Positions 1-64,000 of a stretch of DNA of 64,000 nucleotides are shown here, one piece after another. The translations under genes were made by a program, and so were the position numbers. The stretch is taken from positions 248,001 through 312,000 of the forward strand of contig NZ_JACHFM010000002.1 in assembly GCF_014201905.1 (NCBI RefSeq), in the 5' to 3' direction. This DNA is from Amaricoccus macauensis (GTDB lineage Bacteria; Pseudomonadota; Alphaproteobacteria; Rhodobacterales; Rhodobacteraceae). Within the stretch, counting starts at the first letter, position 1. Each line of letters opens with the position of its first letter. The notes beneath the pieces are model-generated. The model was not told the origin of the DNA. It saw nothing but the letters and a program-made list of their open reading frames with translations, and made no database searches.

Positions 1-1212
1 GTCGGGCAGCGCGTCGACCACGTCCGCAAGCCCGAACCGCCCGACCATCGCCTCGACGCGGCCCGGGATGTCGTCCTCCGCCATCTCGAAGAGCCGGGCG
101 TGCAGCACGAGATTCTGGCGTACCGTCAGTTCGGTGTAGAGCGAGAAGGCCTGGCTCATGTAGCCGACGCGCCGGCGGGTCTCCATGTCGCGCGGATCGA
201 CCTCATGCCCGAAGAGCCGGGCGGTGCCAGCGCTCGCGGGCAGGAGACCGGTCAGCATCTTCATCGTCGTGGTCTTGCCGCAACCGTTCGAGCCGAGAAA
301 GCCGAAGATTTCCCCGCGCTCGATGCGGAAGCTGACGTTATCGACGGCGGTGAAGTCGCCGAAGCGCATGGTCAGCCCCCCGGCCTCGATCGCCGCCGTG
401 CCGTCCGCCTGCGTCGTCCTCGGCGGGATCGCCATCCCCTCGTATCCCTCGCGCCGCTCCCTTGGCAGAAGTGCCACGAAGGCGGCATCGAGATCGGCGG
501 TACCGGTCCGCGCCATCAGCTCCGCCGGAGTTCCCGTGGCGAGCACGTGGCCGCTGTCCATCGCGACGAGCCAGTCGAAGCGTGCCGCCTCCTCCATGTA
601 GGCGGTGGCGACGATCACGCTCATGTCCGCCCGAGCGGACCGGATCGAGTCGATGAGCTCCCAGAACTGGCGGCGCGACAGTGGGTCGACGCCGGTCGTC
701 GGCTCGTCGAGGATCAGCAGGTCGGGGTCATGGATCAGGGCGCAGCAAAGACCGAGCTTCTGCTTCATGCCGCCCGAGAGCTTCTGTGCCGGGCGGTCGG
801 CGAAGGGGGCAAGCCCGGTGCTCTCGAGGAGGCGCGCGATGCGGCCCTGCCGCTCGGCCGTGTCCTGCCCGAAGAGCCGCCCGAAGAAGTCGACGTTCTC
901 GGCGACCGAGAGCGTGGGATAGAGGTTCCTGCCGAGCCCCTGCGGCATGTAGGCGATCCGCGGCTGTACCGCGCCGCGGTGGATCACGTCGGAGATGTCG
1001 CCCCCAAGGACGGAGATCCGGCCGGTCTGCACCGCGCGGGCACCGGCGATGAGCGAAAGCAGGCTCGATTTGCCCACCCCGTCCGGCCCGATCAGCCCCA
1101 CCGTCGTGCCGGCCGGCAGATCGAGGCTCACGTCAACGAGCGCCCGGGTCCGGCCAAAGACGAGGCCGACGCCCTCGATGCGGGCGACCGGCCCGGCGGC
1201 GGCCGCGTTCAT
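1..1212 (-). CDS. ABC efflux ATPase with two ATP-binding domains (RbbA/YhiH-like), partial
   Basis: Cut by the left edge; about 404 N-terminal residues are visible. The first ABC domain has Walker [10 protein letters not shown] (about residues 42-50), signature LSGGMKQK and Walker [15 protein letters not shown] second ABC domain starts near residue 260 with Walker [10 protein letters not shown]. Tandem ABC domains next to an HlyD adaptor are typical of YhiH/RbbA-type exporters, whose C-terminal ABC-2 membrane domain would lie outside the window. The ATG overlaps the stop of the upstream HlyD gene (ATGA), so the two are translationally coupled. Probable role: ATP-driven export of hydrophobic toxins or drugs. 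The substrate is unknown. Confidence 0.85.
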
Positions 1213-2291
1213 TGCACGAGGTTCGTGGAGAGGAACTCCGGCCACTGCGCCTCGGGGTCGAGGCGAACATAGGCCATGCCCGGCAGGCCGGTCTTCACGT
1301 ACTGGATGTACCTCTGCAGCAGTTCCTTGGGCACCTGAGCGCGGACGCGGAACATGAGCTTCTGGCGCTCTTCCTCGGTCTCGACGGTCTTCGGCGTGAA
1401 CTGCGCCACGTCGGCCACGAAGCGCACCGATGCGGGCACAACCCATTGCGGCGCGGCGTCGAGCACCAGCCGCACCTCGGTTCCGATCGCCACGCGACCT
1501 GCCTCGGCCGTCGGCAGGAAGAAGGTCATGTAGACGTCGCTGAGATCGACCATGTTCAGCACGCGTCCGCCGGCCGCGACCACCTCGCCGGGCTGCGCCA
1601 CGCGAAACTGCACCCGCCCGTCGCGCGGTGCGCGCAGGGTCGAGTCGTCGATGCTCACCTGGATAGCCTCGATGGCGGCGGCGGCGGCATCGACCGCCGC
1701 CCCGGCATCGACCACGGAGGCCTGCGCCGCGCTGATCGCGGCATCGGCCGCCGCGAGCTGTGCCTCCGCCGCCGCGAGGCCGGCCGCGGTGCTTTCGGCG
1801 GCGGCGCGGTCATTGTCGAGCACCGATTGCGGAATGGTGTTCGCGTGCGCCAGGGGGATCGAGCGAGAGAGCTGGCGCTGCGTGGCGTCGTTGTCGGCGC
1901 GGCGCTGGCCGATCGTCGCCTCGGCCGCCCGCTTCTCGGCCTCGCGCTGGCGCACGAAGCTCGTCGCGGTCTCTACCCCGATCTCCGCCCGCCGCTGCTC
2001 GGCCTCGGCCTGACGAAGCTGCGCCCGGAGCTGGGCGGTGTCCATGCGGGCGAGTTCCTGCCCGGCGGTGACGAAATCTCCCTCGTTGACCAGGATATCG
2101 CCGATCCGGCCGGCGACCTTGGCGGAGATGTCGATCGCCACCGCCTCGATCCGCCCGTTTCCGCTGGCAAACCCCGATGGCAGCCCGCCGCCGCTCAGCC
2201 GCTGCCACGCGACGTATCCGATGATCGCGGCGGCGAGCAGCGCGATAGCGGCGAGGATCAGCCCTCGTCTGCCCACAAATCCAGCAGTCAT
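1209..2291 (-). CDS. HlyD-family periplasmic adaptor (YhiI-like)
   Basis: 360 aa. One N-terminal membrane anchor (about residues 9-29) is followed by a biotinyl-lipoyl half-motif ([18 protein letters not shown]), a long Ala/Glu/Arg-rich coiled-coil hairpin (about 80-210), the second lipoyl half ([13 protein letters not shown]) and a beta-barrel. This is the membrane fusion protein linking the inner-membrane ABC exporter to an outer-membrane channel. It is the first gene of a leftward efflux operon and is coupled by a 4-bp overlap to the double-ABC gene. No outer-membrane factor is nearby. Confidence 0.9.
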
Positions 2292-2499
2292 GCCCGTCCT
2301 CCAGCCCCGCGAATAACTAATTCGGGTGCTAAATTGCGCAATTCATCGCTCGTCTGCCGTGTTCATAGGGCATCGATCTGAGCGCTCCAAGTCCCACTGA
2401 GAGACAAAGAAAAAAAGTCGACTTCTACAACTTGACTCTTTCAGTCGGATTAAGCGATGACCGTCGCGTATCACACGGAAAAGAGAGGAGCTTTCTCGC
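2292..2499. promoter_or_regulatory. Divergent promoter region between efflux operon and TonB receptor
   Basis: This 208-bp gap is markedly more AT-rich than its neighbours. It contains a perfect 12-bp palindrome AATTGCGCAATT (2332-2343) on the efflux side, preceded by AATAACTAA, and a 10-bp palindrome AAGTCGACTT (2415-2424) on the receptor side next to a TTGACT -35-like hexamer (2432-2437). The first resembles ATTGCACAAT upstream of the TetR gene at 46034. The second is a candidate site for iron control of the receptor. Regulator identities are inferred, not shown. Confidence 0.45.
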
Positions 2500-4584
2500 A
2501 TGAGAGAGACCGGATCACTGCGCGCAATCGTTACCGCGGCAGGCCTGCTTTCGACCACCGCCCTGGTCGCCCCGGGCGCCATGGCGCAGGCGGTGGAAGA
2601 TGACAGCAGCTTCGTGCTCGACCCGGTCGTCGTGACTGCGTCGGGCTTTCAACAGACGGTGACGGATGCTCCCGCAAGCATCTCGGTCATTCCGGGCGAA
2701 CAGCTTCGAAACGAGTCGTTCCGCGACCTCGCGGACGCCGTCCGGCACACGCAAGGTGTCTCGGTCATCGGCAATGCCAACGAGCAGGACATCTCGATTC
2801 GCGGCCTGCCGGGATCCTATACCCTGATCCTCGTCGACGGCGTCCGGCAGGGCACCCGCAACGCCCGGCCGAACGGCTCCGCCGGTTTCGAGCAGAGCTT
2901 CATCCCCCCGGCGGTCATCATCGACCGGATCGAGGTGCTGCGCGGGCCTGCGTCGACGCTCTACGGCTCCGATGCGGTCGGCGGCGTGATCAACATCATC
3001 ACCAAGAAGGTGTCCGACGTCCCGACCGGCAGCTTCGGCCTTTCCTACACGAAGCAGCAGCACGACAAGTACGGCGACGACATGCAGGCTCAGGCCTATG
3101 TCGCCGGGCCGCTGATCGAGAACCGCCTCGGCTATCAGCTCTGGGGTACCGCCTTCGGTCGCGACGAAGACGAAATCCTGGAGGGCAGCAACGAGCGCGA
3201 GAACTACCAGCTCGCCGGCCGCCTGACCTTCACGCCGAACGAGCGGAACGCCTTCATGCTCGATGCTGGCACCGAGCGGCTCCAGAATCGCAGCACCCCC
3301 GGAAAGAGCACCGAAGGCGACATCGGCGCGGACCGCCACAACGACCGTTCCTATGTCCGGCTCTCGCACGAAGGCACGTGGGACTGGGGCACGAGCTTCC
3401 TCTCGGCCCAGCGCGAGGTTGGCGAGCGCACCACGTTCGAGCTCGGCGAGGAGCAGCCGCGCTCACCGGAGATCACCAACATCGTGCTCGACGGCCGCGC
3501 CACCGTGCCGCTCGGCGATCACATGGTCTCGTTCGGGACGCAGTACATCAAGAACACCCTGAACGATCAGAACCCCGGTCTGCGCAACGAGGTCGATTAC
3601 GACTTCTCGCTCTGGCAGGCGGCGCTCTACCTCGAGGACGAGTGGGCGGTGACGGACCGGCTGTCGATCACCGGCGGCCTGCGCATGGACTATCACTCCG
3701 AGTACGGCGACCACTATTCGCCGCGCCTCTATGCGGTCTACGGCCTGACCGATCAGGTGACGATCAAGGGCGGTGTCTCGACCGGCTTCCGCGCGCCGGA
3801 GATCCGGGCGATCGTGCCGGGCTATGCTTACGCCACGGGCGGCAGCGGCTGTTTCTATGGGCCGGAGAGCGAGTTGCCCGAGGGAATGGGGCCGTGCGGC
3901 GTGATCCTCGCCAACCCGGACCTGAAGCCCGAGACTTCGACGAACTTCGAGGCGGCGGTCATCTACGACAACCTCGAGGATCTCACCCTCGGCGCCACGG
4001 TCTTCCACACCGAGCTCAAGAACCAGGTGAACAACGAGCGGGTTTATAATGACGACGGCAGCTTCGCCCGCTGGGATCAGGATCCGAACTATACCCTCTT
4101 CCGCCAGTACAACCTCAACGAGGCGCGGATGCAGGGTGTCGAGCTGACGGCGCTGTGGGAAGCGACCAGCACGCTGCGGTTGACGGCCAACTACACCTAC
4201 ATCGACAGCGAGCAGAAGACCGGAACCTACGCGGGCCTGCCGCTCAACCGGACCCCGGAGCACTCGGGCTCGGTGCGGGCGGACTGGGTGACGCCGGTCG
4301 AGGGACTGAGCAGCTACCTCGCCGGCAACTACATCGGCGAGCAGATCAACGCCGGTCTCCGCATTGGTGAGAACGGGAGCCCGATCTACCGGGACGGCGA
4401 GGTCGTGGCGCGCAAGTACGACGGCTACTTCACCGCCGACATCGGCGCGAGCTATGCGCTGACCGACAGCGTGGCGTTGAACGGCGCCATCTACAACGTC
4501 CTCGACAAGCAGGTCGGCCCCGACGAGGTGGACGACGTGGTCGCCGGCCGGCGCTTCTGGCTCGGCCTCACCGCCACCTTCTAG
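2500..4584 (+). CDS. TonB-dependent siderophore receptor
   Basis: 694 aa outer-membrane protein. A cleavable signal peptide ends near ALVAPGAMAQ (about residue 30). The plug domain follows (ASISVIPGEQL, GLPGSYTLILVDGVRQG, IEVLRGPASTLYGSDAVGGVINIITK), then a 22-strand barrel ending in ...FWLGLTATF with a C-terminal Phe, as expected for BAM recognition. The GPASTLYGSDAVGG plug motif and size fit the FepA/CirA/IrgA catecholate-type receptors. It faces a FecCD-type iron-chelate ABC importer across a shared terminator, so it probably brings a ferric siderophore across the outer membrane. Heme or another metal chelate is less likely but not excluded. Confidence 0.9.
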   Translation: MRETGSLRAIVTAAGLLSTTALVAPGAMAQAVEDDSSFVLDPVVVTASGFQQTVTDAPASISVIPGEQLRNESFRDLADAVRHTQGVSVIGNANEQDISIRGLPGSYTLILVDGVRQGTRNARPNGSAGFEQSFIPPAVIIDRIEVLRGPASTLYGSDAVGGVINIITKKVSDVPTGSFGLSYTKQQHDKYGDDMQAQAYVAGPLIENRLGYQLWGTAFGRDEDEILEGSNERENYQLAGRLTFTPNERNAFMLDAGTERLQNRSTPGKSTEGDIGADRHNDRSYVRLSHEGTWDWGTSFLSAQREVGERTTFELGEEQPRSPEITNIVLDGRATVPLGDHMVSFGTQYIKNTLNDQNPGLRNEVDYDFSLWQAALYLEDEWAVTDRLSITGGLRMDYHSEYGDHYSPRLYAVYGLTDQVTIKGGVSTGFRAPEIRAIVPGYAYATGGSGCFYGPESELPEGMGPCGVILANPDLKPETSTNFEAAVIYDNLEDLTLGATVFHTELKNQVNNERVYNDDGSFARWDQDPNYTLFRQYNLNEARMQGVELTALWEATSTLRLTANYTYIDSEQKTGTYAGLPLNRTPEHSGSVRADWVTPVEGLSSYLAGNYIGEQINAGLRIGENGSPIYRDGEVVARKYDGYFTADIGASYALTDSVALNGAIYNVLDKQVGPDEVDDVVAGRRFWLGLTATF

Positions 4585-4596
4585 AGGCGGTCACCG

Positions 4597-4623
4597 CCCC
4601 GGCCGGTCTGGCCGGGGCTTTTC
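4597..4623. terminator. Bidirectional-looking terminator between convergent iron genes
   Basis: Eight-base arms CCCCGGCC (4597-4604) and GGCCGGGG (4610-4617) with a GGTCT loop are followed on the + strand by CTTTT. It lies 12 bp after the receptor stop and 13 bp before the stop of the convergent ATPase gene. Confidence 0.75.
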
Positions 4624-4636
4624 GTCCAGTGCGGCC

Positions 4637-5398
4637 TCACTCCCAGTGATAGAGCGCGGCCAGCCGTCCCTGATGGCGCGTCACTTCGATCGGCACGCCG
4701 TAGATCGCCGCGAGGACGTCCGGGCGGAACACCGCTTCCGGCTCCCCCTCGACCACGAGCGCCCCGTCCTTCAACGCCACGATCCGGTCTGCCCAGGCGG
4801 CGGCATAGTTGATGTCGTGCAGCACCACGACGATCGTCCGCCCGTGCTCGTCGGCGAGGCTCCTGAGCCGGCGCATGAGAGACCGCGCGAAGGTGATGTC
4901 GAGATTGTTGAGCGGCTCGTCGAGCAGCAGGTAGTCCGTCGCCTGCGCAAAGGTCATCGCCACGAAGGCGCGCTGCCGCTGCCCGCCCGAGAGCTCGTCG
5001 AGGAAGCGGCCCGCGAGGCTTCCGAGTTCGAACTGCTCGATTGCCGCGGCAACCGCCTGCCTGTCCGCCTCTCCCGGGCGGCCCCGGCAATGGGGATAGC
5101 GTCCGAAGGCCACGAGATCCTCGACCGTCAGCCGGGTGCCGAGCACGGTTTCCTGCCGCAGGACCGCAAGCTTCAGCGCGAGGGTCTCCGACGGTGTTCG
5201 CGCAACGTCGAGCCCGTCGAAGCGGACGCGTCCCGACTGGAGCGGCAGCAGCCGGCCCATGAGCGAGAGCAGCGTCGACTTGCCTGCGCCGTTCGGTCCG
5301 ATCAGCGCCGTGACCCCGCCCTTGGGCAGCGACAGGCTGACATCGCGCAGCACAGGCGTCGTGCCGTAGCCGTAGCTGACCCCGTCGATCTCGATCAT
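4637..5398 (-). CDS. Iron-siderophore ABC importer, ATP-binding protein
   Basis: 253 aa. Walker A GPNGAGKST (about 33-41), signature LSGGQRQRAFVAMTFAQ, Walker B YLLLDEPLNNLD and the switch VVVLHDINYAA are all present. The sequence type (YclP/VctC-like, FepC family) energises import of ferric catecholate or similar chelates. It is the last gene of the SBP-permease-permease-ATPase operon; its start overlaps the upstream permease stop by 4 bp (ATGA). Confidence 0.92.
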   Translation of the reverse strand: MIEIDGVSYGYGTTPVLRDVSLSLPKGGVTALIGPNGAGKSTLLSLMGRLLPLQSGRVRFDGLDVARTPSETLALKLAVLRQETVLGTRLTVEDLVAFGRYPHCRGRPGEADRQAVAAAIEQFELGSLAGRFLDELSGGQRQRAFVAMTFAQATDYLLLDEPLNNLDITFARSLMRRLRSLADEHGRTIVVVLHDINYAAAWADRIVALKDGALVVEGEPEAVFRPDVLAAIYGVPIEVTRHQGRLAALYHWE

Positions 5399-6339
5399 GC
5401 CGGACGTCCTCGCAGCAAGAGGAAGAGGAAAAGCAGGCCACCGGCGAACTCGATGACCACCGAGAGCGTCGCCTGAAGCCCGAGCGCACGCTCGAAGACC
5501 GTCTGGCCCGCGATCAGGATCGTGGCGCCGATCATCGCCGCCGCCGGCAGCAGGTGCGCATGGCGCGGCGTCCGCATGACCACATGGGCGAGGCTGGCAA
5601 CGATCAGCCCGAAGAAGGCGACCGGGCCGACAAGCGCGGTCGACGCCGAGACGAGGACCGCGACGACGACGAGTGCCAGTTGGCAGAGCCTGTCATGGTC
5701 GATCCCGAGGCCGATCGAGACCGAACGCCCGAGGGCCACGACGTCGAGCGCATGGCGTTGCCGCCAGGCGAGCCAGAGCGCCACGAGGGCAAGGAGTGCG
5801 GCGACCATGAGAAGCTCGCCCCGAACCCTGCTGAAGGTCGCGAAGCTCGCGCCTTGCACCACGGCGAATTCATTCGGATCCATCAGGCGTTGCAGCATGC
5901 CTGCGAGGCTTCGGAAGAACGTCCCGAGGATCACGCCGACCAGCAGCATCCGGTGCAGGTCGGTGCGCCCGCGCCCGAGCAGCAGCGTCAGGAGCATGAC
6001 CGCCGCCGCCACCATCGCGGCGGTCTCGATCAGGAACTTCAGCCGCGCGTCGAGCGCCGCGTATCCCACACCGCCGAGCAGGAACACGAGTCCGGTCTGG
6101 AAGAGGCCATAGAGCGCGTCGAACCCCATGATCGACGGCGTGAGGATCCGGTTCCCCGCCACGGTCTGGAACAGCACCGTAGCCACCCCGACCGAGGCCC
6201 CGACGAGCGCCAGTGCCGCGAGACGCTCGCCGCGGAAGCCGAGCAGAAAGCTCCAGTTCCCCTGCGGCGCCACCAGCATGAAGGCGAGTGCCGCGAGAAG
6301 CGTCAGCGCGGCGAGGAGTGCCAGGCGCCTACGTGGCAT
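5395..6339 (-). CDS. Iron chelate ABC permease (FecCD family)
   Basis: 314 aa from the ATG at 6339, which gives the natural N-terminus MPRRRLALLAALTLLAALAF. A longer in-frame extension to 6477 would run through the preceding permease gene and is rejected. About nine to ten membrane helices are predicted. FecCD landmarks include the GNRILTPSIMGFDALYG segment and the ALVGPVAFFGLIV motif near the C-terminus. It overlaps the first permease gene by 11 bp; the two form the heterodimeric channel (YclN/YclO-like). Confidence 0.9.
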   Translation of the reverse strand: MPRRRLALLAALTLLAALAFMLVAPQGNWSFLLGFRGERLAALALVGASVGVATVLFQTVAGNRILTPSIMGFDALYGLFQTGLVFLLGGVGYAALDARLKFLIETAAMVAAAVMLLTLLLGRGRTDLHRMLLVGVILGTFFRSLAGMLQRLMDPNEFAVVQGASFATFSRVRGELLMVAALLALVALWLAWRQRHALDVVALGRSVSIGLGIDHDRLCQLALVVVAVLVSASTALVGPVAFFGLIVASLAHVVMRTPRHAHLLPAAAMIGATILIAGQTVFERALGLQATLSVVIEFAGGLLFLFLLLRGRPA

Positions 6340-7291
6340 GGCGCGGCGCCCGCAGCAGAAGCCAGAGGAAAAGCCCCGAGCCCAGCACCCCGAAGACGGT
6401 CCCGACCGGGATCTCGTAAGGATAGCGCGCCAGCCGCCCGACGATGTCGCAGGCGAGGACGAGGGTGGCGCCGGCAAAGGCGACCCACGGCAGCGTCCGC
6501 CGCAGGTTGTCGCCCATCATCCGGCTGACCAGGTTCGGCACGACAAGCCCGACGAAGGGGATCATGCCGACGGTGACGACGACGAGCGCGGTGATGATCG
6601 AGACGATGACGAGGCCGAGTGCGACGACCGTACCATAGCTCAGTCCGAGCCCGAGGCTCGCGTCCTTGCCGAGGCTTGCGATGGTGAAGCGGTCAGCGGC
6701 GGCATAGGCGATGATCGCGGCGGCGCCCGAGAGCCAGAGCAGTTCATAGCGCCCGGCAACCACGCCGGAGAACTCGCCGTTCATCCAGGTCCCCAGGTAT
6801 TGGATCAGGTCGTGCTGGTAGGCGACGAAGGTCTCGCCCGCGCCGAGGACGCCGCCGTAGACGATGCCGACCAGCGGCACGAGCAACGGCTGGGTCGGCG
6901 GCAGGCGGCGAACGATCACGAGAAACACCGCCGTGGTCGCGAGCGCAGTGACGCTCGCCGCACCCATGCGCATGAAAAGCGGCGCTGCGGGTGCGAGCAG
7001 TGTCACGGCGAGGAGGCCGAGGGCCGCGCCCTGAGCCGTGCCCGCGGTCGTTGGCTCGGCGAAGCGATTGCGGGCGATCACCTGCATGATGACGCCTGCC
7101 ACCGCCAGCGAGGCGCCGGTCAGGAGCACCGCCGCGGTGCGTGGCAGGCGGCTCACGAAAAGCAGAAGCTGGGCGCCGGGGTCCGTGAGGACCCCGGCGG
7201 GATCGAAGTCGCCGACCCCGACCTGAACGCTCACGAGGGCGAGCGCGAGGAGCAGGCCGGCCGCAAGGCCCGCCTTCGCCGTCAGCCTCAT
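6329..7291 (-). CDS. Iron chelate ABC permease (FecCD family)
   Basis: 320 aa polytopic membrane protein. The family motifs RLPRTAAVLLTGASLAVAGV, NRFAEPTTAGTAQGAALG and GMIPFVGLVVPNL are conserved in the BtuC/FecCD superfamily. The start codon overlaps the stop of the binding-protein gene (ATGA). It partners the second permease and the FepC-like ATPase. The order SBP, permease, permease, ATPase matches the B. subtilis ycl (petrobactin) and Vibrio vct (vibriobactin/enterobactin) types. Confidence 0.9.
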   Translation of the reverse strand: MRLTAKAGLAAGLLLALALVSVQVGVGDFDPAGVLTDPGAQLLLFVSRLPRTAAVLLTGASLAVAGVIMQVIARNRFAEPTTAGTAQGAALGLLAVTLLAPAAPLFMRMGAASVTALATTAVFLVIVRRLPPTQPLLVPLVGIVYGGVLGAGETFVAYQHDLIQYLGTWMNGEFSGVVAGRYELLWLSGAAAIIAYAAADRFTIASLGKDASLGLGLSYGTVVALGLVIVSIITALVVVTVGMIPFVGLVVPNLVSRMMGDNLRRTLPWVAFAGATLVLACDIVGRLARYPYEIPVGTVFGVLGSGLFLWLLLRAPRHAT

Positions 7292-8172
7292 CCGCCGAAG
7301 GCGTCGGTGATCTGACCGAGGAGCCCGGTGATCGAGCGCACGCCGCCGCCGGCGATGTACATGCTCGACGGGTCGAGGAAGACGAGGTGGTCTTCCTTCC
7401 AGGCCGTCGTCTCATGCACCAGCGGGTTGTCGAGCGTCTGGCGCGCGCTGTCGCCTTCCTGCTGGACCGCCGCCGCGCGATCGACGACGACGAGCCAGTC
7501 CGGGTTTGCCTTCTGGACGAACTCGAACGACACGGCCTCGCCATGGGAGCCTTCGTAGGTGGTGGCCACCGCCGCAGGCAGCCCAAGGTCGGTGTGGATC
7601 CAGCCGAAGCGCGAACCCGGTCCGAACGCGGACATCTTCGGGCCGTTGGTGAGCAGGACGAGGCCGTTGCCCTTGCCTTCGATCGCCGCCTTTGCATCCG
7701 CGACGGCACGGTCCAGCCCTTCCGCGAGCTCCGCCGCTGCGTCGTCCTTGCCGAACAGCGTCCCGTAGGCGGTGAGCCGTGCGCGGGCGTCCCCGATGAG
7801 GGAGTCCCCGCCGATCGTCATGTCGATGGTCGGCGCGATCGCCGAGAGCGCGTCAAACTGCGTCGCTGAACGGCCGCCAATGACGATCAGGTCAGGCTCG
7901 AGCGCCGCCACGGCCTCGAAGTTCGGCTCGAAGAGCGTCCCGACCGTCTCGGCCTTGTCCTTCAGGTGGTCGAAATGCGGAAAGTAGAGAGTGTCGGTCA
8001 CGCCGACCGGAGCGATGCCGAGCGCATCGAGCGTGTCGAGCGCCGCTATATCGAACACCACCACCCGTTCTGGCCGCTCCAGTTCGACTGGTCCACGGGC
8101 GGTTTCGATCGTTTCTGCGAAGGCCGGGGAGGCGAGCAGGGTGAGCAGGGCGAGCAAAGCACGCGAGATCAT
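7288..8172 (-). CDS. Periplasmic iron-siderophore binding protein
   Basis: 294 aa from the ATG at 8172, which has AAGGG upstream and gives a clean signal peptide (MISRALLALLTLLASPAFA). A longer frame to 8223 has no such support. It has the bilobal class III fold pattern with TIETARGPVELERPERVVVFD at the N-terminus and ALEPDLIVIGGRSA in lobe 1, resembling YclQ/CeuE-type catecholate binding proteins. It captures the ferric chelate delivered by the receptor and hands it to the permease pair. First gene of the leftward operon. Confidence 0.9.
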   Translation of the reverse strand: MISRALLALLTLLASPAFAETIETARGPVELERPERVVVFDIAALDTLDALGIAPVGVTDTLYFPHFDHLKDKAETVGTLFEPNFEAVAALEPDLIVIGGRSATQFDALSAIAPTIDMTIGGDSLIGDARARLTAYGTLFGKDDAAAELAEGLDRAVADAKAAIEGKGNGLVLLTNGPKMSAFGPGSRFGWIHTDLGLPAAVATTYEGSHGEAVSFEFVQKANPDWLVVVDRAAAVQQEGDSARQTLDNPLVHETTAWKEDHLVFLDPSSMYIAGGGVRSITGLLGQITDAFGG

Positions 8173-8286
8173 GACAGGGGTCCCTTCTTGGCAATGCTTG
8201 GCTGGGCGGACCTGGCTGTGCATGGAGTGGCTTTAAAGGCGCGGCCCCACGTGTTCAATCGCCGGGGGCAATGGATCCGTCACAAA

Positions 8287-8305
8287 GCCGAGAAATTTTC
8301 TCGGC
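8287..8305. promoter_or_regulatory. Perfect 19-bp palindrome upstream of the iron importer operon
   Basis: GCCGAGAAATTTTCTCGGC has 9-bp arms around one central base and lies 115 bp upstream of the binding-protein start. Length and position suit a repressor operator (Fur-family sites are about 19 bp), but the sequence is not a consensus I recognise. The one-base centre makes a terminator hairpin unlikely. Confidence 0.5.
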
Positions 8306-8415
8306 AATCACCTCTTTTCCTTTCGCCTCGTCTCTAGACCAGCGATCCCGCAGGATGAATCCATCCCCGATCAAATACCGATCTTGCGAGGAGTCGCCTG
8401 TGGAACAGGCTCTTT

Positions 8416-9390
8416 TCAGGCATCGATCGGTCGGATTGTTCGGCGTTTCAACTGGCGGGCGCGGCGCGCGCGCAGCGAGTCGATGAGAACGGCGAGGAAG
8501 ATGATGCCCGCCATCAGGATCGGCTGGAGATAGAGGTTCACGCCGGTGAAGACGAGGCCAGAGCGGACGGTCTGGATCAGCGTGGCGCCGACCACCGCGC
8601 CGAGTGCAGATCCGATGCCGCCGAAGAGGCTCGCGCCCCCGAGGACGGCGGCGGCGATCACGTCGAATTCGCGGCCCTCGCCGAAGCCCGCGTCAAGGCG
8701 GCCGATCTGGGCGATGACGACAAACCCGGCGAGACCGGCGCAGGCGCCGGAGATGACGTAGACCCGCGCGCGGATCCAGTCGACGGGCAGGCCCGCCTTG
8801 CGGGCGGCCTCGGGGTCGTTGCCGACGGCGTAGATCTGCCGGCCGAAGGCGGTGCGGGTGAGCACGACGTGGGCGAGACCCGCGAGGCCCGCGAAGAAGA
8901 CGATGGGCAGGGGCACCGGACCGATGGAGGCGAGGCCGAAGGCCCGCATGTCGGCGTCGAAGTCGAACTGCTGCGAGCCGGTCAGGAACGCGCCGAAGCC
9001 GCGGAAGGCAAAGAGCGTGGCAAGGGTCACGATGAACGGGATGATCCGCAGCCCGACGATCGCGGCCGCATTGATCGCGCCAAGGAACGCGCCGGAGACG
9101 ACCGCGACCACGAGACCACCGCCGACGCCGATCCCGAGGTCGCGCATGGCAAAGCCCGCGATGAGTGGCGCGAGGTAGATCACCGACCCGACGGACAGGT
9201 CGATCCCCGCGGTCAGCAGCACGAAGGTCATGCCGATCGCGGCGATGCCGATGAAAGCCGCCTGCTTCACGATGTTGGCGATGCTCTCGGGCGAGAGAAA
9301 GCCCGGTGCCTGCAGGCCGAACCAGAGGAGCACGAGCGCAAAGACGAGAAACGTCGCGTGGCGGAGCGCGATGTCGGTCAGTCGGGTCAC
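8416..9390 (-). CDS. CUT2 sugar ABC permease (RbsC-like), second permease of the apiose-locus importer
   Basis: 324 aa with about ten membrane helices. The family core GIAAIGMTFVLLTAGIDLSVGS and FDVIAAAVLGGASLFGG is intact. It starts at a GTG preceded by GAGGAGG. It is the last gene of the D-apiose operon and is separated from the ATPase gene by one copy of the 212-bp repeat. The operon also carries a distinct permease at 11116-12288, so the channel may be a heterodimer or there may be two alternative homodimers. Confidence 0.88.
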   Translation of the reverse strand: MTRLTDIALRHATFLVFALVLLWFGLQAPGFLSPESIANIVKQAAFIGIAAIGMTFVLLTAGIDLSVGSVIYLAPLIAGFAMRDLGIGVGGGLVVAVVSGAFLGAINAAAIVGLRIIPFIVTLATLFAFRGFGAFLTGSQQFDFDADMRAFGLASIGPVPLPIVFFAGLAGLAHVVLTRTAFGRQIYAVGNDPEAARKAGLPVDWIRARVYVISGACAGLAGFVVIAQIGRLDAGFGEGREFDVIAAAVLGGASLFGGIGSALGAVVGATLIQTVRSGLVFTGVNLYLQPILMAGIIFLAVLIDSLRARRARQLKRRTIRPIDA

Positions 9391-9409
9391 CGTCGGGCCT
9401 CCTCTCTGG

Positions 9410-9621
9410 TGCCGGTCTCGGGGGGCATCGAGCCCCCGCTCGACCGGGGCGGCGTGCCGCCGCCGGCGCCTCGGTTCCGGGCGGTGCGCGGGGGGCGGGT
9501 GCGGGACGCGGGCGTTGCCGCGAAGTTGTGCGCGCAGGTGCGCGCAGGGTTTCCTTGCCGGTTTTCCGCCCGTTGGCGGAAAACGACTGCTCTCCAGGTT
9601 TCAAGGCCGTATGAAAGCCCG
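9410..9621. repeat. Intergenic repeat element, copy 1
   Basis: About 212 bp, clearly homologous to 15501-15714 along its whole length. It fills nearly the entire gap between the ATPase stop (9623) and the Shine-Dalgarno region of the next gene. It contains a hairpin with 10-bp arms (9561-9570 and 9575-9584, loop CGTT), a G5/C5 stem near 9421-9440 and a GC-rich middle. On the minus strand it can be read as a short frame beginning MKPGEQSF in both copies, but the frame is not otherwise conserved. It may be a REP/MITE-like element or an operon-internal RNA structure. Confidence 0.85.
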
Positions 9622-9622
9622 T

Positions 9623-11119
9623 TCACGTCACCGCCTCGCGGAAGGCGCTGGCGAGGATTTGCTCGCGGTTGAAGGGGGGCGTGAACGCTCTGACCAGTTC
9701 GCCCCGGCTCATGACGAGGATCCGGTCGCACATGCCGATCAGTTCTTCGACTTCGGAGGAGATGAAGAGGATGCCGCTGCCGGCGGCGGCAAGGCGGTCG
9801 ATGAGCGTGTAGATCTCGTACTTCGCACCCACATCGACGCCCCGGGTGGGCTCGTCGAGGATGAAGAAGCGCGGGTCGGCCATCAGCCACTTGCCGATGA
9901 CCACCTTCTGCTGGTTGCCCCCCGACAGCGCCTTGACCGGCTGGGTCGCGATGCGGCCGGCGCGCACGCCGAGTTCGGCACGGGCGCGTTCGGTCGCCAC
10001 GGCGTGCGCCTCGCGGTCGAGAAGCGCGAGCGGGCCGCGGCCGAACGCGCGGACGGCGACGAGGCTGAGGTTGTCGGCCACGGGGGCTTCCAGCATCAGG
10101 CCCTCCTCGCGGCGGTTCTCGGTCACGAAGGCCATGCCCGCCGCGATGCGCGCGGCGGTCGGGCCGGTGAGCGGGCGGTCGGCGAGGGCGAGGGTGCCGG
10201 ATGCGAGCGGGTCGAGGCCGAAGGCCGCTCGGGCGAGTTCGCTCCGTCCCGAGCCCATCAGCCCGAAGAGCCCGAGGATCTCGCCGGCATGCGCTTCGAA
10301 GGAGATGGTCTCGATCACCCCGGGCTGACCGAGGCCCTCGGCGCGGAAGATGACGGTGGGCGAGGGCGTGGCGGAGCGGTCGGGGAAGAGGCCGGAGAGT
10401 TCGCGGCCGATCATCGCGCGGATCATGCGCGGGACGGGAAAGTCGGCGACCGGCCCGTGGTCGATGAGCCGGCCGTCGCGCAGCACCGCCACCTGGTCGC
10501 AGACCCGGGTGACATCGCCGAGGATGTGGCTGATGTAGATGAGCGTGCGGCCCTCGGCGCGGAGCCGGGCGATGACGTCGAAGAGCCGTGCCGTTTCGCG
10601 CGGGGTGAGCGAGGTTGTCGGCTCATCGAAGATGATGAGGTCCGCCTCCCGGTGCAGGGCCTTGGCGATTTCGACGAGCTGGCGTTCGCCGGGGGCGAGT
10701 TCGCCGACGATGGTGTCGGGCGCGTGGTCGAGGTCGAGCCGCTGGAGCAGGGACCGGGCCGTCGCGGCGATACGGGCGCGGTCGATCAGGCCGAAGCGCC
10801 GGGGGAAGCCGTCGATGAAGATGTTCTCGGCGATCGAGAGGTTGGTGAAGAGGTTGAGTTCCTGATGGATGAAGGCGATGCCGCGGCGCGCGGCGTCGGC
10901 GGGCGTGGCGGGGGCGTAGGGCTCGCCCTGCCACGTCATGCGGCCGGAGGAGGGCGCGACGACGCCTCCGACCATGTTCATGAGCGTCGACTTGCCCGCG
11001 CCGTTCTCGCCGATCAGGCCGAGGGACGACCCTGGCTCGATCCCGAGGGTGAAGTCGGTGACGGCCGGCACGCCGAACCAGTCCTTCGAGAGACCGTCGA
11101 AGGCGAGGAGTGCTGTCAT
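9623..11119 (-). CDS. CUT2 sugar ABC importer ATPase (RbsA-like, two ABC domains)
   Basis: 498 aa from the ATG at 11119; the open frame extends far upstream through the permease gene and is ignored there. Domain 1 has Walker A GENGAGKST, signature LAPGERQLVEIAKAL and DEPTTSL. Domain 2 has signature LSGGNQQKVVIGKWL and DEPTRGVDVGAKYEIY, with the usual degenerate Walker A of the RbsA C-terminal domain. The start overlaps the permease stop by 4 bp. It powers import by the system encoded at 8416-13294, probably for D-apiose or its lactone by context. Confidence 0.92.
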   Translation of the reverse strand: MTALLAFDGLSKDWFGVPAVTDFTLGIEPGSSLGLIGENGAGKSTLMNMVGGVVAPSSGRMTWQGEPYAPATPADAARRGIAFIHQELNLFTNLSIAENIFIDGFPRRFGLIDRARIAATARSLLQRLDLDHAPDTIVGELAPGERQLVEIAKALHREADLIIFDEPTTSLTPRETARLFDVIARLRAEGRTLIYISHILGDVTRVCDQVAVLRDGRLIDHGPVADFPVPRMIRAMIGRELSGLFPDRSATPSPTVIFRAEGLGQPGVIETISFEAHAGEILGLFGLMGSGRSELARAAFGLDPLASGTLALADRPLTGPTAARIAAGMAFVTENRREEGLMLEAPVADNLSLVAVRAFGRGPLALLDREAHAVATERARAELGVRAGRIATQPVKALSGGNQQKVVIGKWLMADPRFFILDEPTRGVDVGAKYEIYTLIDRLAAAGSGILFISSEVEELIGMCDRILVMSRGELVRAFTPPFNREQILASAFREAVT

Positions 11120-12288
11120 GTGGCGCTCCGCATCAGCCGGGTGCGCACGACGTCGAGGAGTGCTGCCATCAGGATGACGCCGCCCTTCACCATGTCGATG
11201 TGGAAGGCCGAGAGATTCAGCAGGTTCAGGGTGTTCGAGAGCAGGACGAAGAAGAGGACGCCGAAGAAGGTCCAGATCACCTTGCCCTTGCCGCCGAAGA
11301 GCGAGGTGCCGCCGATCACCGTGGCGCCGATGACGTCGAGGAGGAAGTTGCCGCCGCCGAGCGTCGGGCGGCCGGTCTCGAGCCGCGCGGTGTAGAGGAT
11401 CGAGGCGATGGCGGCGCAGACGGCGGAGATCACGAAGACGGTGACGATGACGCGCGCGACCGGGACGCCGGAGATTTCGGCCGCCTTGCGGTTGATGCCG
11501 ACAGCGAAGACCCAGCGGCCGAAGACCGTGCGGTTGAGCAGGATGTGGGCGAAGACGGCGGCGGCGAGCGCGATCACCATCGGCCAGGTGATGAAGGAAT
11601 AGACCTCGCGGCGCGGGAGCTGCGACTCGAGCTTCGGGCCGAGGTAGACCGAGACGATGTCGCCCTTGCCGAGGCTGATGAAGCTCTCGGGCAGCTCGCG
11701 GATGTTGTTCGACTGGGTGAGCCAGATGGCGAAGGCGGCGACCGCGATCATGGTGACGAGCGTGACCATGAAGGGCGGCATCGAAAGCCGTGCGACTGCG
11801 AGGCCGTTGAAGAGCCCGACGAGGGCGGCGACCGCGAGCATGGCGGCGATACCGACTGCGGAGGCGAACGGGATGCCCGCGAGGAGGCCGCCCTGCTCGG
11901 TCAGGAGCGAGCCCCAGATCGGGGCGTTGGCAAGCACCGTTGCCGGGGCGGCGGTGGCGATCAGCATGGCGACGACGACGCTCGTCAGGCCCATGACGGC
12001 GCCCTGGCTGAGATCGATCCCGGCGATTGTCAGCACGAAGGTCTGCCCGACCGCGACGACGAGCAGCGGCCACATGTTCGACATGAGGTTGACGATGTTG
12101 CCGGGCGTCGAGAGCGTCGGAAGGAACGGCACCAGAGCCAGAAAATAGGCGAGCGAGAGGTAGAGGACGAAATAGTCCGAGAGCAGCAGCGCGCGGACGC
12201 GCTGGCCGAGGTCGGCTCCCGCCGGGCGGGCGGCGGGGGCGCGGATGTCCGGCCGGGGTGTGATCCCGGCCGGGGGAAGCTCGCTCAT
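11116..12288 (-). CDS. CUT2 sugar ABC permease (first permease of the apiose-locus importer)
   Basis: 390 aa, longer than the sister permease because of a polar N-terminal extension (about 30 residues) and a periplasmic insert (LPESFISLGKGDIVS...). The core motifs VGQTFVLTIAGIDLSQGAVMG and FLLDVIGATVIGGTSLFGGKG are canonical. It starts directly after the binding-protein gene and overlaps the ATPase start, so the three are tightly coupled. Confidence 0.9.
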   Translation of the reverse strand: MSELPPAGITPRPDIRAPAARPAGADLGQRVRALLLSDYFVLYLSLAYFLALVPFLPTLSTPGNIVNLMSNMWPLLVVAVGQTFVLTIAGIDLSQGAVMGLTSVVVAMLIATAAPATVLANAPIWGSLLTEQGGLLAGIPFASAVGIAAMLAVAALVGLFNGLAVARLSMPPFMVTLVTMIAVAAFAIWLTQSNNIRELPESFISLGKGDIVSVYLGPKLESQLPRREVYSFITWPMVIALAAAVFAHILLNRTVFGRWVFAVGINRKAAEISGVPVARVIVTVFVISAVCAAIASILYTARLETGRPTLGGGNFLLDVIGATVIGGTSLFGGKGKVIWTFFGVLFFVLLSNTLNLLNLSAFHIDMVKGGVILMAALLDVVRTRLMRSAT

Positions 12289-12289
12289 C

Positions 12290-13294
12290 TCAGGACTTGT
12301 TCTTGAGGAAGCCCTGGGAGAGCAGCACGCAGCCCCACATGTCCTTCTCGCGGGTGCCGAGGTTGTCGGTGGTGAGCGCGAAGCCCGGATCCTCGATCAC
12401 CTCGTTCGGTTGGGCCTCGCCGGCGTCGATCGCCGCGAGGATCGCCTCGAGCGACTTCTCGGCCTCGAAGTAGAGATCCTGAACGCCCGTCGCATCGACA
12501 AAGCCGTCCTTGACGAGCTGGCAGGCGGTGGCGTCGCCGTCGAGGCCGGCCATCCAGACGTGGCCCTCCTCGCCGGTCTTCTTCCAGAGGCCGCGCGGTT
12601 CGAAGACCGAGCGGATGGTCGGGAAGAGGAAGTCCGACGAGGTGAAGAGCAGGTCCACCTTCGGGTTCGCCGTCACCGCGGCCTCGAGGTTTGCGAGCGC
12701 GGTGGCCGCGTCCCACTGCGAGGCGACCTCGGTCACGTCGAAGCGGTCGGCGTGCTTGTTGATCGCCGCATAGAAGCCGTTCTTGCGGCCGACGGCGTTC
12801 GGGTCGCCGAGATCGCCCACCACGATGATGGCGTTGAGTTTGCCCTCGGGCTTCGCGGCGATCGCCTTCTCGACGATGGAGTCGACCGCCTGTCCCGCGA
12901 TCGTCGCATTGTCGGCGACGACGACGATGCCCTTGGAAAGATCGCTCGGCGGACGGTTGAAGACGGCGATCGGGGTGTCGGCGTCCTGCGCTTCCGCGAC
13001 GATCGTCGTGGCGCTCTCGCCGTCCTGCGGGATCAGGATGATGCCGTCGACGCCCTGCGCGATGCAGTCGCGAACCTGTTCGAGCTGGCGGTTGGCATCC
13101 TCGTTGGCGTTGCGCTCGATGACGGTGTGTCCGGCGTCTTTCAGGGTTTTCGTGATGGCGCCATGGCCCGCCACCCAGAACTCGGTCTCGAGGTCCTGAA
13201 ACGCGAAGCAGATGGTGGCGGCCGAAGCGGAGCCGGCGGTCATCGCGGCGCCGGCAAGGATGGTGCCGGCGGCGAGGGCCTGCAGTCGGGTCAT
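12290..13294 (-). CDS. Periplasmic sugar-binding protein of CUT2 importer (Peripla_BP_4)
   Basis: 334 aa from the ATG at 13294, which yields a signal peptide MTRLQALAAGTILAGAAMTAGSASA cleaved near residue 25. A 13498 start would add an implausible basic stretch. RbsB-fold landmarks: CIAQGVDGIILIPQD and VWMAGLDGDATACQLVKDG. It follows apnO by 31 bp, so transporter and catabolic genes are one transcription unit. The ligand is inferred from context to be D-apiose or an apiose derivative. Confidence 0.88.
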   Translation of the reverse strand: MTRLQALAAGTILAGAAMTAGSASAATICFAFQDLETEFWVAGHGAITKTLKDAGHTVIERNANEDANRQLEQVRDCIAQGVDGIILIPQDGESATTIVAEAQDADTPIAVFNRPPSDLSKGIVVVADNATIAGQAVDSIVEKAIAAKPEGKLNAIIVVGDLGDPNAVGRKNGFYAAINKHADRFDVTEVASQWDAATALANLEAAVTANPKVDLLFTSSDFLFPTIRSVFEPRGLWKKTGEEGHVWMAGLDGDATACQLVKDGFVDATGVQDLYFEAEKSLEAILAAIDAGEAQPNEVIEDPGFALTTDNLGTREKDMWGCVLLSQGFLKNKS

Positions 13295-13325
13295 GGCGGG
13301 TCTCCCTTGCTGGGTGTGTTGGCCT

Positions 13326-14177
13326 TCAGGCAGTTTGGTCGGGGTGGCAGATATCCTTGACGGACTTAAGGACGCTCTCGGGCGCGAAGACACGTTCGAG
13401 CCAGTCCTCCCGGAAGATGAGCGGGCGGGCCTGGGCGATGGCATGGAGTGCGCCATCGGAGAATTTTCCCTCGGGGAAGAGGCCGAAGGCGATGGCAAGC
13501 TCGATGTTGAGGTGGCCGAGAAGGAAGTCGTGGGCCGCCTGTTCGGGAACGCCGCGGCGGACGGCCTCGTCGGCCGCCTCGCGGAGGGCGAGTGCCATGG
13601 TGGCGCCGACGGTCTCGGAGAGCGCGGGTTCGAGGATCGCGATCTGCTCGACGGTGCAGCGGTGGGCGCGCATGACCGGTGCGTAGATCGCGCGCGCGAC
13701 CTCTTCGCAGAGGGCGTAGTGCTCTTCCGGGCCCTGCATCAGCGCGCAGACGATGTGCTGCTTCGCGCGGATCCCGCCGAAGTGGTCGGCCTTCGCCTCC
13801 GGATCGGTCTCGTCGTTGAAGAGCGGCGGGTGGCAGGGGTGCGTGACGAAGTAGGTGACGTCCGCGCGCTCCGGCATCTCGCCGGCATGGGGCGCGGCGG
13901 CGTCGAGGACGATGACGGCGGTGCCGGGATCGAGCTTCGGGACGATCTTGTGGGCAACCTCGCCGATCGCCCGGTCGGGGACGGCGAGAAGGACGACGTC
14001 GGCGCGGGAGATCGCCTGACCTTCCTCCATGCAGTCGAGGCCGGTGGCGGCCTTGAGGCGTGCGCGGCCGGCTTCGGCGACTTCGACCGGGGCGATGTCG
14101 AAGCGTCCCTTCTGCAGGTTGGTGGCGAGGCGGACGCCCATCTTTCCGCCGGCGCCAAGCAGCGCGATCCTCGTCAT
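13326..14177 (-). CDS. apnO: D-apionate oxidoisomerase (ApnO)
   Basis: 283 aa. The N-terminal Rossmann motif IALLGAGGKMGVRLATNL is followed by a 6-phosphogluconate-dehydrogenase-like C-terminal domain (FVTHPCHPPLFNDE, then the helical part). This architecture is that of ApnO, which oxidises and isomerises D-apionate to 3-oxo-isoapionate with NAD+. The assignment rests on the family together with adjacent oiaK, RuBisCO-like, apsD and apnL genes. A strong GAGGAGG site precedes the ATG, which overlaps the oiaK stop by 4 bp. Confidence 0.85.
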   Translation of the reverse strand: MTRIALLGAGGKMGVRLATNLQKGRFDIAPVEVAEAGRARLKAATGLDCMEEGQAISRADVVLLAVPDRAIGEVAHKIVPKLDPGTAVIVLDAAAPHAGEMPERADVTYFVTHPCHPPLFNDETDPEAKADHFGGIRAKQHIVCALMQGPEEHYALCEEVARAIYAPVMRAHRCTVEQIAILEPALSETVGATMALALREAADEAVRRGVPEQAAHDFLLGHLNIELAIAFGLFPEGKFSDGALHAIAQARPLIFREDWLERVFAPESVLKSVKDICHPDQTA

Positions 14178-15481
14178 GCATTCCTCCTCATGCGGCCGGC
14201 CGCTCCGGCCGTCGGTGGCAGTCCGTCCCTGACGTGAACGAAGAAGTCGGTCGGTCCCATCTGGCCACCTTTCATCACCAGCTCGATGCCTGGTCCCTCC
14301 GCGCGGTGGCCGCGCAGGAGGGGCGCCCCGGGGGCGATCGGGGTCTCGGCGGTGAGGGCGGTGAGCCCGAGGGCGCGCGCGGCGGCGCTCGACGTGTCGC
14401 CGCCGGCGATGACGCTGCGGGTGATGCCGGTCTCGCGGATCAGCCGGTCGAGCAGCCGGCCGAGGCCGGCGCCGAGGCCGGGGTCGGCGCCCGTGTCGTT
14501 CTGGCCGCGCGAGGTGGCGACGAGGGGCGAGCGGCCGTCCGCGAGGGCTGTGAGGGCGGCGCGGGTCGCGGCGTCCCAGTCGGGTTCGCCCGGGCAGAGG
14601 TCGATGACCGCGAAGCCTGCCGCCTCGGCCGCGTCGATCTGCGCGGCGGTGGTGGGCGAGCAGGAGCCCGAGACGACGGCGATGCGCCCGGTCGGGGCAA
14701 GCCGCTCGGGCGTTGGTGCCGGGGGGAGGAGGCCGGCCCGGCGCCATGCGGCGACGAGGGCATACTCGACGCCCTGCGAGCCGAGGACGAAGCCTTGCGC
14801 CTGCCAGAGGATGTCCCCGGCGGCGGCAAGGGTTTCCGCATCGACGACGTCGATGGCGAGGATGCCGCCGGTCCGCTGTGCTTCCGTCAGGCGGTGGAGG
14901 CCACGGCCGGACTTCAGGTCGTTGAGGTCCGCGAGCGCGAGGGGAAGCGAGGTCTGGCGGGCGATGTGGCGTAGGACATCGGCCTCGTCCATCGCCGTGA
15001 CCGGGTGGACCGACATGGTGGGATGGCGGTCGAGGCGGTGGATGCCGCCGTCGCCGGCACGGGCAAAGAGCGTGCCGAACGCCTGCCAGCGACCGATCTC
15101 CGGCGCGGCGACGACGAGGGGTGCGAGAGCGCCGGGGGCGAGCGCGACCTCGGCCGCGGTGCCGATCGATCCGATCCCGGGCGCGCTGTCGAGGGTGGAG
15201 CAGAGCTTGTAGTGCAGGATCGGTGCGCCGAGCGCGCGGAGGCTTGCGCAGATCGCCGGGAGTTCAGTGCGCATCCGGTCGGGGGACCAGGTGCGGGCGT
15301 CCCCCGCGAGGCCGATGGCACGCGCTTCGGGAAAGCGGGCGAGGTCGGCGGGAGTGGGCGGGGCGAGGAAGAGCACGGTTGGCAGTCCGGCGAAGCTCAG
15401 GACCTCCAGGACCGCGCCGGAACCGGTGAAGTCGTCGCCGTAGAAGGCGAGGACGGGCGTCGCGGTTGGCAGCGGGGTCAC
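14174..15481 (-). CDS. oiaK: 3-oxo-isoapionate kinase (OiaK, four-carbon acid sugar kinase/DUF1537 family)
   Basis: 435 aa. The N-terminal substrate-binding domain has FYGDDFTGSGAVLE; the C-terminal nucleotide-binding domain has VVSGSCSPTTAAQI and VIAGGDTSSAAARALG. DUF1537 kinases phosphorylate four- and five-carbon acid sugars. Next to ApnO and a RuBisCO-like protein the expected reaction is ATP-dependent formation of 3-oxo-isoapionate 4-phosphate. It starts at a GTG with GGAGG upstream and is separated from the RuBisCO-like gene by repeat copy 2. Confidence 0.85.
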   Translation of the reverse strand: MTPLPTATPVLAFYGDDFTGSGAVLEVLSFAGLPTVLFLAPPTPADLARFPEARAIGLAGDARTWSPDRMRTELPAICASLRALGAPILHYKLCSTLDSAPGIGSIGTAAEVALAPGALAPLVVAAPEIGRWQAFGTLFARAGDGGIHRLDRHPTMSVHPVTAMDEADVLRHIARQTSLPLALADLNDLKSGRGLHRLTEAQRTGGILAIDVVDAETLAAAGDILWQAQGFVLGSQGVEYALVAAWRRAGLLPPAPTPERLAPTGRIAVVSGSCSPTTAAQIDAAEAAGFAVIDLCPGEPDWDAATRAALTALADGRSPLVATSRGQNDTGADPGLGAGLGRLLDRLIRETGITRSVIAGGDTSSAAARALGLTALTAETPIAPGAPLLRGHRAEGPGIELVMKGGQMGPTDFFVHVRDGLPPTAGAAGRMRRNA

Positions 15482-15500
15482 GTTCCCGCCTCCGGCCGGA

Positions 15501-15714
15501 TGCCGGTCTCGGGGGGCATCGAGCCCCCGCTCGACCGGGGCGGCGTGCCGCCGCCGGTGCCCTCGTTCGTTGCGGTGCGCGAGAGGCGAGTGCGGGACGC
15601 GGGCATTGCCGCGAAGCTGTGCGCGCTGGTGCGCGCGAGGTCTGCTTTGCTGGTTTTTCCGCCCGTTGGCGGAAAAACGACTGCTCTCCAGGTTTCAAGG
15701 CCGTATGAAGCCCG
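15501..15714. repeat. Intergenic repeat element, copy 2
   Basis: About 214 bp, homologous to 9410-9621. It lies between the stop of the RuBisCO-like gene (15723) and oiaK. The hairpin here has 11-bp arms (15653-15663 and 15668-15678) around the same CGTT loop. Relative to copy 1 both arms gained one A/T pair, so pairing is preserved while the sequence changed. Its left boundary lies 19 nt from the downstream GTG start, exactly as in copy 1. Confidence 0.85.
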
Positions 15715-15722
15715 ACGAGCCC

Positions 15723-16967
15723 TCATGCGAATTTTCCGAGTGCGGCGGCGAGTTCGGGCGAGCGGGCGGCACGCTCCGCGGCGGTCTCGCCGGCGAGGGC
15801 GGCGTCCCATGCGTCGCGGAGCGCGGTGACGCCCGCTGCCGGTCCCCCGGGGTGCGCCATGATGCCGCCTCCGGCGGCGTGGATGAGGTCGGGGGAGCCG
15901 AGGGCGGCACAGGTGTCCCAGACCTGGGCCGCGGTCTGGCCGGAGGAGAAGACCGGCATCACCGTGCAGGGTTTCGAGGCGAACATCGGCTCGAGCATCG
16001 AGCGGGCCGAGCGGATGACGCTGTCGTCGGGCTCGCAGAACTTGTTCCTGAGGCCGTTGACGTGCATGTGGTCCGCCCCCGCCAGGCGCCAGAGCTTTGC
16101 CCAGGCGACATAGTCGAAGCCGAGGGACGGGCAGCGGGTGAGTGCGCCCCAGCCGTTGCGGTGGGCGTGGATCGGCAGCTCGGAGTGCCGGGCGAGGGCG
16201 AGGAAGCCCGAGAGGCCGACGCCGGTCAGGTTCGCCATCACGCAGGTGCCGCCGAGCGCGAGCACGAGGTCGTGGTTGCGCCGCATCTCGTCGATCTCGC
16301 CGGTGACGTTGAAGGCGAACATCAGCTTCCGGCCGGTGCGATCGGCGGCGCGGTCGATCTCGCGCATGACGGCACGGGCGCGCGCGTCGAAGGGGCAGGA
16401 GGGGCCGTTGCCCTGAAGCTCATCGTCCTTGACGAAGTCGAGCCCGGCGCGGGCGAGCTCGCCGACGAGGGTGGCGGTCGCTTCCGGGTCGAGGCCGACC
16501 GAGGGCTTGACGATGGTGCCGATCAGCGGCCGACCCTCGACTCCGGCGAGGCGGCGGGTGCCGGGAACTCCGAACTTCGGGCCGGGGTTTGCGGCGGCGA
16601 ATGCCTCGGGGAGGCGCAGGTCGAGCAGGCGCAGGCCGGAAAACTGCTTCAGCTCGAAGAGGTTGCCCGCGACGGCCGCGACGAGGTTCGGCAGGGACGG
16701 GCCGATGTTGTCGAGGGGCCAGGAGAGTGTCACGCGGGCCTGGTGGTGGGGCGCGTCGGGCCGGCCAGCGCCGGGCAGCGACGGGCCGGGGACCGGCCCG
16801 AGGTCCTCGATGGCGGTGACGCGGGCGGCGGAGCGCTCCTTGAGCTCGGGGGTTTCGCCGGGGATCGGGACGAAGGTGCCGGAGGACTGCTCGCCTGCCA
16901 TCGCCCCGGCGGCTTCGGCGAGCGGCCAGGCGGTCTCGATCCAGTAGTCGGCTTCGATGCGGCTCAT
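15723..16967 (-). CDS. RuBisCO-like protein of the D-apiose pathway (3-oxo-isoapionate-4-phosphate decarboxylase OiaX or transcarboxylase/hydrolase OiaT)
   Basis: 414 aa from the ATG at 16967, which overlaps the apsD stop (ATGA); an in-frame GTG three codons upstream is possible. Large-subunit motifs are visible: GTIVKPSVGLD (Lys about 154) and DFVKDDELQGN, whose Lys (about 180) is the residue carbamylated in true RuBisCO, with the metal-binding Asp/Glu. Other form I/II residues diverge and no small subunit exists, so this is an RLP rather than a CO2-fixing enzyme. OiaX would release CO2 and L-erythrulose 1-phosphate; OiaT would give 3-phosphoglycerate and glycolate. Sequence reading alone does not decide between them. 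Confidence 0.85.
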   Translation of the reverse strand: MSRIEADYWIETAWPLAEAAGAMAGEQSSGTFVPIPGETPELKERSAARVTAIEDLGPVPGPSLPGAGRPDAPHHQARVTLSWPLDNIGPSLPNLVAAVAGNLFELKQFSGLRLLDLRLPEAFAAANPGPKFGVPGTRRLAGVEGRPLIGTIVKPSVGLDPEATATLVGELARAGLDFVKDDELQGNGPSCPFDARARAVMREIDRAADRTGRKLMFAFNVTGEIDEMRRNHDLVLALGGTCVMANLTGVGLSGFLALARHSELPIHAHRNGWGALTRCPSLGFDYVAWAKLWRLAGADHMHVNGLRNKFCEPDDSVIRSARSMLEPMFASKPCTVMPVFSSGQTAAQVWDTCAALGSPDLIHAAGGGIMAHPGGPAAGVTALRDAWDAALAGETAAERAARSPELAAALGKFA

Positions 16968-18007
16968 CTCGGGCACCCCGCAGCGATGAAGCCGGCGAGA
17001 TCGACGGTCTCGCGCCGGGCAGCGGAGCGATAGCAGGCGAGCGTGATCGCGAGCGTCTCGAGGTTGTGGCGTCCGGAGGGTTGCGGCTCGGCGCGGCCGT
17101 CGAGCACATCGACAACGTGGGCCTCGAAGGCGGCGACGGAGTCCTGCACGAAGTGCCAGGGCCGCGTGCCCCAGGCTGGCACGGGCGGGTCGCCGTCGAT
17201 CTCGCGGACGCCGTCCCGCGTGTGGACGCGGATGCGGCAGCCGACGCCGACCTCGATCGTGCCCTCCGGGCCGTCGATGCGGGCGATGGTCTCGGGGAAG
17301 GGGTCGGGGGTCGTCTTCGCGAAGAAGCTGCAGTCGATGCCGGAGACGCCGCCGTCCGTATGGCCGAGGAGCGCGGTGAAGGCGTCCTCGCCCCGGATGC
17401 GCGGATTGAGCCGCTGGGTGTGGCAGGCGACGCTTGCGACGTCGCCCATGAGGAAGCGGGCGAGATCGAAGAGGTGCAGGCCCATGTCCATCAGGCCGAA
17501 GTCCTCGACCTCGGCGAGATAGGGTTGGTTGGCATAGACGTCGAAGCCGTGGCGGAAGGAAAGCCGGGCGAAGCTCGGCCTGCCGATCGCACCCGCTTCG
17601 ATCTCGGCGCGCACAAGGCGGAAGGCGTGCTGCCAGCGGAAGTTCTCGTGCACGAGGAGGGGGCGGCCGGCGCGATCCGCCGCTTCGACCATGGCGAGGG
17701 CGTCGGGCCAGCTGGCGGCGAAGGGCTTCTGGCAGATCGTGAGCGCGCCACTGGCAAGGGCCAGTTCGACCAGCGGCCGGTGGGTTTCGACGGTGGTCGC
17801 GACATCAACGAAATCCGGGCGGATGGCGGTGAGCATCTCCTGAGCATCGGTGAACGGCGTGGCGCCGAAGTCGCGGGCGAAGGTTTCGGCCCTGCCGCGA
17901 TCGATGTCGCAGACCGCAACGATGTCGGCGCCTTCCGCGTCCTGCCAGCCGTGCATGTGGTTGCGGGCGAAGAACCCGCAGCCGATGAGGGCACCGCGCC
18001 AGGTCAT
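16964..18007 (-). CDS. apsD: D-apiose dehydrogenase (ApsD, Gfo/Idh/MocA family)
   Basis: 347 aa. N-terminal Rossmann fold with GALIGCGFFARNHMHGW and the family motif CQKPFA (the EKP-equivalent lysine). The C-terminal half has HENFRWQHAFR and DMGLHLFDLARF. In apiose loci this protein oxidises D-apiofuranose to D-apionolactone with NAD+. It is coupled by 4-bp overlaps to apnL upstream and to the RuBisCO-like gene downstream. General Gfo/Idh members act on many sugars; the specific call depends on the complete surrounding pathway. Confidence 0.82.
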   Translation of the reverse strand: MTWRGALIGCGFFARNHMHGWQDAEGADIVAVCDIDRGRAETFARDFGATPFTDAQEMLTAIRPDFVDVATTVETHRPLVELALASGALTICQKPFAASWPDALAMVEAADRAGRPLLVHENFRWQHAFRLVRAEIEAGAIGRPSFARLSFRHGFDVYANQPYLAEVEDFGLMDMGLHLFDLARFLMGDVASVACHTQRLNPRIRGEDAFTALLGHTDGGVSGIDCSFFAKTTPDPFPETIARIDGPEGTIEVGVGCRIRVHTRDGVREIDGDPPVPAWGTRPWHFVQDSVAAFEAHVVDVLDGRAEPQPSGRHNLETLAITLACYRSAARRETVDLAGFIAAGCPR

Positions 18008-19698
18008 GCGGGATCTCCGAAGATGGCGAGGTCCATGGGGGCGAGGTCGTGGCCGGCGACCGAGGCCGGTGCGTCGCCGAGGTTGGCAGCGATCGTCCGG
18101 CCCGGCGCTGTGAGGACGATGAGGCCACCGGGGGCGCCCTCGATGCGCACGCGTTTCCCCGAGAGTGCGGCAAGCGCGGCGACGGCATCGCGGATCGGCC
18201 ACGCGGCGTCGCTGCTGCCGAGGGCGATCGGGCCGGAGGTCATGGCCGGGGCGAGGCTCGCGACCCCGGCGCGGGCGGCTTCGGCGACGGCACCGATCGT
18301 CCATGCGGCGGCGAAGCGGGTTCGTTGGCGCGGGTCGTCGCTCGCCATGGGAAGCCTCAGATGGTCGGGGTTCTCGGCGACGGCGCTGCCGTAGGGGTTG
18401 GAGCGCATGGCGATGGCGACGAGGCCGAGGTGCAGCGGCCGGTCGCGGGCAAGCGCCTCGGCGCTGGCGAAGACGGCGGCTAGGGCTTCGAGGCTCTCGC
18501 GGACCGCGCGGTCGTCGGCGGCGTGGACGATGGCCGTGGTGCCGAAGCTCGCGAAGTCGATCGCGGCCGGGTCGGGCGGGCAGCGGTTGAACTCGGTGAA
18601 GTTCGTGAGGGCGCCGCCGCCGATCCCGGCGCCGGGGAAGGCGGCGCGCGCCGCCGAGATGAAGTCCGCCGGGGTCGGGGTGGGCCACGGGCCTTCCGGC
18701 TGATGGCTGGCGAGATAGCTGCGGGGCAGCGCGATGACGCGGCGCGGGCGAAGGCCTTCGGCGGCGCAGCGCGAGGCAAGGGACGTGATCTGCCCAGCGT
18801 GGTCGGCGACGATCTCGAGCGTGACCGGCGCGTCGATCGGCCGGGAAAGCTCAGGTGCGGCGGCATCGACGCGGAGGAGGAGCCCCGAGACACCGAGGCT
18901 CGCGAGATCCACCGGCCCGGGATGGTCGGCGAGCGCCGCATCGTGGGCGAGGAGGATCGCCGGGATGCGGGCTTCGGTTGCCATGCTGACACTGGCAGGC
19001 GGTCGGTCCGCCGCGCCTGAGACATCGATGCGCAGGCACTGGCGCACGATGTCACCGGCGGCGAGCGTGTACGGACGTGGGCGGGCGAGCGGGCGGCAGT
19101 AGGTCTTGAACGAGGCGTCGGTCCAGTTGCGCTGGTCCTCCATCTCGAAGGTCTCCCCCTCCATGGTGATCGTGACGTCCACGCCCGCGACGCAGTGACG
19201 CAGGCCCGCGATGTCGAAGACCGGCTGGCCGGGGGAGATCAGGTCGGGGAAGCGGGTCGTCTCCATGCTGCCGTCGCTGTGGCGGACGGTGAGCGCCGTG
19301 CCGGCAACGCCTGCGATCGGATGGAGGAGGACGAAGCCGGCGCGGTTGACCCTCACGTCCCGGCGGGCGGTGAGCGTGAGCTCGGCCGTGAGCTTGGCCG
19401 TGAGCCCGGCGGTGGAGGCGACGACGGAGAGGCGGCCGTCGATCGTGCCGTCCACGGTCTGGAAGCGGCGGTCGAGGCGCAGGGTGTTGCCGGTGCGATG
19501 GCGCTCGGACGTGGTCTCGATGACCGGGACGGTGCGCCAGTCGGCGTCGCGGATCGGGCAGCCGATCTGGCGGATGACCTCGACGCCGTCGAACGAGAGG
19601 CGGAGCGCCCCGTCGCTCAGGTCGAGGGTGCAGCGGCCGAGGCGCTCGATTGCGGCCGGGGCGGGGTCGCGGGGCAGGGGCTCGGCGGCTGGTGGCAT
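18004..19698 (-). CDS. apnL: D-apionate lactonase (ApnL)
   Basis: 564 aa from the ATG at 19698, which has AAGAGGGA about 6 nt upstream; the longer frame to 19845 would cross the promoter and the GntR gene end. It has no familiar hydrolase motif, which fits the distinct ApnL family: a beta-rich N-terminal region (GALRLSFDGVEVIRQIGCPI) followed by a TIM-barrel-like region (GAGIGGGALTNFTEFNRCPPD). It would hydrolyse D-apionolactone to D-apionate. First gene of the operon, 61 bp after the GntR gene. Confidence 0.78.
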   Translation of the reverse strand: MPPAAEPLPRDPAPAAIERLGRCTLDLSDGALRLSFDGVEVIRQIGCPIRDADWRTVPVIETTSERHRTGNTLRLDRRFQTVDGTIDGRLSVVASTAGLTAKLTAELTLTARRDVRVNRAGFVLLHPIAGVAGTALTVRHSDGSMETTRFPDLISPGQPVFDIAGLRHCVAGVDVTITMEGETFEMEDQRNWTDASFKTYCRPLARPRPYTLAAGDIVRQCLRIDVSGAADRPPASVSMATEARIPAILLAHDAALADHPGPVDLASLGVSGLLLRVDAAAPELSRPIDAPVTLEIVADHAGQITSLASRCAAEGLRPRRVIALPRSYLASHQPEGPWPTPTPADFISAARAAFPGAGIGGGALTNFTEFNRCPPDPAAIDFASFGTTAIVHAADDRAVRESLEALAAVFASAEALARDRPLHLGLVAIAMRSNPYGSAVAENPDHLRLPMASDDPRQRTRFAAAWTIGAVAEAARAGVASLAPAMTSGPIALGSSDAAWPIRDAVAALAALSGKRVRIEGAPGGLIVLTAPGRTIAANLGDAPASVAGHDLAPMDLAIFGDPA

Positions 19699-19720
19699 CT
19701 CATCCCTCTTGGGACGACTC

Positions 19721-19732
19721 ATTATACCAGTT
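19721..19732 (-). promoter_or_regulatory. apnL promoter with shared ATYATACCAGTT motif
   Basis: On the minus strand the region reads CTGGTATAATGAG, an extended -10 (TGG plus TATAAT at 19726-19721) placed 22 bp before the apnL ATG. The 12-bp word ATTATACCAGTT recurs with one change (ATCATACCAGTT, 20476-20487) in front of the GntR gene. The shared word may be the operator of that GntR protein overlapping both -10 boxes, so that repression would block both promoters. Confidence 0.55.
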
Positions 19733-19759
19733 TGGCGATCCGCACAACGATGCGGGCGG

Positions 19760-20458
19760 TCAGCCGCGCGGCAGATGCGACTGGCGGTAGAGGTCATTGG
19801 CGCGCAGCAGGTGGTCGGCCATGGCCGTGGCGGCGGCTTCGGCATCGCGGCTGGCGATGGCGTCGAGGATCTGATGGTGCTCCGCGAGCGTCAGCGCCTC
19901 GAGGCCGGGCACCGAGACGAGATCGACGTGGAAATCCGCGAGCCAGAGGAAAAGCGCGTCGATCAGCGCGGTGAAGATCGGATTGCCGGCGATCGACGCG
20001 ATCTCGCGGTGGAACCGGCCATCGAGACTGCGGAAACGGGCGGGCTCGCTGATGGCGTCCGCCTGGTCGTCGAGAAGCTCGCGAAGTCTCCCCAGATCGG
20101 CGGAACTGTGCTTGCGGGCGGCGATGCGTGCCATTTCGCGCTCCAGCGCCGCGCGGGCCTCCTTGAGATTCTCGAGGCTGGCGGGGGAATTCGCGAGCAG
20201 GTGCTTCATGGTGGCGCTCACCTGATCGACCATACGCCCGATTGATGGCTCGGCGACACGGGCGCGGCCGCCGTGGCGGATCTCGATGAGGCCGATGGTC
20301 TCGAGCGATTGCATTGCCTCGCGGATCGCCGGCCGGCCGACGCCGAAACGCTCCATCAGCTCGCGCTCGGAGGGCAGCAGCTCTCCGGGGCCGAGCGTGC
20401 CGTTGTCGATCACCTCGAGCAGCTCGTGGCGGATCTTGTCCGAAAGCTTCTGGCGCAC
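19760..20458 (-). CDS. GntR-family (FadR subfamily, FCD domain) regulator of the apiose operon
   Basis: 232 aa. The winged HTH LLPSERELMERFGVGRPAIREAMQ lies at about residues 27-50, followed by a C-terminal all-helical FCD ligand domain with the histidines expected to bind a metal (GRFHREI, AEHHQIL, MADHL). The start is a GTG with GGGAG upstream; no ATG is in frame nearby. It sits directly upstream of apnL in the same direction and shares a promoter word with it. Probably a repressor relieved by an apiose-pathway acid such as apionate. Confidence 0.88.
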   Translation of the reverse strand: MRQKLSDKIRHELLEVIDNGTLGPGELLPSERELMERFGVGRPAIREAMQSLETIGLIEIRHGGRARVAEPSIGRMVDQVSATMKHLLANSPASLENLKEARAALEREMARIAARKHSSADLGRLRELLDDQADAISEPARFRSLDGRFHREIASIAGNPIFTALIDALFLWLADFHVDLVSVPGLEALTLAEHHQILDAIASRDAEAAATAMADHLLRANDLYRQSHLPRG

Positions 20459-20475
20459 GCGGTGGCTCCCATGAG

Positions 20476-20487
20476 ATCATACCAGTT
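20476..20487 (-). promoter_or_regulatory. gntR promoter carrying the second ATYATACCAGTT motif
   Basis: On the minus strand AACTGGTATGATCTC includes an extended -10-like TGG-TATGAT about 18 bp before the GTG start, implying a very short leader. Eleven of 12 bases match the site at 19721-19732. No convincing -35 is seen. Confidence 0.45.
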
Positions 20488-20742
20488 CTGACAGAATCCG
20501 GGCATCTGGTGCAAGGCGCGAGCGGGGTGGCGGGCGTTTGCCGGGTCATTGATCAGGCGGGGGAAACCTTGAGATCGTGCCGACGAGCCGTCGCCCGCAC
20601 GGAATTGGTTGAAACCTGCCGCCCTTGTCGGCCAACACTGAGGGAGCGTCCCGGTCGGCGAACGCGCGCTCCGACCCCGATCGACCACCGATCCCGGGTC
20701 CCGGCACGGCCGGCACCGGGACAAGCAGGAGGAAGCAGGACC

Positions 20743-21510
20743 GTGGCAGGGCGTCTCGAAGGCAAGGTGGCGGTGGTGACCGGTGCGGCCAACGGCTGCG
20801 GCTTCGCGGCCGCCCGGCTTTTCGCCCGGGAAGGGGCGAGCGTCGGCATGGTGGATTTGCCGGACTCCCGGGGCGAGGCGGCGGCAGCGGAGCTTGCGGC
20901 GGAGGGCTACCGGGTCGTCTTTGCGCCCGCGGATGTCTCGGCGGCGGCGGCGGTCGAGGCGGCGGTCGCCACGGTCTCGGAGGCTTTCGGGCCGATCACC
21001 GTGCTCTTCAATCACGCAGGCGTGCTGGCGGCGGGTCCGTTCCTCGAGGTCGGGGAAGCCGAGTGGGACCGGGTGATGGCGATCAACGTCAAGGGCATGT
21101 TCCTGATGACCCGCGCGGTGCTGCCGGGAATGCTCGCGGTCGGTGGCGGCAGCATTGTATGCACCTCGTCGATCTCGGGTGTGGTCGCGACGCCGATGGA
21201 GGTGCTCTACTGCACCAGCAAGGGCGCCTGCCACATGTTCGCGCGCGCCATCGCCGTCGAGTTCCGCGATCGCGGCATCCGCAGCAACGCGGTCTGTCCG
21301 GGCTTCATCGCAACGAACCACGGCAAGCGCGAGATCGAGGTCCTGTCACGCTACGGCGTCGATGTCTCGCAGGCGGCGATCGAGGCGGCGCAGGGGCGGC
21401 TCTGCCTGCCCGAGGAGGTCGCGGCGGCGGCACTCTTCCTCGCCAGCGATGAGGCGAGCTTCGTCAACGGCGCGCATCTGTTCGCCGACAACGGCTTTAC
21501 CGCGATCTGA
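20743..21510 (+). CDS. SDR-family sugar/polyol dehydrogenase
   Basis: 255 aa from a GTG preceded by AGGAGG at 20728-20733. Cofactor motif VVTGAANGCGFAAA (the usual TGxxxGxG), NHAG-type strand motif FNHAGVLAAG, catalytic Ser in CTSSISG and YCTSK, and the C-terminal VNGAHLFADNGFTAI. Classical SDR, probably NAD(P)-dependent. It is followed after 20 bp by an aldonolactone oxidase gene, so it is likely a sugar or sugar-acid dehydrogenase. The substrate is unknown. Confidence 0.85.
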   Translation: MAGRLEGKVAVVTGAANGCGFAAARLFAREGASVGMVDLPDSRGEAAAAELAAEGYRVVFAPADVSAAAAVEAAVATVSEAFGPITVLFNHAGVLAAGPFLEVGEAEWDRVMAINVKGMFLMTRAVLPGMLAVGGGSIVCTSSISGVVATPMEVLYCTSKGACHMFARAIAVEFRDRGIRSNAVCPGFIATNHGKREIEVLSRYGVDVSQAAIEAAQGRLCLPEEVAAAALFLASDEASFVNGAHLFADNGFTAI

Positions 21511-21530
21511 ACCGGGCAAGGGAGACGACG

Positions 21531-22802
21531 ATGGCGACCGCGTCGCACGGCATGCACGTCAACGACTTCGGGGTCGAGAGCCCGTTCTGGCGCAACTGGG
21601 TCGGGAACCAGTCCTGCGTCCGGGCGGCGCGTGGCGCGCCGTCGAGCGAGGACGAGCTCTGCACCATGGTGCGGGATGCGACGGCGCGGGGATTGAATGT
21701 CCGGGTCGCGGGCTCGGGGCATTCCTTCACGCCGGTCGCGCTCACGAACGGGCTGCACCTGACGCTCGCCAACATGCGGGGCGTGCGCCACGTCGACCGC
21801 GAGAAGCGCCGGGTCACCGCCTCGGCGGGGACGACGATCAACGAACTCGTCAAGGTGCTGAAGGCCGAAGGGCTCTCGATGGTCAATCAGGGCGACATCG
21901 ACAGTCAGGCGATCGCCGGTGCGCTCACCACCGGCACCCACGGCACCGGCGCGACGCTGCCGGTGCTCGCGGATGCCATCGTCGGGATGAAGTTGATACG
22001 CCCGGACGGGGAGATCGTGGTGGTCGACGAGACGACGCCCGATCTGCTGCTCGCCGCCCGCGTCTCGCTTGGCACCCTCGGCGTCATCTCGGAGATGACG
22101 CTTCAGGTCACCGACAGCTACCGCCTGCGCGAGAAGATATGGCGCGAGGACTTCGAGACGGCGATGGAGATGCACGACGAGCTTGCCGCGAAGCACCGGC
22201 ACTTCAGCTTCTTCTGGTGCATGACCGAGCAGAGCCGCCACTGCTACTGCCTGCCCGACACCAGTGCGACGTCAAGCTCGGGCCGCACGACCGACGTCTG
22301 TGAGATGAAGGTGATGGACATCACCGAAGACGAGCCTTTCACCGCCGAGTTCGAGAAGGTCGCGTACAGCTCCGACGTCTACCCGATCGAGTACATCCCG
22401 AACTTCCACGAACTCGAATACGCGGTGCCCGTGGAGCACGGCAAGGCGGCGGTCAGCGACGTCCGCCGCCTGATGATCGAGGAGTTCCCCGAGGCGATCT
22501 ACCCGATCGAGTACCGCTTCACCGCCGGTGACGAGGCCTGGATGAGCCCGTTTCACCGGCAGGACAGCGTCACGGTCTCGGTCTCGGGCGAGCCGGGCAA
22601 GGACTACTGGGACTACCTCCGCGCGGTCGACCGGATCCTGCGCGGCTATGGCGCGCGGCCGCACTGGGGCAAGATGCATTTCCTGACCGGCGACGACGTC
22701 ACCGCGATCTATCCCCGGGCCGACGACTTCCGCGCGCTCCGGCGTGAGTTCGATCCCGAAGGCGTCTATCTCAACGATCACCTGCGGGCGCTCTTCGGGT
22801 AG
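21531..22802 (+). CDS. FAD-linked aldonolactone oxidase (L-gulono/D-arabinono-1,4-lactone oxidase family)
   Basis: 423 aa. VAO-type FAD domain: RVAGSGHSFTPVALT (the His of GSGHS is the covalent flavin site in relatives), GALTTGTHGTG and LGTLGVISEMTLQV. The C-terminal ALO domain has HWGKMHFLT, the HWxK motif of L-gulonolactone and D-arabinonolactone oxidases and AldO-type alditol oxidases. It would oxidise an aldonolactone or alditol with O2 or another acceptor. It forms a two-gene + strand unit with the upstream SDR, ending 5 bp from a convergent permease gene. Confidence 0.85.
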   Translation: MATASHGMHVNDFGVESPFWRNWVGNQSCVRAARGAPSSEDELCTMVRDATARGLNVRVAGSGHSFTPVALTNGLHLTLANMRGVRHVDREKRRVTASAGTTINELVKVLKAEGLSMVNQGDIDSQAIAGALTTGTHGTGATLPVLADAIVGMKLIRPDGEIVVVDETTPDLLLAARVSLGTLGVISEMTLQVTDSYRLREKIWREDFETAMEMHDELAAKHRHFSFFWCMTEQSRHCYCLPDTSATSSSGRTTDVCEMKVMDITEDEPFTAEFEKVAYSSDVYPIEYIPNFHELEYAVPVEHGKAAVSDVRRLMIEEFPEAIYPIEYRFTAGDEAWMSPFHRQDSVTVSVSGEPGKDYWDYLRAVDRILRGYGARPHWGKMHFLTGDDVTAIYPRADDFRALRREFDPEGVYLNDHLRALFG

Positions 22803-22807
22803 TTCCG

Positions 22808-23767
22808 CTACTTGACGATGGGGATCTTCGAGCGGTCGATGGTGATCGCGACGGCGAGGACGAGGACGGCACCGAAGACGATGTTCTGGGCGAAGATGTT
22901 GACGCCGAGAAACGTCATGCCGATGCGCACGACCGAGATGATGAGCGCGCCGACGAGGGTGCGCCAGATGCTCCCGACGCCGCCGGTGATTGCGGTGCCG
23001 CCGACGACGACGGCGGCGATCGCCGGCAGCAGCATTTCCGCCGCGAGGGTCGGCGAGCCGCTGGCGAGGCGGCCGGTCAGGATGATGCCGGCGAGGGCCG
23101 CGAAGCCACCCGAGAGCACAAACGCGATGACCTTCTGGCGGTTGACCTTCACGCCGGACGCATATGTCGCGGGCTCGCCGGCGCCGATGGCGGCGCTGTA
23201 GCGGCCGAAGCGGGTGTGCGCCTGCAGGATGTGCGCGACCACGAGCACGACGAGGCCGATGATCACCACGTTCGGGATCCCGGCGAGCGTCCCGGTGATC
23301 CATCCGAGATATCCGCGATCGTCGGCGCCAAGGGTGATCGAGCGCTCGCCGGAGCTGACAAGCGCGGTCGAGGCCAGCACTCCCCCCATGGCGAGGGTGG
23401 CGATGAACGAGGGGATACGCAGCCGCGTGTGGGCAAGGCCCGCGAGCAGGCCGGCGAGCGCACCAGCGGCGATCGCGGCGGGGAAGGCGGCGTAACCGAG
23501 GCGTGGCAGGGTGAGCGCCACGATGACGCTCGAGAGCGAAGCCATCGACTGGAGCGAGAGGTCGATGCCACCGAGCATGATCACGAAGGTGACGCCGGAC
23601 GCGAGAATGAAGAGGACCGCCGTGTCGCCCGCGAGATCGAGCAGCGTCGCGGGCTGGAGAAACACCGGCTCGAGGGTGCCGACGATGACGATGAGGAGAA
23701 TGAGGGTCGCGAGCGGCAGCCATTGCCGCACCCGGTCGGAGGCGATGTGCCGCAGGAAGGATGCCAT
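22808..23767 (-). CDS. CUT2 sugar ABC permease (second importer, permease B)
   Basis: 319 aa with about nine to ten helices. Core motifs LASGVTFVIMLGGIDLSLQS and LLPAIAAVVVGGTAITGGVGS identify an RbsC/AraH-like permease. It is the last gene of the leftward SBP-permease-ATPase-permease operon and follows the ATPase by 3 bp. Confidence 0.9.
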   Translation of the reverse strand: MASFLRHIASDRVRQWLPLATLILLIVIVGTLEPVFLQPATLLDLAGDTAVLFILASGVTFVIMLGGIDLSLQSMASLSSVIVALTLPRLGYAAFPAAIAAGALAGLLAGLAHTRLRIPSFIATLAMGGVLASTALVSSGERSITLGADDRGYLGWITGTLAGIPNVVIIGLVVLVVAHILQAHTRFGRYSAAIGAGEPATYASGVKVNRQKVIAFVLSGGFAALAGIILTGRLASGSPTLAAEMLLPAIAAVVVGGTAITGGVGSIWRTLVGALIISVVRIGMTFLGVNIFAQNIVFGAVLVLAVAITIDRSKIPIVK

Positions 23768-23770
23768 CGT

Positions 23771-25288
23771 CTATACCATGTGCGGAATGAGATCGACCTG
23801 CGCCGGCTTGTGGCCGGGGCTCGCGTCGGTCCGGTGGGTGATGGTTCCGTCGCGCATGACGAGGACCGTGTGGCTGAGGCCGATGGTCTCCTCCAAGGTG
23901 TCGGAGGTGAGGAGCACCGCGACGCCCTCGGCCGATACCGTGCGGACGAGCTCATAGACCTCTTCCTTGGCACCGACGTCGAGGCCGCGTGTCGGATGGT
24001 CGAGGATCAGGATCCGCGCCTTCGCGTTCAGCCACTTGGCGAGCACGACTTTCTGCTGGTTGCCGCCCGAGAGGTTGAGGCAGAGCGCGTCAATCCCTGG
24101 CGTGCGCACCTTGAGGCGCGTCACCCAGTCGCGGGCGATGCGCTTTTCCTCGGCGCCATCGATGAGACCCCAGCGCGAGAGGCGTCCGAGATCGGGCAGG
24201 GTGATGTTGGCCGAGACCGGCAGGAAAAGCACGAGACCTTCGACGCGGCGCTCGCGGGGGATATAGCCGACGCCGCTGTCGACCGCCTGCGCGGGGTTCG
24301 CGAAGCGCACCGGGCTGCCGTTGACGGTGAGGGTGCCGGCATCGTGCGGCGCGAAGCCCGCGAGCGTCCGGGTCAATTCCTCGCGGCCCGAGCCGATGAC
24401 GCCGGCGATGCCAAGGATTTCACCGGCACGCAGGGTGAAGTCGATGTCGCGGTAAGCGCCCGTGAGGCCAAGGCCGCGTGCTTCCAGGCGGATCTCGGTT
24501 CCCGGCGGCCGCTGGAGGGACTCGCGGTAGTACTCGGCCTGGAGGCTGCGTCCGACCATCGCCTGATGGAGCTTCGGGATGTCGGCCTCCGCGGCGGGCA
24601 TCTCGGCGACGACGGCGCCGTCCTTCATGACGTAGACGCGGTCCGAGAGTTCGAGCACCTCGTCGAGGCGGTGAGAGACGAAGATGAAGGACGCGCGGTC
24701 CTTCAGAGCACGGACGCGGGAGAAGAGCACGTCGATCTCGGCGCGCTCGAGCACCGAGGTCGGCTCGTCGAGGAGGATGACAAGGTGGCCGGCGACTTCT
24801 TCGAGGGTCAGGGCCTTGGCGATCTCGACCATCTGCCGCGAGGCGAAGTCGAGGTCTTCCGCGCGGTTGCGCGGATCGACGTCGAGCGCGACCTTGGCGA
24901 GCTGGCGTGCGGCAGCTGCGTAGAGACGGCGCCAGTCAACGATACCGAAACGGGTGAACTGCGCCTCGTTGCCGAGGTAGACGTTTTCGCCGACAGTGAG
25001 GTTCGTGAGCAGCGACTGTTCCTGAAAGACCATGGCGATGCCCAGCGCATTCGCCTCGGCCGCGCTCGTCAGCCGGACGGGCTTGTCGCCGACGACGATC
25101 TGGCCGCCGTCCGGCTGGTAGACGCCCGAGAGGATCTTCATCAGGGTCGACTTGCCGGCGCCGTTCTCGCCGACGAGGCCGACGATCTCGCCGGGGCGGA
25201 CGTCGATCGAGACGCCCTTCAGCGCCTTCACGCCGGGGAAGGTCTTGGTCACATCGACGAGGGCGAGGACCGCGTCGGGGGCGCTCAT
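23771..25288 (-). CDS. CUT2 sugar ABC importer ATPase (RbsA/MglA-like)
   Basis: 505 aa from the ATG at 25288. Domain 1: Walker A GENGAGKST and a Walker B-like ILLDEPTSVLE; its signature is replaced by DFASRQMVEIAKAL. Domain 2: LSGGNQQKVVLAKWL and ILILDHPTRGLDVGAKEEVY. The Walker B glutamate region reads DHP instead of DEP, so the second site may hydrolyse ATP poorly, as in many MglA-like proteins. It overlaps the first permease by 4 bp. Confidence 0.9.
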   Translation of the reverse strand: MSAPDAVLALVDVTKTFPGVKALKGVSIDVRPGEIVGLVGENGAGKSTLMKILSGVYQPDGGQIVVGDKPVRLTSAAEANALGIAMVFQEQSLLTNLTVGENVYLGNEAQFTRFGIVDWRRLYAAAARQLAKVALDVDPRNRAEDLDFASRQMVEIAKALTLEEVAGHLVILLDEPTSVLERAEIDVLFSRVRALKDRASFIFVSHRLDEVLELSDRVYVMKDGAVVAEMPAAEADIPKLHQAMVGRSLQAEYYRESLQRPPGTEIRLEARGLGLTGAYRDIDFTLRAGEILGIAGVIGSGREELTRTLAGFAPHDAGTLTVNGSPVRFANPAQAVDSGVGYIPRERRVEGLVLFLPVSANITLPDLGRLSRWGLIDGAEEKRIARDWVTRLKVRTPGIDALCLNLSGGNQQKVVLAKWLNAKARILILDHPTRGLDVGAKEEVYELVRTVSAEGVAVLLTSDTLEETIGLSHTVLVMRDGTITHRTDASPGHKPAQVDLIPHMV

Positions 25289-26283
25289 TTCACCACCCGG
25301 AGCTTGCTGCGGTCGATGGACGAGGCGACGGCCGCGATGATCATCAGGCCCTGCACGCCGATCTGGACGCTCGACGGTACGCCCATCAGCACCATGCCGT
25401 TGGAGAGGACGACGACGATGAGAACACCCACGAGCGTGCGCAGGACGCCGCCCTCGCCGCCCATGAGCGAGGTGCCGCCAACGACGACGGCGGTGACGGT
25501 GGTGAAGAGCCGGCCGGTGCCGATCTGGGCATTGCCGAGCCCGAGCTGTGCCGCGACGAGGATGCCGCCGAGCGCGTAAAAGACACCGGCAAGCGCGAAG
25601 GCGGTGATGCGGACACGCGCGACGGGGATGCCGGAGAGCACCGCCAGGTCCTCGCCGCCGCCGATCGCGAAGAGATAGCGCCCGAAGCGGGTGTGGTTCT
25701 GGATGACGACGGCGACGATCAGCGCCAGCGCCGCGATCCAGACCCCCCACGGAAAGCCGAGGAAGCGTTCGACGGCAAGGCCGCGGATCACCGGGTCGGT
25801 GATGCGGATCGCCATGCCGCCGAGGAGCGCGTTGGCGACGCCCACGCCGATGAACCACGTGCCGAGTGTCGTCATGAAGGATGGGATGCGCAGGCGCACG
25901 TGAATGAGCCCGTTCACGAGGCCGATGAGGCCGCCGATCGCGAGCACGATCAGGGCGCCGAGAATGCCGAGATCGTTGCTGTTGGCGCCGTTCAGCACCA
26001 GCATCGACAGGACGACCGCCGAGCAGGTGAGGATGCCCTCCACCGAGAGGTCGATCGAGCCCATCAGGATGATGAAGGTCGCGCCGATCCCGAGCACCAG
26101 CGGGATCGCTGCGGTCTGGGTGATGCGGACGAAGTTGCCGAAGGTCAGGAAGTTCGGATTGACGACCGCGATGATGGCGCAAAGCACCATGAGGACGATC
26201 ACCGGTGCCCAGGCCGCGAGACGAAGGCGGCGGGTCCGCTTCGGCGGGGCGTCGGGGGCGTCGAGGGGGGAGGCTGCCGACAC
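25285..26283 (-). CDS. CUT2 sugar ABC permease (second importer, permease A)
   Basis: 332 aa, starting at a GTG with AAGGA upstream; no ATG is available in the polar N-terminus. Motifs LGIGATFIILMGSIDLSVEG and GRLFTTVTAVVVGGTSLMGGEGG. A strong stem-loop separates it from the binding-protein gene, so its expression may be lower than that of the binding protein. Confidence 0.9.
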   Translation of the reverse strand: MSAASPLDAPDAPPKRTRRLRLAAWAPVIVLMVLCAIIAVVNPNFLTFGNFVRITQTAAIPLVLGIGATFIILMGSIDLSVEGILTCSAVVLSMLVLNGANSNDLGILGALIVLAIGGLIGLVNGLIHVRLRIPSFMTTLGTWFIGVGVANALLGGMAIRITDPVIRGLAVERFLGFPWGVWIAALALIVAVVIQNHTRFGRYLFAIGGGEDLAVLSGIPVARVRITAFALAGVFYALGGILVAAQLGLGNAQIGTGRLFTTVTAVVVGGTSLMGGEGGVLRTLVGVLIVVVLSNGMVLMGVPSSVQIGVQGLMIIAAVASSIDRSKLRVVK

Positions 26284-26314
26284 TCTGGATGGTCCTTCGC
26301 GGGGAGGATGCCAT

Positions 26315-26339
26315 GCCTGCCCCGCGGTTCGGGGCAGGC
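26315..26339 (-). other. Intercistronic stem-loop after the sugar-binding protein gene
   Basis: Perfect 10-bp arms GCCTGCCCCG (26315-26324) and CGGGGCAGGC (26330-26339) with a 5-nt loop and no T tract. Its position between a binding-protein gene and the permease fits an mRNA-stabilising or attenuating hairpin that keeps binding-protein levels high. Confidence 0.7.
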
Positions 26340-26358
26340 GCCGTCTTCGCGACCGCGA

Positions 26359-27453
26359 TCAGCCGTACTGGATCTGGCCGCTGACCCGGCCCCAGATGTC
26401 CTTCCAGTCGAGTTGCGGCTCGGCCTTGATGTTCGCGTCATAGAAGGATTGGGCATTCTCGGACGTGACGGCGACGCCGGTGCCGTAGAACTCGCGGTGC
26501 TCCTTCGGCTCCTTGGCCGGGTCGAAGCCGCCGGTCCTGGCCTGATAGCCGATTGCGAGCCCCATGCCGCCCTGCCAGTAAGGGTCCCACGAGACGGTGC
26601 CGGCCATCTCGCCCGCAAGGATTGCCTCGATCGCGAGCTGGATGCCGTCGACGCCGGTGACGGGCACCTTGCCGGCGCGGCCATCAGCGCGCAGCGCCTC
26701 GACCGCCGCGAGTGCCATGTCGTCGTTCGCCGCCCAGATGCCGCCGATCTCGTCGCCGTACTGGGTGAGCCAGGCGTTGGTCTTCTCGAGGCCTTCGGTC
26801 GCCGACCAGTTCGCCACCTGGAAATCGAGGAGCTTCACGTCCGGGTTGGCCTCGAGCGCCTGCATGAGGCCCGCCTTGCGCTCGATCGCGGGCACGTTCG
26901 ACTCGATGCCGCCGAGCGCCACAATGCCGCCCTTGCCGCCCATGGCCTTGATGAGCGTCTCGGCCATCTGCTTGCCGTAGGGCACGCCCGAGAACGAGAT
27001 ATGCGCCACATAGTTCGGGTCATGGTCCCACGGGTGGAGGTCTTCGGGCTTGTTCCACTGGGTGAGCACGGAGGCGCCAGCCGCCTGACAGGCCTCGACG
27101 ATCGGCCGCGCGTCGGGGCTGTCGTTCGGATCGACGTTGACCACGCAGTTGCCGCCGGTCTTGGCCAGGATCGCCTTGATGTCGGCGATGCCCTTCTCGG
27201 AATTGCCCTCTGTGACAAGCGTCACGTACTCGGCGCCGACCGACTTCGCGAAGGCCTCACCGCCCTTGTTCCATGTGGCGTGGTAGGGGTTCGAGAGCGA
27301 TCGGATCGAGTTCACCAGCGTCGGCACCTCGGCGGCATTGCCACGGCGGGCGATGATCGCGGGCAACGCGCCGGCCGCGCCCAGGGCCGCGGCTCCCTTC
27401 AGCAGCGTGCGGCGGTGGACAAGGCCGCCGCCTCTCGACACGTGGTTCGCCAT
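26359..27453 (-). CDS. Periplasmic sugar-binding protein of second CUT2 importer, Tat-exported
   Basis: 364 aa from the ATG at 27453 (AGGGAGAG upstream); an ATG 11 codons earlier is less well placed. A twin-arginine signal HRRTLLKGAAALGAAGALPA indicates export of a folded protein. The body has the RbsB-like fold (VNVDPNDSPDARPIVEACQ, IWAANDDMALAAVEALR, VPVTGVDGIQLAIEAI). First gene of the second importer operon. The ligand is unknown; neighbouring dehydrogenases suggest a sugar, polyol or lactone. Confidence 0.88.
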   Translation of the reverse strand: MANHVSRGGGLVHRRTLLKGAAALGAAGALPAIIARRGNAAEVPTLVNSIRSLSNPYHATWNKGGEAFAKSVGAEYVTLVTEGNSEKGIADIKAILAKTGGNCVVNVDPNDSPDARPIVEACQAAGASVLTQWNKPEDLHPWDHDPNYVAHISFSGVPYGKQMAETLIKAMGGKGGIVALGGIESNVPAIERKAGLMQALEANPDVKLLDFQVANWSATEGLEKTNAWLTQYGDEIGGIWAANDDMALAAVEALRADGRAGKVPVTGVDGIQLAIEAILAGEMAGTVSWDPYWQGGMGLAIGYQARTGGFDPAKEPKEHREFYGTGVAVTSENAQSFYDANIKAEPQLDWKDIWGRVSGQIQYG

Positions 27454-27616
27454 TGCAGTCTCTCTCCCTAACTTGGCGGCGTTCACACCGCCGTTTCGTT
27501 TCTCAGTGGGGTCAGGACGTCAGGTCAGGCGGGTCGAGGGCGCGGGTCACTCGGTCGATATGGGACGCGCGGGCGGTTCGGTTCCGCTCGTCGCCACGGA
27601 GCAACCTCGCCTGGGA

Positions 27617-28408
27617 TCAGATCGTCTTCAGCATGCCTCCGTCGACGAAGTAGGTGGAGCCGATGCTGTAGGTCGCCTTGTCGGAGCAGAGGAAGACGAA
27701 GAAGTGCGCGAGTTCCTCCGGCGTGGCGAAACGACGGATCGGGGCGTGCTCGTCGGCGACGGACTGGAGATACCCCTGCCAGTCGCCACCGGTCTCTGCG
27801 GTGAGCTGGGTCGCGGTCTTTTTCCAGTCCGGCGTGAGGATCAGGCCGGGGTTGATGCAGTTGACGCGGATGTTGTCGCCGACGAGCTCGGTGGCGAGGC
27901 ACTTCGAGAACATCATCAGCGCGGATTTGGTGGTGTTGTAGATCGGCTCGTACCAGAGCGGCTGCACGGCGCAGATAGAGGCATTGTGCAGGATAACCCC
28001 GCCGCCCCGCGTCTTCATCTGCGGCGCGAAGCCGCGGGCGAGGCGCACGGCGGCCATGACGTGGAGGTCCCAGTACGCCTGCCACTTGTCGTCGGGCGCA
28101 TCCATCACCGTCTCGTTCGAGCCGGTGCCGGCGTTGTTGATGAGGATGTCCGCGCCGCCGAAGCGATCGGCGACCGCCTTGACCAGCGCCGCGCAGCCGT
28201 CGGCCGTCGCGACGTCGCAGGAGACCCCAAGCGTCTTGACCCCGAACCTGTCGGCGATGCGCGCGGCTTCTCCTTCGACGCGTGCGGCATCGCGTGCCGC
28301 GAGGACGACCCCCGCCCTCTCTGCCGCGAGACCTTCGGCGACGGCGAGCCCGATACCGATGCTGCCACCGGTGATGACCGCGACCTTGTCACGGAGCCCC
28401 AGGTCCAT
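27617..28408 (-). CDS. SDR-family oxidoreductase
   Basis: 263 aa from the ATG at 28408 with GAGGGGGGA upstream. Motifs VAVITGGSIGIGLAVAEG, LINNAGTG, the Ser of HNASICA, YNTTK and the C-terminal VDGGMLKTI. It is divergent from the LacI-type regulator and upstream of the second importer operon, so it likely belongs to that sugar regulon. The exact substrate cannot be read from sequence. Confidence 0.85.
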   Translation of the reverse strand: MDLGLRDKVAVITGGSIGIGLAVAEGLAAERAGVVLAARDAARVEGEAARIADRFGVKTLGVSCDVATADGCAALVKAVADRFGGADILINNAGTGSNETVMDAPDDKWQAYWDLHVMAAVRLARGFAPQMKTRGGGVILHNASICAVQPLWYEPIYNTTKSALMMFSKCLATELVGDNIRVNCINPGLILTPDWKKTATQLTAETGGDWQGYLQSVADEHAPIRRFATPEELAHFFVFLCSDKATYSIGSTYFVDGGMLKTI

Positions 28409-28486
28409 CGTATTTTCCCCCCTCGTCCCCTCGCGCGCGTTCACAGGCGCGTCTTCGGGGGCGCCGTCCACGCATCGCGTGACTAG

Positions 28487-28506
28487 CTATGCAACATGCT
28501 ATGCAC
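28487..28506. promoter_or_regulatory. Repeated GCTATGCA site in the SDR-LacI divergent promoter
   Basis: GCTATGCA occurs at 28487-28494 and again at 28499-28506, separated by ACAT. The pair sits between the divergent SDR and LacI genes in an otherwise GC-rich gap. It is a candidate binding site for the LacI protein; the half-sites are direct rather than the usual inverted arrangement, although TGCAACATGC inside it is partly symmetric. Confidence 0.4.
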
Positions 28507-28563
28507 GCGGCCTGTCATCGGTCAAGATGGTTCGCATTTCAGCGCGCCAGCGGTGCCCGCGGC

Positions 28564-29610
28564 ATGAATTCGGGGAGCGGCTTGCCAAGATACGCGTCAT
28601 CGACCGACGTTGCGCGACTGGCCGGGGTATCCCAGTCGGCGGTCTCGCGCGCCTATCGTCCGGGCGCGAGCATATCGGAGGAAACCCGCCGCAAGGTATT
28701 CGAGGCGGCGGAGAAACTCGGCTACCGTCCGAGCCTCATTCCCCAGATCATGCGCGAGCATCGCTCCTACCTCGTCGCGGTGGTGGTTGGCGGGCTCTAC
28801 AATCCGTTCTATGCGCAGGTGCTCGAGGAGTTCGCCCGGCGGCTGCAAGCGGTCGGCAATCAGGTCCTGCTGGTCCACGTCAACAGCGGCTATTCTCTCG
28901 ATGAGGCAATTCCGAAACTCGCGAGCTACCGGGTGGATGCGATCGTCAGTGCCCTCGCGGTGCTTTCGGTGGAGGCCGCGGCGGCGCTCGCCCGCCTGCG
29001 AATCCCGGTGGTGGCCTTCAATTCGGCGGTCAGGAACGAATGGGTCTCGACGGTGTCCTGCGCCAACCGTGAGGCAGGCGCCACGATTGCCGAGCACTTC
29101 GTCGCCCGGGGCGCGCGCGCGTTCGGCTTCATCACCGGGCCGCTCGACTCGCCAGCCAGCGAGGACCGGCTCGCAGGCTACCGCGATCGCCTGCGCGACG
29201 GCGGGTACCCCGCACCGCAGGTGGCGACCGGCGACTTCCACTACGAGGGTGCGGCCGGCGCGCTTCGCACGCTTGGGGCCGGGGGGCTGCCGGATGCGAT
29301 CTTCTGTGCCAACGACCTGACGGCGATGGGCGCAATCGACGCCCTCCGCGCGCGAGGCGCCCGGATCCCACAGGACGTGATGATCGCGGGTTTCGACGGC
29401 ATCGCGGCGGCGGCGTGGGGAGCCTATGACCTGACGACCTTCGAGCAGGATGCGGCATCAATGGTGCGGCGGGCGGTCGAGATCGTGACAGCCACGACCG
29501 CGATGCAGCGCCCGGCCGGCGAGATCGCGATCAGCCTCCCTCCGAGGCTGGTGGAAAGGGGCTCGACACGGCGAGAGCCCGCAACCCCGAGCACTGCCCC
29601 GGAAAACTGA
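28564..29610 (+). CDS. LacI-family transcriptional regulator
   Basis: 348 aa from the ATG at 28564; an upstream ATG at 28489 would place the putative operator inside the coding region. N-terminal HTH STDVARLAGVSQSAVSRAYRP with hinge helix EKLGYRPSLIPQIM, then a periplasmic-binding-protein-like effector domain (GFITGPLDSPASEDRLAGYRD, AIFCANDLTAMGAIDALR). Probably controls the second sugar importer, the divergent SDR and the downstream Gfo/Idh/MocA gene. Confidence 0.88.
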   Translation: MNSGSGLPRYASSTDVARLAGVSQSAVSRAYRPGASISEETRRKVFEAAEKLGYRPSLIPQIMREHRSYLVAVVVGGLYNPFYAQVLEEFARRLQAVGNQVLLVHVNSGYSLDEAIPKLASYRVDAIVSALAVLSVEAAAALARLRIPVVAFNSAVRNEWVSTVSCANREAGATIAEHFVARGARAFGFITGPLDSPASEDRLAGYRDRLRDGGYPAPQVATGDFHYEGAAGALRTLGAGGLPDAIFCANDLTAMGAIDALRARGARIPQDVMIAGFDGIAAAAWGAYDLTTFEQDAASMVRRAVEIVTATTAMQRPAGEIAISLPPRLVERGSTRREPATPSTAPEN

Positions 29611-29625
29611 CAGGAGCCCTATCCC

Positions 29626-30765
29626 GTGACCTCTCCCGCCGTCGGCATCGGTGTAATCGGCGCCGGCAACATCTCGATGACCTACATGCGCAACGCGGCA
29701 CTCTTTCGCGGCGTGCGCCTCGTCGCCTGCGCCGATCTTTCCCTTGAGGCGGCGGCGCGACGAGCGGCAGAACATGGCGTGCGGGCGATGAGCGTGGATG
29801 CGCTGCTCGCCGACAGCGAGGTGGACCTCGTCCTGAACCTTACCATCCCGTCGGCGCATGTGGCGGTAACCGAAGCCGCACTCTCGGCCGGAAAGCACGT
29901 CTTCACGGAGAAGCCGCTTGCCACCACGGCCGCAGACGGGCGGCGGCTGGTCGCTGCGGCGCGTGCGCGCGGGTTGGCGCTTGGCTCGGCGCCGGACACC
30001 TTTCTCGGCGCCGCCGGCCGGCAGGCGCGGCGGCTCATTGACGCGGGAGCGATCGGACGGCTGGTCACAGGGACGGCGTTCATGTTCGGGCGTGGCATGG
30101 AGCACTGGCACCCGAACCCGCAGTTCTATTACCAGCCGGGCGGCGGTCCGCTATTCGACATGGGGCCCTACTACCTGACGATGCTCGTCAACCTGCTGGG
30201 CCCGGTGGCGCGGGTGCAGGCGTACGCGACGCGCGGACAGGACGAACGGCTGATCACCGCCCCGGGACCGTTCGAGGGCACGGCGTTTCCGGTAGGCACG
30301 CCGACGACGATCCTCTCGTTGCTCGAGTTCGCCAGCGGTCCGGTGGTGAGTTTCGGAACCTCATGGGACGTCCATCGCCACTCGCTGCCGCCCGCCGAGC
30401 TGCACGGGACCGAGGGCTCGCTCCGCCTTCCCGACCCGGACACCTTCGGCGGCATGGTCGCGCTGTCGTTCAACGGTGCGGAGTGGCGCGAGCATGACTG
30501 CGCGCTAGAGCTCTTCGGTGCGCCGAACTGGCCTTTCGATGCACCGGACCGGGCCAATTATCGGATGCTCGGTGCCGCCGATCTCGTGCAGGGACTGCAT
30601 GAGGGCCGCGCGCCACGGGCGTCCGGTGATCTGGCGCTGCACGTCCTCGAGGTGATGGAGGCCATCATGACGGCCGCCGGGAGCGGCGCGGCCGTCCCTG
30701 TGCAGGGCGGTGTCATCCGCCCGCCGCTCCTGGCAGAGGAGGAGGCGCGCGGTCTTCTCTCCTGA
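29626..30765 (+). CDS. Gfo/Idh/MocA-family sugar dehydrogenase
   Basis: 379 aa from a GTG preceded by CAGGAG. NAD-binding motif GIGVIGAGNISMTYMRNAALF, catalytic-region EKPLATTAADG and the C-terminal GGGPLFDMGPYYLTMLVNLLG. It follows the LacI gene by 15 bp and is probably co-transcribed. Likely oxidises or epimerises the sugar imported by the second CUT2 system, together with the two SDRs. Confidence 0.87.
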   Translation: MTSPAVGIGVIGAGNISMTYMRNAALFRGVRLVACADLSLEAAARRAAEHGVRAMSVDALLADSEVDLVLNLTIPSAHVAVTEAALSAGKHVFTEKPLATTAADGRRLVAAARARGLALGSAPDTFLGAAGRQARRLIDAGAIGRLVTGTAFMFGRGMEHWHPNPQFYYQPGGGPLFDMGPYYLTMLVNLLGPVARVQAYATRGQDERLITAPGPFEGTAFPVGTPTTILSLLEFASGPVVSFGTSWDVHRHSLPPAELHGTEGSLRLPDPDTFGGMVALSFNGAEWREHDCALELFGAPNWPFDAPDRANYRMLGAADLVQGLHEGRAPRASGDLALHVLEVMEAIMTAAGSGAAVPVQGGVIRPPLLAEEEARGLLS

Positions 30766-30782
30766 GGGTTGTGCCGTGGCGG

Positions 30783-31465
30783 TCAGGGGAAGCTTTCGAG
30801 CAGCGCCGGCAGGTCGCGGAAGTGGTCAATCGTCGCCTCGGGCGAGAGCGCCGCAGCCCTCCCGGCGCCATAGCCGAAGCTTACCAGCACGACCGGGATG
30901 CCGGCATTGCGGGCGGCCGCCACGTCAGTCTCGGAATCACCGACGAGGATTGCGCGGCGGTCGCGCCCGCCAGCGCGCTCGATCGTCCCGTCGACGTGGC
31001 GGGATCGGGCTTGTGCGCCTCGAAGAGGTCACGGCCGCAGATGGCCGCGAACCTGTCGGCCACTTCCAGCCGCTCGAGAAGTGCACGGGTATGCCGGGTC
31101 GGCTTGTTGGTGCAGACCGCGAGCCGGTGACCCCGGGCGATGAGGTAGTCAAGCGCATCGGTGCACCCCTCATAGAGCGTGCTCTGCACGCAGAGATTCT
31201 TCAGGTAGATTTCGAAATAGCGCACCAGCAGGGGCCGGGATTCCTCCGGCGAGAGCGGCCGTCCGGCGCGTGCAAAGGCGCCGCCGATCAGGGTTTCGGC
31301 CCCGGCGCCACTGCCGACGTGGGTTGCCGCGTCCTCGGCCGCCATGGGGGGTACACCCGATTCTGCCAACAGCAGGTTGATGGCGTTGACGATGTCGGGT
31401 GCCGTGGCGGCGAAGGTGCCGTCGAGGTCGAAGAGAACGAGCAGCGGCTCGCGCGGCGGGCTCAT
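30783..31465 (-). pseudogene. Phosphoglycolate phosphatase-like HAD hydrolase, frameshifted
   Basis: The first part reads VLFDLDGTFAATAPDIVNAI (motif I DxDGT), AVCTNKPTRHT (motif II) and FEAHKPDPA (motif III Lys). After that Pro-Ala codon the frame is lost near 30995-31005. Shifting by one base restores [10 protein letters not shown], then [20 protein letters not shown] (motif IV) down to a TGA at 30783. The coding span is 683 bp, one short of a multiple of three, consistent with a single missing C. The intact protein would be about 227 aa, normal for Gph. Either a real frameshift or a sequencing error. Confidence 0.85.
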
Positions 31466-32211
31466 GCCAGCTCCAGTTCCCGCCGCACGGCGACGGCGCG
31501 GTCGGGGAAGTCGGTGGCGAGCTGCGTCAGTGGCCGGGGCAGCCAGATGCGCAGATCCTCGGTCGTGTGGACCTTGCCGACGCCGAGCCGGTCGGGGCCG
31601 ATCAGTTCCAGACGGAGGTCATAGCAGTGTTCGAGGACCGGCCGCTCCACGTTGATGATGCAGCCGGGGATCTCCTGAAAGCGCCGGATGCCGTTCCTGA
31701 GCCCGCCGAGCATCTGCAGCGTCGGACGCTGGAACGGGGTGGCGACGCTCGCCTCGGGCCGGAGTTCGCGCACGCGCTCGACAACTTCTGGCACAAAACA
31801 GAGATAGCGCACGCGCCGATCCATCCCGTGCTTTTCCACGAGGTCGATCACCTTCGCCTCAAGGTCGGGGTAGGGGGTGGAGAGCGGGTCGGTCTTGAGC
31901 TCGATCAGCACGCGGACGGCGCCGGGCGCGAGCGTGGCGAGGACCGTGTCGAGCGTCGCGAGGCATTCGCCGCCGGCATCGCGGATCGGCACGCGGGTGA
32001 GCTCTTCGGCCGTCTTGCCGACCACCGTGCCGGTGCCAAGCGTCGTGCGATCGAGCGTCGGAACATGGATCACGATGACTTCGCCGTCGCTCGACAGATG
32101 CACGTCGAGTTCGACGAAATCGACGCCGAGGGCTGCGGCCTTCAGGAACCCCGCGATGGTGTTCTCGGGCCAGAGGCCAAGCCCGCCGCGGTGGCCGATG
32201 ATGCTGACCAT
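31462..32211 (-). CDS. Glycerophosphodiester phosphodiesterase (UgpQ-like), with an unusual active-site neighbour
   Basis: 249 aa, TIM-barrel GDPD: IGHRGGLGLWPENT (His7), VELDVH (Glu34, Asp36), His49 and VLIELKTDP are all present. The usual HD pair of the second motif reads His-Val (HVPTLDRTT) because GAT is GTT, a single-base change at a strongly conserved position. It would cleave glycerophosphodiesters to glycerol 3-phosphate. Its stop overlaps the start of the HAD gene, and it lies at the end of the peptide-type ABC operon. Confidence 0.85.
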   Translation of the reverse strand: MVSIIGHRGGLGLWPENTIAGFLKAAALGVDFVELDVHLSSDGEVIVIHVPTLDRTTLGTGTVVGKTAEELTRVPIRDAGGECLATLDTVLATLAPGAVRVLIELKTDPLSTPYPDLEAKVIDLVEKHGMDRRVRYLCFVPEVVERVRELRPEASVATPFQRPTLQMLGGLRNGIRRFQEIPGCIINVERPVLEHCYDLRLELIGPDRLGVGKVHTTEDLRIWLPRPLTQLATDFPDRAVAVRRELELA

Positions 32212-32238
32212 TGTCGTTTCTCCGGTCTCTTGGGGGGA

Positions 32239-33105
32239 TCAGTGAAGGGTCGGGTCCATGCGGTCGCGCAGCCAGTCGCCGACGGTCGAGATGGAAGGGG
32301 TGGTCAGGACCACGACCGCGCTCGGCGCGAGCAGGATCCACGGCGCTGTGTGGAGGTACTGGCGCCCGAAGCCGATCATGTTGCCGAGGCTGCTGGCCGG
32401 GGGCTGCACGCCGAGGCCGAGGAACGACAGGCCGGTTTCCAGCAGGATGACCTCGGGGAAGGTCAGCGTCATGGTGACGAGGAGTGTCCCGCCGATGTTC
32501 GGCAGGATGTGCACGAGATAGACCCGCGCCGGCGAGGCGCCAAGCTGGCGCACCGCTCGGGCATATCCCTGTTCCTTGGCCGAGATCGTCAGGCCGCGCG
32601 TCAGGCGGGCGTAGCGCTCCCAGCCGCTCAGTCCCATGAGACAGACGAGCAGGAACAGGTTGCTGCCAAAGATCGCCAGTACCGCGAGCGCGATGATCAT
32701 GAAGGGGAGCGACGAGCCGACGTCGGCGAGAGCCATCATCATGTCCTCCACCACGCCACGGAAGTGGGCGGCGATGAGGCCGACGGCGGTGCCGATGACT
32801 GCCGAGATGATCGCCGCCACGAAGGCGATCGCCACGCTCATGCGGATGGAGAAGATGAGCCGCGTCATCACGTCCCGCCCGAGTTCGTCGGTGCCGAACG
32901 GATGCAGCACGCTGCCGCCGAAGCCCATGGGCGAGTGCAGGCGGTTGCGCAGGTCGGTGGCGTTGATGGCGTAGGGCGTGAGCACGTCCGCGAGCGCCGA
33001 GACCGCCAGCATGAGCGCGGGCCATCCCAGCGCGAAAAGGACAAGCAGCGGCCACTTCTCGAAGAAGCGGGAAATGCGTCCGGGCGGAGTGTAGTTCTGA
33101 TCCAT
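32239..33105 (-). CDS. Dipeptide/oligopeptide-type ABC permease (DppC-like)
   Basis: 288 aa. N-terminal helix, then LHPFGTDELGRDVMTRLIFSIR (the DppC/OppC signature before helix 2), core helices and the EAA-like loop LTISAKEQGYARAVRQLGAS, ending GDWLRDRMDP. Intact frame. It partners the frameshifted DppB-like permease 11 bp upstream. Confidence 0.9.
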   Translation of the reverse strand: MDQNYTPPGRISRFFEKWPLLVLFALGWPALMLAVSALADVLTPYAINATDLRNRLHSPMGFGGSVLHPFGTDELGRDVMTRLIFSIRMSVAIAFVAAIISAVIGTAVGLIAAHFRGVVEDMMMALADVGSSLPFMIIALAVLAIFGSNLFLLVCLMGLSGWERYARLTRGLTISAKEQGYARAVRQLGASPARVYLVHILPNIGGTLLVTMTLTFPEVILLETGLSFLGLGVQPPASSLGNMIGFGRQYLHTAPWILLAPSAVVVLTTPSISTVGDWLRDRMDPTLH

Positions 33106-33116
33106 GGTCTGTCCGC

Positions 33117-34053
33117 TTACCTGGCCGGCGTCGCGCGGGCGACGCGGATGCGCGGGTCGATCACCCCGTAGAGGAAATCGACCACGAGGTTCGCCGTGAC
33201 CATCGACGTGGCGATGAGGATCAGAAGGGTCTGCACCACCGCCATGTCCCGGCTCGAGACCGAGAGCACGAGGAGGCGCCCGACGCCGGGCCAGCTGAAC
33301 ACTGTCTCCACGATCACCGCCCCTGCGACGAGGCTGCCGATCATCAGGCCGATGATCGTGAGCGTCGGCACGGCCGCGTTCGGCAGGACGTGGGTGATTA
33401 CGACCCTCCGCCAGGGCAGGCCCTTGGCGCGCGCGGCGATGACGTAGGGCTGGCTCAGCACCTCCACCATCGCCGAGCGGGTGAAACGCGCGATGACGGC
33501 CGCCCCGGCCGTGCCAAGCGTCAGGACGGGCAGGACGAGGTCTGAGGGCCGCTCGAAGCCGCCGGAGGAGAACCAGTGCAGCGTGACGGAGAAGATGATG
33601 ACGAGGAGAAAGCCCATGACGAAGTTCGGCACCGCGTGGCTGAAGACCGCCGCGGCGATCGTCAGGCGGTCAATCCACGTGTTGCGATTCAGCGCCGCAA
33701 AGATGCCCGCAGGGATACCGATGCCGATCTTGAAGACGAGCGCCGGGATCATCAGCGTCAGCGTGGCGGGGCAGGCGGTCGAGCACCAGTTCGAGCGCTG
33801 GCCGGCCGTCGCGTATGCTCTGGCCGAAGTTGCCGTGGAGGATGTTGGACCAGTAGGCGAGGTACTGCTGCCAGAGCGTCTGGTCGAGACCCCACTCCTT
33901 GCGGAAGGCGGCGAGCACCTCGGGCGGCGTGTCGGGCGAGAGCATGACCGTCGCGGGGTCGCCCGCCGCGTGCAGTGCAAGAAAGGCGAAGGTCACGACC
34001 GCCACCACCGTCGCCGTGGCCCGAAGGAGCTTGATCAGGATGAATCCCTGCAT
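33117..34053 (-). pseudogene. Dipeptide/oligopeptide-type ABC permease (DppB-like), frameshifted
   Basis: From the ATG at 34053 the frame reads MQGFILIKLLRATATVVAVV through YWSNILHGNFGQSIRDGRPA to VLDRLP, then goes out of frame. The neighbouring frame continues at the same point with ATLTLMIPALVFKIGIGIPA and all remaining helices to the stop at 33117. The switch coincides with a four-base G run (33768-33771); removing one base restores a 311-residue DppB-like protein. As written the permease cannot be made in one frame. Confidence 0.88.
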
Positions 34054-35051
34054 CACGCGGTCCTTGCGAGAGGACCGGGGATCCGGCCGTGCGCCGCATG
34101 GCATGCGACGAGCTGGCCGTCCGGCAGCCGCTCGAGCGTCGGCCGCTCGGCCATGCAGAGCTGCTGCGCGAGCGGGCAGCGCGGGCGGAAGGGACAGCCG
34201 GTGGGCACGTCGATGGGGTTCGGCGGCTCGCCGCGGGGCTGGATGCGCCGCCTAAACCGCCTGCCGCCGCCGAGCACCGCGGGGACCGCATCGACCAGCA
34301 TCCGGGTGTAGGGGTGTTCCGGCTGCTCGAAGAGCCGCTTCGGCGGCCCCTGCTCGACGATCCGCCCGAGGTACATCACCGCGACATCGTGGCTGATCTG
34401 CCGCACCACCTTCAGGTCATGGCTGATGAAGAGATACGCGAGGTCGAATTCTGCCTGCAGCCGTTCGAGCAGGTTCAGGACCTGCGCCTGGATCGAGACG
34501 TCGAGCGCCGAGACCGGCTCGTCACAGACCAGCACCGAGGGGTTCAGCGTCAGCGCCCGGGCGAGGACCACCCGCTGCCGCTGGCCGCCGGAGAGCTCGT
34601 GCGGATAGCGGTCGAAGTGGTGCGGTTGCAGGCCGACGTTGCCAAGCACCGCGCGTGCCCGCGCCTCGCGCTCGGCCCTGTCGCCGAGCCCGTGGATCAG
34701 CAGCGGCTCCATCACCTGCCGGCCGACCGGGATGCGGCGGTCAAGGGCGGAGAGCGGATCCTGAAAGACCATCTGCATGTCGCGCCGCTGGCGGCGCCAG
34801 CGGGCATCGTCGGTGCCCGCGATCGGCTCGCCGTCGAGCAGGGTTCGGCCGCTGGTCGGAGGGATGAGGTCGATGCTGAGGCCCGCGGTCGTGGACTTGC
34901 CGCAGCCGCTCTCCCCGACGATGCGGCCCCGCCTGAGGCTGAAGGAGACGCCGTCGAGGGCCTTCAGGACTGCCTGCCGCCCGAAAAGCCCGCCGGGCAA
35001 GCGCACGGCGTAGTGACGGACGAGGTTCTCGGCGACGAGAAGATCGGTCAC
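34053..35051 (-). CDS. Dipeptide/oligopeptide ABC transporter ATPase (DppF-like)
   Basis: 332 aa from a GTG at 35051 that overlaps the upstream ATPase stop (GTGA). Walker A GESGCGKST, signature LSGGQRQRVVLARAL, Walker B VLVCDEPVSALD and the C-terminal oligopeptide domain TGCPFRPRCPLAQQLC. The strand before Walker A reads LRRGRIVGESG, about three residues shorter than in the sister ATPase ([13 protein letters not shown]), suggesting a 9-bp in-frame deletion that could weaken folding. Confidence 0.85.
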   Translation of the reverse strand: MTDLLVAENLVRHYAVRLPGGLFGRQAVLKALDGVSFSLRRGRIVGESGCGKSTTAGLSIDLIPPTSGRTLLDGEPIAGTDDARWRRQRRDMQMVFQDPLSALDRRIPVGRQVMEPLLIHGLGDRAEREARARAVLGNVGLQPHHFDRYPHELSGGQRQRVVLARALTLNPSVLVCDEPVSALDVSIQAQVLNLLERLQAEFDLAYLFISHDLKVVRQISHDVAVMYLGRIVEQGPPKRLFEQPEHPYTRMLVDAVPAVLGGGRRFRRRIQPRGEPPNPIDVPTGCPFRPRCPLAQQLCMAERPTLERLPDGQLVACHAAHGRIPGPLARTA

Positions 35052-36082
35052 GAGGCCACCATCTCCTGTCTTGCGGTGGCCGTCGCCATCTCGTCTCGCC
35101 TGAGGCAGGCGGAGCGATGCATGGCCGTCGCACCGGCGGGGCTCGCGAGGGGCGGCTGCGCGGCCCGGCACTCGGGCCTCGCGAAATCGCAGCGCGGCTC
35201 GAAGACGCAGCCGGGGGGCGGGCTCCACGGCTCGGGCACCGATCCACGGATCGGGCGGGTGCGCTCCCCGGCACTGTCGGGGATCGCGGCAAGCAGCCCT
35301 CGCGTGTAGGGGTGCGCCGGCCGAATGAAGATCTCGGAGTTCTGCGCGTTCTCCATGACACGCCCGGCATAGAGCACAACCACCCGGTCGCAGTTCTCCG
35401 CCACCACGCCGAAATCATGCGAGATGAGGGCGAGCGCCATCCCGGTGTCGCGCCTGAGTTCGTCGAGCAGGTCGAGGATCTGCGCCTGCACAGTGGCATC
35501 GAGCGCCGTCGTCGGCTCGTCGGCCACGAGCAGGCGCGGCCGGCCGGCGAGGGCGATGGCGATCATCACCCGCTGGTTCATGCCGCCCGAAAGCTGGTGG
35601 GGATAGTCCTTCAGGCGCTGGGCGGCGAACGGGATCTGCACGCGGTCGAGCAGCCGCTTTGCCTCCGCATGTGCCGTGTTCCGGTCCATCCCCCAGTGGT
35701 GGCGCAGGCTCTCGCGGATCTGCGAGCCGATCGTGCGGAGCGGGTTGAGCGAGCTGCTGGCGTCCTGAAAGATCATCGCGATCTCCCGGCCTCGGACGCC
35801 GGTGATCGCGGTTTCGTCGAGGCCAAGCAGATCGCGCCCGTCGAGGAGCACCTCACCCGAGACACGCGCGCGCGGCCCGAGCAGCCCGAGCGCCGCGAGC
35901 CAGGTGATGCTCTTGCCGCTGCCGCTCTCACCCACCAGTCCGACGGCCTCGCCGCGACCCACGGTCAGGTTGACGCCGCTCAGCGCGCGAAACTGGTGCT
36001 GCCTCGTCCGGAAGTGGATCGCGAGATTGCGGATCTCGATCAGCGGAGCGTCTGGCGGCCGAGCGGCTACTCTGTCCTCCAT
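35048..36082 (-). CDS. Dipeptide/oligopeptide ABC transporter ATPase (DppD-like)
   Basis: 344 aa from the ATG at 36082 ([20 protein letters not shown]); the open frame extends further but overlaps the binding-protein gene. Walker [10 protein letters not shown], signature [15 protein letters not shown], Walker [13 protein letters not shown] and the C-terminal cysteine-rich motif [16 protein letters not shown]. It overlaps the end of the binding-protein gene by 16 bp. Confidence 0.88.
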
Positions 36083-37669
36083 CGGTCTAAGGACTTGAAG
36101 ATCAGGTTGTCGGCGCGGAAGTCGAGGGCGCGGCCCGTGCCGGGCTGCCATTCGAAGCCACCTCTGGTCGCGTAGAAGCTCGCGAGCTGGTGGAGCATGA
36201 CGTAGGACGGATCCTCGACTTCCACGATTCCCAGCATCCGCCGGAACGCCGCCTTGCGCGCGGCGGGATCGGTGCCGCTGACGAGGATCTCGGATTTTGC
36301 ATCGAACTGGTCGTTCGACCACTCGTCGTTCACCCGGACGAGGCCGCCTTTGCCCTGCTGGACGAGCAGCGAGCCGATCGGGTCGCCGAACTGCGCGGCA
36401 TTCGACCATTCCCGCATCCCGCGCGGGGTCGCCTTGTCCTGCATCTTGGCGCCGCTCTCCACCATCTGGATCTCGACGTTCAGTCCGACCTGCGAGAGCA
36501 TGTCGACGAGTACTTGTGCGGTCGCGACCTGCATCGGGTAGTAGTCGTTCTGGACCCGGAACGGGATCGGCTCGCCGGCATAGCCGGCTTCCGCCAGCAG
36601 GGCCCTTGCCTTCTCCGGGTCGTAGGCCGGGTTCTGCCAGTCCTCGATGAACATGTCGCCGTAGGATTTGAACTGTCGTCCCTGAGGCACGATCGTCCGG
36701 CCAGCCCAGAGCGTGTCCACGATGAGCTGGCGGTCGATGGCGTGGCTGATGGCCTGCCGGATCCGCGGGTCGGCGAGTGGCTTGTCGTTCTTGACCAACT
36801 GGAGGAAGAGCTGGCCGTCGATGACGTCGCCGAGCGTCTCCAGCCCGGCGTTCTGGCCAACTATATCGACCTGGTCCGGTGGCAGGTTGGTGATGAGATC
36901 GAATTCGTCGTTCAGGAGCCCATTCACTCGCGACGAGGTCTCAGGCACCACCCGGAAGGTCACGCGATCGGTGTTCGGCAGGCCGCCCCAGTAGTCGGCA
37001 TGGGCGTCGAGGATCAGGTGTCGGTCGGCGTCGAACTCCCTTACCCTGAAGGGTCCGGTCCCGACCGGCGCGCGGCTGTAGGCGGCATAGTCGGCGGCCT
37101 TGAGGAACGCCTGCTTCGAGTGGATCTCCATGGCCTGACGCGCCAGCCGCTGCTCCAGCACGATGTCGGGCGTGCGTGCGACGAGGCGGACGGTGTGGGC
37201 ATCGACCACCTCGACCCGGTCGAGCGTCGAGAAGATGTTGCGCGCGGCCGCGATCACCTTCTCGGGGAACAGCGCGCCACTGCCGTCGCCGGTGATCCCC
37301 TGTGCGTCGAACGTGAAGGCCACGTCTTCCGCCGTGAAGTCCCCGCCTTCGTGGAACTTCACGCCCTTTCGGAGGGAAAGCTCCACCGTCCGAGGGTCGA
37401 TCCGCCGCCACGATTCCGCCAGCACCGGCTTCAGGGTGGCGTCGCCCTTCTGGTTCAGGGCTATGAGCGGCTCGAGGAAGCTTCGGTAGATCGTCTCGGC
37501 GTTGTTGTTCAGCTCGTTCCGGCACCAGCGTGCCGTTGTTGGTGACGCCGGTCACCGCCACCACGAAATTCTGCCGACGGATGGGCGCGGACCGTGCGAA
37601 GCCGCCGACCGGCAGAATCGCGACTGCGCTCGCTGTAATCGCGGCCTTGATCAAATCGCGTTAGTTCAT
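36067..37669 (-). pseudogene. Peptide/nickel ABC substrate-binding protein (SBP_bac_5), disrupted twice
   Basis: An ATG at 37669 with a good AGAGGGAG site starts MN, then a TAA stop, then RDLIKAAITASAVAILPVGG. The stop falls where the first Arg of a twin-arginine signal (MNRRDLIKAA) is expected. Translation continues in that frame to NNGTLVP, after which a single extra G near 37527-37535 shifts the frame; the next frame continues NELNNNAETIYRSFLEPLIA and KPVLAESWRR to the stop at 36067 with all family features (GVKFHEGGDFTAEDVAFT). The TTG at 37654 could restart translation but not past the frameshift. Confidence 0.87.
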
Positions 37670-38025
37670 CCCGAACTCCCTCTTTCAGGAGGCGGAGGAC
37701 TACTGCCAGTTTGATCAATATGGGTGTCGGCGTGGATGTCAACAATGCCGGTGCCCCTAGTCCGTTTCGAGCTCTGGGCACCCGGCGATCCGAGGGCTTT
37801 CCCAAGGCGGCGCTCGCCGGGAACTCGGGTGTCCCGGAAGATGGATTTCGTGCAGTCGGCCTCCCACCGCGGATTGCCTCTAACCCCAGGGGTATATCGA
37901 GCCGTCCGCCGGTAGGTCGGCGATCCTTTCCGCCGGGGGCGCAAGGCTGGAAGCCGGGATCATCGGCTTGCCGCCCTTGGCCAGATCCGTTAGCGCACGC
38001 GCTTCCCAGTTCACGAGCGGTTGCC
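37670..38025. other. 356-bp intergenic region with structured repeat-like segment
   Basis: No convincing gene. Between about 37750 and 37880 the DNA is rich in inverted repeats (GGTGCCC...GGGCACC, CCGGGA...TCCCGG, CCCCAGGGG), as in dispersed intergenic elements. From about 38020 back to 37880 the minus strand reads like the C-terminal end of a protein (EARALTDLAKGGKPMIPASS down to a TAG at 37880), which may be a gene remnant. The promoter of the disrupted binding-protein operon should lie at the left end. Confidence 0.4.
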
Positions 38026-39309
38026 ATGCGTCCGGATACTCTCGCCATCGATTTCGGCACCTCGAACTCTGCCGCGGCCATCCTCGAGAACGGCGTTCCA
38101 CGCCGCCTGCCGATCCAGCCCGAGTCGGATACGCTGCCGACGGCGGTGTTCTTCCCCACCGAGGGCGGGGGGATGCGGATCGGCGACGCGGCGAGCGAGG
38201 CGCTGATCTCCGGTGAGCCGGGGCGCTACATGCGGGCGCTGAAGAGCGTGCTGGGCGGGCCGCTGCTCAACGAGACGCGGATGATCGGCGGCAGGCGGCA
38301 GACACTCGCGGAGGTGATCGCGGCCTTCCTCCGGGCGCTGCGCGAGCGCGCCGAGGCCGCGACCGGCGCGCGGTACCGGCGGGCGCTCTCGGGCCGCCCG
38401 GTGCATTTTCACACCGCCGATCCGGTGCGCGACGCCCGGGCCGAGGCGGATCTGCGGAGCTGCTATCTCGCCGCCGGTTTCGAGGAGGTCGAGTTCCTTG
38501 CCGAACCCGAGGCCGCCGCGCTCGCCTGCCGTCACCTCGGGACCAGCGGGCCCGCCGGACTCGTCGTCGACATCGGCGGCGGCACCTCGGACTTTACCGC
38601 CTTCGTGGTCGAGGGCGACGAGGTGAAGGTGCTGGCGAGCCACGGCATCCGGCTCGGCGGCACGGATTTCGATCAGGCGGTCTCGTTGGCGAACGCGATG
38701 CCGCTCCTCGGTCTCGGCGGCGAGCTGCGCCGCGAGATGGGACCGGGGCTGCTGCCGGTGCCGAAGGCGATCTACGCGGACCTCGCGACGTGGGCGAAGA
38801 TCCCCTTCCTCTACACTCCCGCCACGCGCCGGGAGGCGGCGCTGATGGCGCGGCTCGCGACCGAACCGGCGCAGCTTGGGCGGCTGGTGCGGGTGCTCGA
38901 GGACGAACTCGGCCATGAGCTCGCCTTCGCGGTCGAGCGGGGCAAGATCGCGGCGAACGAGAACGCGCCTGAGGCCCGCATCGCGATGGAGTTCATCGAG
39001 CCTGGCCTCACGGCACCCCTCACGCCCGAGGCGCTCCGCCTCGGCATGGGCAGGTTCGGCGAGGACCTGCGGCAGGCGGCGGCCGAGACGCTGGCAATGG
39101 CCGGCCTGCGTGCGGACGAGGTCGGCAACGTGATCCTTGTCGGGGGATCGAGCCTCATGCGGCTGGTGACCGACATGGCCCGCGTTCTGCTGCCCGAAGC
39201 AACCCTGCAACGCTCTGAAGCCTTCACCGCCGTGGTGGATGGCCTCGCGCTCGCGACGGCAATGCCCGTCCGGACCGACTCGGCGCGCCGGGCGGTGGCC
39301 GAAGGCTGA
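38026..39309 (+). CDS. Hsp70-family ATPase-domain protein (YegD-like)
   Basis: 427 aa from the ATG at 38026. Actin/Hsp70 ATPase motifs are present: AIDFGTSNSAAAI (phosphate 1), VVDIGGGTSDFTAFV (phosphate 2) and NVILVGGSSLMRLV (adenosine). The length stops after the nucleotide-binding domain with only a short tail, so the substrate-binding domain of DnaK is missing, as in E. coli YegD. It may act as a specialised chaperone; its client is unknown. The longer open frame to 37711 lacks coding character. Confidence 0.85.
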   Translation: MRPDTLAIDFGTSNSAAAILENGVPRRLPIQPESDTLPTAVFFPTEGGGMRIGDAASEALISGEPGRYMRALKSVLGGPLLNETRMIGGRRQTLAEVIAAFLRALRERAEAATGARYRRALSGRPVHFHTADPVRDARAEADLRSCYLAAGFEEVEFLAEPEAAALACRHLGTSGPAGLVVDIGGGTSDFTAFVVEGDEVKVLASHGIRLGGTDFDQAVSLANAMPLLGLGGELRREMGPGLLPVPKAIYADLATWAKIPFLYTPATRREAALMARLATEPAQLGRLVRVLEDELGHELAFAVERGKIAANENAPEARIAMEFIEPGLTAPLTPEALRLGMGRFGEDLRQAAAETLAMAGLRADEVGNVILVGGSSLMRLVTDMARVLLPEATLQRSEAFTAVVDGLALATAMPVRTDSARRAVAEG

Positions 39310-39352
39310 ACCGGGACAGGCGGCGTCTCTGGCCGACGAGGAACGGGCGGGA

Positions 39353-40183
39353 TCAGGTCCCGGGGATGTTGACGGGGATCATCCTCATCTGTTCCGACAG
39401 GGCGGCGGCCGTCCTGAGCACCGTTTGGGTCAGCGCCGCCTCGCGTGCGTCGATTTCCGCGAGCGGCATCACCAGTGACACTGCGGCGCGGCATTTTCCG
39501 TCCGGGCCGAGCAACGGCGCGGCGATGCACGACAGATGCGGGGCGACGATGCCACGGGTCGAGCAGGCGAGCGCGTCACGGCTGGCGGCGATGTCGTCGA
39601 TGAACGCCTGTGGCGTGATCGAGTCGCCGTTCGGGAACCGGTAGTGCTCGGCGGGGATTTCCCGGAGGATGGTGTTCGGCGGTACGTCGCGCAGCAGGAA
39701 GCGCGCGGATGCGGTGTGGGGCAGGGGGAAGCGGGCGCCCTCCGACGAGCGCAGGTAGGGATTGTCTGCGCTGGTCATTGCGAAGGCGACGAACTGCGTC
39801 CAGTTTTCGAGCACGACGAGTTCGGCGACCACGCCGGAGGCGTCGGCGAGCTCCTGGAGCAGCTGGCGCGCCACTGCCGGGAAGCTGTTGGTGCGTCCGT
39901 AGGCCATCCCGAGGCGGCCGGCGCGCGGCCCGAGCTGGTAGTGTCCGTCCGATGCCGGTTCGAGGTATTCGCGCGCCACGAGAAGCTCGACGAGCAGGTA
40001 CAGGGTGGATTTCGGAGCCTTCAGTGCGGAGGCCAGATCCTTGACTGTGACCGGGGATACCCTTTCGAGATGGTCGAGAACGTCGAGAATGCGATCCGTG
40101 CCGCGTCCGCGAACACTGACCGTTCCTCGGGCTGCGGGCCGGGATTTGCCGGCGGTTCGTGGCGCTGTTTCAAAGGGTTTCAT
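39353..40183 (-). CDS. IclR-family transcriptional regulator
   Basis: 276 aa from the ATG at 40183. N-terminal winged HTH (RILDVLDHLERVSPVTVKDLASALKAPKSTLYLLVELLV) and the IclR effector domain (GRLGMAYGRTNSFPAVARQL, STRGIVAPHLSCIAAPLLGPDG). It converges on the YegD-like gene and is not beside an obvious catabolic operon, so its target is unclear. An autoregulatory site may be the TGTG-N8-CACA element upstream. Confidence 0.87.
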   Translation of the reverse strand: MKPFETAPRTAGKSRPAARGTVSVRGRGTDRILDVLDHLERVSPVTVKDLASALKAPKSTLYLLVELLVAREYLEPASDGHYQLGPRAGRLGMAYGRTNSFPAVARQLLQELADASGVVAELVVLENWTQFVAFAMTSADNPYLRSSEGARFPLPHTASARFLLRDVPPNTILREIPAEHYRFPNGDSITPQAFIDDIAASRDALACSTRGIVAPHLSCIAAPLLGPDGKCRAAVSLVMPLAEIDAREAALTQTVLRTAAALSEQMRMIPVNIPGT

Positions 40184-40280
40184 GAGTGCGCTCACCTGTT
40201 CCCGGCAGGGGCCGGAACGGTTACGCCCGGCGCTCCGTCTCCAGCAGGTCGGAACTCCGGCGAGCATGGAGGACGGGATT

Positions 40281-40300
40281 ATAATGTGTCAATATGCACA
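40281..40300 (-). promoter_or_regulatory. Candidate promoter/operator upstream of the IclR gene
   Basis: The AT-rich island has TATAAT on the minus strand (40286-40281) overlapping an inverted repeat TGTG (40285-40288) and CACA (40297-40300). Located about 100 bp before the IclR start. The regulator is inferred. Confidence 0.35.
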
Positions 40301-40335
40301 ATCGTCACAGTTGCGTTGCGCCGGGCCAGCGCGTG

Positions 40336-40390
40336 GTTGACGTGAGGGGTCGTTGACGTGAGGGTCGGGCCTCGCAACGAGACCCGACCC
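40336..40390 (-). terminator. Tandem repeat plus hairpin downstream of the RND operon
   Basis: GTTGACGTGAGGGG and GTTGACGTGAGGGT are tandem 16-bp-period repeats (40336-40367). They run into a hairpin whose arms GGGTCGGG (40362-40369) and CCCGACCC (40383-40390) enclose an inner CTCG/CGAG stem with a CAA loop. It lies 11 bp past the RND pump stop. There is no T tract, so termination would depend on the hairpin alone or on Rho. Confidence 0.55.
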
Positions 40391-40401
40391 CTGCGGCCCG
40401 C

Positions 40402-43400
40402 TCAGGTGCGCAGGACGCGGTAGATCGCCGGGATCACCAGCACCGTCAGCAGCGTCGACGAGGCGAGGCCGAAGAGCAGCGAGATGGCGAGGCCCTGAAA
40501 GATCGGGTCGGTCAGGATCACGCCGGCGCCGATCATCGCGGCGAGGGCCGTGAGCAGGATCGGCTTGAAGCGGATCGAGCCGGCCTCGATCAGGGTCTCG
40601 GTCAGGGGCTGGTCCGGTCTCGCGCCGTGGCGGATGAAGTCCGTGAGGAGGATCGAGTTCCGCACGATGATGCCCGCCAGCGCGATGAAGCCGATCATCG
40701 AGGTGGCAGTGAACGGCGCGTGGAACAGCCAGTGCCCGCCGAGGATGCCGATGAAGGTGAGCGGGATCGGCGTCAGGATGACGAGCGGCACCTTGAACGA
40801 GCCGAACTGCGCGACGACGAGGATGTAGATCCCGAGCAGCGCCACCATGAACGCCGCGCCCATGTCGCGGAACGTCACCCAGGTCACTTCCCATTCGCCG
40901 TCCCAGAGCAGGGTGGGGTGGGCCTCGCTCTCCGGCTGGCCGTGCAGGCGGATCACCGGCTTCGGCAGGCCGGTCCAGTCCTGCGCGTCGAGCGCCTTCT
41001 GGACGGCGAGCATGCCGTAGAGCGGCGCCTCGAAGGCGCCCGCGAGCTCGGCCGTCACCATCTCGGCGGCGCGGCCATCCCGGCGGTAGACCGGAAAGGA
41101 CGCCTGCTCCTCGCTGATCCGCACCACGTCGCCGAGCTCGACCACCCCGCGATCCCCCGGCAGCACGTTCGCCGGGATCGGCGTCGTCAGCGCCCGTTCG
41201 TCGAGGGTCTGCTCGCCGGCCGGGCGTTCGATCCTGATCGGGATCGGCTGGCGGCCGTCGCCACGGTGCGAGTAGCCGACGGTGGTGCCGCCGCCGAGGA
41301 TCGCCAGCGTGTCGAAGACGTCCGACTCCTGCACGCGGTAAAAGTCCGCGTCGTCGGTCGAGATCGTCGCGCGCAGCCGGCGGGCCGGGTCGCCGAACGA
41401 GTTGTCGACGTCGACCACGAACGGCACGGAGCGGAACGCAGCCTCCACGCGCTCTGCGACGGCGCGGCGGGTCTCCGGGTCCGGCCCGTAGATCTCGGCG
41501 AGAAGCGTCGCGAGCACCGGCGGCCCGGGCGGCGGCTCGACCACCTTGAGTGCGGTGCCGGGTGGCACGTCGAGCGCGCGGAGCCGCTCGCGGATATCGA
41601 GCGCGATCGCGTGGCTCGCCCGGTCGCGGTCCTCCTTCGGGACGAGGTTGATCGCGACGTCACCCATTTCCGGGCCCGCCCGGAAATAGGCGTGGCGCAC
41701 GAGGCCGCCGAAGTTGAAGGGCGCGGCGGTGCCCGCGTGCACCTGCGCCGAGCGCACCTCGGGCAGCGCGAGAACGGTCCGCGCCACCGCCTGCGCCACC
41801 GCGTCGGTCGCCTCGACCGAGGCGCCTTCGGGCAGGTCGATCACCACCTGAAGCTCTGACTTGTTGTCGAAGGGCAGCAGCTTCACCGTCACGTGCTGGG
41901 TGTAGAAGAGCGAGAGCGAGCCAAGGGTCAGCACGCCGACCGCGACGAGGAACAACCAGCTTCGCGCCTTGGTCGCAAGGAGCGGCCGGGCGACGGCGGC
42001 GTAGGCGCGGCCGAGCACCCCGCCGGTGCCGTGGGCGCCGTCGTGATGCGCGGCGGGCGCGCGGCCCGCGACCTTCAGCATGAGCCACGGCGTCACCGTC
42101 ACCGCGACGAAGAACGAGAAGATCATCGCCGCCGAGGCATTCGCCGGGATCGGGCTCATGTAGGGACCCATCATGCCCGAGACGAAGAGCATGGGCAGCA
42201 GTGCCGCGACCACGGTCAGGGTGGCGACGATCGTCGGGTTGCCGACTTCTGCCACCGCCTCGATCGCGGCCTGCCGGCGATTGTCCTTTCCGGGCATGGC
42301 CCAGTGGCGGGCGATGTTCTCGATCACCACGATCGCGTCGTCGACGAGGATGCCGATCGAGAAGATCAGCGCGAAGAGCGAGACGCGGTTCAGGGTGTAG
42401 CCCATCAGCCAGGAGGCGAAGAGCGTCAGGAGGATCGTCACCGGGATGACGACGGCAACGACCACGCCCTCGCGCCAGCCGATGGCGATCACGACGAGGC
42501 CGATGATCGAAACCGTGGCGAGGCCCAGGTGGTAGAGGAGCTCGTTCGCCTTCTCGTTCGCGGTCTCGCCGTAGTTCCGGGTGACCTCGACGCGGACGTC
42601 CTCCGGGATAAGCGGCCCGTGAAGTTCGTCGACCCGGGTGAGGATCGCCTCGGCCACGGTCACGGCGTTCGCGCCGGCCCGCTTGGCGACGGCGAGGGTG
42701 ATGGCGGGGACACGGTCTTCACCGGGTGCCAGCGTCGAGACGAGGCGCGTGCCGCTCTCGATGGCAAAGCCGACGTCGGCGACGTCGCGGACATAGACCG
42801 GACGGCCATCGCGGGTGGTGATGAGGAGGTTGCCGATTTCCTCCGGCGTGCGCAGCGACTCCCCGGCAAGGACGGTGATCTGCTCGCCGCCGTCGCGGAC
42901 GCTGCCGGCGGGGAAGGCGCGGTTGGCGCCCTCGACCTTGCCCACGAGCTGCTGGAGCGTGACGCCGTAGAGCGCGAGCCGGCTCGGGTCCGGGGCGACC
43001 CTCAGCATCTCGCCGGTATCGCCGACGAGATAGGTGAGGCCGACATTCTCGACCTTCGCCACCTCGGAGCGCAGTTCGCGGGCGATGCGGGTCAGGTCGT
43101 TGGGGGTGATCCGCCCGGCCGCGGCCGGCGCGGGCGACAGCGTCAGCGACAGGATCGCCACGTCGTCGATGCCGCGGCCGATGATCAGCGGGTCGGGGAT
43201 GCCGACGGGGATGCGGTCGAAGTTCGCCCGCACCTTCTCGTGGACGCGCAGGATCGCCGCATCCGATGAGGTGCCCACCTCGAAGCGCGCCGTGACCATC
43301 GTCCGGTCGTCCGAGGTCTGGGAGTAGACGTGCTCGACGCCGTTGATCGCCTTGACGATGGTCTCGAGCGGTTCGGTGACGAGCTTGACCGCGTCCTCGG

Positions 43401-43605
43401 CCTTGAGGCCGTCGGCGCGGACGATGATGTCGACCATCGGCACCGAGATCTGCGGCTCCTCCTCGCGCGGCAGCGACACCAGCGCCAGCAGGCCGAAGAC
43501 CACGGCGGCGATCAGGAACAGCGGCGTCAGCGGCGAGGCGATCGTCGCACGGGTGAGCCGCCCGGCGATCCCGAGATTTGGCTCCGCGCCCTCACGGTCA
43601 CTCAT
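40402..43605 (-). CDS. RND efflux pump inner-membrane subunit
   Basis: 1067 aa, full length for the AcrB/MexB superfamily. Two repeats of one plus five helices with large periplasmic loops. TM4 carries the proton-relay acidic pair in FSIGILVDDAIVVIENIARH. The family start ATIASPLTPLFLIAAVVFG and loop motif LPREEEPQISVPMVDI resemble the DUF/HAE-type pumps often paired with ArsR-controlled adaptors. ATGA overlap with the adaptor gene. With the SqrR/BigR-like repressor next door it may export sulfur-stress products or another toxic compound. Confidence 0.92.
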   Translation of the reverse strand: MSDREGAEPNLGIAGRLTRATIASPLTPLFLIAAVVFGLLALVSLPREEEPQISVPMVDIIVRADGLKAEDAVKLVTEPLETIVKAINGVEHVYSQTSDDRTMVTARFEVGTSSDAAILRVHEKVRANFDRIPVGIPDPLIIGRGIDDVAILSLTLSPAPAAAGRITPNDLTRIARELRSEVAKVENVGLTYLVGDTGEMLRVAPDPSRLALYGVTLQQLVGKVEGANRAFPAGSVRDGGEQITVLAGESLRTPEEIGNLLITTRDGRPVYVRDVADVGFAIESGTRLVSTLAPGEDRVPAITLAVAKRAGANAVTVAEAILTRVDELHGPLIPEDVRVEVTRNYGETANEKANELLYHLGLATVSIIGLVVIAIGWREGVVVAVVIPVTILLTLFASWLMGYTLNRVSLFALIFSIGILVDDAIVVIENIARHWAMPGKDNRRQAAIEAVAEVGNPTIVATLTVVAALLPMLFVSGMMGPYMSPIPANASAAMIFSFFVAVTVTPWLMLKVAGRAPAAHHDGAHGTGGVLGRAYAAVARPLLATKARSWLFLVAVGVLTLGSLSLFYTQHVTVKLLPFDNKSELQVVIDLPEGASVEATDAVAQAVARTVLALPEVRSAQVHAGTAAPFNFGGLVRHAYFRAGPEMGDVAINLVPKEDRDRASHAIALDIRERLRALDVPPGTALKVVEPPPGPPVLATLLAEIYGPDPETRRAVAERVEAAFRSVPFVVDVDNSFGDPARRLRATISTDDADFYRVQESDVFDTLAILGGGTTVGYSHRGDGRQPIPIRIERPAGEQTLDERALTTPIPANVLPGDRGVVELGDVVRISEEQASFPVYRRDGRAAEMVTAELAGAFEAPLYGMLAVQKALDAQDWTGLPKPVIRLHGQPESEAHPTLLWDGEWEVTWVTFRDMGAAFMVALLGIYILVVAQFGSFKVPLVILTPIPLTFIGILGGHWLFHAPFTATSMIGFIALAGIIVRNSILLTDFIRHGARPDQPLTETLIEAGSIRFKPILLTALAAMIGAGVILTDPIFQGLAISLLFGLASSTLLTVLVIPAIYRVLRT

Positions 43606-44549
43606 GGCACCACGATCTCATCTCCGGCGGCGAGGCCGGTCAGCACCTCGATCCGGTCACCGACCGGCTCGCCGAGGACGACGGTGCGGGCGACCGCGGC
43701 GCCGCCCTCCATCACCGTCACGAAGTCGATGCCCGAGCGGGTCGCGACCGCCGCGGCGGGCACGAGCAGCGCGTCGCGCTCCCCGACCGGCAGCGAGACC
43801 GGCACGCGGGCATTGACGAAGGCACCGGGCAGGTTGGCGACTTCGACGTCCGCCGTGACCCGGCCGCCGGTGATCTCGGGGTAGAGCCTGGCGAGGTGCC
43901 CCTCGGCCGGGGTATCCGAGCCGATGCGGATCGTGTCGCCTTCCTTCAGCGCCGAGGCGTGCCGTTCGGGCACGGACAGGCGCAGGAAGAGCCCACCGGA
44001 GCCGATGGTCGCCACCGGCTCTCCGGCGAGGATGACCGCGCCACGGGTGACAGGCACCGTCAGGACGCGGCCGTCCTCGGGCGCCAGCACGTCACCCTCG
44101 GCGCCTTGCTGGACGACCACCGCCCGGCTGGCCTCGGCGGCCGCGAGCTGGCCCCGGGTCACGTCGACGGTGGTGCGAAGCTGGTCGAGGCGCTGGGCGG
44201 TGGTGACGCCGCGCGCGATCAGGGTCTCGCCGCGGCCGAGTTCGGTCTCGGCCGTGGTAAGCTGTGCCTGCAAGGCCTTGATCTGCGCGTCATAGGCCGC
44301 GATCTGGAAGCCGATCTTGTCGTCGCGGACCATCGCAATGCGCTGGCCCGCGGTGACCGCGTCCCCCTCCGTGACGAGCAGTTCCTCGATCAGACCTCCG
44401 ATGCGGGCACGGGCCGGAACCTCGGTTCGGGGGGCGACCGTGCCGTAGATCGGCTTCCATTCGGTGATCGCCTCAGGCGCGAGCGTGAGGGTTCCCGCCG
44501 ACGCCGCGCCAGAGGCGAGGAGGCCGGCGACAAGAGTCAGGACGCGCAT
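43602..44549 (-). CDS. RND efflux periplasmic adaptor (HlyD/AcrA family)
   Basis: 315 aa from the ATG at 44549; signal peptide MRVLTLVAGLLASGAASA. Barrel-sandwich halves (ARARIGGLIEELLVTEGDAV and GDVLAPEDGRVLTVPVTRG) flank a short coiled coil, followed by a beta-barrel and membrane-proximal domain. It links the RND pump to an outer-membrane channel, which is not encoded here. A start at 44822 would run through the DUF2892 gene and is rejected. Confidence 0.9.
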   Translation of the reverse strand: MRVLTLVAGLLASGAASAGTLTLAPEAITEWKPIYGTVAPRTEVPARARIGGLIEELLVTEGDAVTAGQRIAMVRDDKIGFQIAAYDAQIKALQAQLTTAETELGRGETLIARGVTTAQRLDQLRTTVDVTRGQLAAAEASRAVVVQQGAEGDVLAPEDGRVLTVPVTRGAVILAGEPVATIGSGGLFLRLSVPERHASALKEGDTIRIGSDTPAEGHLARLYPEITGGRVTADVEVANLPGAFVNARVPVSLPVGERDALLVPAAAVATRSGIDFVTVMEGGAAVARTVVLGEPVGDRIEVLTGLAAGDEIVVP

Positions 44550-44557
44550 GGGGGGCC

Positions 44558-44758
44558 TCAGAAAGCGGCGCCGGGGCGGAAGCCGAGCTTGCGGAGCATC
44601 TTCGCCGCCGGGCAGAAGCCCGTGAAAGCCGACTGGAAGAGATTGAATCCCACGAAGATCGTCAGCCAGACGAAGTGATGCGACACCCAGGCGGTCAAGG
44701 CGACCGAGAGCAGCACCATGATCCCGGCGAAAGCGAGGACGGAACGGTCGAGTGTCAT
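44558..44758 (-). CDS. DUF2892 (YgaP-like) small membrane protein
   Basis: 66 aa with two helices (SVLAFAGIMVLLSVALTAWV and FVWLTIFVGFNLFQSAFTGF) and the FCPAAKMLRKLGF end typical of DUF2892 membrane parts attached to, or adjacent to, rhodanese YgaP. It is the first gene of the RND operon under the divergent ArsR repressor. In E. coli and plant-associated alphaproteobacteria such proteins sit beside YgaV/BigR regulators and are linked to sulfide or persulfide handling. Confidence 0.85.
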   Translation of the reverse strand: MTLDRSVLAFAGIMVLLSVALTAWVSHHFVWLTIFVGFNLFQSAFTGFCPAAKMLRKLGFRPGAAF

Positions 44759-44848
44759 TGAGTTTCCCCTGCGGAGTGCAGATGAGTGCGTTTCGGGCCG
44801 CCGTCATTGCGGTCCTTGACACATATATAACCGGTTCCTAATTTAGCA
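44759..44848. promoter_or_regulatory. Divergent promoter/operator between DUF2892-RND operon and ArsR repressor
   Basis: The 90-bp gap includes an AT-rich stretch from about 44820 to 44850 with AACCGGTT (44829-44836) flanked by TATAT and CTAAT sequences, giving an imperfect dyad. TTGACA (44816-44821) precedes it on the + strand. This is where a BigR/SqrR-type repressor would be expected to bind and control both directions. Confidence 0.5.
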
Positions 44849-45190
44849 ATGCCTGATATAATCGCCATGGACACAGAAAACGACATTGACGCACTGCAGC
44901 AGAAGGTCGGCATGGTAAGCGCCACTTTGCGACTGCTGGGGAACGAGAAGCGGCTGCTGGTGCTCTGCCGGCTGTGGCTCACCGGCGAGATGTCGGTGGG
45001 CGCGCTTGCCGATGAGGTGGGTCTCAGCCAGTCGGCGCTGTCGCAGCATCTCGCCCGGTTGCGGGCCGACGGGCTGGTCACGACCCGGCGCGAGGCCCAG
45101 GTGCTTTACTACAGTATCAGCGACCCGCGAGTGCGGGCTCTGCTGGAAGCGCTCTACGGGATCTACTGCAAGCCCGAGGCGGACGCCTGA
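44849..45190 (+). CDS. ArsR-family repressor of the SqrR/BigR/YgaV persulfide-sensor type
   Basis: 113 aa winged helix: LRLLGNEKRLLVLCRLWLTG, then recognition region LADEVGLSQSALSQHLARLR and wing RREAQVLYYS. It has exactly two cysteines, Cys40 (in LVLCRL) and Cys107 (YCKPE), the pair that forms the tetrasulfide/disulfide switch in SqrR and BigR. It lacks the ELCVCDL metal site of ArsR/SmtB metal sensors. It most likely represses the divergent DUF2892-adaptor-RND operon and is released by sulfane sulfur. Confidence 0.88.
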   Translation: MPDIIAMDTENDIDALQQKVGMVSATLRLLGNEKRLLVLCRLWLTGEMSVGALADEVGLSQSALSQHLARLRADGLVTTRREAQVLYYSISDPRVRALLEALYGIYCKPEADA

Positions 45191-45266
45191 TCCGACGCCG
45201 CCTCGAGGCGCTCACCGGTCGATCATCGGGCGGAAGCAGCGCCGCCCTGATCGGGACCGGACCGGA

Positions 45267-45797
45267 TCACCGCCCGAGCGACGCCGGCCCGCCGTGCGCC
45301 GCGACCGCGGAAGCCATGCCCGTCCCGGCAGCCGAGCCCGCGAGGATCGCTGCCGGGTAGAGGACTTCGATGTCGGCCATCTCATGCCAGATCGCCCGCT
45401 CGGCGAGACGCGCGATCTCCGGCCGCCCGTTCCCGTCGGCGGCGGCGTAGAGATCGGCCAGCGCACCGATGACCCCGGTCGTCGCGTCCGACAGCCGGGG
45501 CAGTTCCGCCTCCAGCCGCCACATGGCGTCTTTCCCCACGACTGCGTTTCCGATCCCGAGGAACGGCAGGACGGTGCTCTCCTCCGCCTCGGCATGGGCG
45601 TCGAAAAGCGGAAGCACGGCGCGGGCCGCGTCGCCGACCTCGCCGGGTGTGGCTGCGGCCTCCGCGAACTGCGCGAGGAAGTCCGCGTGTTCCAGACGGA
45701 GCGCCAGCGGGGTGTCCGGCGGCGCGGCGTGCGCCGTCACCGCGAAGGCGGTCAGGACGGCGGAAGCGATGAACGGGGCATGCACGAGCTTTTCCAA
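45267..45797 (-). CDS. Exported hemerythrin-like protein
   Basis: 176 aa, apparently starting at a TTG with GAGGAG about 8 nt upstream. A signal peptide ends near AVTAHA (residue 24). The helical body carries a hemerythrin-like set of ligands: His37 (LEHADF), His68 and Glu72 (DAHAEAEE), and His138 with Glu144 (WHEMADIE). Such proteins bind a di-iron centre and O2 or sense redox state. Convergent with the ArsR gene. A periplasmic hemerythrin next to a sulfur/redox regulator is suggestive but unproven. Confidence 0.65.
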   Translation of the reverse strand: MEKLVHAPFIASAVLTAFAVTAHAAPPDTPLALRLEHADFLAQFAEAAATPGEVGDAARAVLPLFDAHAEAEESTVLPFLGIGNAVVGKDAMWRLEAELPRLSDATTGVIGALADLYAAADGNGRPEIARLAERAIWHEMADIEVLYPAAILAGSAAGTGMASAVAAHGGPASLGR

Positions 45798-45992
45798 CGC
45801 AAGGTCTCCTCTCGACAGATGCCGTCAGTGTCCGGGCTCCGCCTGAGCCCAGCCTGACGGGTTCAGCGACTTCGCTTCAGCGTGGCGTCAGGGACGGGCG
45901 CTCCGGTGAGATACGCCTCTGCCGCCCGCACACCCGCCGGGATGCCGACTGTTTGTCGGAATGCGGGTATCGAGCCACCTTGAAACGCCGCT

Positions 45993-46016
45993 GTGGTTAG
46001 TTAGTTATTGCACAAT
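45993..46016. promoter_or_regulatory. Candidate operator upstream of the TetR efflux operon
   Basis: TTAGTTAGTTATTGCACAAT lies 17-40 bp before the TetR ATG. It contains tandem TTAG units and the near-palindrome ATTGCACAAT (46007-46016). AATTGCGCAATT and AATAACTAA recur at the promoter of the other HlyD/ABC efflux operon (2292-2499), suggesting one regulator may bind both. Confidence 0.4.
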
Positions 46017-46033
46017 CACCAAGGGATCACGCC

Positions 46034-46660
46034 ATGGCGTTGCGAAGGACTGCAGAGGAGCGAAGGTCGGAGATCGTGTCGGCGGCGCTGCGGCTGGCGG
46101 ACGCGCTGGGGCCGGATCGGCTGACGACCGAGGTGATCGCCGCCGAGGTCGGCGTGAGCCAGCCGGCGATCTTCCGGCACTTCCGAACGAAGCAGGCCAT
46201 CTGGCTGGCGGTCGCGGACAACGTTGCGGACCGGATGACGGCGGCCTGGGACGACGTGCTGGATCGCCCGTCGGGTCCGGTCGAGCGGATCGGCGAACTC
46301 GTCAGTGCCCAGCTTCGGCTGATCGAGGCGACGCCGGCCATCCCGGCAATCCTGTTCTCGCGTGAGCTGCATGTGGAGAACGAGGGCCTGCGGGCACGCT
46401 TCCTCGAACTGGTGGGCCGGTTTCACCAGACGATCGCCGGCGAAGTCCGGCGGGCGCAGGGGGAAGGCGAGATGACAGGCGACATTGATCCGAACGACAT
46501 CGCGTTCCTCCTCATCGGTCTCGTGCAGGGACTGGCGCTGCGCTGGTCGCTCAGCCGGCGGCGCTTCGGGCTTGAGGCCGAGGGAGCCCGCCTCCTCGCC
46601 GTTCAGTTGACGCTGCTCGGCCAGTCGGCGGCGGCGGGAACCGGGAAGGACAGATCATGA
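46034..46660 (+). CDS. TetR-family transcriptional regulator
   Basis: 208 aa. N-terminal HTH RRSEIVSAALRLADALGPDRLTTEVIAAEVGVSQPAIFRHF, then a helical ligand domain (FRTKQAIWLAVADNVADRM). It starts the four- or five-gene efflux operon and overlaps the HlyD gene by 4 bp, like CecR/YbhH-type regulators beside HlyD-ABC exporters. Probably a drug- or metabolite-responsive repressor of its own operon. Confidence 0.9.
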   Translation: MALRRTAEERRSEIVSAALRLADALGPDRLTTEVIAAEVGVSQPAIFRHFRTKQAIWLAVADNVADRMTAAWDDVLDRPSGPVERIGELVSAQLRLIEATPAIPAILFSRELHVENEGLRARFLELVGRFHQTIAGEVRRAQGEGEMTGDIDPNDIAFLLIGLVQGLALRWSLSRRRFGLEAEGARLLAVQLTLLGQSAAAGTGKDRS

Positions 46661-47820
46661 AACGCCCGATCTACCGCGCCGCTCTCGGTGCCCTGGTGTT
46701 GGCCGTCCTCGCCGGCATCGTCTACGCGGTCATTGTCCTGCGCCCCGTCAGCGTGACGGTGGTCGAGCCGGAGGACAATGTCGCCATCCGCGTCTTCGGC
46801 CTCGGCACGATCGAGGCGCAGGTCCTGTCCCGCGTCGGCTTCGAGGTCGGCGCCGCCCTGACGGAACTCGACGCGGACCACGGCGATGAAGTGGCGTGGG
46901 GGGACGTGCTCGCCCGCCTGAACGCTGCCGATCAGGAGGCGCGGGTGCGGCGGGCGGAAGCGGGGAGGCTTGCCGCCGAGGTGGCGGTCCGGAAGGCCGA
47001 GACCAACGTCGAGCGCGCCCGCGCGGTCCTTGCCCAGCGCGAGACCGAGAACGCGCGCCAGCAAAGCCTGCTCGCCCGGAACGCCGCCTCGCAGCAGACC
47101 GCCGACGTGGCCCGGCGGGATGCCGACGTCGCCGCCGCCGACCTGTCGGTGGCGCGGAGCGAGGTCGACGTTGCGGCGGCGCTGGTGGCCGATGCCGAAG
47201 CGGCGCTCGGCTACGAGCGGACAGTTCTCGACCAGCACACCCTCAGGGCGCCGTTTCACGCCATCGTTGTCGAGCGCCATGTGGAGACGGGGACCGTGGT
47301 GGCGCCCGGACAGGTGATCTTCACGCTCATGGCGCCCGAAACCGTCTGGGCACTCGCCTTTATCGACGAGGGCCGGGCCGGCGCGATCCAGGTGGGCCAG
47401 CCCGCCGGGATCCGCCTGCGCTCGCAGCCCCGGACGGTCTTCCCCGGGACCGTGGTGCGGATCGGCATCGAGAGCGACAGGGTGAACGAGGAGCGTCGCG
47501 TCTGGGTGAAATGCGACCAGTGCCCGCCGCAGGTTCACCTCGGCGAGCAGATCGAGGTCTGGATCACCGTGGCCGAACTCGACGACGCGCTGCTGGTGCC
47601 CGAGCTTGCGGTGAGTGGCTTCGACGGCAGCACCGGACGGGTCTGGCTCGTCGAGAACGGCCGGCTCGCGACGGCCGAGCTGACGTTCGGCCACCGCAGC
47701 GAGGACGCCCGGCTCGAGGTCATCGACGGCTTGCCGGCCGGCGCCCAGATCGTGGCGACCCGCCTCGACGGCGTCGGGGAGGGGCGGCGGGCGCGGGTGC
47801 GGCAGGAGAGCACGCGATGA
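46657..47820 (+). CDS. HlyD-family periplasmic adaptor
   Basis: 387 aa. One N-terminal anchor (AALGALVLAVLAGIVYAVIV), lipoyl halves (GAALTELDADHGDEVAWGDV and LRAPFHAIVVERHVETGTVV) and an Ala/Arg/Glu-rich coiled coil between them, then a beta-barrel and a C-terminal domain. A Cys pair CDQC (about residues 288-291) in the barrel is unusual for the family. ATGA overlaps with both neighbours show tight coupling to the FtsX-like permease. Confidence 0.88.
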   Translation: MKRPIYRAALGALVLAVLAGIVYAVIVLRPVSVTVVEPEDNVAIRVFGLGTIEAQVLSRVGFEVGAALTELDADHGDEVAWGDVLARLNAADQEARVRRAEAGRLAAEVAVRKAETNVERARAVLAQRETENARQQSLLARNAASQQTADVARRDADVAAADLSVARSEVDVAAALVADAEAALGYERTVLDQHTLRAPFHAIVVERHVETGTVVAPGQVIFTLMAPETVWALAFIDEGRAGAIQVGQPAGIRLRSQPRTVFPGTVVRIGIESDRVNEERRVWVKCDQCPPQVHLGEQIEVWITVAELDDALLVPELAVSGFDGSTGRVWLVENGRLATAELTFGHRSEDARLEVIDGLPAGAQIVATRLDGVGEGRRARVRQESTR

Positions 47821-48950
47821 ACCTCGCTTACCGGGATGTGCGCCACAACCTCTTCCGTTTCCTGCTGACCTGCCTCGGTCTCAGCCTGCTGATGGCGGTC
47901 GTGCTGTCGATGATCGGCATCTACAACGGCCTCGTCGTCGATGCCCTGACCATCGTCCGGGCGCCTGACGCCGACGTCTGGGTGGTGGAAGCCGGCACGC
48001 AAGGGCCCTTCGCCGAGGCGTCGCGGATCCCCGGCGAAACGCGGGACGCGATCGCGCGCCTGCACGGCATCGACGCCGCCGGCAGCCTGACCTACCAGAC
48101 CGTCGAGACCACTTACGGCGGTCGGGCGCATCGGCTCTACCTCGTCGGGATCGAGCCCGGCCGGCTCGGCGCCCCGCGCGATCTGGTGGCGGGCCGGCCG
48201 ATCGGGCGCAGCCACCACGAGATCGTCGCCGACCTCGGCGCGGGGCTGTCACTCGGCGATCGCATCCCGCTCGGGCGCGACACGTTCGAGGTGGTCGGCC
48301 TCGTCCGGGATCAGGTGAACTCCGGCGGCGATCCTGCGGTCTACCTGCCGCTGCGTGATGCCCAGCGGCTCCAGTTCGAGCTCGCACCGCCAGCCGCCCG
48401 GGTCCAGATGGCGCGCGGCGCCGCCATCGAGAACCGGAACACCGTCAACGCGGTGGTGGCCCGCATCGCCCCCGGCGCCTCGGGGGAGGACGTGGTCGAG
48501 ACCATCCGCCGCTGGAAGCATCTCGCGGCACTGACGCAGGCCGAGCAGGAGCACCTGCTCACCAGCTCCGTCGTCGACCGCGCCCGGCGGCAGATCGGGC
48601 TCTTCATGGGCATCCTGCTCGCGGTCTCGGCCGTGGTGATCGCGCTCATCATCTACACGATGACCATGGAGAAGCTGCGCCAGATCGCCACGCTGAAGCT
48701 CATCGGCGCGCCCGACCGCACGATCATCGGGCTGATCGTCCAGCAGTCGCTGGCGCTCGGCGGCGTCGGCTGGGCCTTCGGGCTGATCCTCGTGATGCTG
48801 ATCAAGGACGTCTTTCCGCGGCGCGTGGTGCTCGAGCCGGTGAACGCGCTGGCACTGGCCGGCATCATCACGGTCGTCTGCATCGCTGCGAGCGGCCTTG
48901 GGGTCCGGGCGGCGCTCCGGGTCGATCCCGCAACCGCGCTCGGAGGGTGA
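47817..48950 (+). CDS. MacB/FtsX-type ABC permease
   Basis: 377 aa. Four helices: one N-terminal (FRFLLTCLGLSLLMAVVLSM), a large periplasmic domain (ADVWVVEAGTQGPFAEASRI onward) and three near the C-terminus (LFMGILLAVSAVVIALIIYT, QQSLALGGVGWAFGLILVML, NALALAGIITVVCIAASGLG). The MEKLRQIATLKLIGA coupling segment before TM3 is typical of FtsX. With the adaptor and ATPase it forms a MacAB-like tripartite exporter. Confidence 0.88.
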   Translation: MNLAYRDVRHNLFRFLLTCLGLSLLMAVVLSMIGIYNGLVVDALTIVRAPDADVWVVEAGTQGPFAEASRIPGETRDAIARLHGIDAAGSLTYQTVETTYGGRAHRLYLVGIEPGRLGAPRDLVAGRPIGRSHHEIVADLGAGLSLGDRIPLGRDTFEVVGLVRDQVNSGGDPAVYLPLRDAQRLQFELAPPAARVQMARGAAIENRNTVNAVVARIAPGASGEDVVETIRRWKHLAALTQAEQEHLLTSSVVDRARRQIGLFMGILLAVSAVVIALIIYTMTMEKLRQIATLKLIGAPDRTIIGLIVQQSLALGGVGWAFGLILVMLIKDVFPRRVVLEPVNALALAGIITVVCIAASGLGVRAALRVDPATALGG

Positions 48951-48954
48951 GGCC

Positions 48955-49662
48955 ATGTCAGGGCGTGACAACCTGGTCGAAATCTCCGGCATCTCCAAGC
49001 ACTTCGGCGAAGGCGCGGCGCGGGTCGATGCCCTGCGCGAGGTCGGCCTCACGGTGGCGGCGGGCGAGGTGGTGGCGCTGCTCGGGCCTTCGGGATCGGG
49101 CAAGACGACGCTCCTGAACGTCATCGGCTGTATTCTCGACCCCGATGGCGGGCGGATGGTGCTGGATGGCGAGACAGTTTACGACGGCCGATGGCTGCGC
49201 GGCAATCTCCGGCGGCTCCGGCTCGACAAGATCGGCTTCATCTTCCAGTTCCACAACCTCCTGCCGTTCCTCGATGCCACCGACAACGTGGCGCTGGTCC
49301 TGCGTCTCGCGGGCAAGGACGCCGCGACCGCGAGGCGTCGGGCCATCGAGTTGCTCGACTACCTCGAGATCGGCAACCGCAAGGACGCGATGCCGGCGAA
49401 GCTCTCGGGCGGTGAGGCGCAGCGCGTGGCGATCGCGCGCGCGCTCGCCAACAGCCCGCGCATCATCCTCGCGGACGAGCCGACGGCGGCACTCGACTCC
49501 CATCGCGCGGGCATCGTCATGGACCTGCTGCGCAAGCTCGCCGCCGAGCAGGACGCCTGCATCATCGCCGTCACCCATGACGAGAAGATCTACAACCGGT
49601 TCGACCGGATCTTCCACCTCCGCGACGGGCGGCTCGAGTCTCAGGAAGGAGTGCGAAAATGA
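48955..49662 (+). CDS. MacB/LolD-type ABC ATPase
   Basis: 235 aa from the ATG at 48955, 4 bp after the permease stop. Walker [10 protein letters not shown], signature [18 protein letters not shown], Walker [13 protein letters not shown] and the switch [18 protein letters not shown]. Powers the FtsX-type permease. Its stop overlaps the start of the next small membrane protein gene. Confidence 0.9.
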
Positions 49663-50051
49663 CGAGAACAGGTGCGGCGCGGACCGGACTGCGGGTCGCC
49701 GCCGGCGTCGCGATCGTGTTCGGCCTGCTCACCATCTTCGCCGGCGGCCGCGCGCTCTTCGGCGGCGCGGAGGCACGCGCCGCCGTCGGCAACGCAGTGC
49801 CGTTCGTGCTCTGGTTCAATACCTTCGCAGGCTTTGCCTACGTCGCCGCCGGCGCCGGGTTGCTCGCCCGGCGGCGCTGGGCGGTCGTGCTCTCCGCCGC
49901 GATCCTGCTCGCGACGCTCGGCGTCTTCGTGGCCTTCGGGATCCATGTCGTGAACGGTGGTGCCTTCGAGGTCCGCACCGTGGGGGCGATGACCCTGCGA
50001 TCGGTGGTGTGGCTGGTGATCATGATCGTCGGGTTCAGGGTGGTGGAGTAG
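49659..50051 (+). CDS. Small integral membrane protein, function unknown
   Basis: 130 aa with four predicted helices (LRVAAGVAIVFGLLTIFAGG, AVPFVLWFNTFAGFAYVAAG, WAVVLSAAILLATLGVFVAF, LRSVVWLVIMIVGFRVVE). No recognised motif. The ATGA overlap with the ATPase gene makes it part of the TetR-HlyD-FtsX operon, perhaps an accessory subunit. Confidence 0.75.
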   Translation: MTRTGAARTGLRVAAGVAIVFGLLTIFAGGRALFGGAEARAAVGNAVPFVLWFNTFAGFAYVAAGAGLLARRRWAVVLSAAILLATLGVFVAFGIHVVNGGAFEVRTVGAMTLRSVVWLVIMIVGFRVVE

Positions 50052-50204
50052 CCCGGCCGTCGGCCAGACCGGGGCAGCAGGCCGATCAGGCTGATGCCGG
50101 GTCGTCACGGCCCGGTCTTGCACCAGCGACTCCGCCGCGTTCCGTGCCGGATTTGGCTCCTTGATATTGCTAAAACCGCGCGGATTTAATGGCTTCCAGC
50201 CAGA

Positions 50205-50294
50205 CTGTTCCCCGCACGCGCGGGGATGAACCGCTCGCGATGAAGTACGCGCCCCCGGCGCCGATCCGTGTCCCGCAACCGCGGAGATGGCTTG
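50205..50294 (+). CRISPR. Orphan single-spacer CRISPR remnant, type I-E-like repeat
   Basis: A 29-nt repeat at 50205-50233 begins CTGTTCCCCGC and ends CGCGGGGATGAACCG, with the stem CCCCGC/GCGGGG and ATGAACCG 3' end of type I-E repeats. A 32-nt spacer (50234-50265) and a degenerate second repeat (50266-50294; 19 of 29 positions identical, core GCAxxCGCGGxGATG kept) follow at exactly 61-nt spacing. The upstream AT-rich stretch (TTGATATTGCTAAAA, 50161-50175) could be a leader remnant. No cas gene is in the window. The rest of the 292-bp gap holds no gene. Confidence 0.72.
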
Positions 50295-50343
50295 TCGGAG
50301 CGGCTGCCGGCGCCCGTGCGACGTCTGAGGCGGGCGTGTCGGT

Positions 50344-51294
50344 CTACATGCCCCAGATCGCCGCCTGTTCGTGCCGCTTGATGAGGATCTCCAGGCTGTT
50401 GAAGCTCTTCGCGATGTGTGACGCGAAGGCGTCGACCGCCGGGGCTCGCACGCCGTCGAGGCGGCGCAGGAGCCCCAGTCCGCGTTCGGGGTGAGGGATC
50501 TCGACCGGCAGGGCTGCGATCGACTTCTCGTTCCGGTACGCGAAGACCACGCTGTGCGGCAGGATCGTCAGCGCGTCGCTCTCCTTCATGTAGTTGACGG
50601 CGCTGGTCAGCGAGCCGCCGGAGTAGCGCACCCTGATTTCCGTTGCGCCGAGCGAGAGCGCCAGACTGTGCAGGTCGGCCAGCAGCGGACTGCCTTGCGG
50701 CGGCGCGATCCAGGGAAATTCCAGCAGGCGCCGGGTGTCGAGCTTGCGGGTGCGCAGGAGCGGATGCGCGACCCGGCAGGCGACGACGTTGCGGCCGGGA
50801 AGGATGATCTGGAACGTAAGGCCGGAGCCTTCCTCGAGGATGTCGACCGGACTGATGGCAAGGTCGATCCGGTCGGCGTCGAGCGCGTCGCGCAAGGTCG
50901 CGAGGTAGCCGTAACTCTGCTCGACCCTGATGTCGGGTCGGGCGTTCTGGAACTCGGCCGTCATGCCGGCGATCAGGGCGTCCATGAAGAACGGCGTGCC
51001 GCCGACCCGGACCAGTCCGGTGGAGCCCTTGTGAAAGCCGTCGACCAGCGCCGATGCCCGGCGCGACGCCGACAGCATCGACTGGCCGTGCTCGGCCAGC
51101 GCCTTGCCGAGCGGTGTCGGTTGCAGGGGGCGCTTGCCCTTGACGAACAACGGCTCGCCGATGCGCTTCTCCAGCATGGCGAGCGTGCGCGAGAGCGCGG
51201 GCTGCGTCATGCCGATCAGGGCCGCGCCCTCGGTGACGCCGCCGGCCTGCACCACGGCGGCGAGTTGAATCAGGTGCCGTTCGTCCAGCTTCAT
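50344..51294 (-). CDS. LysR-family transcriptional regulator
   Basis: 316 aa. HTH LAAVVQAGGVTEGAALIGMTQPALSRTLAMLEKRI at the N-terminus and a LysR substrate domain (TGLVRVGGTPFFMDALIAGM, IDLAISPVDILEEGSGL). It is divergent from the intradiol dioxygenase gene across an 83-bp AT-rich gap, the classic arrangement for activators of ring-cleavage operons. The inducer is probably a pathway intermediate. Confidence 0.9.
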   Translation of the reverse strand: MKLDERHLIQLAAVVQAGGVTEGAALIGMTQPALSRTLAMLEKRIGEPLFVKGKRPLQPTPLGKALAEHGQSMLSASRRASALVDGFHKGSTGLVRVGGTPFFMDALIAGMTAEFQNARPDIRVEQSYGYLATLRDALDADRIDLAISPVDILEEGSGLTFQIILPGRNVVACRVAHPLLRTRKLDTRRLLEFPWIAPPQGSPLLADLHSLALSLGATEIRVRYSGGSLTSAVNYMKESDALTILPHSVVFAYRNEKSIAALPVEIPHPERGLGLLRRLDGVRAPAVDAFASHIAKSFNSLEILIKRHEQAAIWGM

Positions 51295-51377
51295 AGCGAT
51301 ATGTTATACAAATTTATCTAGAAATGATCAACCGTCGCGCCCGGCGCTGCTAGTGTGCAGGCAGGGAGGACGCAAGC
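51295..51377. promoter_or_regulatory. Divergent LysR/dioxygenase promoter
   Basis: An 83-bp gap with the AT-rich stretch ATATGTTATACAAATTTATC near 51300-51320, containing T-N11-A type spacing suited to a LysR regulator. No exact consensus is claimed. Confidence 0.45.
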
Positions 51378-52226
51378 GTGGCAATCAAGTCTCTGACCAT
51401 TGAGAACTCTGCCGAACTGGTCTGCGATCGCATCGACCAGAGCCGCGCGGGCGCTCGCTTCCTGACCGGACTGGTCGGGCATCTCCACGCGCTGGTTCGC
51501 GAGACGCGCCCGAGCCGGGATGACTGGAAGTCCGCCATCGCGCTCCTGACCGAGATCGGCCATGCGGCCGACGACAGGCGTCAGGAGTGGGTGCTGGCAT
51601 CCGATCTGCTCGGCGTCTCGGCGCTGGTCGAGGAGGTGAATTCCGGCCGCGCGAAGGGCGCCACGCCCAACACCGTGCGCGGACCGTTCTATCGCTCCGA
51701 CGCTCCCACGCGCGGACTTGGCGACACTCTCAGTCTCGACGGGCGCGGCGAGCGGCTGGAGGTGCGCGGCCAAATCATCGATCTCGACCGCGCCGCGATC
51801 GCCGGAGCCACCATCGAGACCTGGCAGGCCAATGGTGACGGCCTCTACGAGAACCAGCATCCCGACCTGCAGCCCGAGTTCAATCTTCGTGGCCGCTTCA
51901 CGGCAGACGCCGACGGCCGGTTTCACTATTCGACCGTACGCCCCGGCGGCTACGCGCCGCCGCTCGATGGTCCGGTGGGGCGGTTGCTGACCGGTCTGAA
52001 CTTCCCGATGCGCCGGCCCGCGCATCTGCACTTCATCATCCGTGCCGAGGGTTTCGAGCCCATCTGCACCCATGTATTCGATGGTTCCGATCCGGCGCTC
52101 GCACTTGATGCCCTCTATGCGGTGCGCCCGGAACTGGTGGGCGATTTCAATCGCTCCGGTGACAGCTCAACGCTCGACTTCACCTTCGTGATGGCGCGGG
52201 CAAAACAGGAAAGGCGCGCAGCATGA
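51378..52226 (+). CDS. Intradiol ring-cleavage dioxygenase (hydroxyquinol/catechol 1,2-dioxygenase family), paralogue 1
   Basis: 282 aa. N-terminal dioxygenase helical domain, then the catalytic beta-sandwich. The four non-haem Fe(III) ligands are identifiable: Tyr157 (DGLYENQ), Tyr192 (GGYAPP), His216 and His218 (RPAHLHF). TPNTVRGPFYRSDAP is the usual interdomain motif. It cleaves hydroxyquinol or a substituted catechol to a muconate/maleylacetate product. Its stop overlaps the maleylacetate reductase start, so the product is passed to that enzyme. Confidence 0.88.
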   Translation: MAIKSLTIENSAELVCDRIDQSRAGARFLTGLVGHLHALVRETRPSRDDWKSAIALLTEIGHAADDRRQEWVLASDLLGVSALVEEVNSGRAKGATPNTVRGPFYRSDAPTRGLGDTLSLDGRGERLEVRGQIIDLDRAAIAGATIETWQANGDGLYENQHPDLQPEFNLRGRFTADADGRFHYSTVRPGGYAPPLDGPVGRLLTGLNFPMRRPAHLHFIIRAEGFEPICTHVFDGSDPALALDALYAVRPELVGDFNRSGDSSTLDFTFVMARAKQERRAA

Positions 52227-53284
52227 GCCTCTCGTTTACCTACCAGGGCAGTCCCGCCCAGATCGTCTTCGGCTCCGGCGCGTCGAAGCGCGTCGGTGAA
52301 TGGGTCGAAAAGATCGGCGCGAGCCGCGCGCTGGTGCTGACCACGTCGCACCAGAAGGCCGAGGGTGAGGCGCTCGCCGCGAGCCTCGGCAAGCTGGCGG
52401 TCGGAACCTACGCCGACGCCACCATGCACACCCCGGTCGACGTGACCGAAGAGGCGGTGGCGCGGGCGACGGAACTCGGCGCGGACTGCGTCGTGGCGCT
52501 GGGTGGCGGCTCGACCACCGGTCTCGGCAAGGCGATCGCGCTCCGCACCGACCTGCCGCAGATCGTCATCCCGACGACCTATGCCGGCTCGGAAGTCACG
52601 TCGATCCTCGGCCAGACCGAGAACGGCGAGAAGACCACCCTGCGCAGCCCCAGGGTGCTGCCGGAAGTGGTGATCTACGATCCCGACCTGACGCTCGGCC
52701 TGCCCGTCGCCATGAGCGTGACCTCCGGCCTCAACGCCATCGCCCACGCCGCCGAGGCGCTTTACGCGCCCGACGCCAACCCGATCACATCGCTGATGGC
52801 GATCGAAGGCATGCGCGCGCTGAAGGAGGCGCTGCCCGTCATCGTCGCCACGCCGACGGACGGCGACGCCCGCGCCAAGGCGCTCTACGGCGCCTGGCTC
52901 TGCGGCACGGTGCTCGGGCAGGTCGCGATGTCGCTGCACCACAAGATCTGCCACACGCTCGGCGGCTCGTTCGACACCCCGCACGCCGAGACCCACGCGA
53001 TCATGCTGCCGCATACCATCGGCTTCAACGCCGAGGCGGCGGGCGATGCGCTGGCGCCGGTCGGCGAGATCTTCGGCGGCACGCCGGGGCAGGGGCTCTA
53101 CGAGTTCGCCAAATCGGTCGGCTCGCCGCTGGCGCTGAAGGATCTCGGCCTGACGGAAGCGGATCTGGATCGCGCGGCGGAGATCGCGACCCGAAATCCC
53201 TACGCCAATCCGCGCCCCATCGACCAGGCGTCGATCCGGGCGCTGCTTCAGGACGCATGGGAAGGATCACGACCGCCTCTCTGA
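52223..53284 (+). CDS. Maleylacetate reductase (iron-type alcohol dehydrogenase family)
   Basis: 353 aa. N-terminal dinucleotide domain with VVALGGGSTTGLGKAIALR and PTTYAGSEVT; C-terminal helical domain with HHKICHTLGGSFDTPHAETHAIMLPH, typical of MacA/TcpD/GraC enzymes. Reduces maleylacetate to 3-oxoadipate with NAD(P)H. Coupled (ATGA) to dioxygenase paralogue 1, which supports a hydroxyquinol route. Confidence 0.9.
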   Translation: MSLSFTYQGSPAQIVFGSGASKRVGEWVEKIGASRALVLTTSHQKAEGEALAASLGKLAVGTYADATMHTPVDVTEEAVARATELGADCVVALGGGSTTGLGKAIALRTDLPQIVIPTTYAGSEVTSILGQTENGEKTTLRSPRVLPEVVIYDPDLTLGLPVAMSVTSGLNAIAHAAEALYAPDANPITSLMAIEGMRALKEALPVIVATPTDGDARAKALYGAWLCGTVLGQVAMSLHHKICHTLGGSFDTPHAETHAIMLPHTIGFNAEAAGDALAPVGEIFGGTPGQGLYEFAKSVGSPLALKDLGLTEADLDRAAEIATRNPYANPRPIDQASIRALLQDAWEGSRPPL

Positions 53285-53329
53285 TCCTCGACAAGCCAAA
53301 ATCAAGACAGCCATTCTCTGGGGGAAGAA

Positions 53330-54607
53330 ATGCTTTCAAGGCGCAAACTGCTCAAGACCACCGCTGCGCTCGGCGCGACTGCCGCTTTCGGGGGCTTCGC
53401 GCGCCCGGCGCTTGCACAGGGCGCGGCGATCAAGCTCGGCTACGTCAGCCCGCAGTCGGGACCGCTCGCAGCCTTTGCCGAAGCCGACAAGTTCATCATC
53501 GACGGTTTCCTCGCCGCCTCGAAGGCCGCGGGCCAGAACTTCGAGGTGATCGTCAAGGACAGCCAGTCCAACCCAAATCGTGCGGCCGAAGTCGCCAAGG
53601 ACCTCATCGTCAACGATGAAGTCAACCTGATGCTGGTGGCCTCGACGCCCGAAACCACCAATCCCGTCGCCACCACCTGCGAGGCGGAAGGTCTGCCCTG
53701 CATCTCCACCGTCGCGCCGTGGCAGCCCTGGTTCATCGGCCAGCAGGGCAATCCGGGTGACGCGGAATCGTGGACGCCGTTCGAGAGCGTGTTCCACTTC
53801 TTCTGGGGTCTGGAAGACGTGATCGCGGTCTACACGAACATGTGGAACCAGATCGAGACCAACAAGAGCGTTGGCGGCCTCTTCCCGAACGACGGTGACG
53901 GCAATGCCTGGGGCGACCCGGTCGTGGGCTTCCCGCCGGTTCTGGATCAGCTCGGCTTCAAGCTGACGGATACCGGCCGCTTCCAGAACCTGACGGACGA
54001 CTTCTCGGCCCAGATCAGCGCGTTCAAGGGCGCCAATGCAGAGATCATCACCGGCGTCATGATCCCGCCGGATTTCACCACCTTCTGGAACCAGGCGCAG
54101 CAGCAGGGCTTCCGGCCAAAGGTGGCGTCGATCGGCAAGGCGATCCTCTTCCCGCAAGCTGTCGAAGCGCTGGGCAAGGCCGGACACAATCTTTCGTCCG
54201 AAATCTGGTGGTCCCCGAACCATCCTTTCAAGTCATCATTGACTGGAGAAAGCTCGGCGCAACTCGCCGAAGGATTCACCGCCGCGACGAACCGGCCGTG
54301 GACCCAGCCGATCGGATTCGTGCATGCGCTCTTCGAGCTTGCATCCGACGTGATGAAGCGCGCCGACCCCACGGACGCGGATGCGGTCATTCAGGCGATC
54401 GCTGAAACCCAGCTCGACACGATCGTTGGCAGGGTCGCCTGGGATGGTGCGAACCTGCCGCCGTTCGCGGCGAAGAACGTGGCCAAGACTCCGCTCGTGG
54501 GGGGTCAGTGGCGGCTGAAGGACGGGGGCGGATTCGACCTCGTGATCACCGAGAACACGATGGCGCCCGTCATTCCGACCGGCGGAAAGATGGAACCGAT
54601 CGCCTGA
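53330..54607 (+). CDS. Branched-chain-type ABC substrate-binding protein (aromatic uptake), Tat signal
   Basis: 425 aa. Twin-arginine signal SRRKLLKTTAALGATAAFGG with cleavage near ARPALAQ. LivJ/K-type bilobal domain (IKLGYVSPQSGPLAAFAEAD, ANAEIITGVMIPPDFTTFWN). Located between maleylacetate reductase and livGFHM genes of a catabolic island, so the ligand is probably an aromatic acid or phenol rather than an amino acid. Confidence 0.87.
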   Translation: MLSRRKLLKTTAALGATAAFGGFARPALAQGAAIKLGYVSPQSGPLAAFAEADKFIIDGFLAASKAAGQNFEVIVKDSQSNPNRAAEVAKDLIVNDEVNLMLVASTPETTNPVATTCEAEGLPCISTVAPWQPWFIGQQGNPGDAESWTPFESVFHFFWGLEDVIAVYTNMWNQIETNKSVGGLFPNDGDGNAWGDPVVGFPPVLDQLGFKLTDTGRFQNLTDDFSAQISAFKGANAEIITGVMIPPDFTTFWNQAQQQGFRPKVASIGKAILFPQAVEALGKAGHNLSSEIWWSPNHPFKSSLTGESSAQLAEGFTAATNRPWTQPIGFVHALFELASDVMKRADPTDADAVIQAIAETQLDTIVGRVAWDGANLPPFAAKNVAKTPLVGGQWRLKDGGGFDLVITENTMAPVIPTGGKMEPIA

Positions 54608-54649
54608 GCCGCATCCCCACGCATGGGATGACCCTCCCCGACCGGTGAA

Positions 54650-54667
54650 GGCGGCGGAAACGCCGCC
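54650..54667 (+). other. Intercistronic hairpin with GAAA tetraloop after the binding-protein gene
   Basis: Arms GGCGGCG (54650-54656) and CGCCGCC (54661-54667) close a GAAA tetraloop, with no T tract. It resembles stabilising stem-loops that follow binding-protein genes in ABC operons. Confidence 0.6.
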
Positions 54668-54714
54668 CGACCGGCCGACAGCTCATTCCCGTCGCAGGAA
54701 GGCAATGAACACCC

Positions 54715-55434
54715 ATGACCATTCTTGCTCTGAAAAATGTTTCCAAAAGCTACGGGGCCCTGAAGGTCACGCAGGACGTTTCCTTCACGCTCGAAAAGGG
54801 CGAGGCGCTCGGCGTCATCGGGCCGAACGGGGCCGGCAAGTCGACCCTGTTCAACCTGATCACCGGCAACGTCCTCGTGGATGCCGGCCAGATCGAGTTC
54901 GACGGGCGCGACGTGACCCGGGAGAACCCGATGGCGCGCTGCCTCGCCGGGGTCGGCCGTACCTTCCAGATCCCGCAGCCGTTCGACAAGCTGACGGTGT
55001 TCGAGAACCTCGTTGTGGCAGGCGCGTTCGGCTCCAGCGCCTCCGAGAGCGATGTCACCGGCCGCTGCGCCGACATTCTGGAACAGACCGGGCTCGGGCC
55101 GCGGGCCAACGATCTTGCGGGCGGGCTGTCACTCCTCCAGCGCAAGCGCCTCGAGCTCGCCCGGGCGCTTGCCACGCAGCCGAAGCTCCTGCTGCTCGAT
55201 GAAATCGCCGGCGGCCTGACCGAGGGCGAATGCGTCCAGCTCGTCGATACCGTGAAGTCGGTGCACGCAACCGGCGTCTCGATCGTCTGGATCGAGCACG
55301 TGCTGCACGCGCTGACCTCGGTGGTGACACGCCTGCTGGTGCTCGACTTCGGCAAGGTGATCGGCATCGGCGAGCCCGACGAAATCATGAACTCGAAGGC
55401 GGTGCGGGAAATCTATCTGGGGATCGACGTCTGA
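54715..55434 (+). CDS. livG: Branched-chain-type ABC ATPase LivG
   Basis: 239 aa. Walker A GPNGAGKST, the LivG-specific VGRTFQIPQPF, signature LSLLQRKRLELARALA (noncanonical, as in LivG) and Walker B LLLLDEIAGGLTEGE. One of two ATPases of the aromatic importer. Stop and next start share one base (TGATG). Confidence 0.9.
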   Translation: MTILALKNVSKSYGALKVTQDVSFTLEKGEALGVIGPNGAGKSTLFNLITGNVLVDAGQIEFDGRDVTRENPMARCLAGVGRTFQIPQPFDKLTVFENLVVAGAFGSSASESDVTGRCADILEQTGLGPRANDLAGGLSLLQRKRLELARALATQPKLLLLDEIAGGLTEGECVQLVDTVKSVHATGVSIVWIEHVLHALTSVVTRLLVLDFGKVIGIGEPDEIMNSKAVREIYLGIDV

Positions 55435-56141
55435 TGGCACTTCTCGAAACCAGATCTCTGACGGCCTCCTACGGCGACTTCCAGGCCCTGTTCGGGGTGG
55501 ACGTGCGCCTGGAAGAGGGCCAGACCGTCGCCATCATCGGCGCGAACGGTGCCGGCAAGACCACGCTCATGCGCTCGATCTCGGGCGTGCTGAGAAACGC
55601 TCTCGATCAGATCAGCTTCGACGGCCGGGAGATCGGCGGCCTGAGCGCACCCGATGTCGTCGCGCTCGGCGTCGCCATGGTGCCGGAAGGGCGCAAGCTG
55701 TTTCCCTCGCTCACCGTCGAGGAAAACCTGCTGATCGGCCGGTATGGCCGTGCCGTGGAAGGGTTCTGGTCGCTCGAAACCATCTACGAGATGTTCCCGA
55801 TCCTGAAGGAGCGCCGCAACAATCCCGGTACGGCGCTCTCGGGCGGGCAGCAGCAGATGGTGGCGATCGGCCGGGCGCTGATGTCGAACCCCCGCGTGCT
55901 CCTCTGCGACGAGCTGAGCCTCGGTCTCGCGCCGGTCGTCATCAAGGACATCTACGCGGCCTTCCCGAAGATCAAGGCGTCGGGCGCGTCGATCATCATC
56001 GTCGAGCAGGACATCGGGCAGGCGCTGAAGGTCGCCGACCAGGTCTACTGCATGATGGAGGGCCGCATCACGCTGTCGGGCAAGCCATCGGAAATCAGCC
56101 GCGAGCAGATCCACGCCGCGTATTTCGGAGCGCACGCATGA
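55434..56141 (+). CDS. livF: Branched-chain-type ABC ATPase LivF
   Basis: 235 aa from the ATG at 55434. Walker A GANGAGKTT, LGVAMVPEGRKLFPSLTVEENL (the LivF signature), LSGGQQQMVAIGRALMS and VLLCDELSLGLAP. Second ATPase of the importer; overlaps livH by 4 bp. Confidence 0.9.
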   Translation: MALLETRSLTASYGDFQALFGVDVRLEEGQTVAIIGANGAGKTTLMRSISGVLRNALDQISFDGREIGGLSAPDVVALGVAMVPEGRKLFPSLTVEENLLIGRYGRAVEGFWSLETIYEMFPILKERRNNPGTALSGGQQQMVAIGRALMSNPRVLLCDELSLGLAPVVIKDIYAAFPKIKASGASIIIVEQDIGQALKVADQVYCMMEGRITLSGKPSEISREQIHAAYFGAHA

Positions 56142-57001
56142 GCGTACTCGACACTCTCATCCAGGGCATCCTGCTGGGGGGCCTCTACACGCTCTTCGCC
56201 GCCGGGCTGGCCCTCGTCTTCGGCATCATGCGCCTCGTCAATCTGGCGCATGGCGACCTGATCGTGATGGCCGCGTTCCTGATCCTCTATCTGGTGACCG
56301 GGCTCGGGCTGAACCCGTTCGTCGCGGCGCTCATCGCCATGCCGGTGATGTTCGGCATCGGCTGGGCGCTCCAGTACTTCGTGCTGAACCGCACGCTCGG
56401 GCCGGACATCCTGCCGCCGCTCCTCGTCACGTTCGGCCTGTCGATCGTGATCCAGAACGGGCTGCTGCAGGGCTTCTCCGCCGACAGCCGCCGCATCCCG
56501 ATCGGCCCGCTGGAATCGGCCTCGATCAACCTCGGACCGATCGCGGTGGGCGTCATGCCGCTCCTGACTTTCGCCTCCGCGGTGCTGGTGATCGTCGCCC
56601 TCAACGTGATCTTCTATCGCACCTCGCTCGGCCGGGCCTTCCGCGCCACGTCGGACGACAAGGTCACCGCCGGCCTGATGGGCATCCGGCCCGACAACAT
56701 CTTCGCCATCGCCACCGGACTGGCGCTGGTCGTGGCGACAATCGCCGCGCTCTATCTCGGCGCCCGCGCCAACTTCGACCCGACCATCGGCCCGGCGCGT
56801 CTCATCTACGCCTTCGAGGCGGTGATCATCGGCGGGCTTGGCTCCTTCTGGGGGACGCTGGTGGGCGGCATCATCATCGGCGTGGCGCAGACGTTCGGCG
56901 CATCCATCAACCCGGAATGGCAGATCCTGGCCGGCCACGTCGCCTTCCTGATCGTGCTTCTGTTCAGGCCGCGCGGCCTGTTCCCGAGAGCTGTGGACTG
57001 A
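56138..57001 (+). CDS. livH: Branched-chain-type ABC permease LivH
   Basis: 287 aa with about eight helices. LivH motifs GILLGGLYTLFAAGLALVFG, MRLVNLAHGDLIVMAAF and YAFEAVIIGGLGSFWGTLVGG. Forms the channel with LivM. Confidence 0.9.
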   Translation: MSVLDTLIQGILLGGLYTLFAAGLALVFGIMRLVNLAHGDLIVMAAFLILYLVTGLGLNPFVAALIAMPVMFGIGWALQYFVLNRTLGPDILPPLLVTFGLSIVIQNGLLQGFSADSRRIPIGPLESASINLGPIAVGVMPLLTFASAVLVIVALNVIFYRTSLGRAFRATSDDKVTAGLMGIRPDNIFAIATGLALVVATIAALYLGARANFDPTIGPARLIYAFEAVIIGGLGSFWGTLVGGIIIGVAQTFGASINPEWQILAGHVAFLIVLLFRPRGLFPRAVD

Positions 57002-57011
57002 GGAGCAAGCC

Positions 57012-58094
57012 ATGAGCCTGGTGTCATCCAACCAATGGGCCGTCGAGACCCGCACCCGCGCCTCCTCGATGTTCTTCGTGATCGCCGCGGTCGCCGTGCT
57101 GATCGCCTTCGCGGCCCCGTTCTTCCTCTCGCGCAGCGGCATTCAGGACCTCTTCTTCATCCTGACCATGCTGGTGCTCGCCCAGTGCTGGAACCTGCTG
57201 GCGGGTTACGCCGGTCTCGTCTCGGTCGGGCAGCAGGCCTTCGTGGGCTTCGGCGCCTACGCCATGTTCGCGACCGTCATCCTGCTCGGGCTTGATCCGC
57301 TGGTGGGCGTGCTCGCCGGCGGCCTGATGGGCGCGCTGCTCGCCATCCCGACCGGCTTCTTCGCCTTCCGCCTGCAAGGCGCCTACTTCGCCATCGGCAC
57401 CTGGGTCATCGCCGAAGTCGTGCGCCTCTCCATGGCGCAGTGGAAGGCGCTCGGCGGCGGCACGGGCACGTCGCTGCCGACCACGGCGACGCGTGACATG
57501 GTCGGGGTCAAGCTGGTGCAGGACATCTTCGGCGTCCGCTCGGCGCAGGCGGTGGATATCCTGTGCTACTGGCTGGCGCTGATCCTCGCCGTCGCCTCAG
57601 TCGTCTTCATCTACCGCCTGCTGCGGTCCCGTCAGGGGCTGGGCCTCGCGGCGGTGCGTGACAACACCGTTGCCGCCCGTGCGGTCGGTGTCGACGCGCT
57701 CCGCATCAAGGCGGCCGTCTACATCATCGTCGCCTTCATCACCGGTCTCGTGGGCGCGCTCATCTACGTGCAGAAGGCCCGCATCTCACCCGACGCCGCC
57801 TTCGCCGTCACCGACTGGACCGCCTACGTGATCTTCATCGTGGTGATCGGCGGTATCGGCGCGATCGAGGGCCCCATCGTCGGCGTCCTCGTCCTCTACC
57901 TGCTTCAGACGCTGCTGGCCGATTACGGCTCCTGGTATCTGCTCGCCCTCGGCCTGATCGGCATCGCCGTCATGCTGTTCGCTCCGCGCGGTCTGTGGGG
58001 ACTGTTCACCGAACGCACCGGAATCCAGCTCTTTCCCGTCCGTCGCATCCTGACGGGCGGAACCAACAAAACTAACGGAGGAACCAATGTCTGA
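57012..58094 (+). CDS. livM: Branched-chain-type ABC permease LivM
   Basis: 360 aa with about nine helices. LivM motifs LAGYAGLVSVGQQAFVGFGA, YFAIGTWVIAEVVRL and AVRDNTVAARAVGVDALRIK. Its end overlaps the flavin monooxygenase start by 8 bp, linking uptake directly to the first catabolic step. Confidence 0.9.
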   Translation: MSLVSSNQWAVETRTRASSMFFVIAAVAVLIAFAAPFFLSRSGIQDLFFILTMLVLAQCWNLLAGYAGLVSVGQQAFVGFGAYAMFATVILLGLDPLVGVLAGGLMGALLAIPTGFFAFRLQGAYFAIGTWVIAEVVRLSMAQWKALGGGTGTSLPTTATRDMVGVKLVQDIFGVRSAQAVDILCYWLALILAVASVVFIYRLLRSRQGLGLAAVRDNTVAARAVGVDALRIKAAVYIIVAFITGLVGALIYVQKARISPDAAFAVTDWTAYVIFIVVIGGIGAIEGPIVGVLVLYLLQTLLADYGSWYLLALGLIGIAVMLFAPRGLWGLFTERTGIQLFPVRRILTGGTNKTNGGTNV

Positions 58095-59844
58095 CATTTC
58101 CACTGACGTTCTCATCATCGGCACTGGCCCGGCGGGCTCCGCCACCGGCGCGCTGCTGTCGAGCTATGGCATCAAGAATATGGCGATCAATCGCTACCGC
58201 TGGCTGGCCCACACGCCGCGCGCGCACATCACCAACCAGCGCACGATGGAAGTGCTCCGCGACCTCGGCCGCGACGTGGAGGACGAGGCCTACCTCTTCG
58301 CTGCGCATCAGGACCTGATGGGCGAGAACGTGTTCTGCACCTCGCTCACCGGCGAGGAGATCGGCCGGATGAAGAGCTGGGGCACCAGCCCGCACTCCAA
58401 GGCTGAACACCTGCTCTCGTCGCCGACGCTGATGAACGACCTGCCGCAGACCTTCATGGAGCCGCTGCTGTTCAAGACCGCCTGCTCGCGGGGCACGCAG
58501 GCGCGCCTCTCGACCGAGTACGTCTCGCACGTGCAGGACGACGAGGGCGTCACCACGACCTGCCTCGACAGGCTCACCGGCAAGGAATTCACGGTCCGCT
58601 CGAAGTATCTCATCGGCGCCGACGGCTCCAATTCCCGCGTCGCCGAGCATGCCGGCCTCACCTATGGCGGCAAGATGGGTCTCGGCGGGTCGATCAACAT
58701 CCTGTTCAAGGCCGACCTCTCCAAGTACGTCGCGCACCGCCCGTCGGTGCTCTACTGGGTCGTCCAGCCGGGTGCGGACGTCGGCGGCATCGGCATGGGC
58801 CTCGTGCGCATGGTGCGGCCGTGGAACGAATGGCTGATCGTCTGGGGCTATGACATCAACAAGCCCGCGCCGGACGTGGACACGGCCTTCGCCACCAAGG
58901 TGGTGCGCGATCTGGTCGGCGATCAGGAGCTTGAAGTCGAGATCGAGCAGGTCTCGACCTGGACCGTCAACAACATGTATGCCGAAAACGTCTCCAATGG
59001 CCGCGTCTACTGCATGGGCGACGCGATCCACCGTCATCCGCCGTCAAACGGCCTCGGCTCCAACACCTCGATCCAGGATGCGTTCAACCTCGCCTGGAAG
59101 CTCGCCTACGTGCTGAAGGGCAACGCCGGTGAGAAGCTGCTCGACAGCTACCAGGCCGAACGCGCCCCGGTCGCCAAGCAGATCGTCACCCGCGCGAACA
59201 AGTCGATCGAGGAGTTCGGACCGATCTTCAAGGCGCTCGGCCTTCTCGACTCCATCGACCCGGTCAAGATGCAGTCCAACATGGACGCCCGTTGCGACCC
59301 GAATGAAGCGGGTGAAGCCCAGCGCCGGGCGATCCGCGAGGCGATTGCCGGCAAGGTCTACGAGTTCGACGCGCACGGCGTCGAGATGAACCAGCGCTAC
59401 AAGTCCGGCGCGATCCAGACCGACGGGCAGCCGGAGCCGGCCTTCGAGGAAGACGCCGAGCTGCACTTCCAGCAGACGACCTGGCCCGGCGCGCGCGTCC
59501 CGCATGCCTGGGTCTACAGCACCGATGGCGGCAAGGTCTCGACGCTCGACCTCACGGGGCACGGCAAGTTCACCGTCCTGACCGGTCTTCGCGGGCAGGA
59601 TTGGGTCGCGGCGGCGGCAACCGTCGGCAAGGAACTCGGCATCGAGATCGCCGTCCACATCATCGGCCCGCGCCAGAAATGGCAGGACCTCGCCGGTGAC
59701 TGGGCCCGGTCCAGCGAGATCGAGGAGAACGGTGCGGTCCTGGTCCGGCCCGACCACCACGTCGCCTGGCGCGCGCGCGAGATGCCGGGCAACCCCGAAG
59801 CCGAACTGCGTCGCGCTCTGAAGGACGTTCTGGCGCTGGCCTGA
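58087..59844 (+). CDS. FAD-dependent aromatic hydroxylase (TfdB/phenol hydroxylase family)
   Basis: 585 aa from the ATG with GGAGG upstream. FAD motif LIIGTGPAGSATGALLSSYG (Gly12, Gly14, Gly17), the second flavin motif YCMGDAIHRHPPSNGLGSNT and DAFNLAWKLA, plus a C-terminal thioredoxin-like domain. Size and motifs match 2,4-dichlorophenol 6-monooxygenase and related single-component phenol hydroxylases using NAD(P)H. Beside hydroxyquinol enzymes it probably hydroxylates a dihydroxybenzene or hydroxybenzoate to hydroxyquinol. The exact substrate is unknown. Confidence 0.88.
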   Translation: MSDISTDVLIIGTGPAGSATGALLSSYGIKNMAINRYRWLAHTPRAHITNQRTMEVLRDLGRDVEDEAYLFAAHQDLMGENVFCTSLTGEEIGRMKSWGTSPHSKAEHLLSSPTLMNDLPQTFMEPLLFKTACSRGTQARLSTEYVSHVQDDEGVTTTCLDRLTGKEFTVRSKYLIGADGSNSRVAEHAGLTYGGKMGLGGSINILFKADLSKYVAHRPSVLYWVVQPGADVGGIGMGLVRMVRPWNEWLIVWGYDINKPAPDVDTAFATKVVRDLVGDQELEVEIEQVSTWTVNNMYAENVSNGRVYCMGDAIHRHPPSNGLGSNTSIQDAFNLAWKLAYVLKGNAGEKLLDSYQAERAPVAKQIVTRANKSIEEFGPIFKALGLLDSIDPVKMQSNMDARCDPNEAGEAQRRAIREAIAGKVYEFDAHGVEMNQRYKSGAIQTDGQPEPAFEEDAELHFQQTTWPGARVPHAWVYSTDGGKVSTLDLTGHGKFTVLTGLRGQDWVAAAATVGKELGIEIAVHIIGPRQKWQDLAGDWARSSEIEENGAVLVRPDHHVAWRAREMPGNPEAELRRALKDVLALA

Positions 59845-59853
59845 GGCCGGTCC

Positions 59854-59876
59854 GGCGCGGGCCCACGGCCCGCGCC
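59854..59876 (+). other. GC-rich hairpin between hydroxylase and dioxygenase genes
   Basis: Perfect 10-bp arms GGCGCGGGCC (59854-59863) and GGCCCGCGCC (59867-59876) with a CAC loop lie 10 bp after the hydroxylase stop. There is only a short pyrimidine run after it, so partial termination or mRNA processing within the operon is more likely than full termination. Confidence 0.6.
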
Positions 59877-59901
59877 TCCCTTCAAGGCAAGGAAAACAAC
59901 A

Positions 59902-60738
59902 ATGAGCTATTTTTCCGAAGCGCGCTCGGTCGAAGCCGTCAACGAGCGCATGGGCGAGACCATCGACCCGCGTCTCGCGACGGTCATGGCGTCGCTCGTC
60001 AAGCATCTGCACGCCTTCGCCAAGGAGGCGGAGCTGACTCAGGAGGAGTGGGAAGTCGGCATCGACTTCCTCACCCGCACCGGGCAGATCTGCTCCGGCG
60101 AGCGGCAGGAGTTCATCCTTCTCTCCGACACGCTGGGCTTTTCCATGCTGGTCGACTCGATCAACAACCGCCGCCCCTCCGGCGCGACGGAAAACACTGT
60201 CTACGGGCCGTTCCACGTGGCCAACGCGCCGGTGCGCGAGATGGGCGCCAACATCAGCCTCGACGGCAAGGGCGAGAGCTGCCTGTTCGAGGGGCGGGTG
60301 CTCGATCTCGACGGCAATCCGATCGAGGGGGCGCGCGTCGATGTCTGGTCCGACAATGCCGACGGCTACTACGACGTGCAGCAGCCGGGCATCCAGCCGA
60401 AGGGCAACAATCGCGGGATCTTCGTTACCGGTCCCGACGGGAAGTACAGCTTCCGCGGGATCAGGCCGGTGTCCTATCCGATCCCGGACGATGGTCCCGT
60501 CGGCAAGATGCTCGCCGCCGTGGGACGCCACCCTTACCGACCGGCGCACATGCACTATCTGGTCACGGCGCCCGGCTTCAGGAAGATCGTCACGCACACC
60601 TTCGTCGGCGGCGACGAGTACCTTGAATCCGACACCGTGTTCGGCGTGAAGGAATCCCTCGTCGCGCCGTACGAGAAGCTCGAGGGCGGCGACACGATCT
60701 GGCGGTCGCCGTTCGATTTCGTGATGATGCGAGACTAG
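59902..60738 (+). CDS. Hydroxyquinol 1,2-dioxygenase, paralogue 2
   Basis: 278 aa. Fe(III) ligands Tyr157 (DGYYDVQ), Tyr192 (VSYPIP), His216 and His218 (RPAHMHY), at the same residue numbers as in paralogue 1. RRPSGATENTVYGPFHVANAP and GRHPYRPAHMHYLV match hydroxyquinol 1,2-dioxygenases closely. It would open hydroxyquinol to 3-hydroxy-cis,cis-muconate, which tautomerises to maleylacetate. It follows the hydroxylase and precedes the CoA-transferase genes. Confidence 0.9.
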   Translation: MSYFSEARSVEAVNERMGETIDPRLATVMASLVKHLHAFAKEAELTQEEWEVGIDFLTRTGQICSGERQEFILLSDTLGFSMLVDSINNRRPSGATENTVYGPFHVANAPVREMGANISLDGKGESCLFEGRVLDLDGNPIEGARVDVWSDNADGYYDVQQPGIQPKGNNRGIFVTGPDGKYSFRGIRPVSYPIPDDGPVGKMLAAVGRHPYRPAHMHYLVTAPGFRKIVTHTFVGGDEYLESDTVFGVKESLVAPYEKLEGGDTIWRSPFDFVMMRD

Positions 60739-60740
60739 AC

Positions 60741-61472
60741 ATGGACAAGACAATCCCGGACCTGGCAACGGCCGTTTCTGGTATCGAGGATGGCATGACG
60801 GTGATGATCGGTGGGTTCGGCGGCTCCGGCGCGCCCATCGAACTGATCCATGCACTGATCGACCGCCACGTGAGAACCGGCCACCCGACCGGTCTGACGG
60901 TTGTCAACAACAATGCCGGCAACGGCCATGTCGGGCTCGCGGCGCTGATCGAGCAGGGCATGGTCGGGAAGCTGATCTGCTCCTTTCCCCGCTCGGCAGA
61001 TCCGAAGGTCTTCACCGACCTCTATCTCGCCGGCGGGATCGAGCTGGAACTTGTGCCGCAAGGCACCCTCGCCGAGCGCATCCGCGCCGGCGGGGCCGGC
61101 ATCCCGGCGTTCTATACCCCGACCTCCTTTGGCACCGATCTGGCCAAGGGCAAGCCGGTCGAGGAGTTCGAGGGCCGCTCCTACGTGCAGGAACGCTGGC
61201 TGAAGGCCGACTATGCGCTGATCAAGGCCGATACCGGCGACACCATGGGCAATCTCACCTTTCGCATGGCGGCGCGCAATTTCGCCCCGCTGATGGCGAC
61301 CGCCGCCGCGCACACGATCGTTCAGGTGACGCGCCTCGTCGAGGCGGGCGGGATCGACCCTGAAGTCGTCGTGACGCCCGGCATCTTCGTCCAGGGCGTG
61401 GTCGAGGTCCCCGACCCGGCGCAGGAGGAAGTCCTGAACCGCGCAGATGCGCACTATCCCGAGGTGGCGTAA
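60741..61472 (+). CDS. pcaI: 3-oxoadipate CoA-transferase subunit A
   Basis: 243 aa. CoA-transferase family I alpha motif GMTVMIGGFGGSGAPIELI and VVNNNAGNGHVGLAALIEQG. Together with the next gene it transfers CoA from succinyl-CoA to 3-oxoadipate. It starts 2 bp after the dioxygenase stop. The thiolase for the last step (PcaF) is not in the window. Confidence 0.88.
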   Translation: MDKTIPDLATAVSGIEDGMTVMIGGFGGSGAPIELIHALIDRHVRTGHPTGLTVVNNNAGNGHVGLAALIEQGMVGKLICSFPRSADPKVFTDLYLAGGIELELVPQGTLAERIRAGGAGIPAFYTPTSFGTDLAKGKPVEEFEGRSYVQERWLKADYALIKADTGDTMGNLTFRMAARNFAPLMATAAAHTIVQVTRLVEAGGIDPEVVVTPGIFVQGVVEVPDPAQEEVLNRADAHYPEVA

Positions 61473-61476
61473 GATC

Positions 61477-62151
61477 ATGGCGACAAAGCTCACTCCGACG
61501 CAGATCGCCTGGCGCGCCGCGCAGGACATCGAGGACGGCGCCTACGTCAATCTCGGCATCGGCTTTCCCGAGATGGTCGCGCGCTTTCAACCGCCGGGAC
61601 GGGAGGCGATCTTCCACACCGAGAACGGCATCCTCGGGTTCGGCGAAGCCCCGGCGCCCGGCGAAGAAGACTGGGATCTGATCAACGCCGGCAAGAAGGC
61701 GGTGACGCTGAAGCCCGGGACCGCGTTCTTCCACCACGCGGACTCCTTCGCGATGGTGCGCGGCGGGCATCTCGACGTGGCGATCCTCGGTGCCTACGAG
61801 GTGGCGGAGAACGGCGACCTCGCCAACTGGTCCACCGGGCCGAAGGGTGTGCCGGCGGTCGGCGGCGCCATGGACCTCGTGCACGGGGCAAAGCGCGTCG
61901 CGGTGATCACCGACCACGTCACCCGCGACAACCGGCCGAAGCTGGTGAAGACCTGCTCGCTGCCGCTCACCGGCGTCGGCTGCGTGACGCGGGTCTATTC
62001 GTCGCTCGCCGTCATCGACATCGAGAACGGGCGCTTCGTCCTGCGCGAGAAGCTTCCCGCTCTCAGCCTCGACGAGCTGCAATCCCTGACGGGCGCGGAT
62101 CTGGTCATCCCCGACGCGGTCGCCGATCTCGTGACGCCGGAGCTGACCTGA
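61477..62151 (+). CDS. pcaJ: 3-oxoadipate CoA-transferase subunit B
   Basis: 224 aa from the ATG at 61477. Beta-subunit motifs YVNLGIGFPEMVARF and FHTENGILGFG, where Glu49 is the catalytic residue forming the CoA thioester. Lies 4 bp after subunit A. Confidence 0.9.
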   Translation: MATKLTPTQIAWRAAQDIEDGAYVNLGIGFPEMVARFQPPGREAIFHTENGILGFGEAPAPGEEDWDLINAGKKAVTLKPGTAFFHHADSFAMVRGGHLDVAILGAYEVAENGDLANWSTGPKGVPAVGGAMDLVHGAKRVAVITDHVTRDNRPKLVKTCSLPLTGVGCVTRVYSSLAVIDIENGRFVLREKLPALSLDELQSLTGADLVIPDAVADLVTPELT

Positions 62152-62303
62152 CCGCTCAGGAAGGGGAGCCGTGTCCGCTCCCGGAAACCGCTCGATCCGC
62201 GTCCCCATCCGCACGGCGCTTCCGCACGCGACCTTGTCTCTGACGTGGCGCTTGGCCAAAGTCCCGTGGGCAGACGAAGCCGACGAGGAGGAGACTTCCA
62301 GAC

Positions 62304-63086
62304 ATGGCGCATGAGCTGAAGACGCGGTCCCAGGAGCGGGACGATCTCGATACCCCCGAGATCCGCGAGGCGCGCATCGATCTGGCGGCCTGCCTGCGGA
62401 TGGCGGCCCGCCTCGGCCTGCAGGAGGGGATCTGCAACCACTTCTCGGCTCTGGTGCCGGGGCACCCCGACCTCTTCCTCGTCAATCCGTACGGCCTCGC
62501 CTTCGAGGAAGTGCGGGCGGCGGACCTCGTGATCTGCGACTTCGATGGCAATGTCGCGCAAGGCAGCGGCGCGCCCGAAGCGACCGCCTTCCACATCCAT
62601 GCGCAGCTCCACCGGCTGAATCCCCGGGCTGTCGCGGCCTTCCATACCCACATGCCGAATGCCACCGCGCTGGCGATGACCGAGGGCGAGCCTTTCGTCT
62701 ACGCTGGTCAGACGTCGCTCAAGTTCTGGGGCAGGGTGGCCTATGACCGACAGTACAATGGCCTCGCGCTCGACGCCTCCGAGGGCGAGCGCATCGCCAT
62801 GGCAATGGGCGATGCGGACATCGTCTTCATGCAGAACCATGGCGTCATGGTGGTCGGCCCGACGATCGCGGAAGCCTGGGACGACCTCTACTACCTCGAA
62901 CGCGCGGCCGAGGCGCAGGTGAAGGCGCTCTCGACCGGCCGGCCGCTGGTGCCGGTCTCGCCGCAGCTCGCCGAAAAGACCGCCCGCCAGATGCGCGACG
63001 GCGACGCGGAAAGCGCCCGCATGCACCTTGCGAGCGTTCGCCGGATTCTCGGACGCGCCTCTCCGGGCTTCGACGCTCTGGAGTGA
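62304..63086 (+). CDS. Class II aldolase/adducin-family protein
   Basis: 260 aa. Zn-ligand pattern of the AraD/FucA family: HTHMPNATAL (two His) and a third His in MQNHGVMVVG, plus EATAFHIHAQLHRLN. N-terminal LRMAARLGLQEGICNHFSAL. Members act as aldolases, epimerases or decarboxylases on phosphorylated or carboxylated substrates. It lies 152 bp after the CoA-transferase, with a weak stem-loop (GGGAGC/GCTCCC, 62164-62182) between, so it may be a separate unit. A decarboxylase or aldolase step feeding the aromatic pathway is possible but unproven. Confidence 0.8.
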   Translation: MAHELKTRSQERDDLDTPEIREARIDLAACLRMAARLGLQEGICNHFSALVPGHPDLFLVNPYGLAFEEVRAADLVICDFDGNVAQGSGAPEATAFHIHAQLHRLNPRAVAAFHTHMPNATALAMTEGEPFVYAGQTSLKFWGRVAYDRQYNGLALDASEGERIAMAMGDADIVFMQNHGVMVVGPTIAEAWDDLYYLERAAEAQVKALSTGRPLVPVSPQLAEKTARQMRDGDAESARMHLASVRRILGRASPGFDALE

Positions 63087-63207
63087 GGGTGGCCGGGTTT
63101 CCGCGGGCGACCCTGATCCTGGCCGCCAGCGGCCGCTCCTGCACTTGAACCCCGTCCGGGATCTGAGCCTCGCGGGCGTGCGCTCTGCTCCGGTGCCGGT
63201 CCGCGCG

Positions 63208-63690
63208 TCAGCGAGCGCAGGTTTCCGTTGGTGCCGCAGCTGAGCCGTGCACGTAGCTGGCGAGGGAGGCGAGACTGTTCTCCCAGCCGGACCGGTGGCC
63301 CGCGACATCATCCTGACCATCGAGGTAGAGGCCCTGTTCGACAAGCCTGACCCGGGTTCCCTCGCCCGCCGGCTCGAATGTGACGGCGACGGTGCCGGCA
63401 AAGATGAGCCGGGCATCGCTGACCAGCGACGTCGAAAAGACGATCCGTCGGCCCGCCTCGATCTCGAGATACCGGTTCTCGTTGATGTATTGCCGGCCGC
63501 GCACGAGCCCGAAGCGGCAGACATCGGTATCCCCCACTGCAAAGCGGAACCGCTCGAAGCGGAATTCCCATCCCTCACCGGGATCGCTCCACGTCCGCTG
63601 AGCGTCCTCCGTTGACCAGGCCGAGAACACGGCGTCGACCGGTCGCGCGAACTCCCTCGTCAGATCGACGGTTCCTTCAATGATGCTCAT
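63208..63690 (-). CDS. SRPBCC (AHA1/START-like) domain protein
   Basis: 160 aa from the ATG at 63690 (MSIIEGTVDLTREFARPVDA). Pattern of Activator-of-Hsp90-homologue-like small ligand-binding proteins: VDAVFSAWSTEDAQRTWSDP, IVFSTSLVSDARLIFAGTVA and VRLVEQGLYLDG near the C-terminus, GWENSLASLASYV. Often paired with ArsR regulators or hydrolases; function unknown. Divergent from the GlxA-like gene at 63796. Confidence 0.8.
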   Translation of the reverse strand: MSIIEGTVDLTREFARPVDAVFSAWSTEDAQRTWSDPGEGWEFRFERFRFAVGDTDVCRFGLVRGRQYINENRYLEIEAGRRIVFSTSLVSDARLIFAGTVAVTFEPAGEGTRVRLVEQGLYLDGQDDVAGHRSGWENSLASLASYVHGSAAAPTETCAR

Positions 63691-63795
63691 GGTACAGTCC
63701 TCCTGGGGTGGCCGTGGGCAGATACTGGCCCGGGATGCGGGCGATGAGCAGCGGTGGACTCGACGCTTTCGGGGGATTCGTGCCAGGATTTGCCG

Positions 63796-64000
63796 ATGGC
63801 AACAGCCGCGCGCCCCGCGGAACCGCTTCGCATCTCGATCCTGAGCCTGCCGGAAAGCGGGACGATGGCGGCCTTTGGCCTGCACGAGGTTCTCGGGAAC
63901 ACCGCAACGGATGCGGATGCGCTGTCACGGCCGATCCGGCCGGTGCTGGTGGCACGCAAGCGCGGCGCGTTCCGCTCCAGCACCGGATTGCAGGTGACGC
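63796..64000 (+). CDS. GlxA-family (DJ-1/PfpI plus AraC) transcriptional regulator, N-terminal fragment
   Basis: Starts at an ATG (MATAARPAEPLRISILSLPE) and runs off the right edge after about 68 residues. ISILSLPESGTMAAFGLHEVLG matches the first strand and helix of the amidotransferase-like domain of GlxA-type AraC regulators; the HTH would lie beyond the window. Divergent from the SRPBCC gene. Confidence 0.65.
   Translation, partial: MATAARPAEPLRISILSLPESGTMAAFGLHEVLGNTATDADALSRPIRPVLVARKRGAFRSSTGLQVT

Follow-up and report, generated by a model that had tools for sequence, protein, structure and literature searches.

The operon at 8416-20458 raises the question of which sugar its products take up and degrade. 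It lies in a 64,000-nt stretch of Amaricoccus macauensis (contig NZ_JACHFM010000002.1, positions 248,001 to 312,000), called the window here, to which all coordinates refer. Profile searches and a check of the coordinates confirmed the gene content, gene order, strand and outer limits claimed in a first-pass annotation. On the minus strand, a NanR-type GntR regulator is followed by genes of the ApnL, ApsD, RuBisCO-like, OiaK and ApnO types and by those of a CUT2 importer. The annotation had also described nearly all junctions as ATGA overlaps, which was incorrect: 4-nt overlaps were found at four of the nine junctions (ApnL/ApsD, ApsD/RuBisCO-like protein, OiaK/ApnO and permease/ATPase). Gaps of 37, 31 and 1 nt separate GntR from ApnL, ApnO from the binding protein and the binding protein from the permease, respectively. 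The gaps between the RuBisCO-like protein (RLP) and OiaK (241 nt) and between the ATPase and the second permease (232 nt) are filled by copies of one repeat family. The proposed single coupled operon is hence not seamless, since it is broken up by two repeat copies (232 and 241 bp); the operon of the same-genus genome G683, with its enzyme and importer genes in the same order, has no such gaps.

The operon most probably serves the uptake and oxidation of D-apiose under the control of the NanR-type regulator, with an RLP of the OiaT type. What the sequence itself shows is the gene set with its relationships, the motif and the repeats; the substrates, products and regulation are predicted. D-apiose would be taken up by the two-permease CUT2 ABC importer and converted by ApsD to apionolactone, whose ring would be opened by ApnL to give D-apionate. 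ApnO may oxidise and rearrange D-apionate to 3-oxo-isoapionate, the presumed substrate for phosphorylation by OiaK. The RLP is predicted to split 3-oxo-isoapionate-4-phosphate hydrolytically to 3-phosphoglycerate and glycolate in the OiaT manner, and not to decarboxylate it like OiaX. Pathways of this type are known; the importer predicted here is an alternative one. The names and products of its enzymes reportedly come from work by Carter in 2018.

The enzymes were examined by profile searches. The ApsD-like D-apiose dehydrogenase of the Gfo/Idh/MocA type (16964..18007) had its best match among solved structures in the 5UHW group (E 8.6e-103, 347.8 bits over 336 residues), the group of the solved apiose dehydrogenase; the next structure scored 101.5 bits. 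The ApnL-like D-apionolactonase (18004..19722, with a start possibly at 19698) scored 363.8 bits on NF049900, under the cut-off of 750. A six-frame search with the same model gave a match in 20 of 295 genomes of the family and reached the cut-off in none; this search scores genes in pieces, and the window's own ApnL appeared as 190 + 171 bits. The OiaK-like 3-oxo-isoapionate kinase (14174..15481; PF07005, PF17042) scored 402.8 bits on NF042436 (cut-off 700). This cut-off looks narrower than the pathway, because the R. leguminosarum kinase encoded next to OiaX, with 484 bits, misses it too. The ApnO-like D-apionate oxidoisomerase (13326..14177; PF16896, 220.6 bits) is a PGDH_C-domain protein beside the ApsD, ApnL and OiaK types in a conserved cluster. 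The proposed enzyme identities held for ApsD and ApnO. Scores on the OiaK, ApnL and OiaX models all stayed well under the equivalog cut-offs, even though these were the best NCBIfam models for the kinase, the lactonase and the RLP. Identity to the counterparts in eight other clusters was 46-57% for ApsD and 35-45% for ApnL; ApnO shares 48-73% identity with its counterparts in nine other loci.

Complete or partial versions of the gene set surround RLP relatives in 16 further clusters that were read, far beyond chance, and D-apiose oxidation is well supported by this recurrence. Of the 17 clusters counted, three were incomplete over the part read: L139 and L184 gave no ApnL match, and L185 gave neither an ApnL nor an ApsD match. 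All five enzyme types together with a NanR-type regulator were seen in Shinella, Rhizobium Q54, Microvirga, Rhodobacteraceae SC52, Roseibium, Phyllobacterium and Paraburkholderia. The plasmids of Shinella sumterensis (L050) and Rhizobium sp. Q54 (L051) and the genome G683 (L137) share the enzyme types and the two-permease importer with the window. However, the gene order is another in Shinella and Q54, no GntR match was found within the stretch read of G683, and G683 and Shinella, the two that were checked, are repeat-free at both junctions. R. leguminosarum WSM1325 (L058) likewise has a NanR-type regulator, ApnO, ApsD, ApnL, a kinase, an RLP and a CUT2 importer, but its RLP is OiaX (785 bits) and its importer is of the single-permease DUF2291 type. 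P. sprentiae (L062), which we take to represent the Paraburkholderia-type D-apiose cluster with OiaT, shares OiaK, ApnL, ApnO, ApsD and an RLP from the same clade; it differs by a DUF2291-type importer, by genes in two groups and by the motif YTGGTATRA, which was not found there.

The RLP (15723..16967), whose role the first-pass annotation had left open, was recognised by PF00016 (220 bits), and the tree and its residues point to an OiaT-like protein, a predicted 3-oxo-isoapionate-4-phosphate transcarboxylase/hydrolase. OiaT hydrolytically converts 3-oxo-isoapionate-4-phosphate to 3-phosphoglycerate and glycolate, and OiaX decarboxylates the same compound. In the tree, the window RLP fell into a 12-row clade (96/93) together with the RLP of P. 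sprentiae; the three labelled OiaX rows formed a clade of their own (100/100). The RuBisCO-type residues N123, H327 and S379 are retained in the window RLP and replaced in the three OiaX rows, which have GG for GN and DQFQ for DHMH where the window RLP reads AGNLF and DHMH. The P. sprentiae cluster behaved similarly, since its OiaK (822, cut-off 700) and ApnL (770, cut-off 750) passed and its RLP failed on the OiaX model (444, cut-off 700). By exclusion, tree and neighbourhood, the window RLP would belong to the OiaT-like transcarboxylase/hydrolase branch, which is anchored in our tree on the P. sprentiae RLP and not on a named OiaT sequence; as an OiaT, a review names the enzyme of Xanthobacter autotrophicus (PMC6302742). 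The OiaX label does not suit its clade, and the residues give a candidate signature separating two RuBisCO-like enzyme branches within the same pathway. The clade is not purely an apiose clade, because it also includes proteins of R. etli, A. tumefaciens and A. oryzae whose clusters have no ApnO, ApsD or ApnL. A functional RuBisCO was rejected for the window RLP, which reads KPS and NKFCE and has neither the second Lys of KPK nor the loop-6 GKLEG. Elsewhere in the genome, a separate RuBisCO gene is present.

Two other readings of the pathway were weighed. The same chemistry might act on a related branched or four-carbon acid sugar instead of D-apiose, as the RLP, kinase and lactonase lie far under their equivalog cut-offs and related RLP-kinase pairs were found with different dehydrogenases and transporters. 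We consider this quite improbable, since the ApnL, ApsD and ApnO types are all there, the conserved partner set is that for D-apiose, and the kinase scored 403 bits on the OiaK model against 145 on the 3-oxo-tetronate kinase model. It is also unlikely, if somewhat less so, that the operon is as proposed but its RLP is a divergent OiaX decarboxylase forming erythrulose phosphate and CO2. The RLP missed the NF042437 cut-off of 700 by 265 bits, although at 435.1 bits this was its best NCBIfam model, whereas the R. leguminosarum OiaX control reached 785.4 bits. The separate clade and the three retained residues argue against a decarboxylase as well, as does a genome without a match to RpiB, the only isomerase family searched. 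On the other side, R. leguminosarum has OiaX in the same kind of operon, and a report on the Rhodobacteraceae isolate LCG007 describes growth on D-apiose and a cluster annotated with the decarboxylase, EC 4.1.1.121 (PMC11747546).

For the predicted uptake of D-apiose, the operon encodes a CUT2 sugar-binding protein with a signal peptide (12290..13294; PF13407), permease A (11116..12288; PF02653), an ATPase with two ABC domains (9623..11119; PF00005 in two stretches) and, as the last gene, permease B (8416..9390; PF02653). The permeases are 65% and 64% identical to the Shinella permeases, respectively, and the ATPase is 64% identical to its Shinella counterpart. The binding protein, a probable D-apiose receptor, is 70-78% identical to those in the Shinella sumterensis, Rhizobium sp. 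Q54 and G683 clusters, and the relatives found at 42-78% identity are located in apiose clusters. Among the 30 listed of 274 plasmid records with a match, it exceeded 40% identity in four, and the RLP and the pathway adjoin in all four; in the other 26 the identity was 24-30%. An importer of the DUF2291 type, found in 7 of the 17 apiose clusters, was rejected. The window importer is not orthologous to it, its binding protein being 21-25% identical to that type, and the ten genes of the operon include no DUF2291 gene. The best match of the binding protein among solved structures reached 67.6 bits, so that the earlier remark that its ligand may not be characterised was fair; on 5IBQ, an apiose-bound structure, it scored 52.2 bits. 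The protein is a clear candidate for a second D-apiose receptor within CUT2, not orthologous to that of the DUF2291 type. Both this receptor candidate and the residue signature of the RLP can be assayed directly. Support for oxidative D-apiose degradation and for a dedicated apiose importer came from the sequence, the conserved neighbourhood and the shared promoter motif. The suggested source, apiogalacturonan, found no support: a search of the genome for the apiosidase family PF13204 gave no match, which leaves other enzymes possible.

The first gene of the operon encodes the NanR-type GntR regulator (19760..20458; NF003011, 276.8 bits, cut-off 260), which is 40-50% identical to NanR-type regulators from eight other apiose clusters. 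A motif search detected YTGGTATRA on the minus strand upstream of the regulator gene (20477..20485) and again where the ApnL gene begins (19722..19730). The regulator probably acts as a repressor via these sites before its own gene and before apnL, and YTGGTATRA is the likely operator of the operon. The motif occurs in 13 of the 17 apiose clusters, with four lacking it, compared with one of seven other clusters (LysR/LacI/archaeal).

Both copies of the repeat are on the minus strand. Copy 1 (9391..9622, 232 bp, model core 9504-9615) lies between the ATPase and permease B genes and copy 2 (15482..15722, 241 bp, model core 15595-15709) between the RLP and OiaK genes. The repeat is a dispersed, covarying hairpin element present in all 11 genomes of the genus, and 60 other genera gave no match bar a marginal one. 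REP/ERIC-like elements are dispersed intergenic repeats, likewise palindromic and adjoining the 3' ends of genes. Unlike these, the window repeat has a conserved core of about 113 nt with five helices, no Y1 (RAYT-type) transposase match and no Rfam match (window positions 8000-21000, E up to 1). Mobilisation by a RAYT was rejected, as the Y1 transposase (PF01797) was found in 0 of 11 genus genomes and in 5 of 14 control genomes. Target-site duplications were sought by eye and none is claimed. A limited literature search, which is weak evidence of absence, found no earlier reports. The repeat is the newer part compared with the operon.

YTGGTATRA could be merely an extended -10 promoter box, since TGGTATAAT is compatible with the extended -10 form TGNTATAAT. 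This is possible but doubtful, as the conservation often extends into ATGAG, TATGAT is read at several sites and the motif is concentrated in the apiose clusters. A similarly tentative view gives both repeats a function in cis: they would split the operon transcript by processing, stabilisation or partial termination and set gene ratios. Both operon copies are sense-oriented and fill the space that separates a stop codon from a start codon. Over 51 copies, 97.0% of the base-pair cells were kept and 21 of 28 pairs showed double changes, with none of 500 shuffles as high, and the 232-nt copy folded with a z of -2.66 (1 of 200 shuffles as stable). Against a cis role, the 51 copies are 17 sense, 13 antisense, 19 convergent and 2 one-sided to neighbouring genes, as for a dispersed REP-like element, and the same-genus G683 is repeat-free at both junctions. 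Because of this mixed orientation, a leader or riboswitch role was rejected. More speculative, and rather unlikely, is a genus-specific structured-RNA family acting in transcripts, which here would have made two translationally coupled junctions processing or stabilisation points of the transcript and tuned the RLP versus the kinase and the ATPase versus the second permease. What the window offers is a compact, strongly covarying element in two copies, with repeat-free junctions readable in a same-genus relative. The sole Rfam match in the searched region, RF00312 with 29.1 bits against a gathering score of 50, fell away from the repeats, inside the ApnL gene on the opposite strand.

Ten genes were found on the minus strand, from position 20458 down to 8416, by translations, ORF lists and family scans, in the order NanR-type GntR regulator, ApnL-like, ApsD-like, RuBisCO-like protein (RLP, 15723-16967), OiaK-like, ApnO-like, sugar-binding protein, permease, ATPase and second permease. 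This is the gene order proposed in the first-pass annotation, and a codon-usage ORF caller recovered the same ten genes. The annotation had also described almost every junction as an ATGA overlap, which was wrong: 4 of the 9 junctions overlap in this way. The RLP/OiaK junction has 241 nt and the ATPase/second permease junction 232 nt, each with one copy of the same repeat.

The operon is a well-supported case of oxidative D-apiose degradation, in which the RLP is OiaT-like and the importer an alternative one. The nearest solved structures to the ApsD-like protein were those of the 5UHW group, which we take to be apiose dehydrogenase (347.8 bits; next structure 101.5). The ApnO-like protein contains PF16896 and the same gene type is present in other clusters. 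A profile search, as had been proposed, returned OiaK, OiaX and ApnL as the best NCBIfam models for the kinase, the RLP and the lactonase, respectively, but the scores were all well below the cut-offs (403 of 700, 435 of 700 and 364 of 750). The OiaK cut-off looks narrow, since the R. leguminosarum kinase adjoining a passing OiaX (785 bits) scores 484 of 700. The ApnL model, in a search that scores pieces, had matches in 20 of 295 Rhodobacteraceae genomes, none reaching the cut-off. Because of these low scores we use the names ApnL-like and OiaK-like, and the function rests on the conserved gene set.

The reading of the five enzymes as an oxidative D-apiose set was supported, as the set recurs together with a NanR-type regulator in Shinella, Rhizobium Q54 (where the binding protein alone was compared), Microvirga, Rhodobacteraceae SC52, Roseibium, R. 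leguminosarum, Paracoccus, P. sprentiae and Phyllobacterium. The set was also found on an unannotated S. meliloti LMB1 plasmid (L182) and in six further genomes (loci L137, L138, L139, L183, L184 and L185). All five enzyme types are present in L137, L138 and L183. In the stretches read, ApnL had no match in L139 and L184, neither ApnL nor ApsD in L185, and GntR none in L137, L138, L184 or L185. The LMB1 plasmid cluster (6766-19614) combines the whole set with the two-permease importer and carries two ApnO-type genes. The trait is unevenly spread within the genus: of 11 genomes, three have RLPs at 100, 69 and 64% identity and a fourth has one at 43%. A passage in PMC11747546 states that a Rhodobacteraceae isolate carrying a cluster of this kind grows on D-apiose.

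For the RLPs of A. radiobacter K84 and X. autotrophicus, a passage of a review (PMC6302742) describes decarboxylation and transcarboxylation/hydrolysis of 3-oxo-isoapionate-4-phosphate. Judged by its sequence, the window RLP is quite probably better read as the transcarboxylase/hydrolase type OiaT than as the decarboxylase OiaX, because several comparisons agree. Among the 40 best and 60 spread rows of 366 plasmid records, it has up to 70% identity to relatives without the OiaX label and 41-47% to the listed OiaX-labelled rows. In a midpoint-rooted tree of 23 rows, including the genome's own RuBisCO as one very long row, it falls with P. sprentiae into a 12-row clade (96/93), and the three OiaX rows are grouped apart in a separate clade (100/100). 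The P. sprentiae cluster-mates score above the OiaK (822 bits) and ApnL (770 bits) cut-offs, whereas its RLP is below that of OiaX (444). The window RLP retains the RuBisCO residues K175, K201, D203, E204, H294, R295 and K334 (RuBisCO numbering), as well as N123, H327 and S379. In the three OiaX rows, the places of these last residues read GG and DQFQ, and a matching serine is absent. The RpiB/LacAB family, which is needed for the use of the OiaX product, had no match in the window's genome. As a caution to the OiaT-type reading, the clade also includes the RLPs of R. etli, A. tumefaciens and A. oryzae, from clusters without ApnO, ApsD and ApnL.

The R. etli (L054, 9989-19755) and A. tumefaciens (L055, 9986-19559) plasmids encode the same-clade RLP with a kinase, an SDR, an ABC importer and a cyclase-family protein; ApnO, ApsD and ApnL were not found in either cluster. 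P. marcusii (L063, 5540-12459) and A. brasilense (L066, 5195-12567) have LacI, a TRAP transporter, a VOC protein, an RLP and a kinase; these RLPs cluster with PDB 3NWR and are a further type. A haloarchaeal plasmid (L057, 9995-15019) with an RLP, a kinase, an ApnO-type gene and a GntP permease looks as if suited to D-apionate instead of D-apiose. Separately, the window's genome has a gene for a RuBisCO large subunit, with catalytic motifs of the usual kind (G000:C1:1135547-1136470; PF00016, 449.5 bits).

The binding protein is 70-78% identical to its counterparts in Shinella, Rhizobium Q54 and the same-genus genome G683, and 42% to that of S. meliloti LMB1. Against the DUF2291-type receptors in six further apiose clusters, its identity falls to 21-25%. 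Of 274 plasmid records matching it, 30 were listed; among these, 4 exceeded 40% identity and 26 were at 24-30%. In all 4, two of them from the one strain Q54, an apiose RLP adjoins the binding protein gene. The two-permease importer occurs in 6 of 17 apiose clusters (window, L050, L051, L137, L182 and L184, the last counted with its binding protein outside the stretch or unmatched), the DUF2291 type in 7 (L052, L056, L058, L060, L062, L065 and L183) and neither within the stretch read in 4 (L053, L138, L139 and L185). L139 has a different CUT2 importer, with an ATPase of 37% identity. The earlier remark that the ligand may not be characterised stands, since no solved structure is close to the binding protein (best 67.6 bits; 5IBQ, 52.2). 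From these comparisons, D-apiose is the likely candidate ligand.

The operon has two YTGGTATRA motifs, one by the ApnL start (19722-19730) and one ahead of the regulator (20477-20485). The motif was present in 13 of 17 apiose clusters, all but L062, L139, L182 and L185. Among 7 clusters with LysR, LacI or archaeal neighbourhoods, it was found in one, within a LysR gene. First-order Markov sampling of 20 loci, with L182-L185 outside this control, gave a chance expectation of 0.00-0.25 per locus. Since the motif resembles an extended -10 box, we only infer that it is an operator.

The operon itself is of moderate interest; the less expected part is the structured repeat in its junctions (9391-9622 and 15482-15722). 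The copy at 9391-9622 had 17 BLAST matches in the genome, and from the 14 spanning the core a covariance model was made. This model (E up to 0.001) found 62 matches in 11 of 11 genus genomes. In 60 other genera of the family no match was observed at the DNA level, and under stricter filters the model gave one marginal match (25.9 bits). An exact contig scan for the 5' motif found two stretches, titled uncultured Amaricoccus and uncultured Rhodobacteraceae, which probably correspond to two of the genus genomes. Over 51 of the 62 copies, aligned by fitting to the structure, 97.0% of cells were paired and double changes occurred at 21 of 28 pairs (5 of 28 in the unfitted 14-row alignment). None of 500 shuffles equalled the observed pairing and covariation, and sliding cut the pairing to at most 56.5%. 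The Rfam search had no match at the repeats.

No called gene encloses any of the 51 copies, though in 3 the end of a called ORF overlaps the core by 18-40 nt. The neighbouring genes are convergent for 19 copies, sense for 17, antisense for 13 and one-sided for 2; none are divergent, whereas a baseline drawn from the window and five loci of the genus had 12 divergent among 55 gaps at least 40 nt long. Both junctions are free of the repeat in G683, where the RLP and kinase genes overlap, stop on start, in an ATGA and the stop of the ATPase gene overlaps the start of the permease gene. The repeat was likewise not found at both Shinella junctions nor at the RLP/kinase junction of the genus genome G680. 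Because these junctions are repeat-free, both operon copies are best read as insertions in the window's lineage. The repeat behaves like a dispersed element of the REP/ERIC type, and a role at the transcript level is possible. A search of the 11 genus genomes for a Y1 transposase gave no match.

Next to the operon, a sugar cluster (20743-30765) encodes an SDR, a D-arabinono-1,4-lactone oxidase family enzyme, a second CUT2 importer (22808-27486), another SDR, a LacI regulator and a Gfo/Idh dehydrogenase, and is outside the apiose set. On the other side (2500-8223), a receptor-like outer membrane protein, recognised by eye, and an ABC importer with a Peripla_BP_2 binding protein perhaps serve iron-siderophore uptake.
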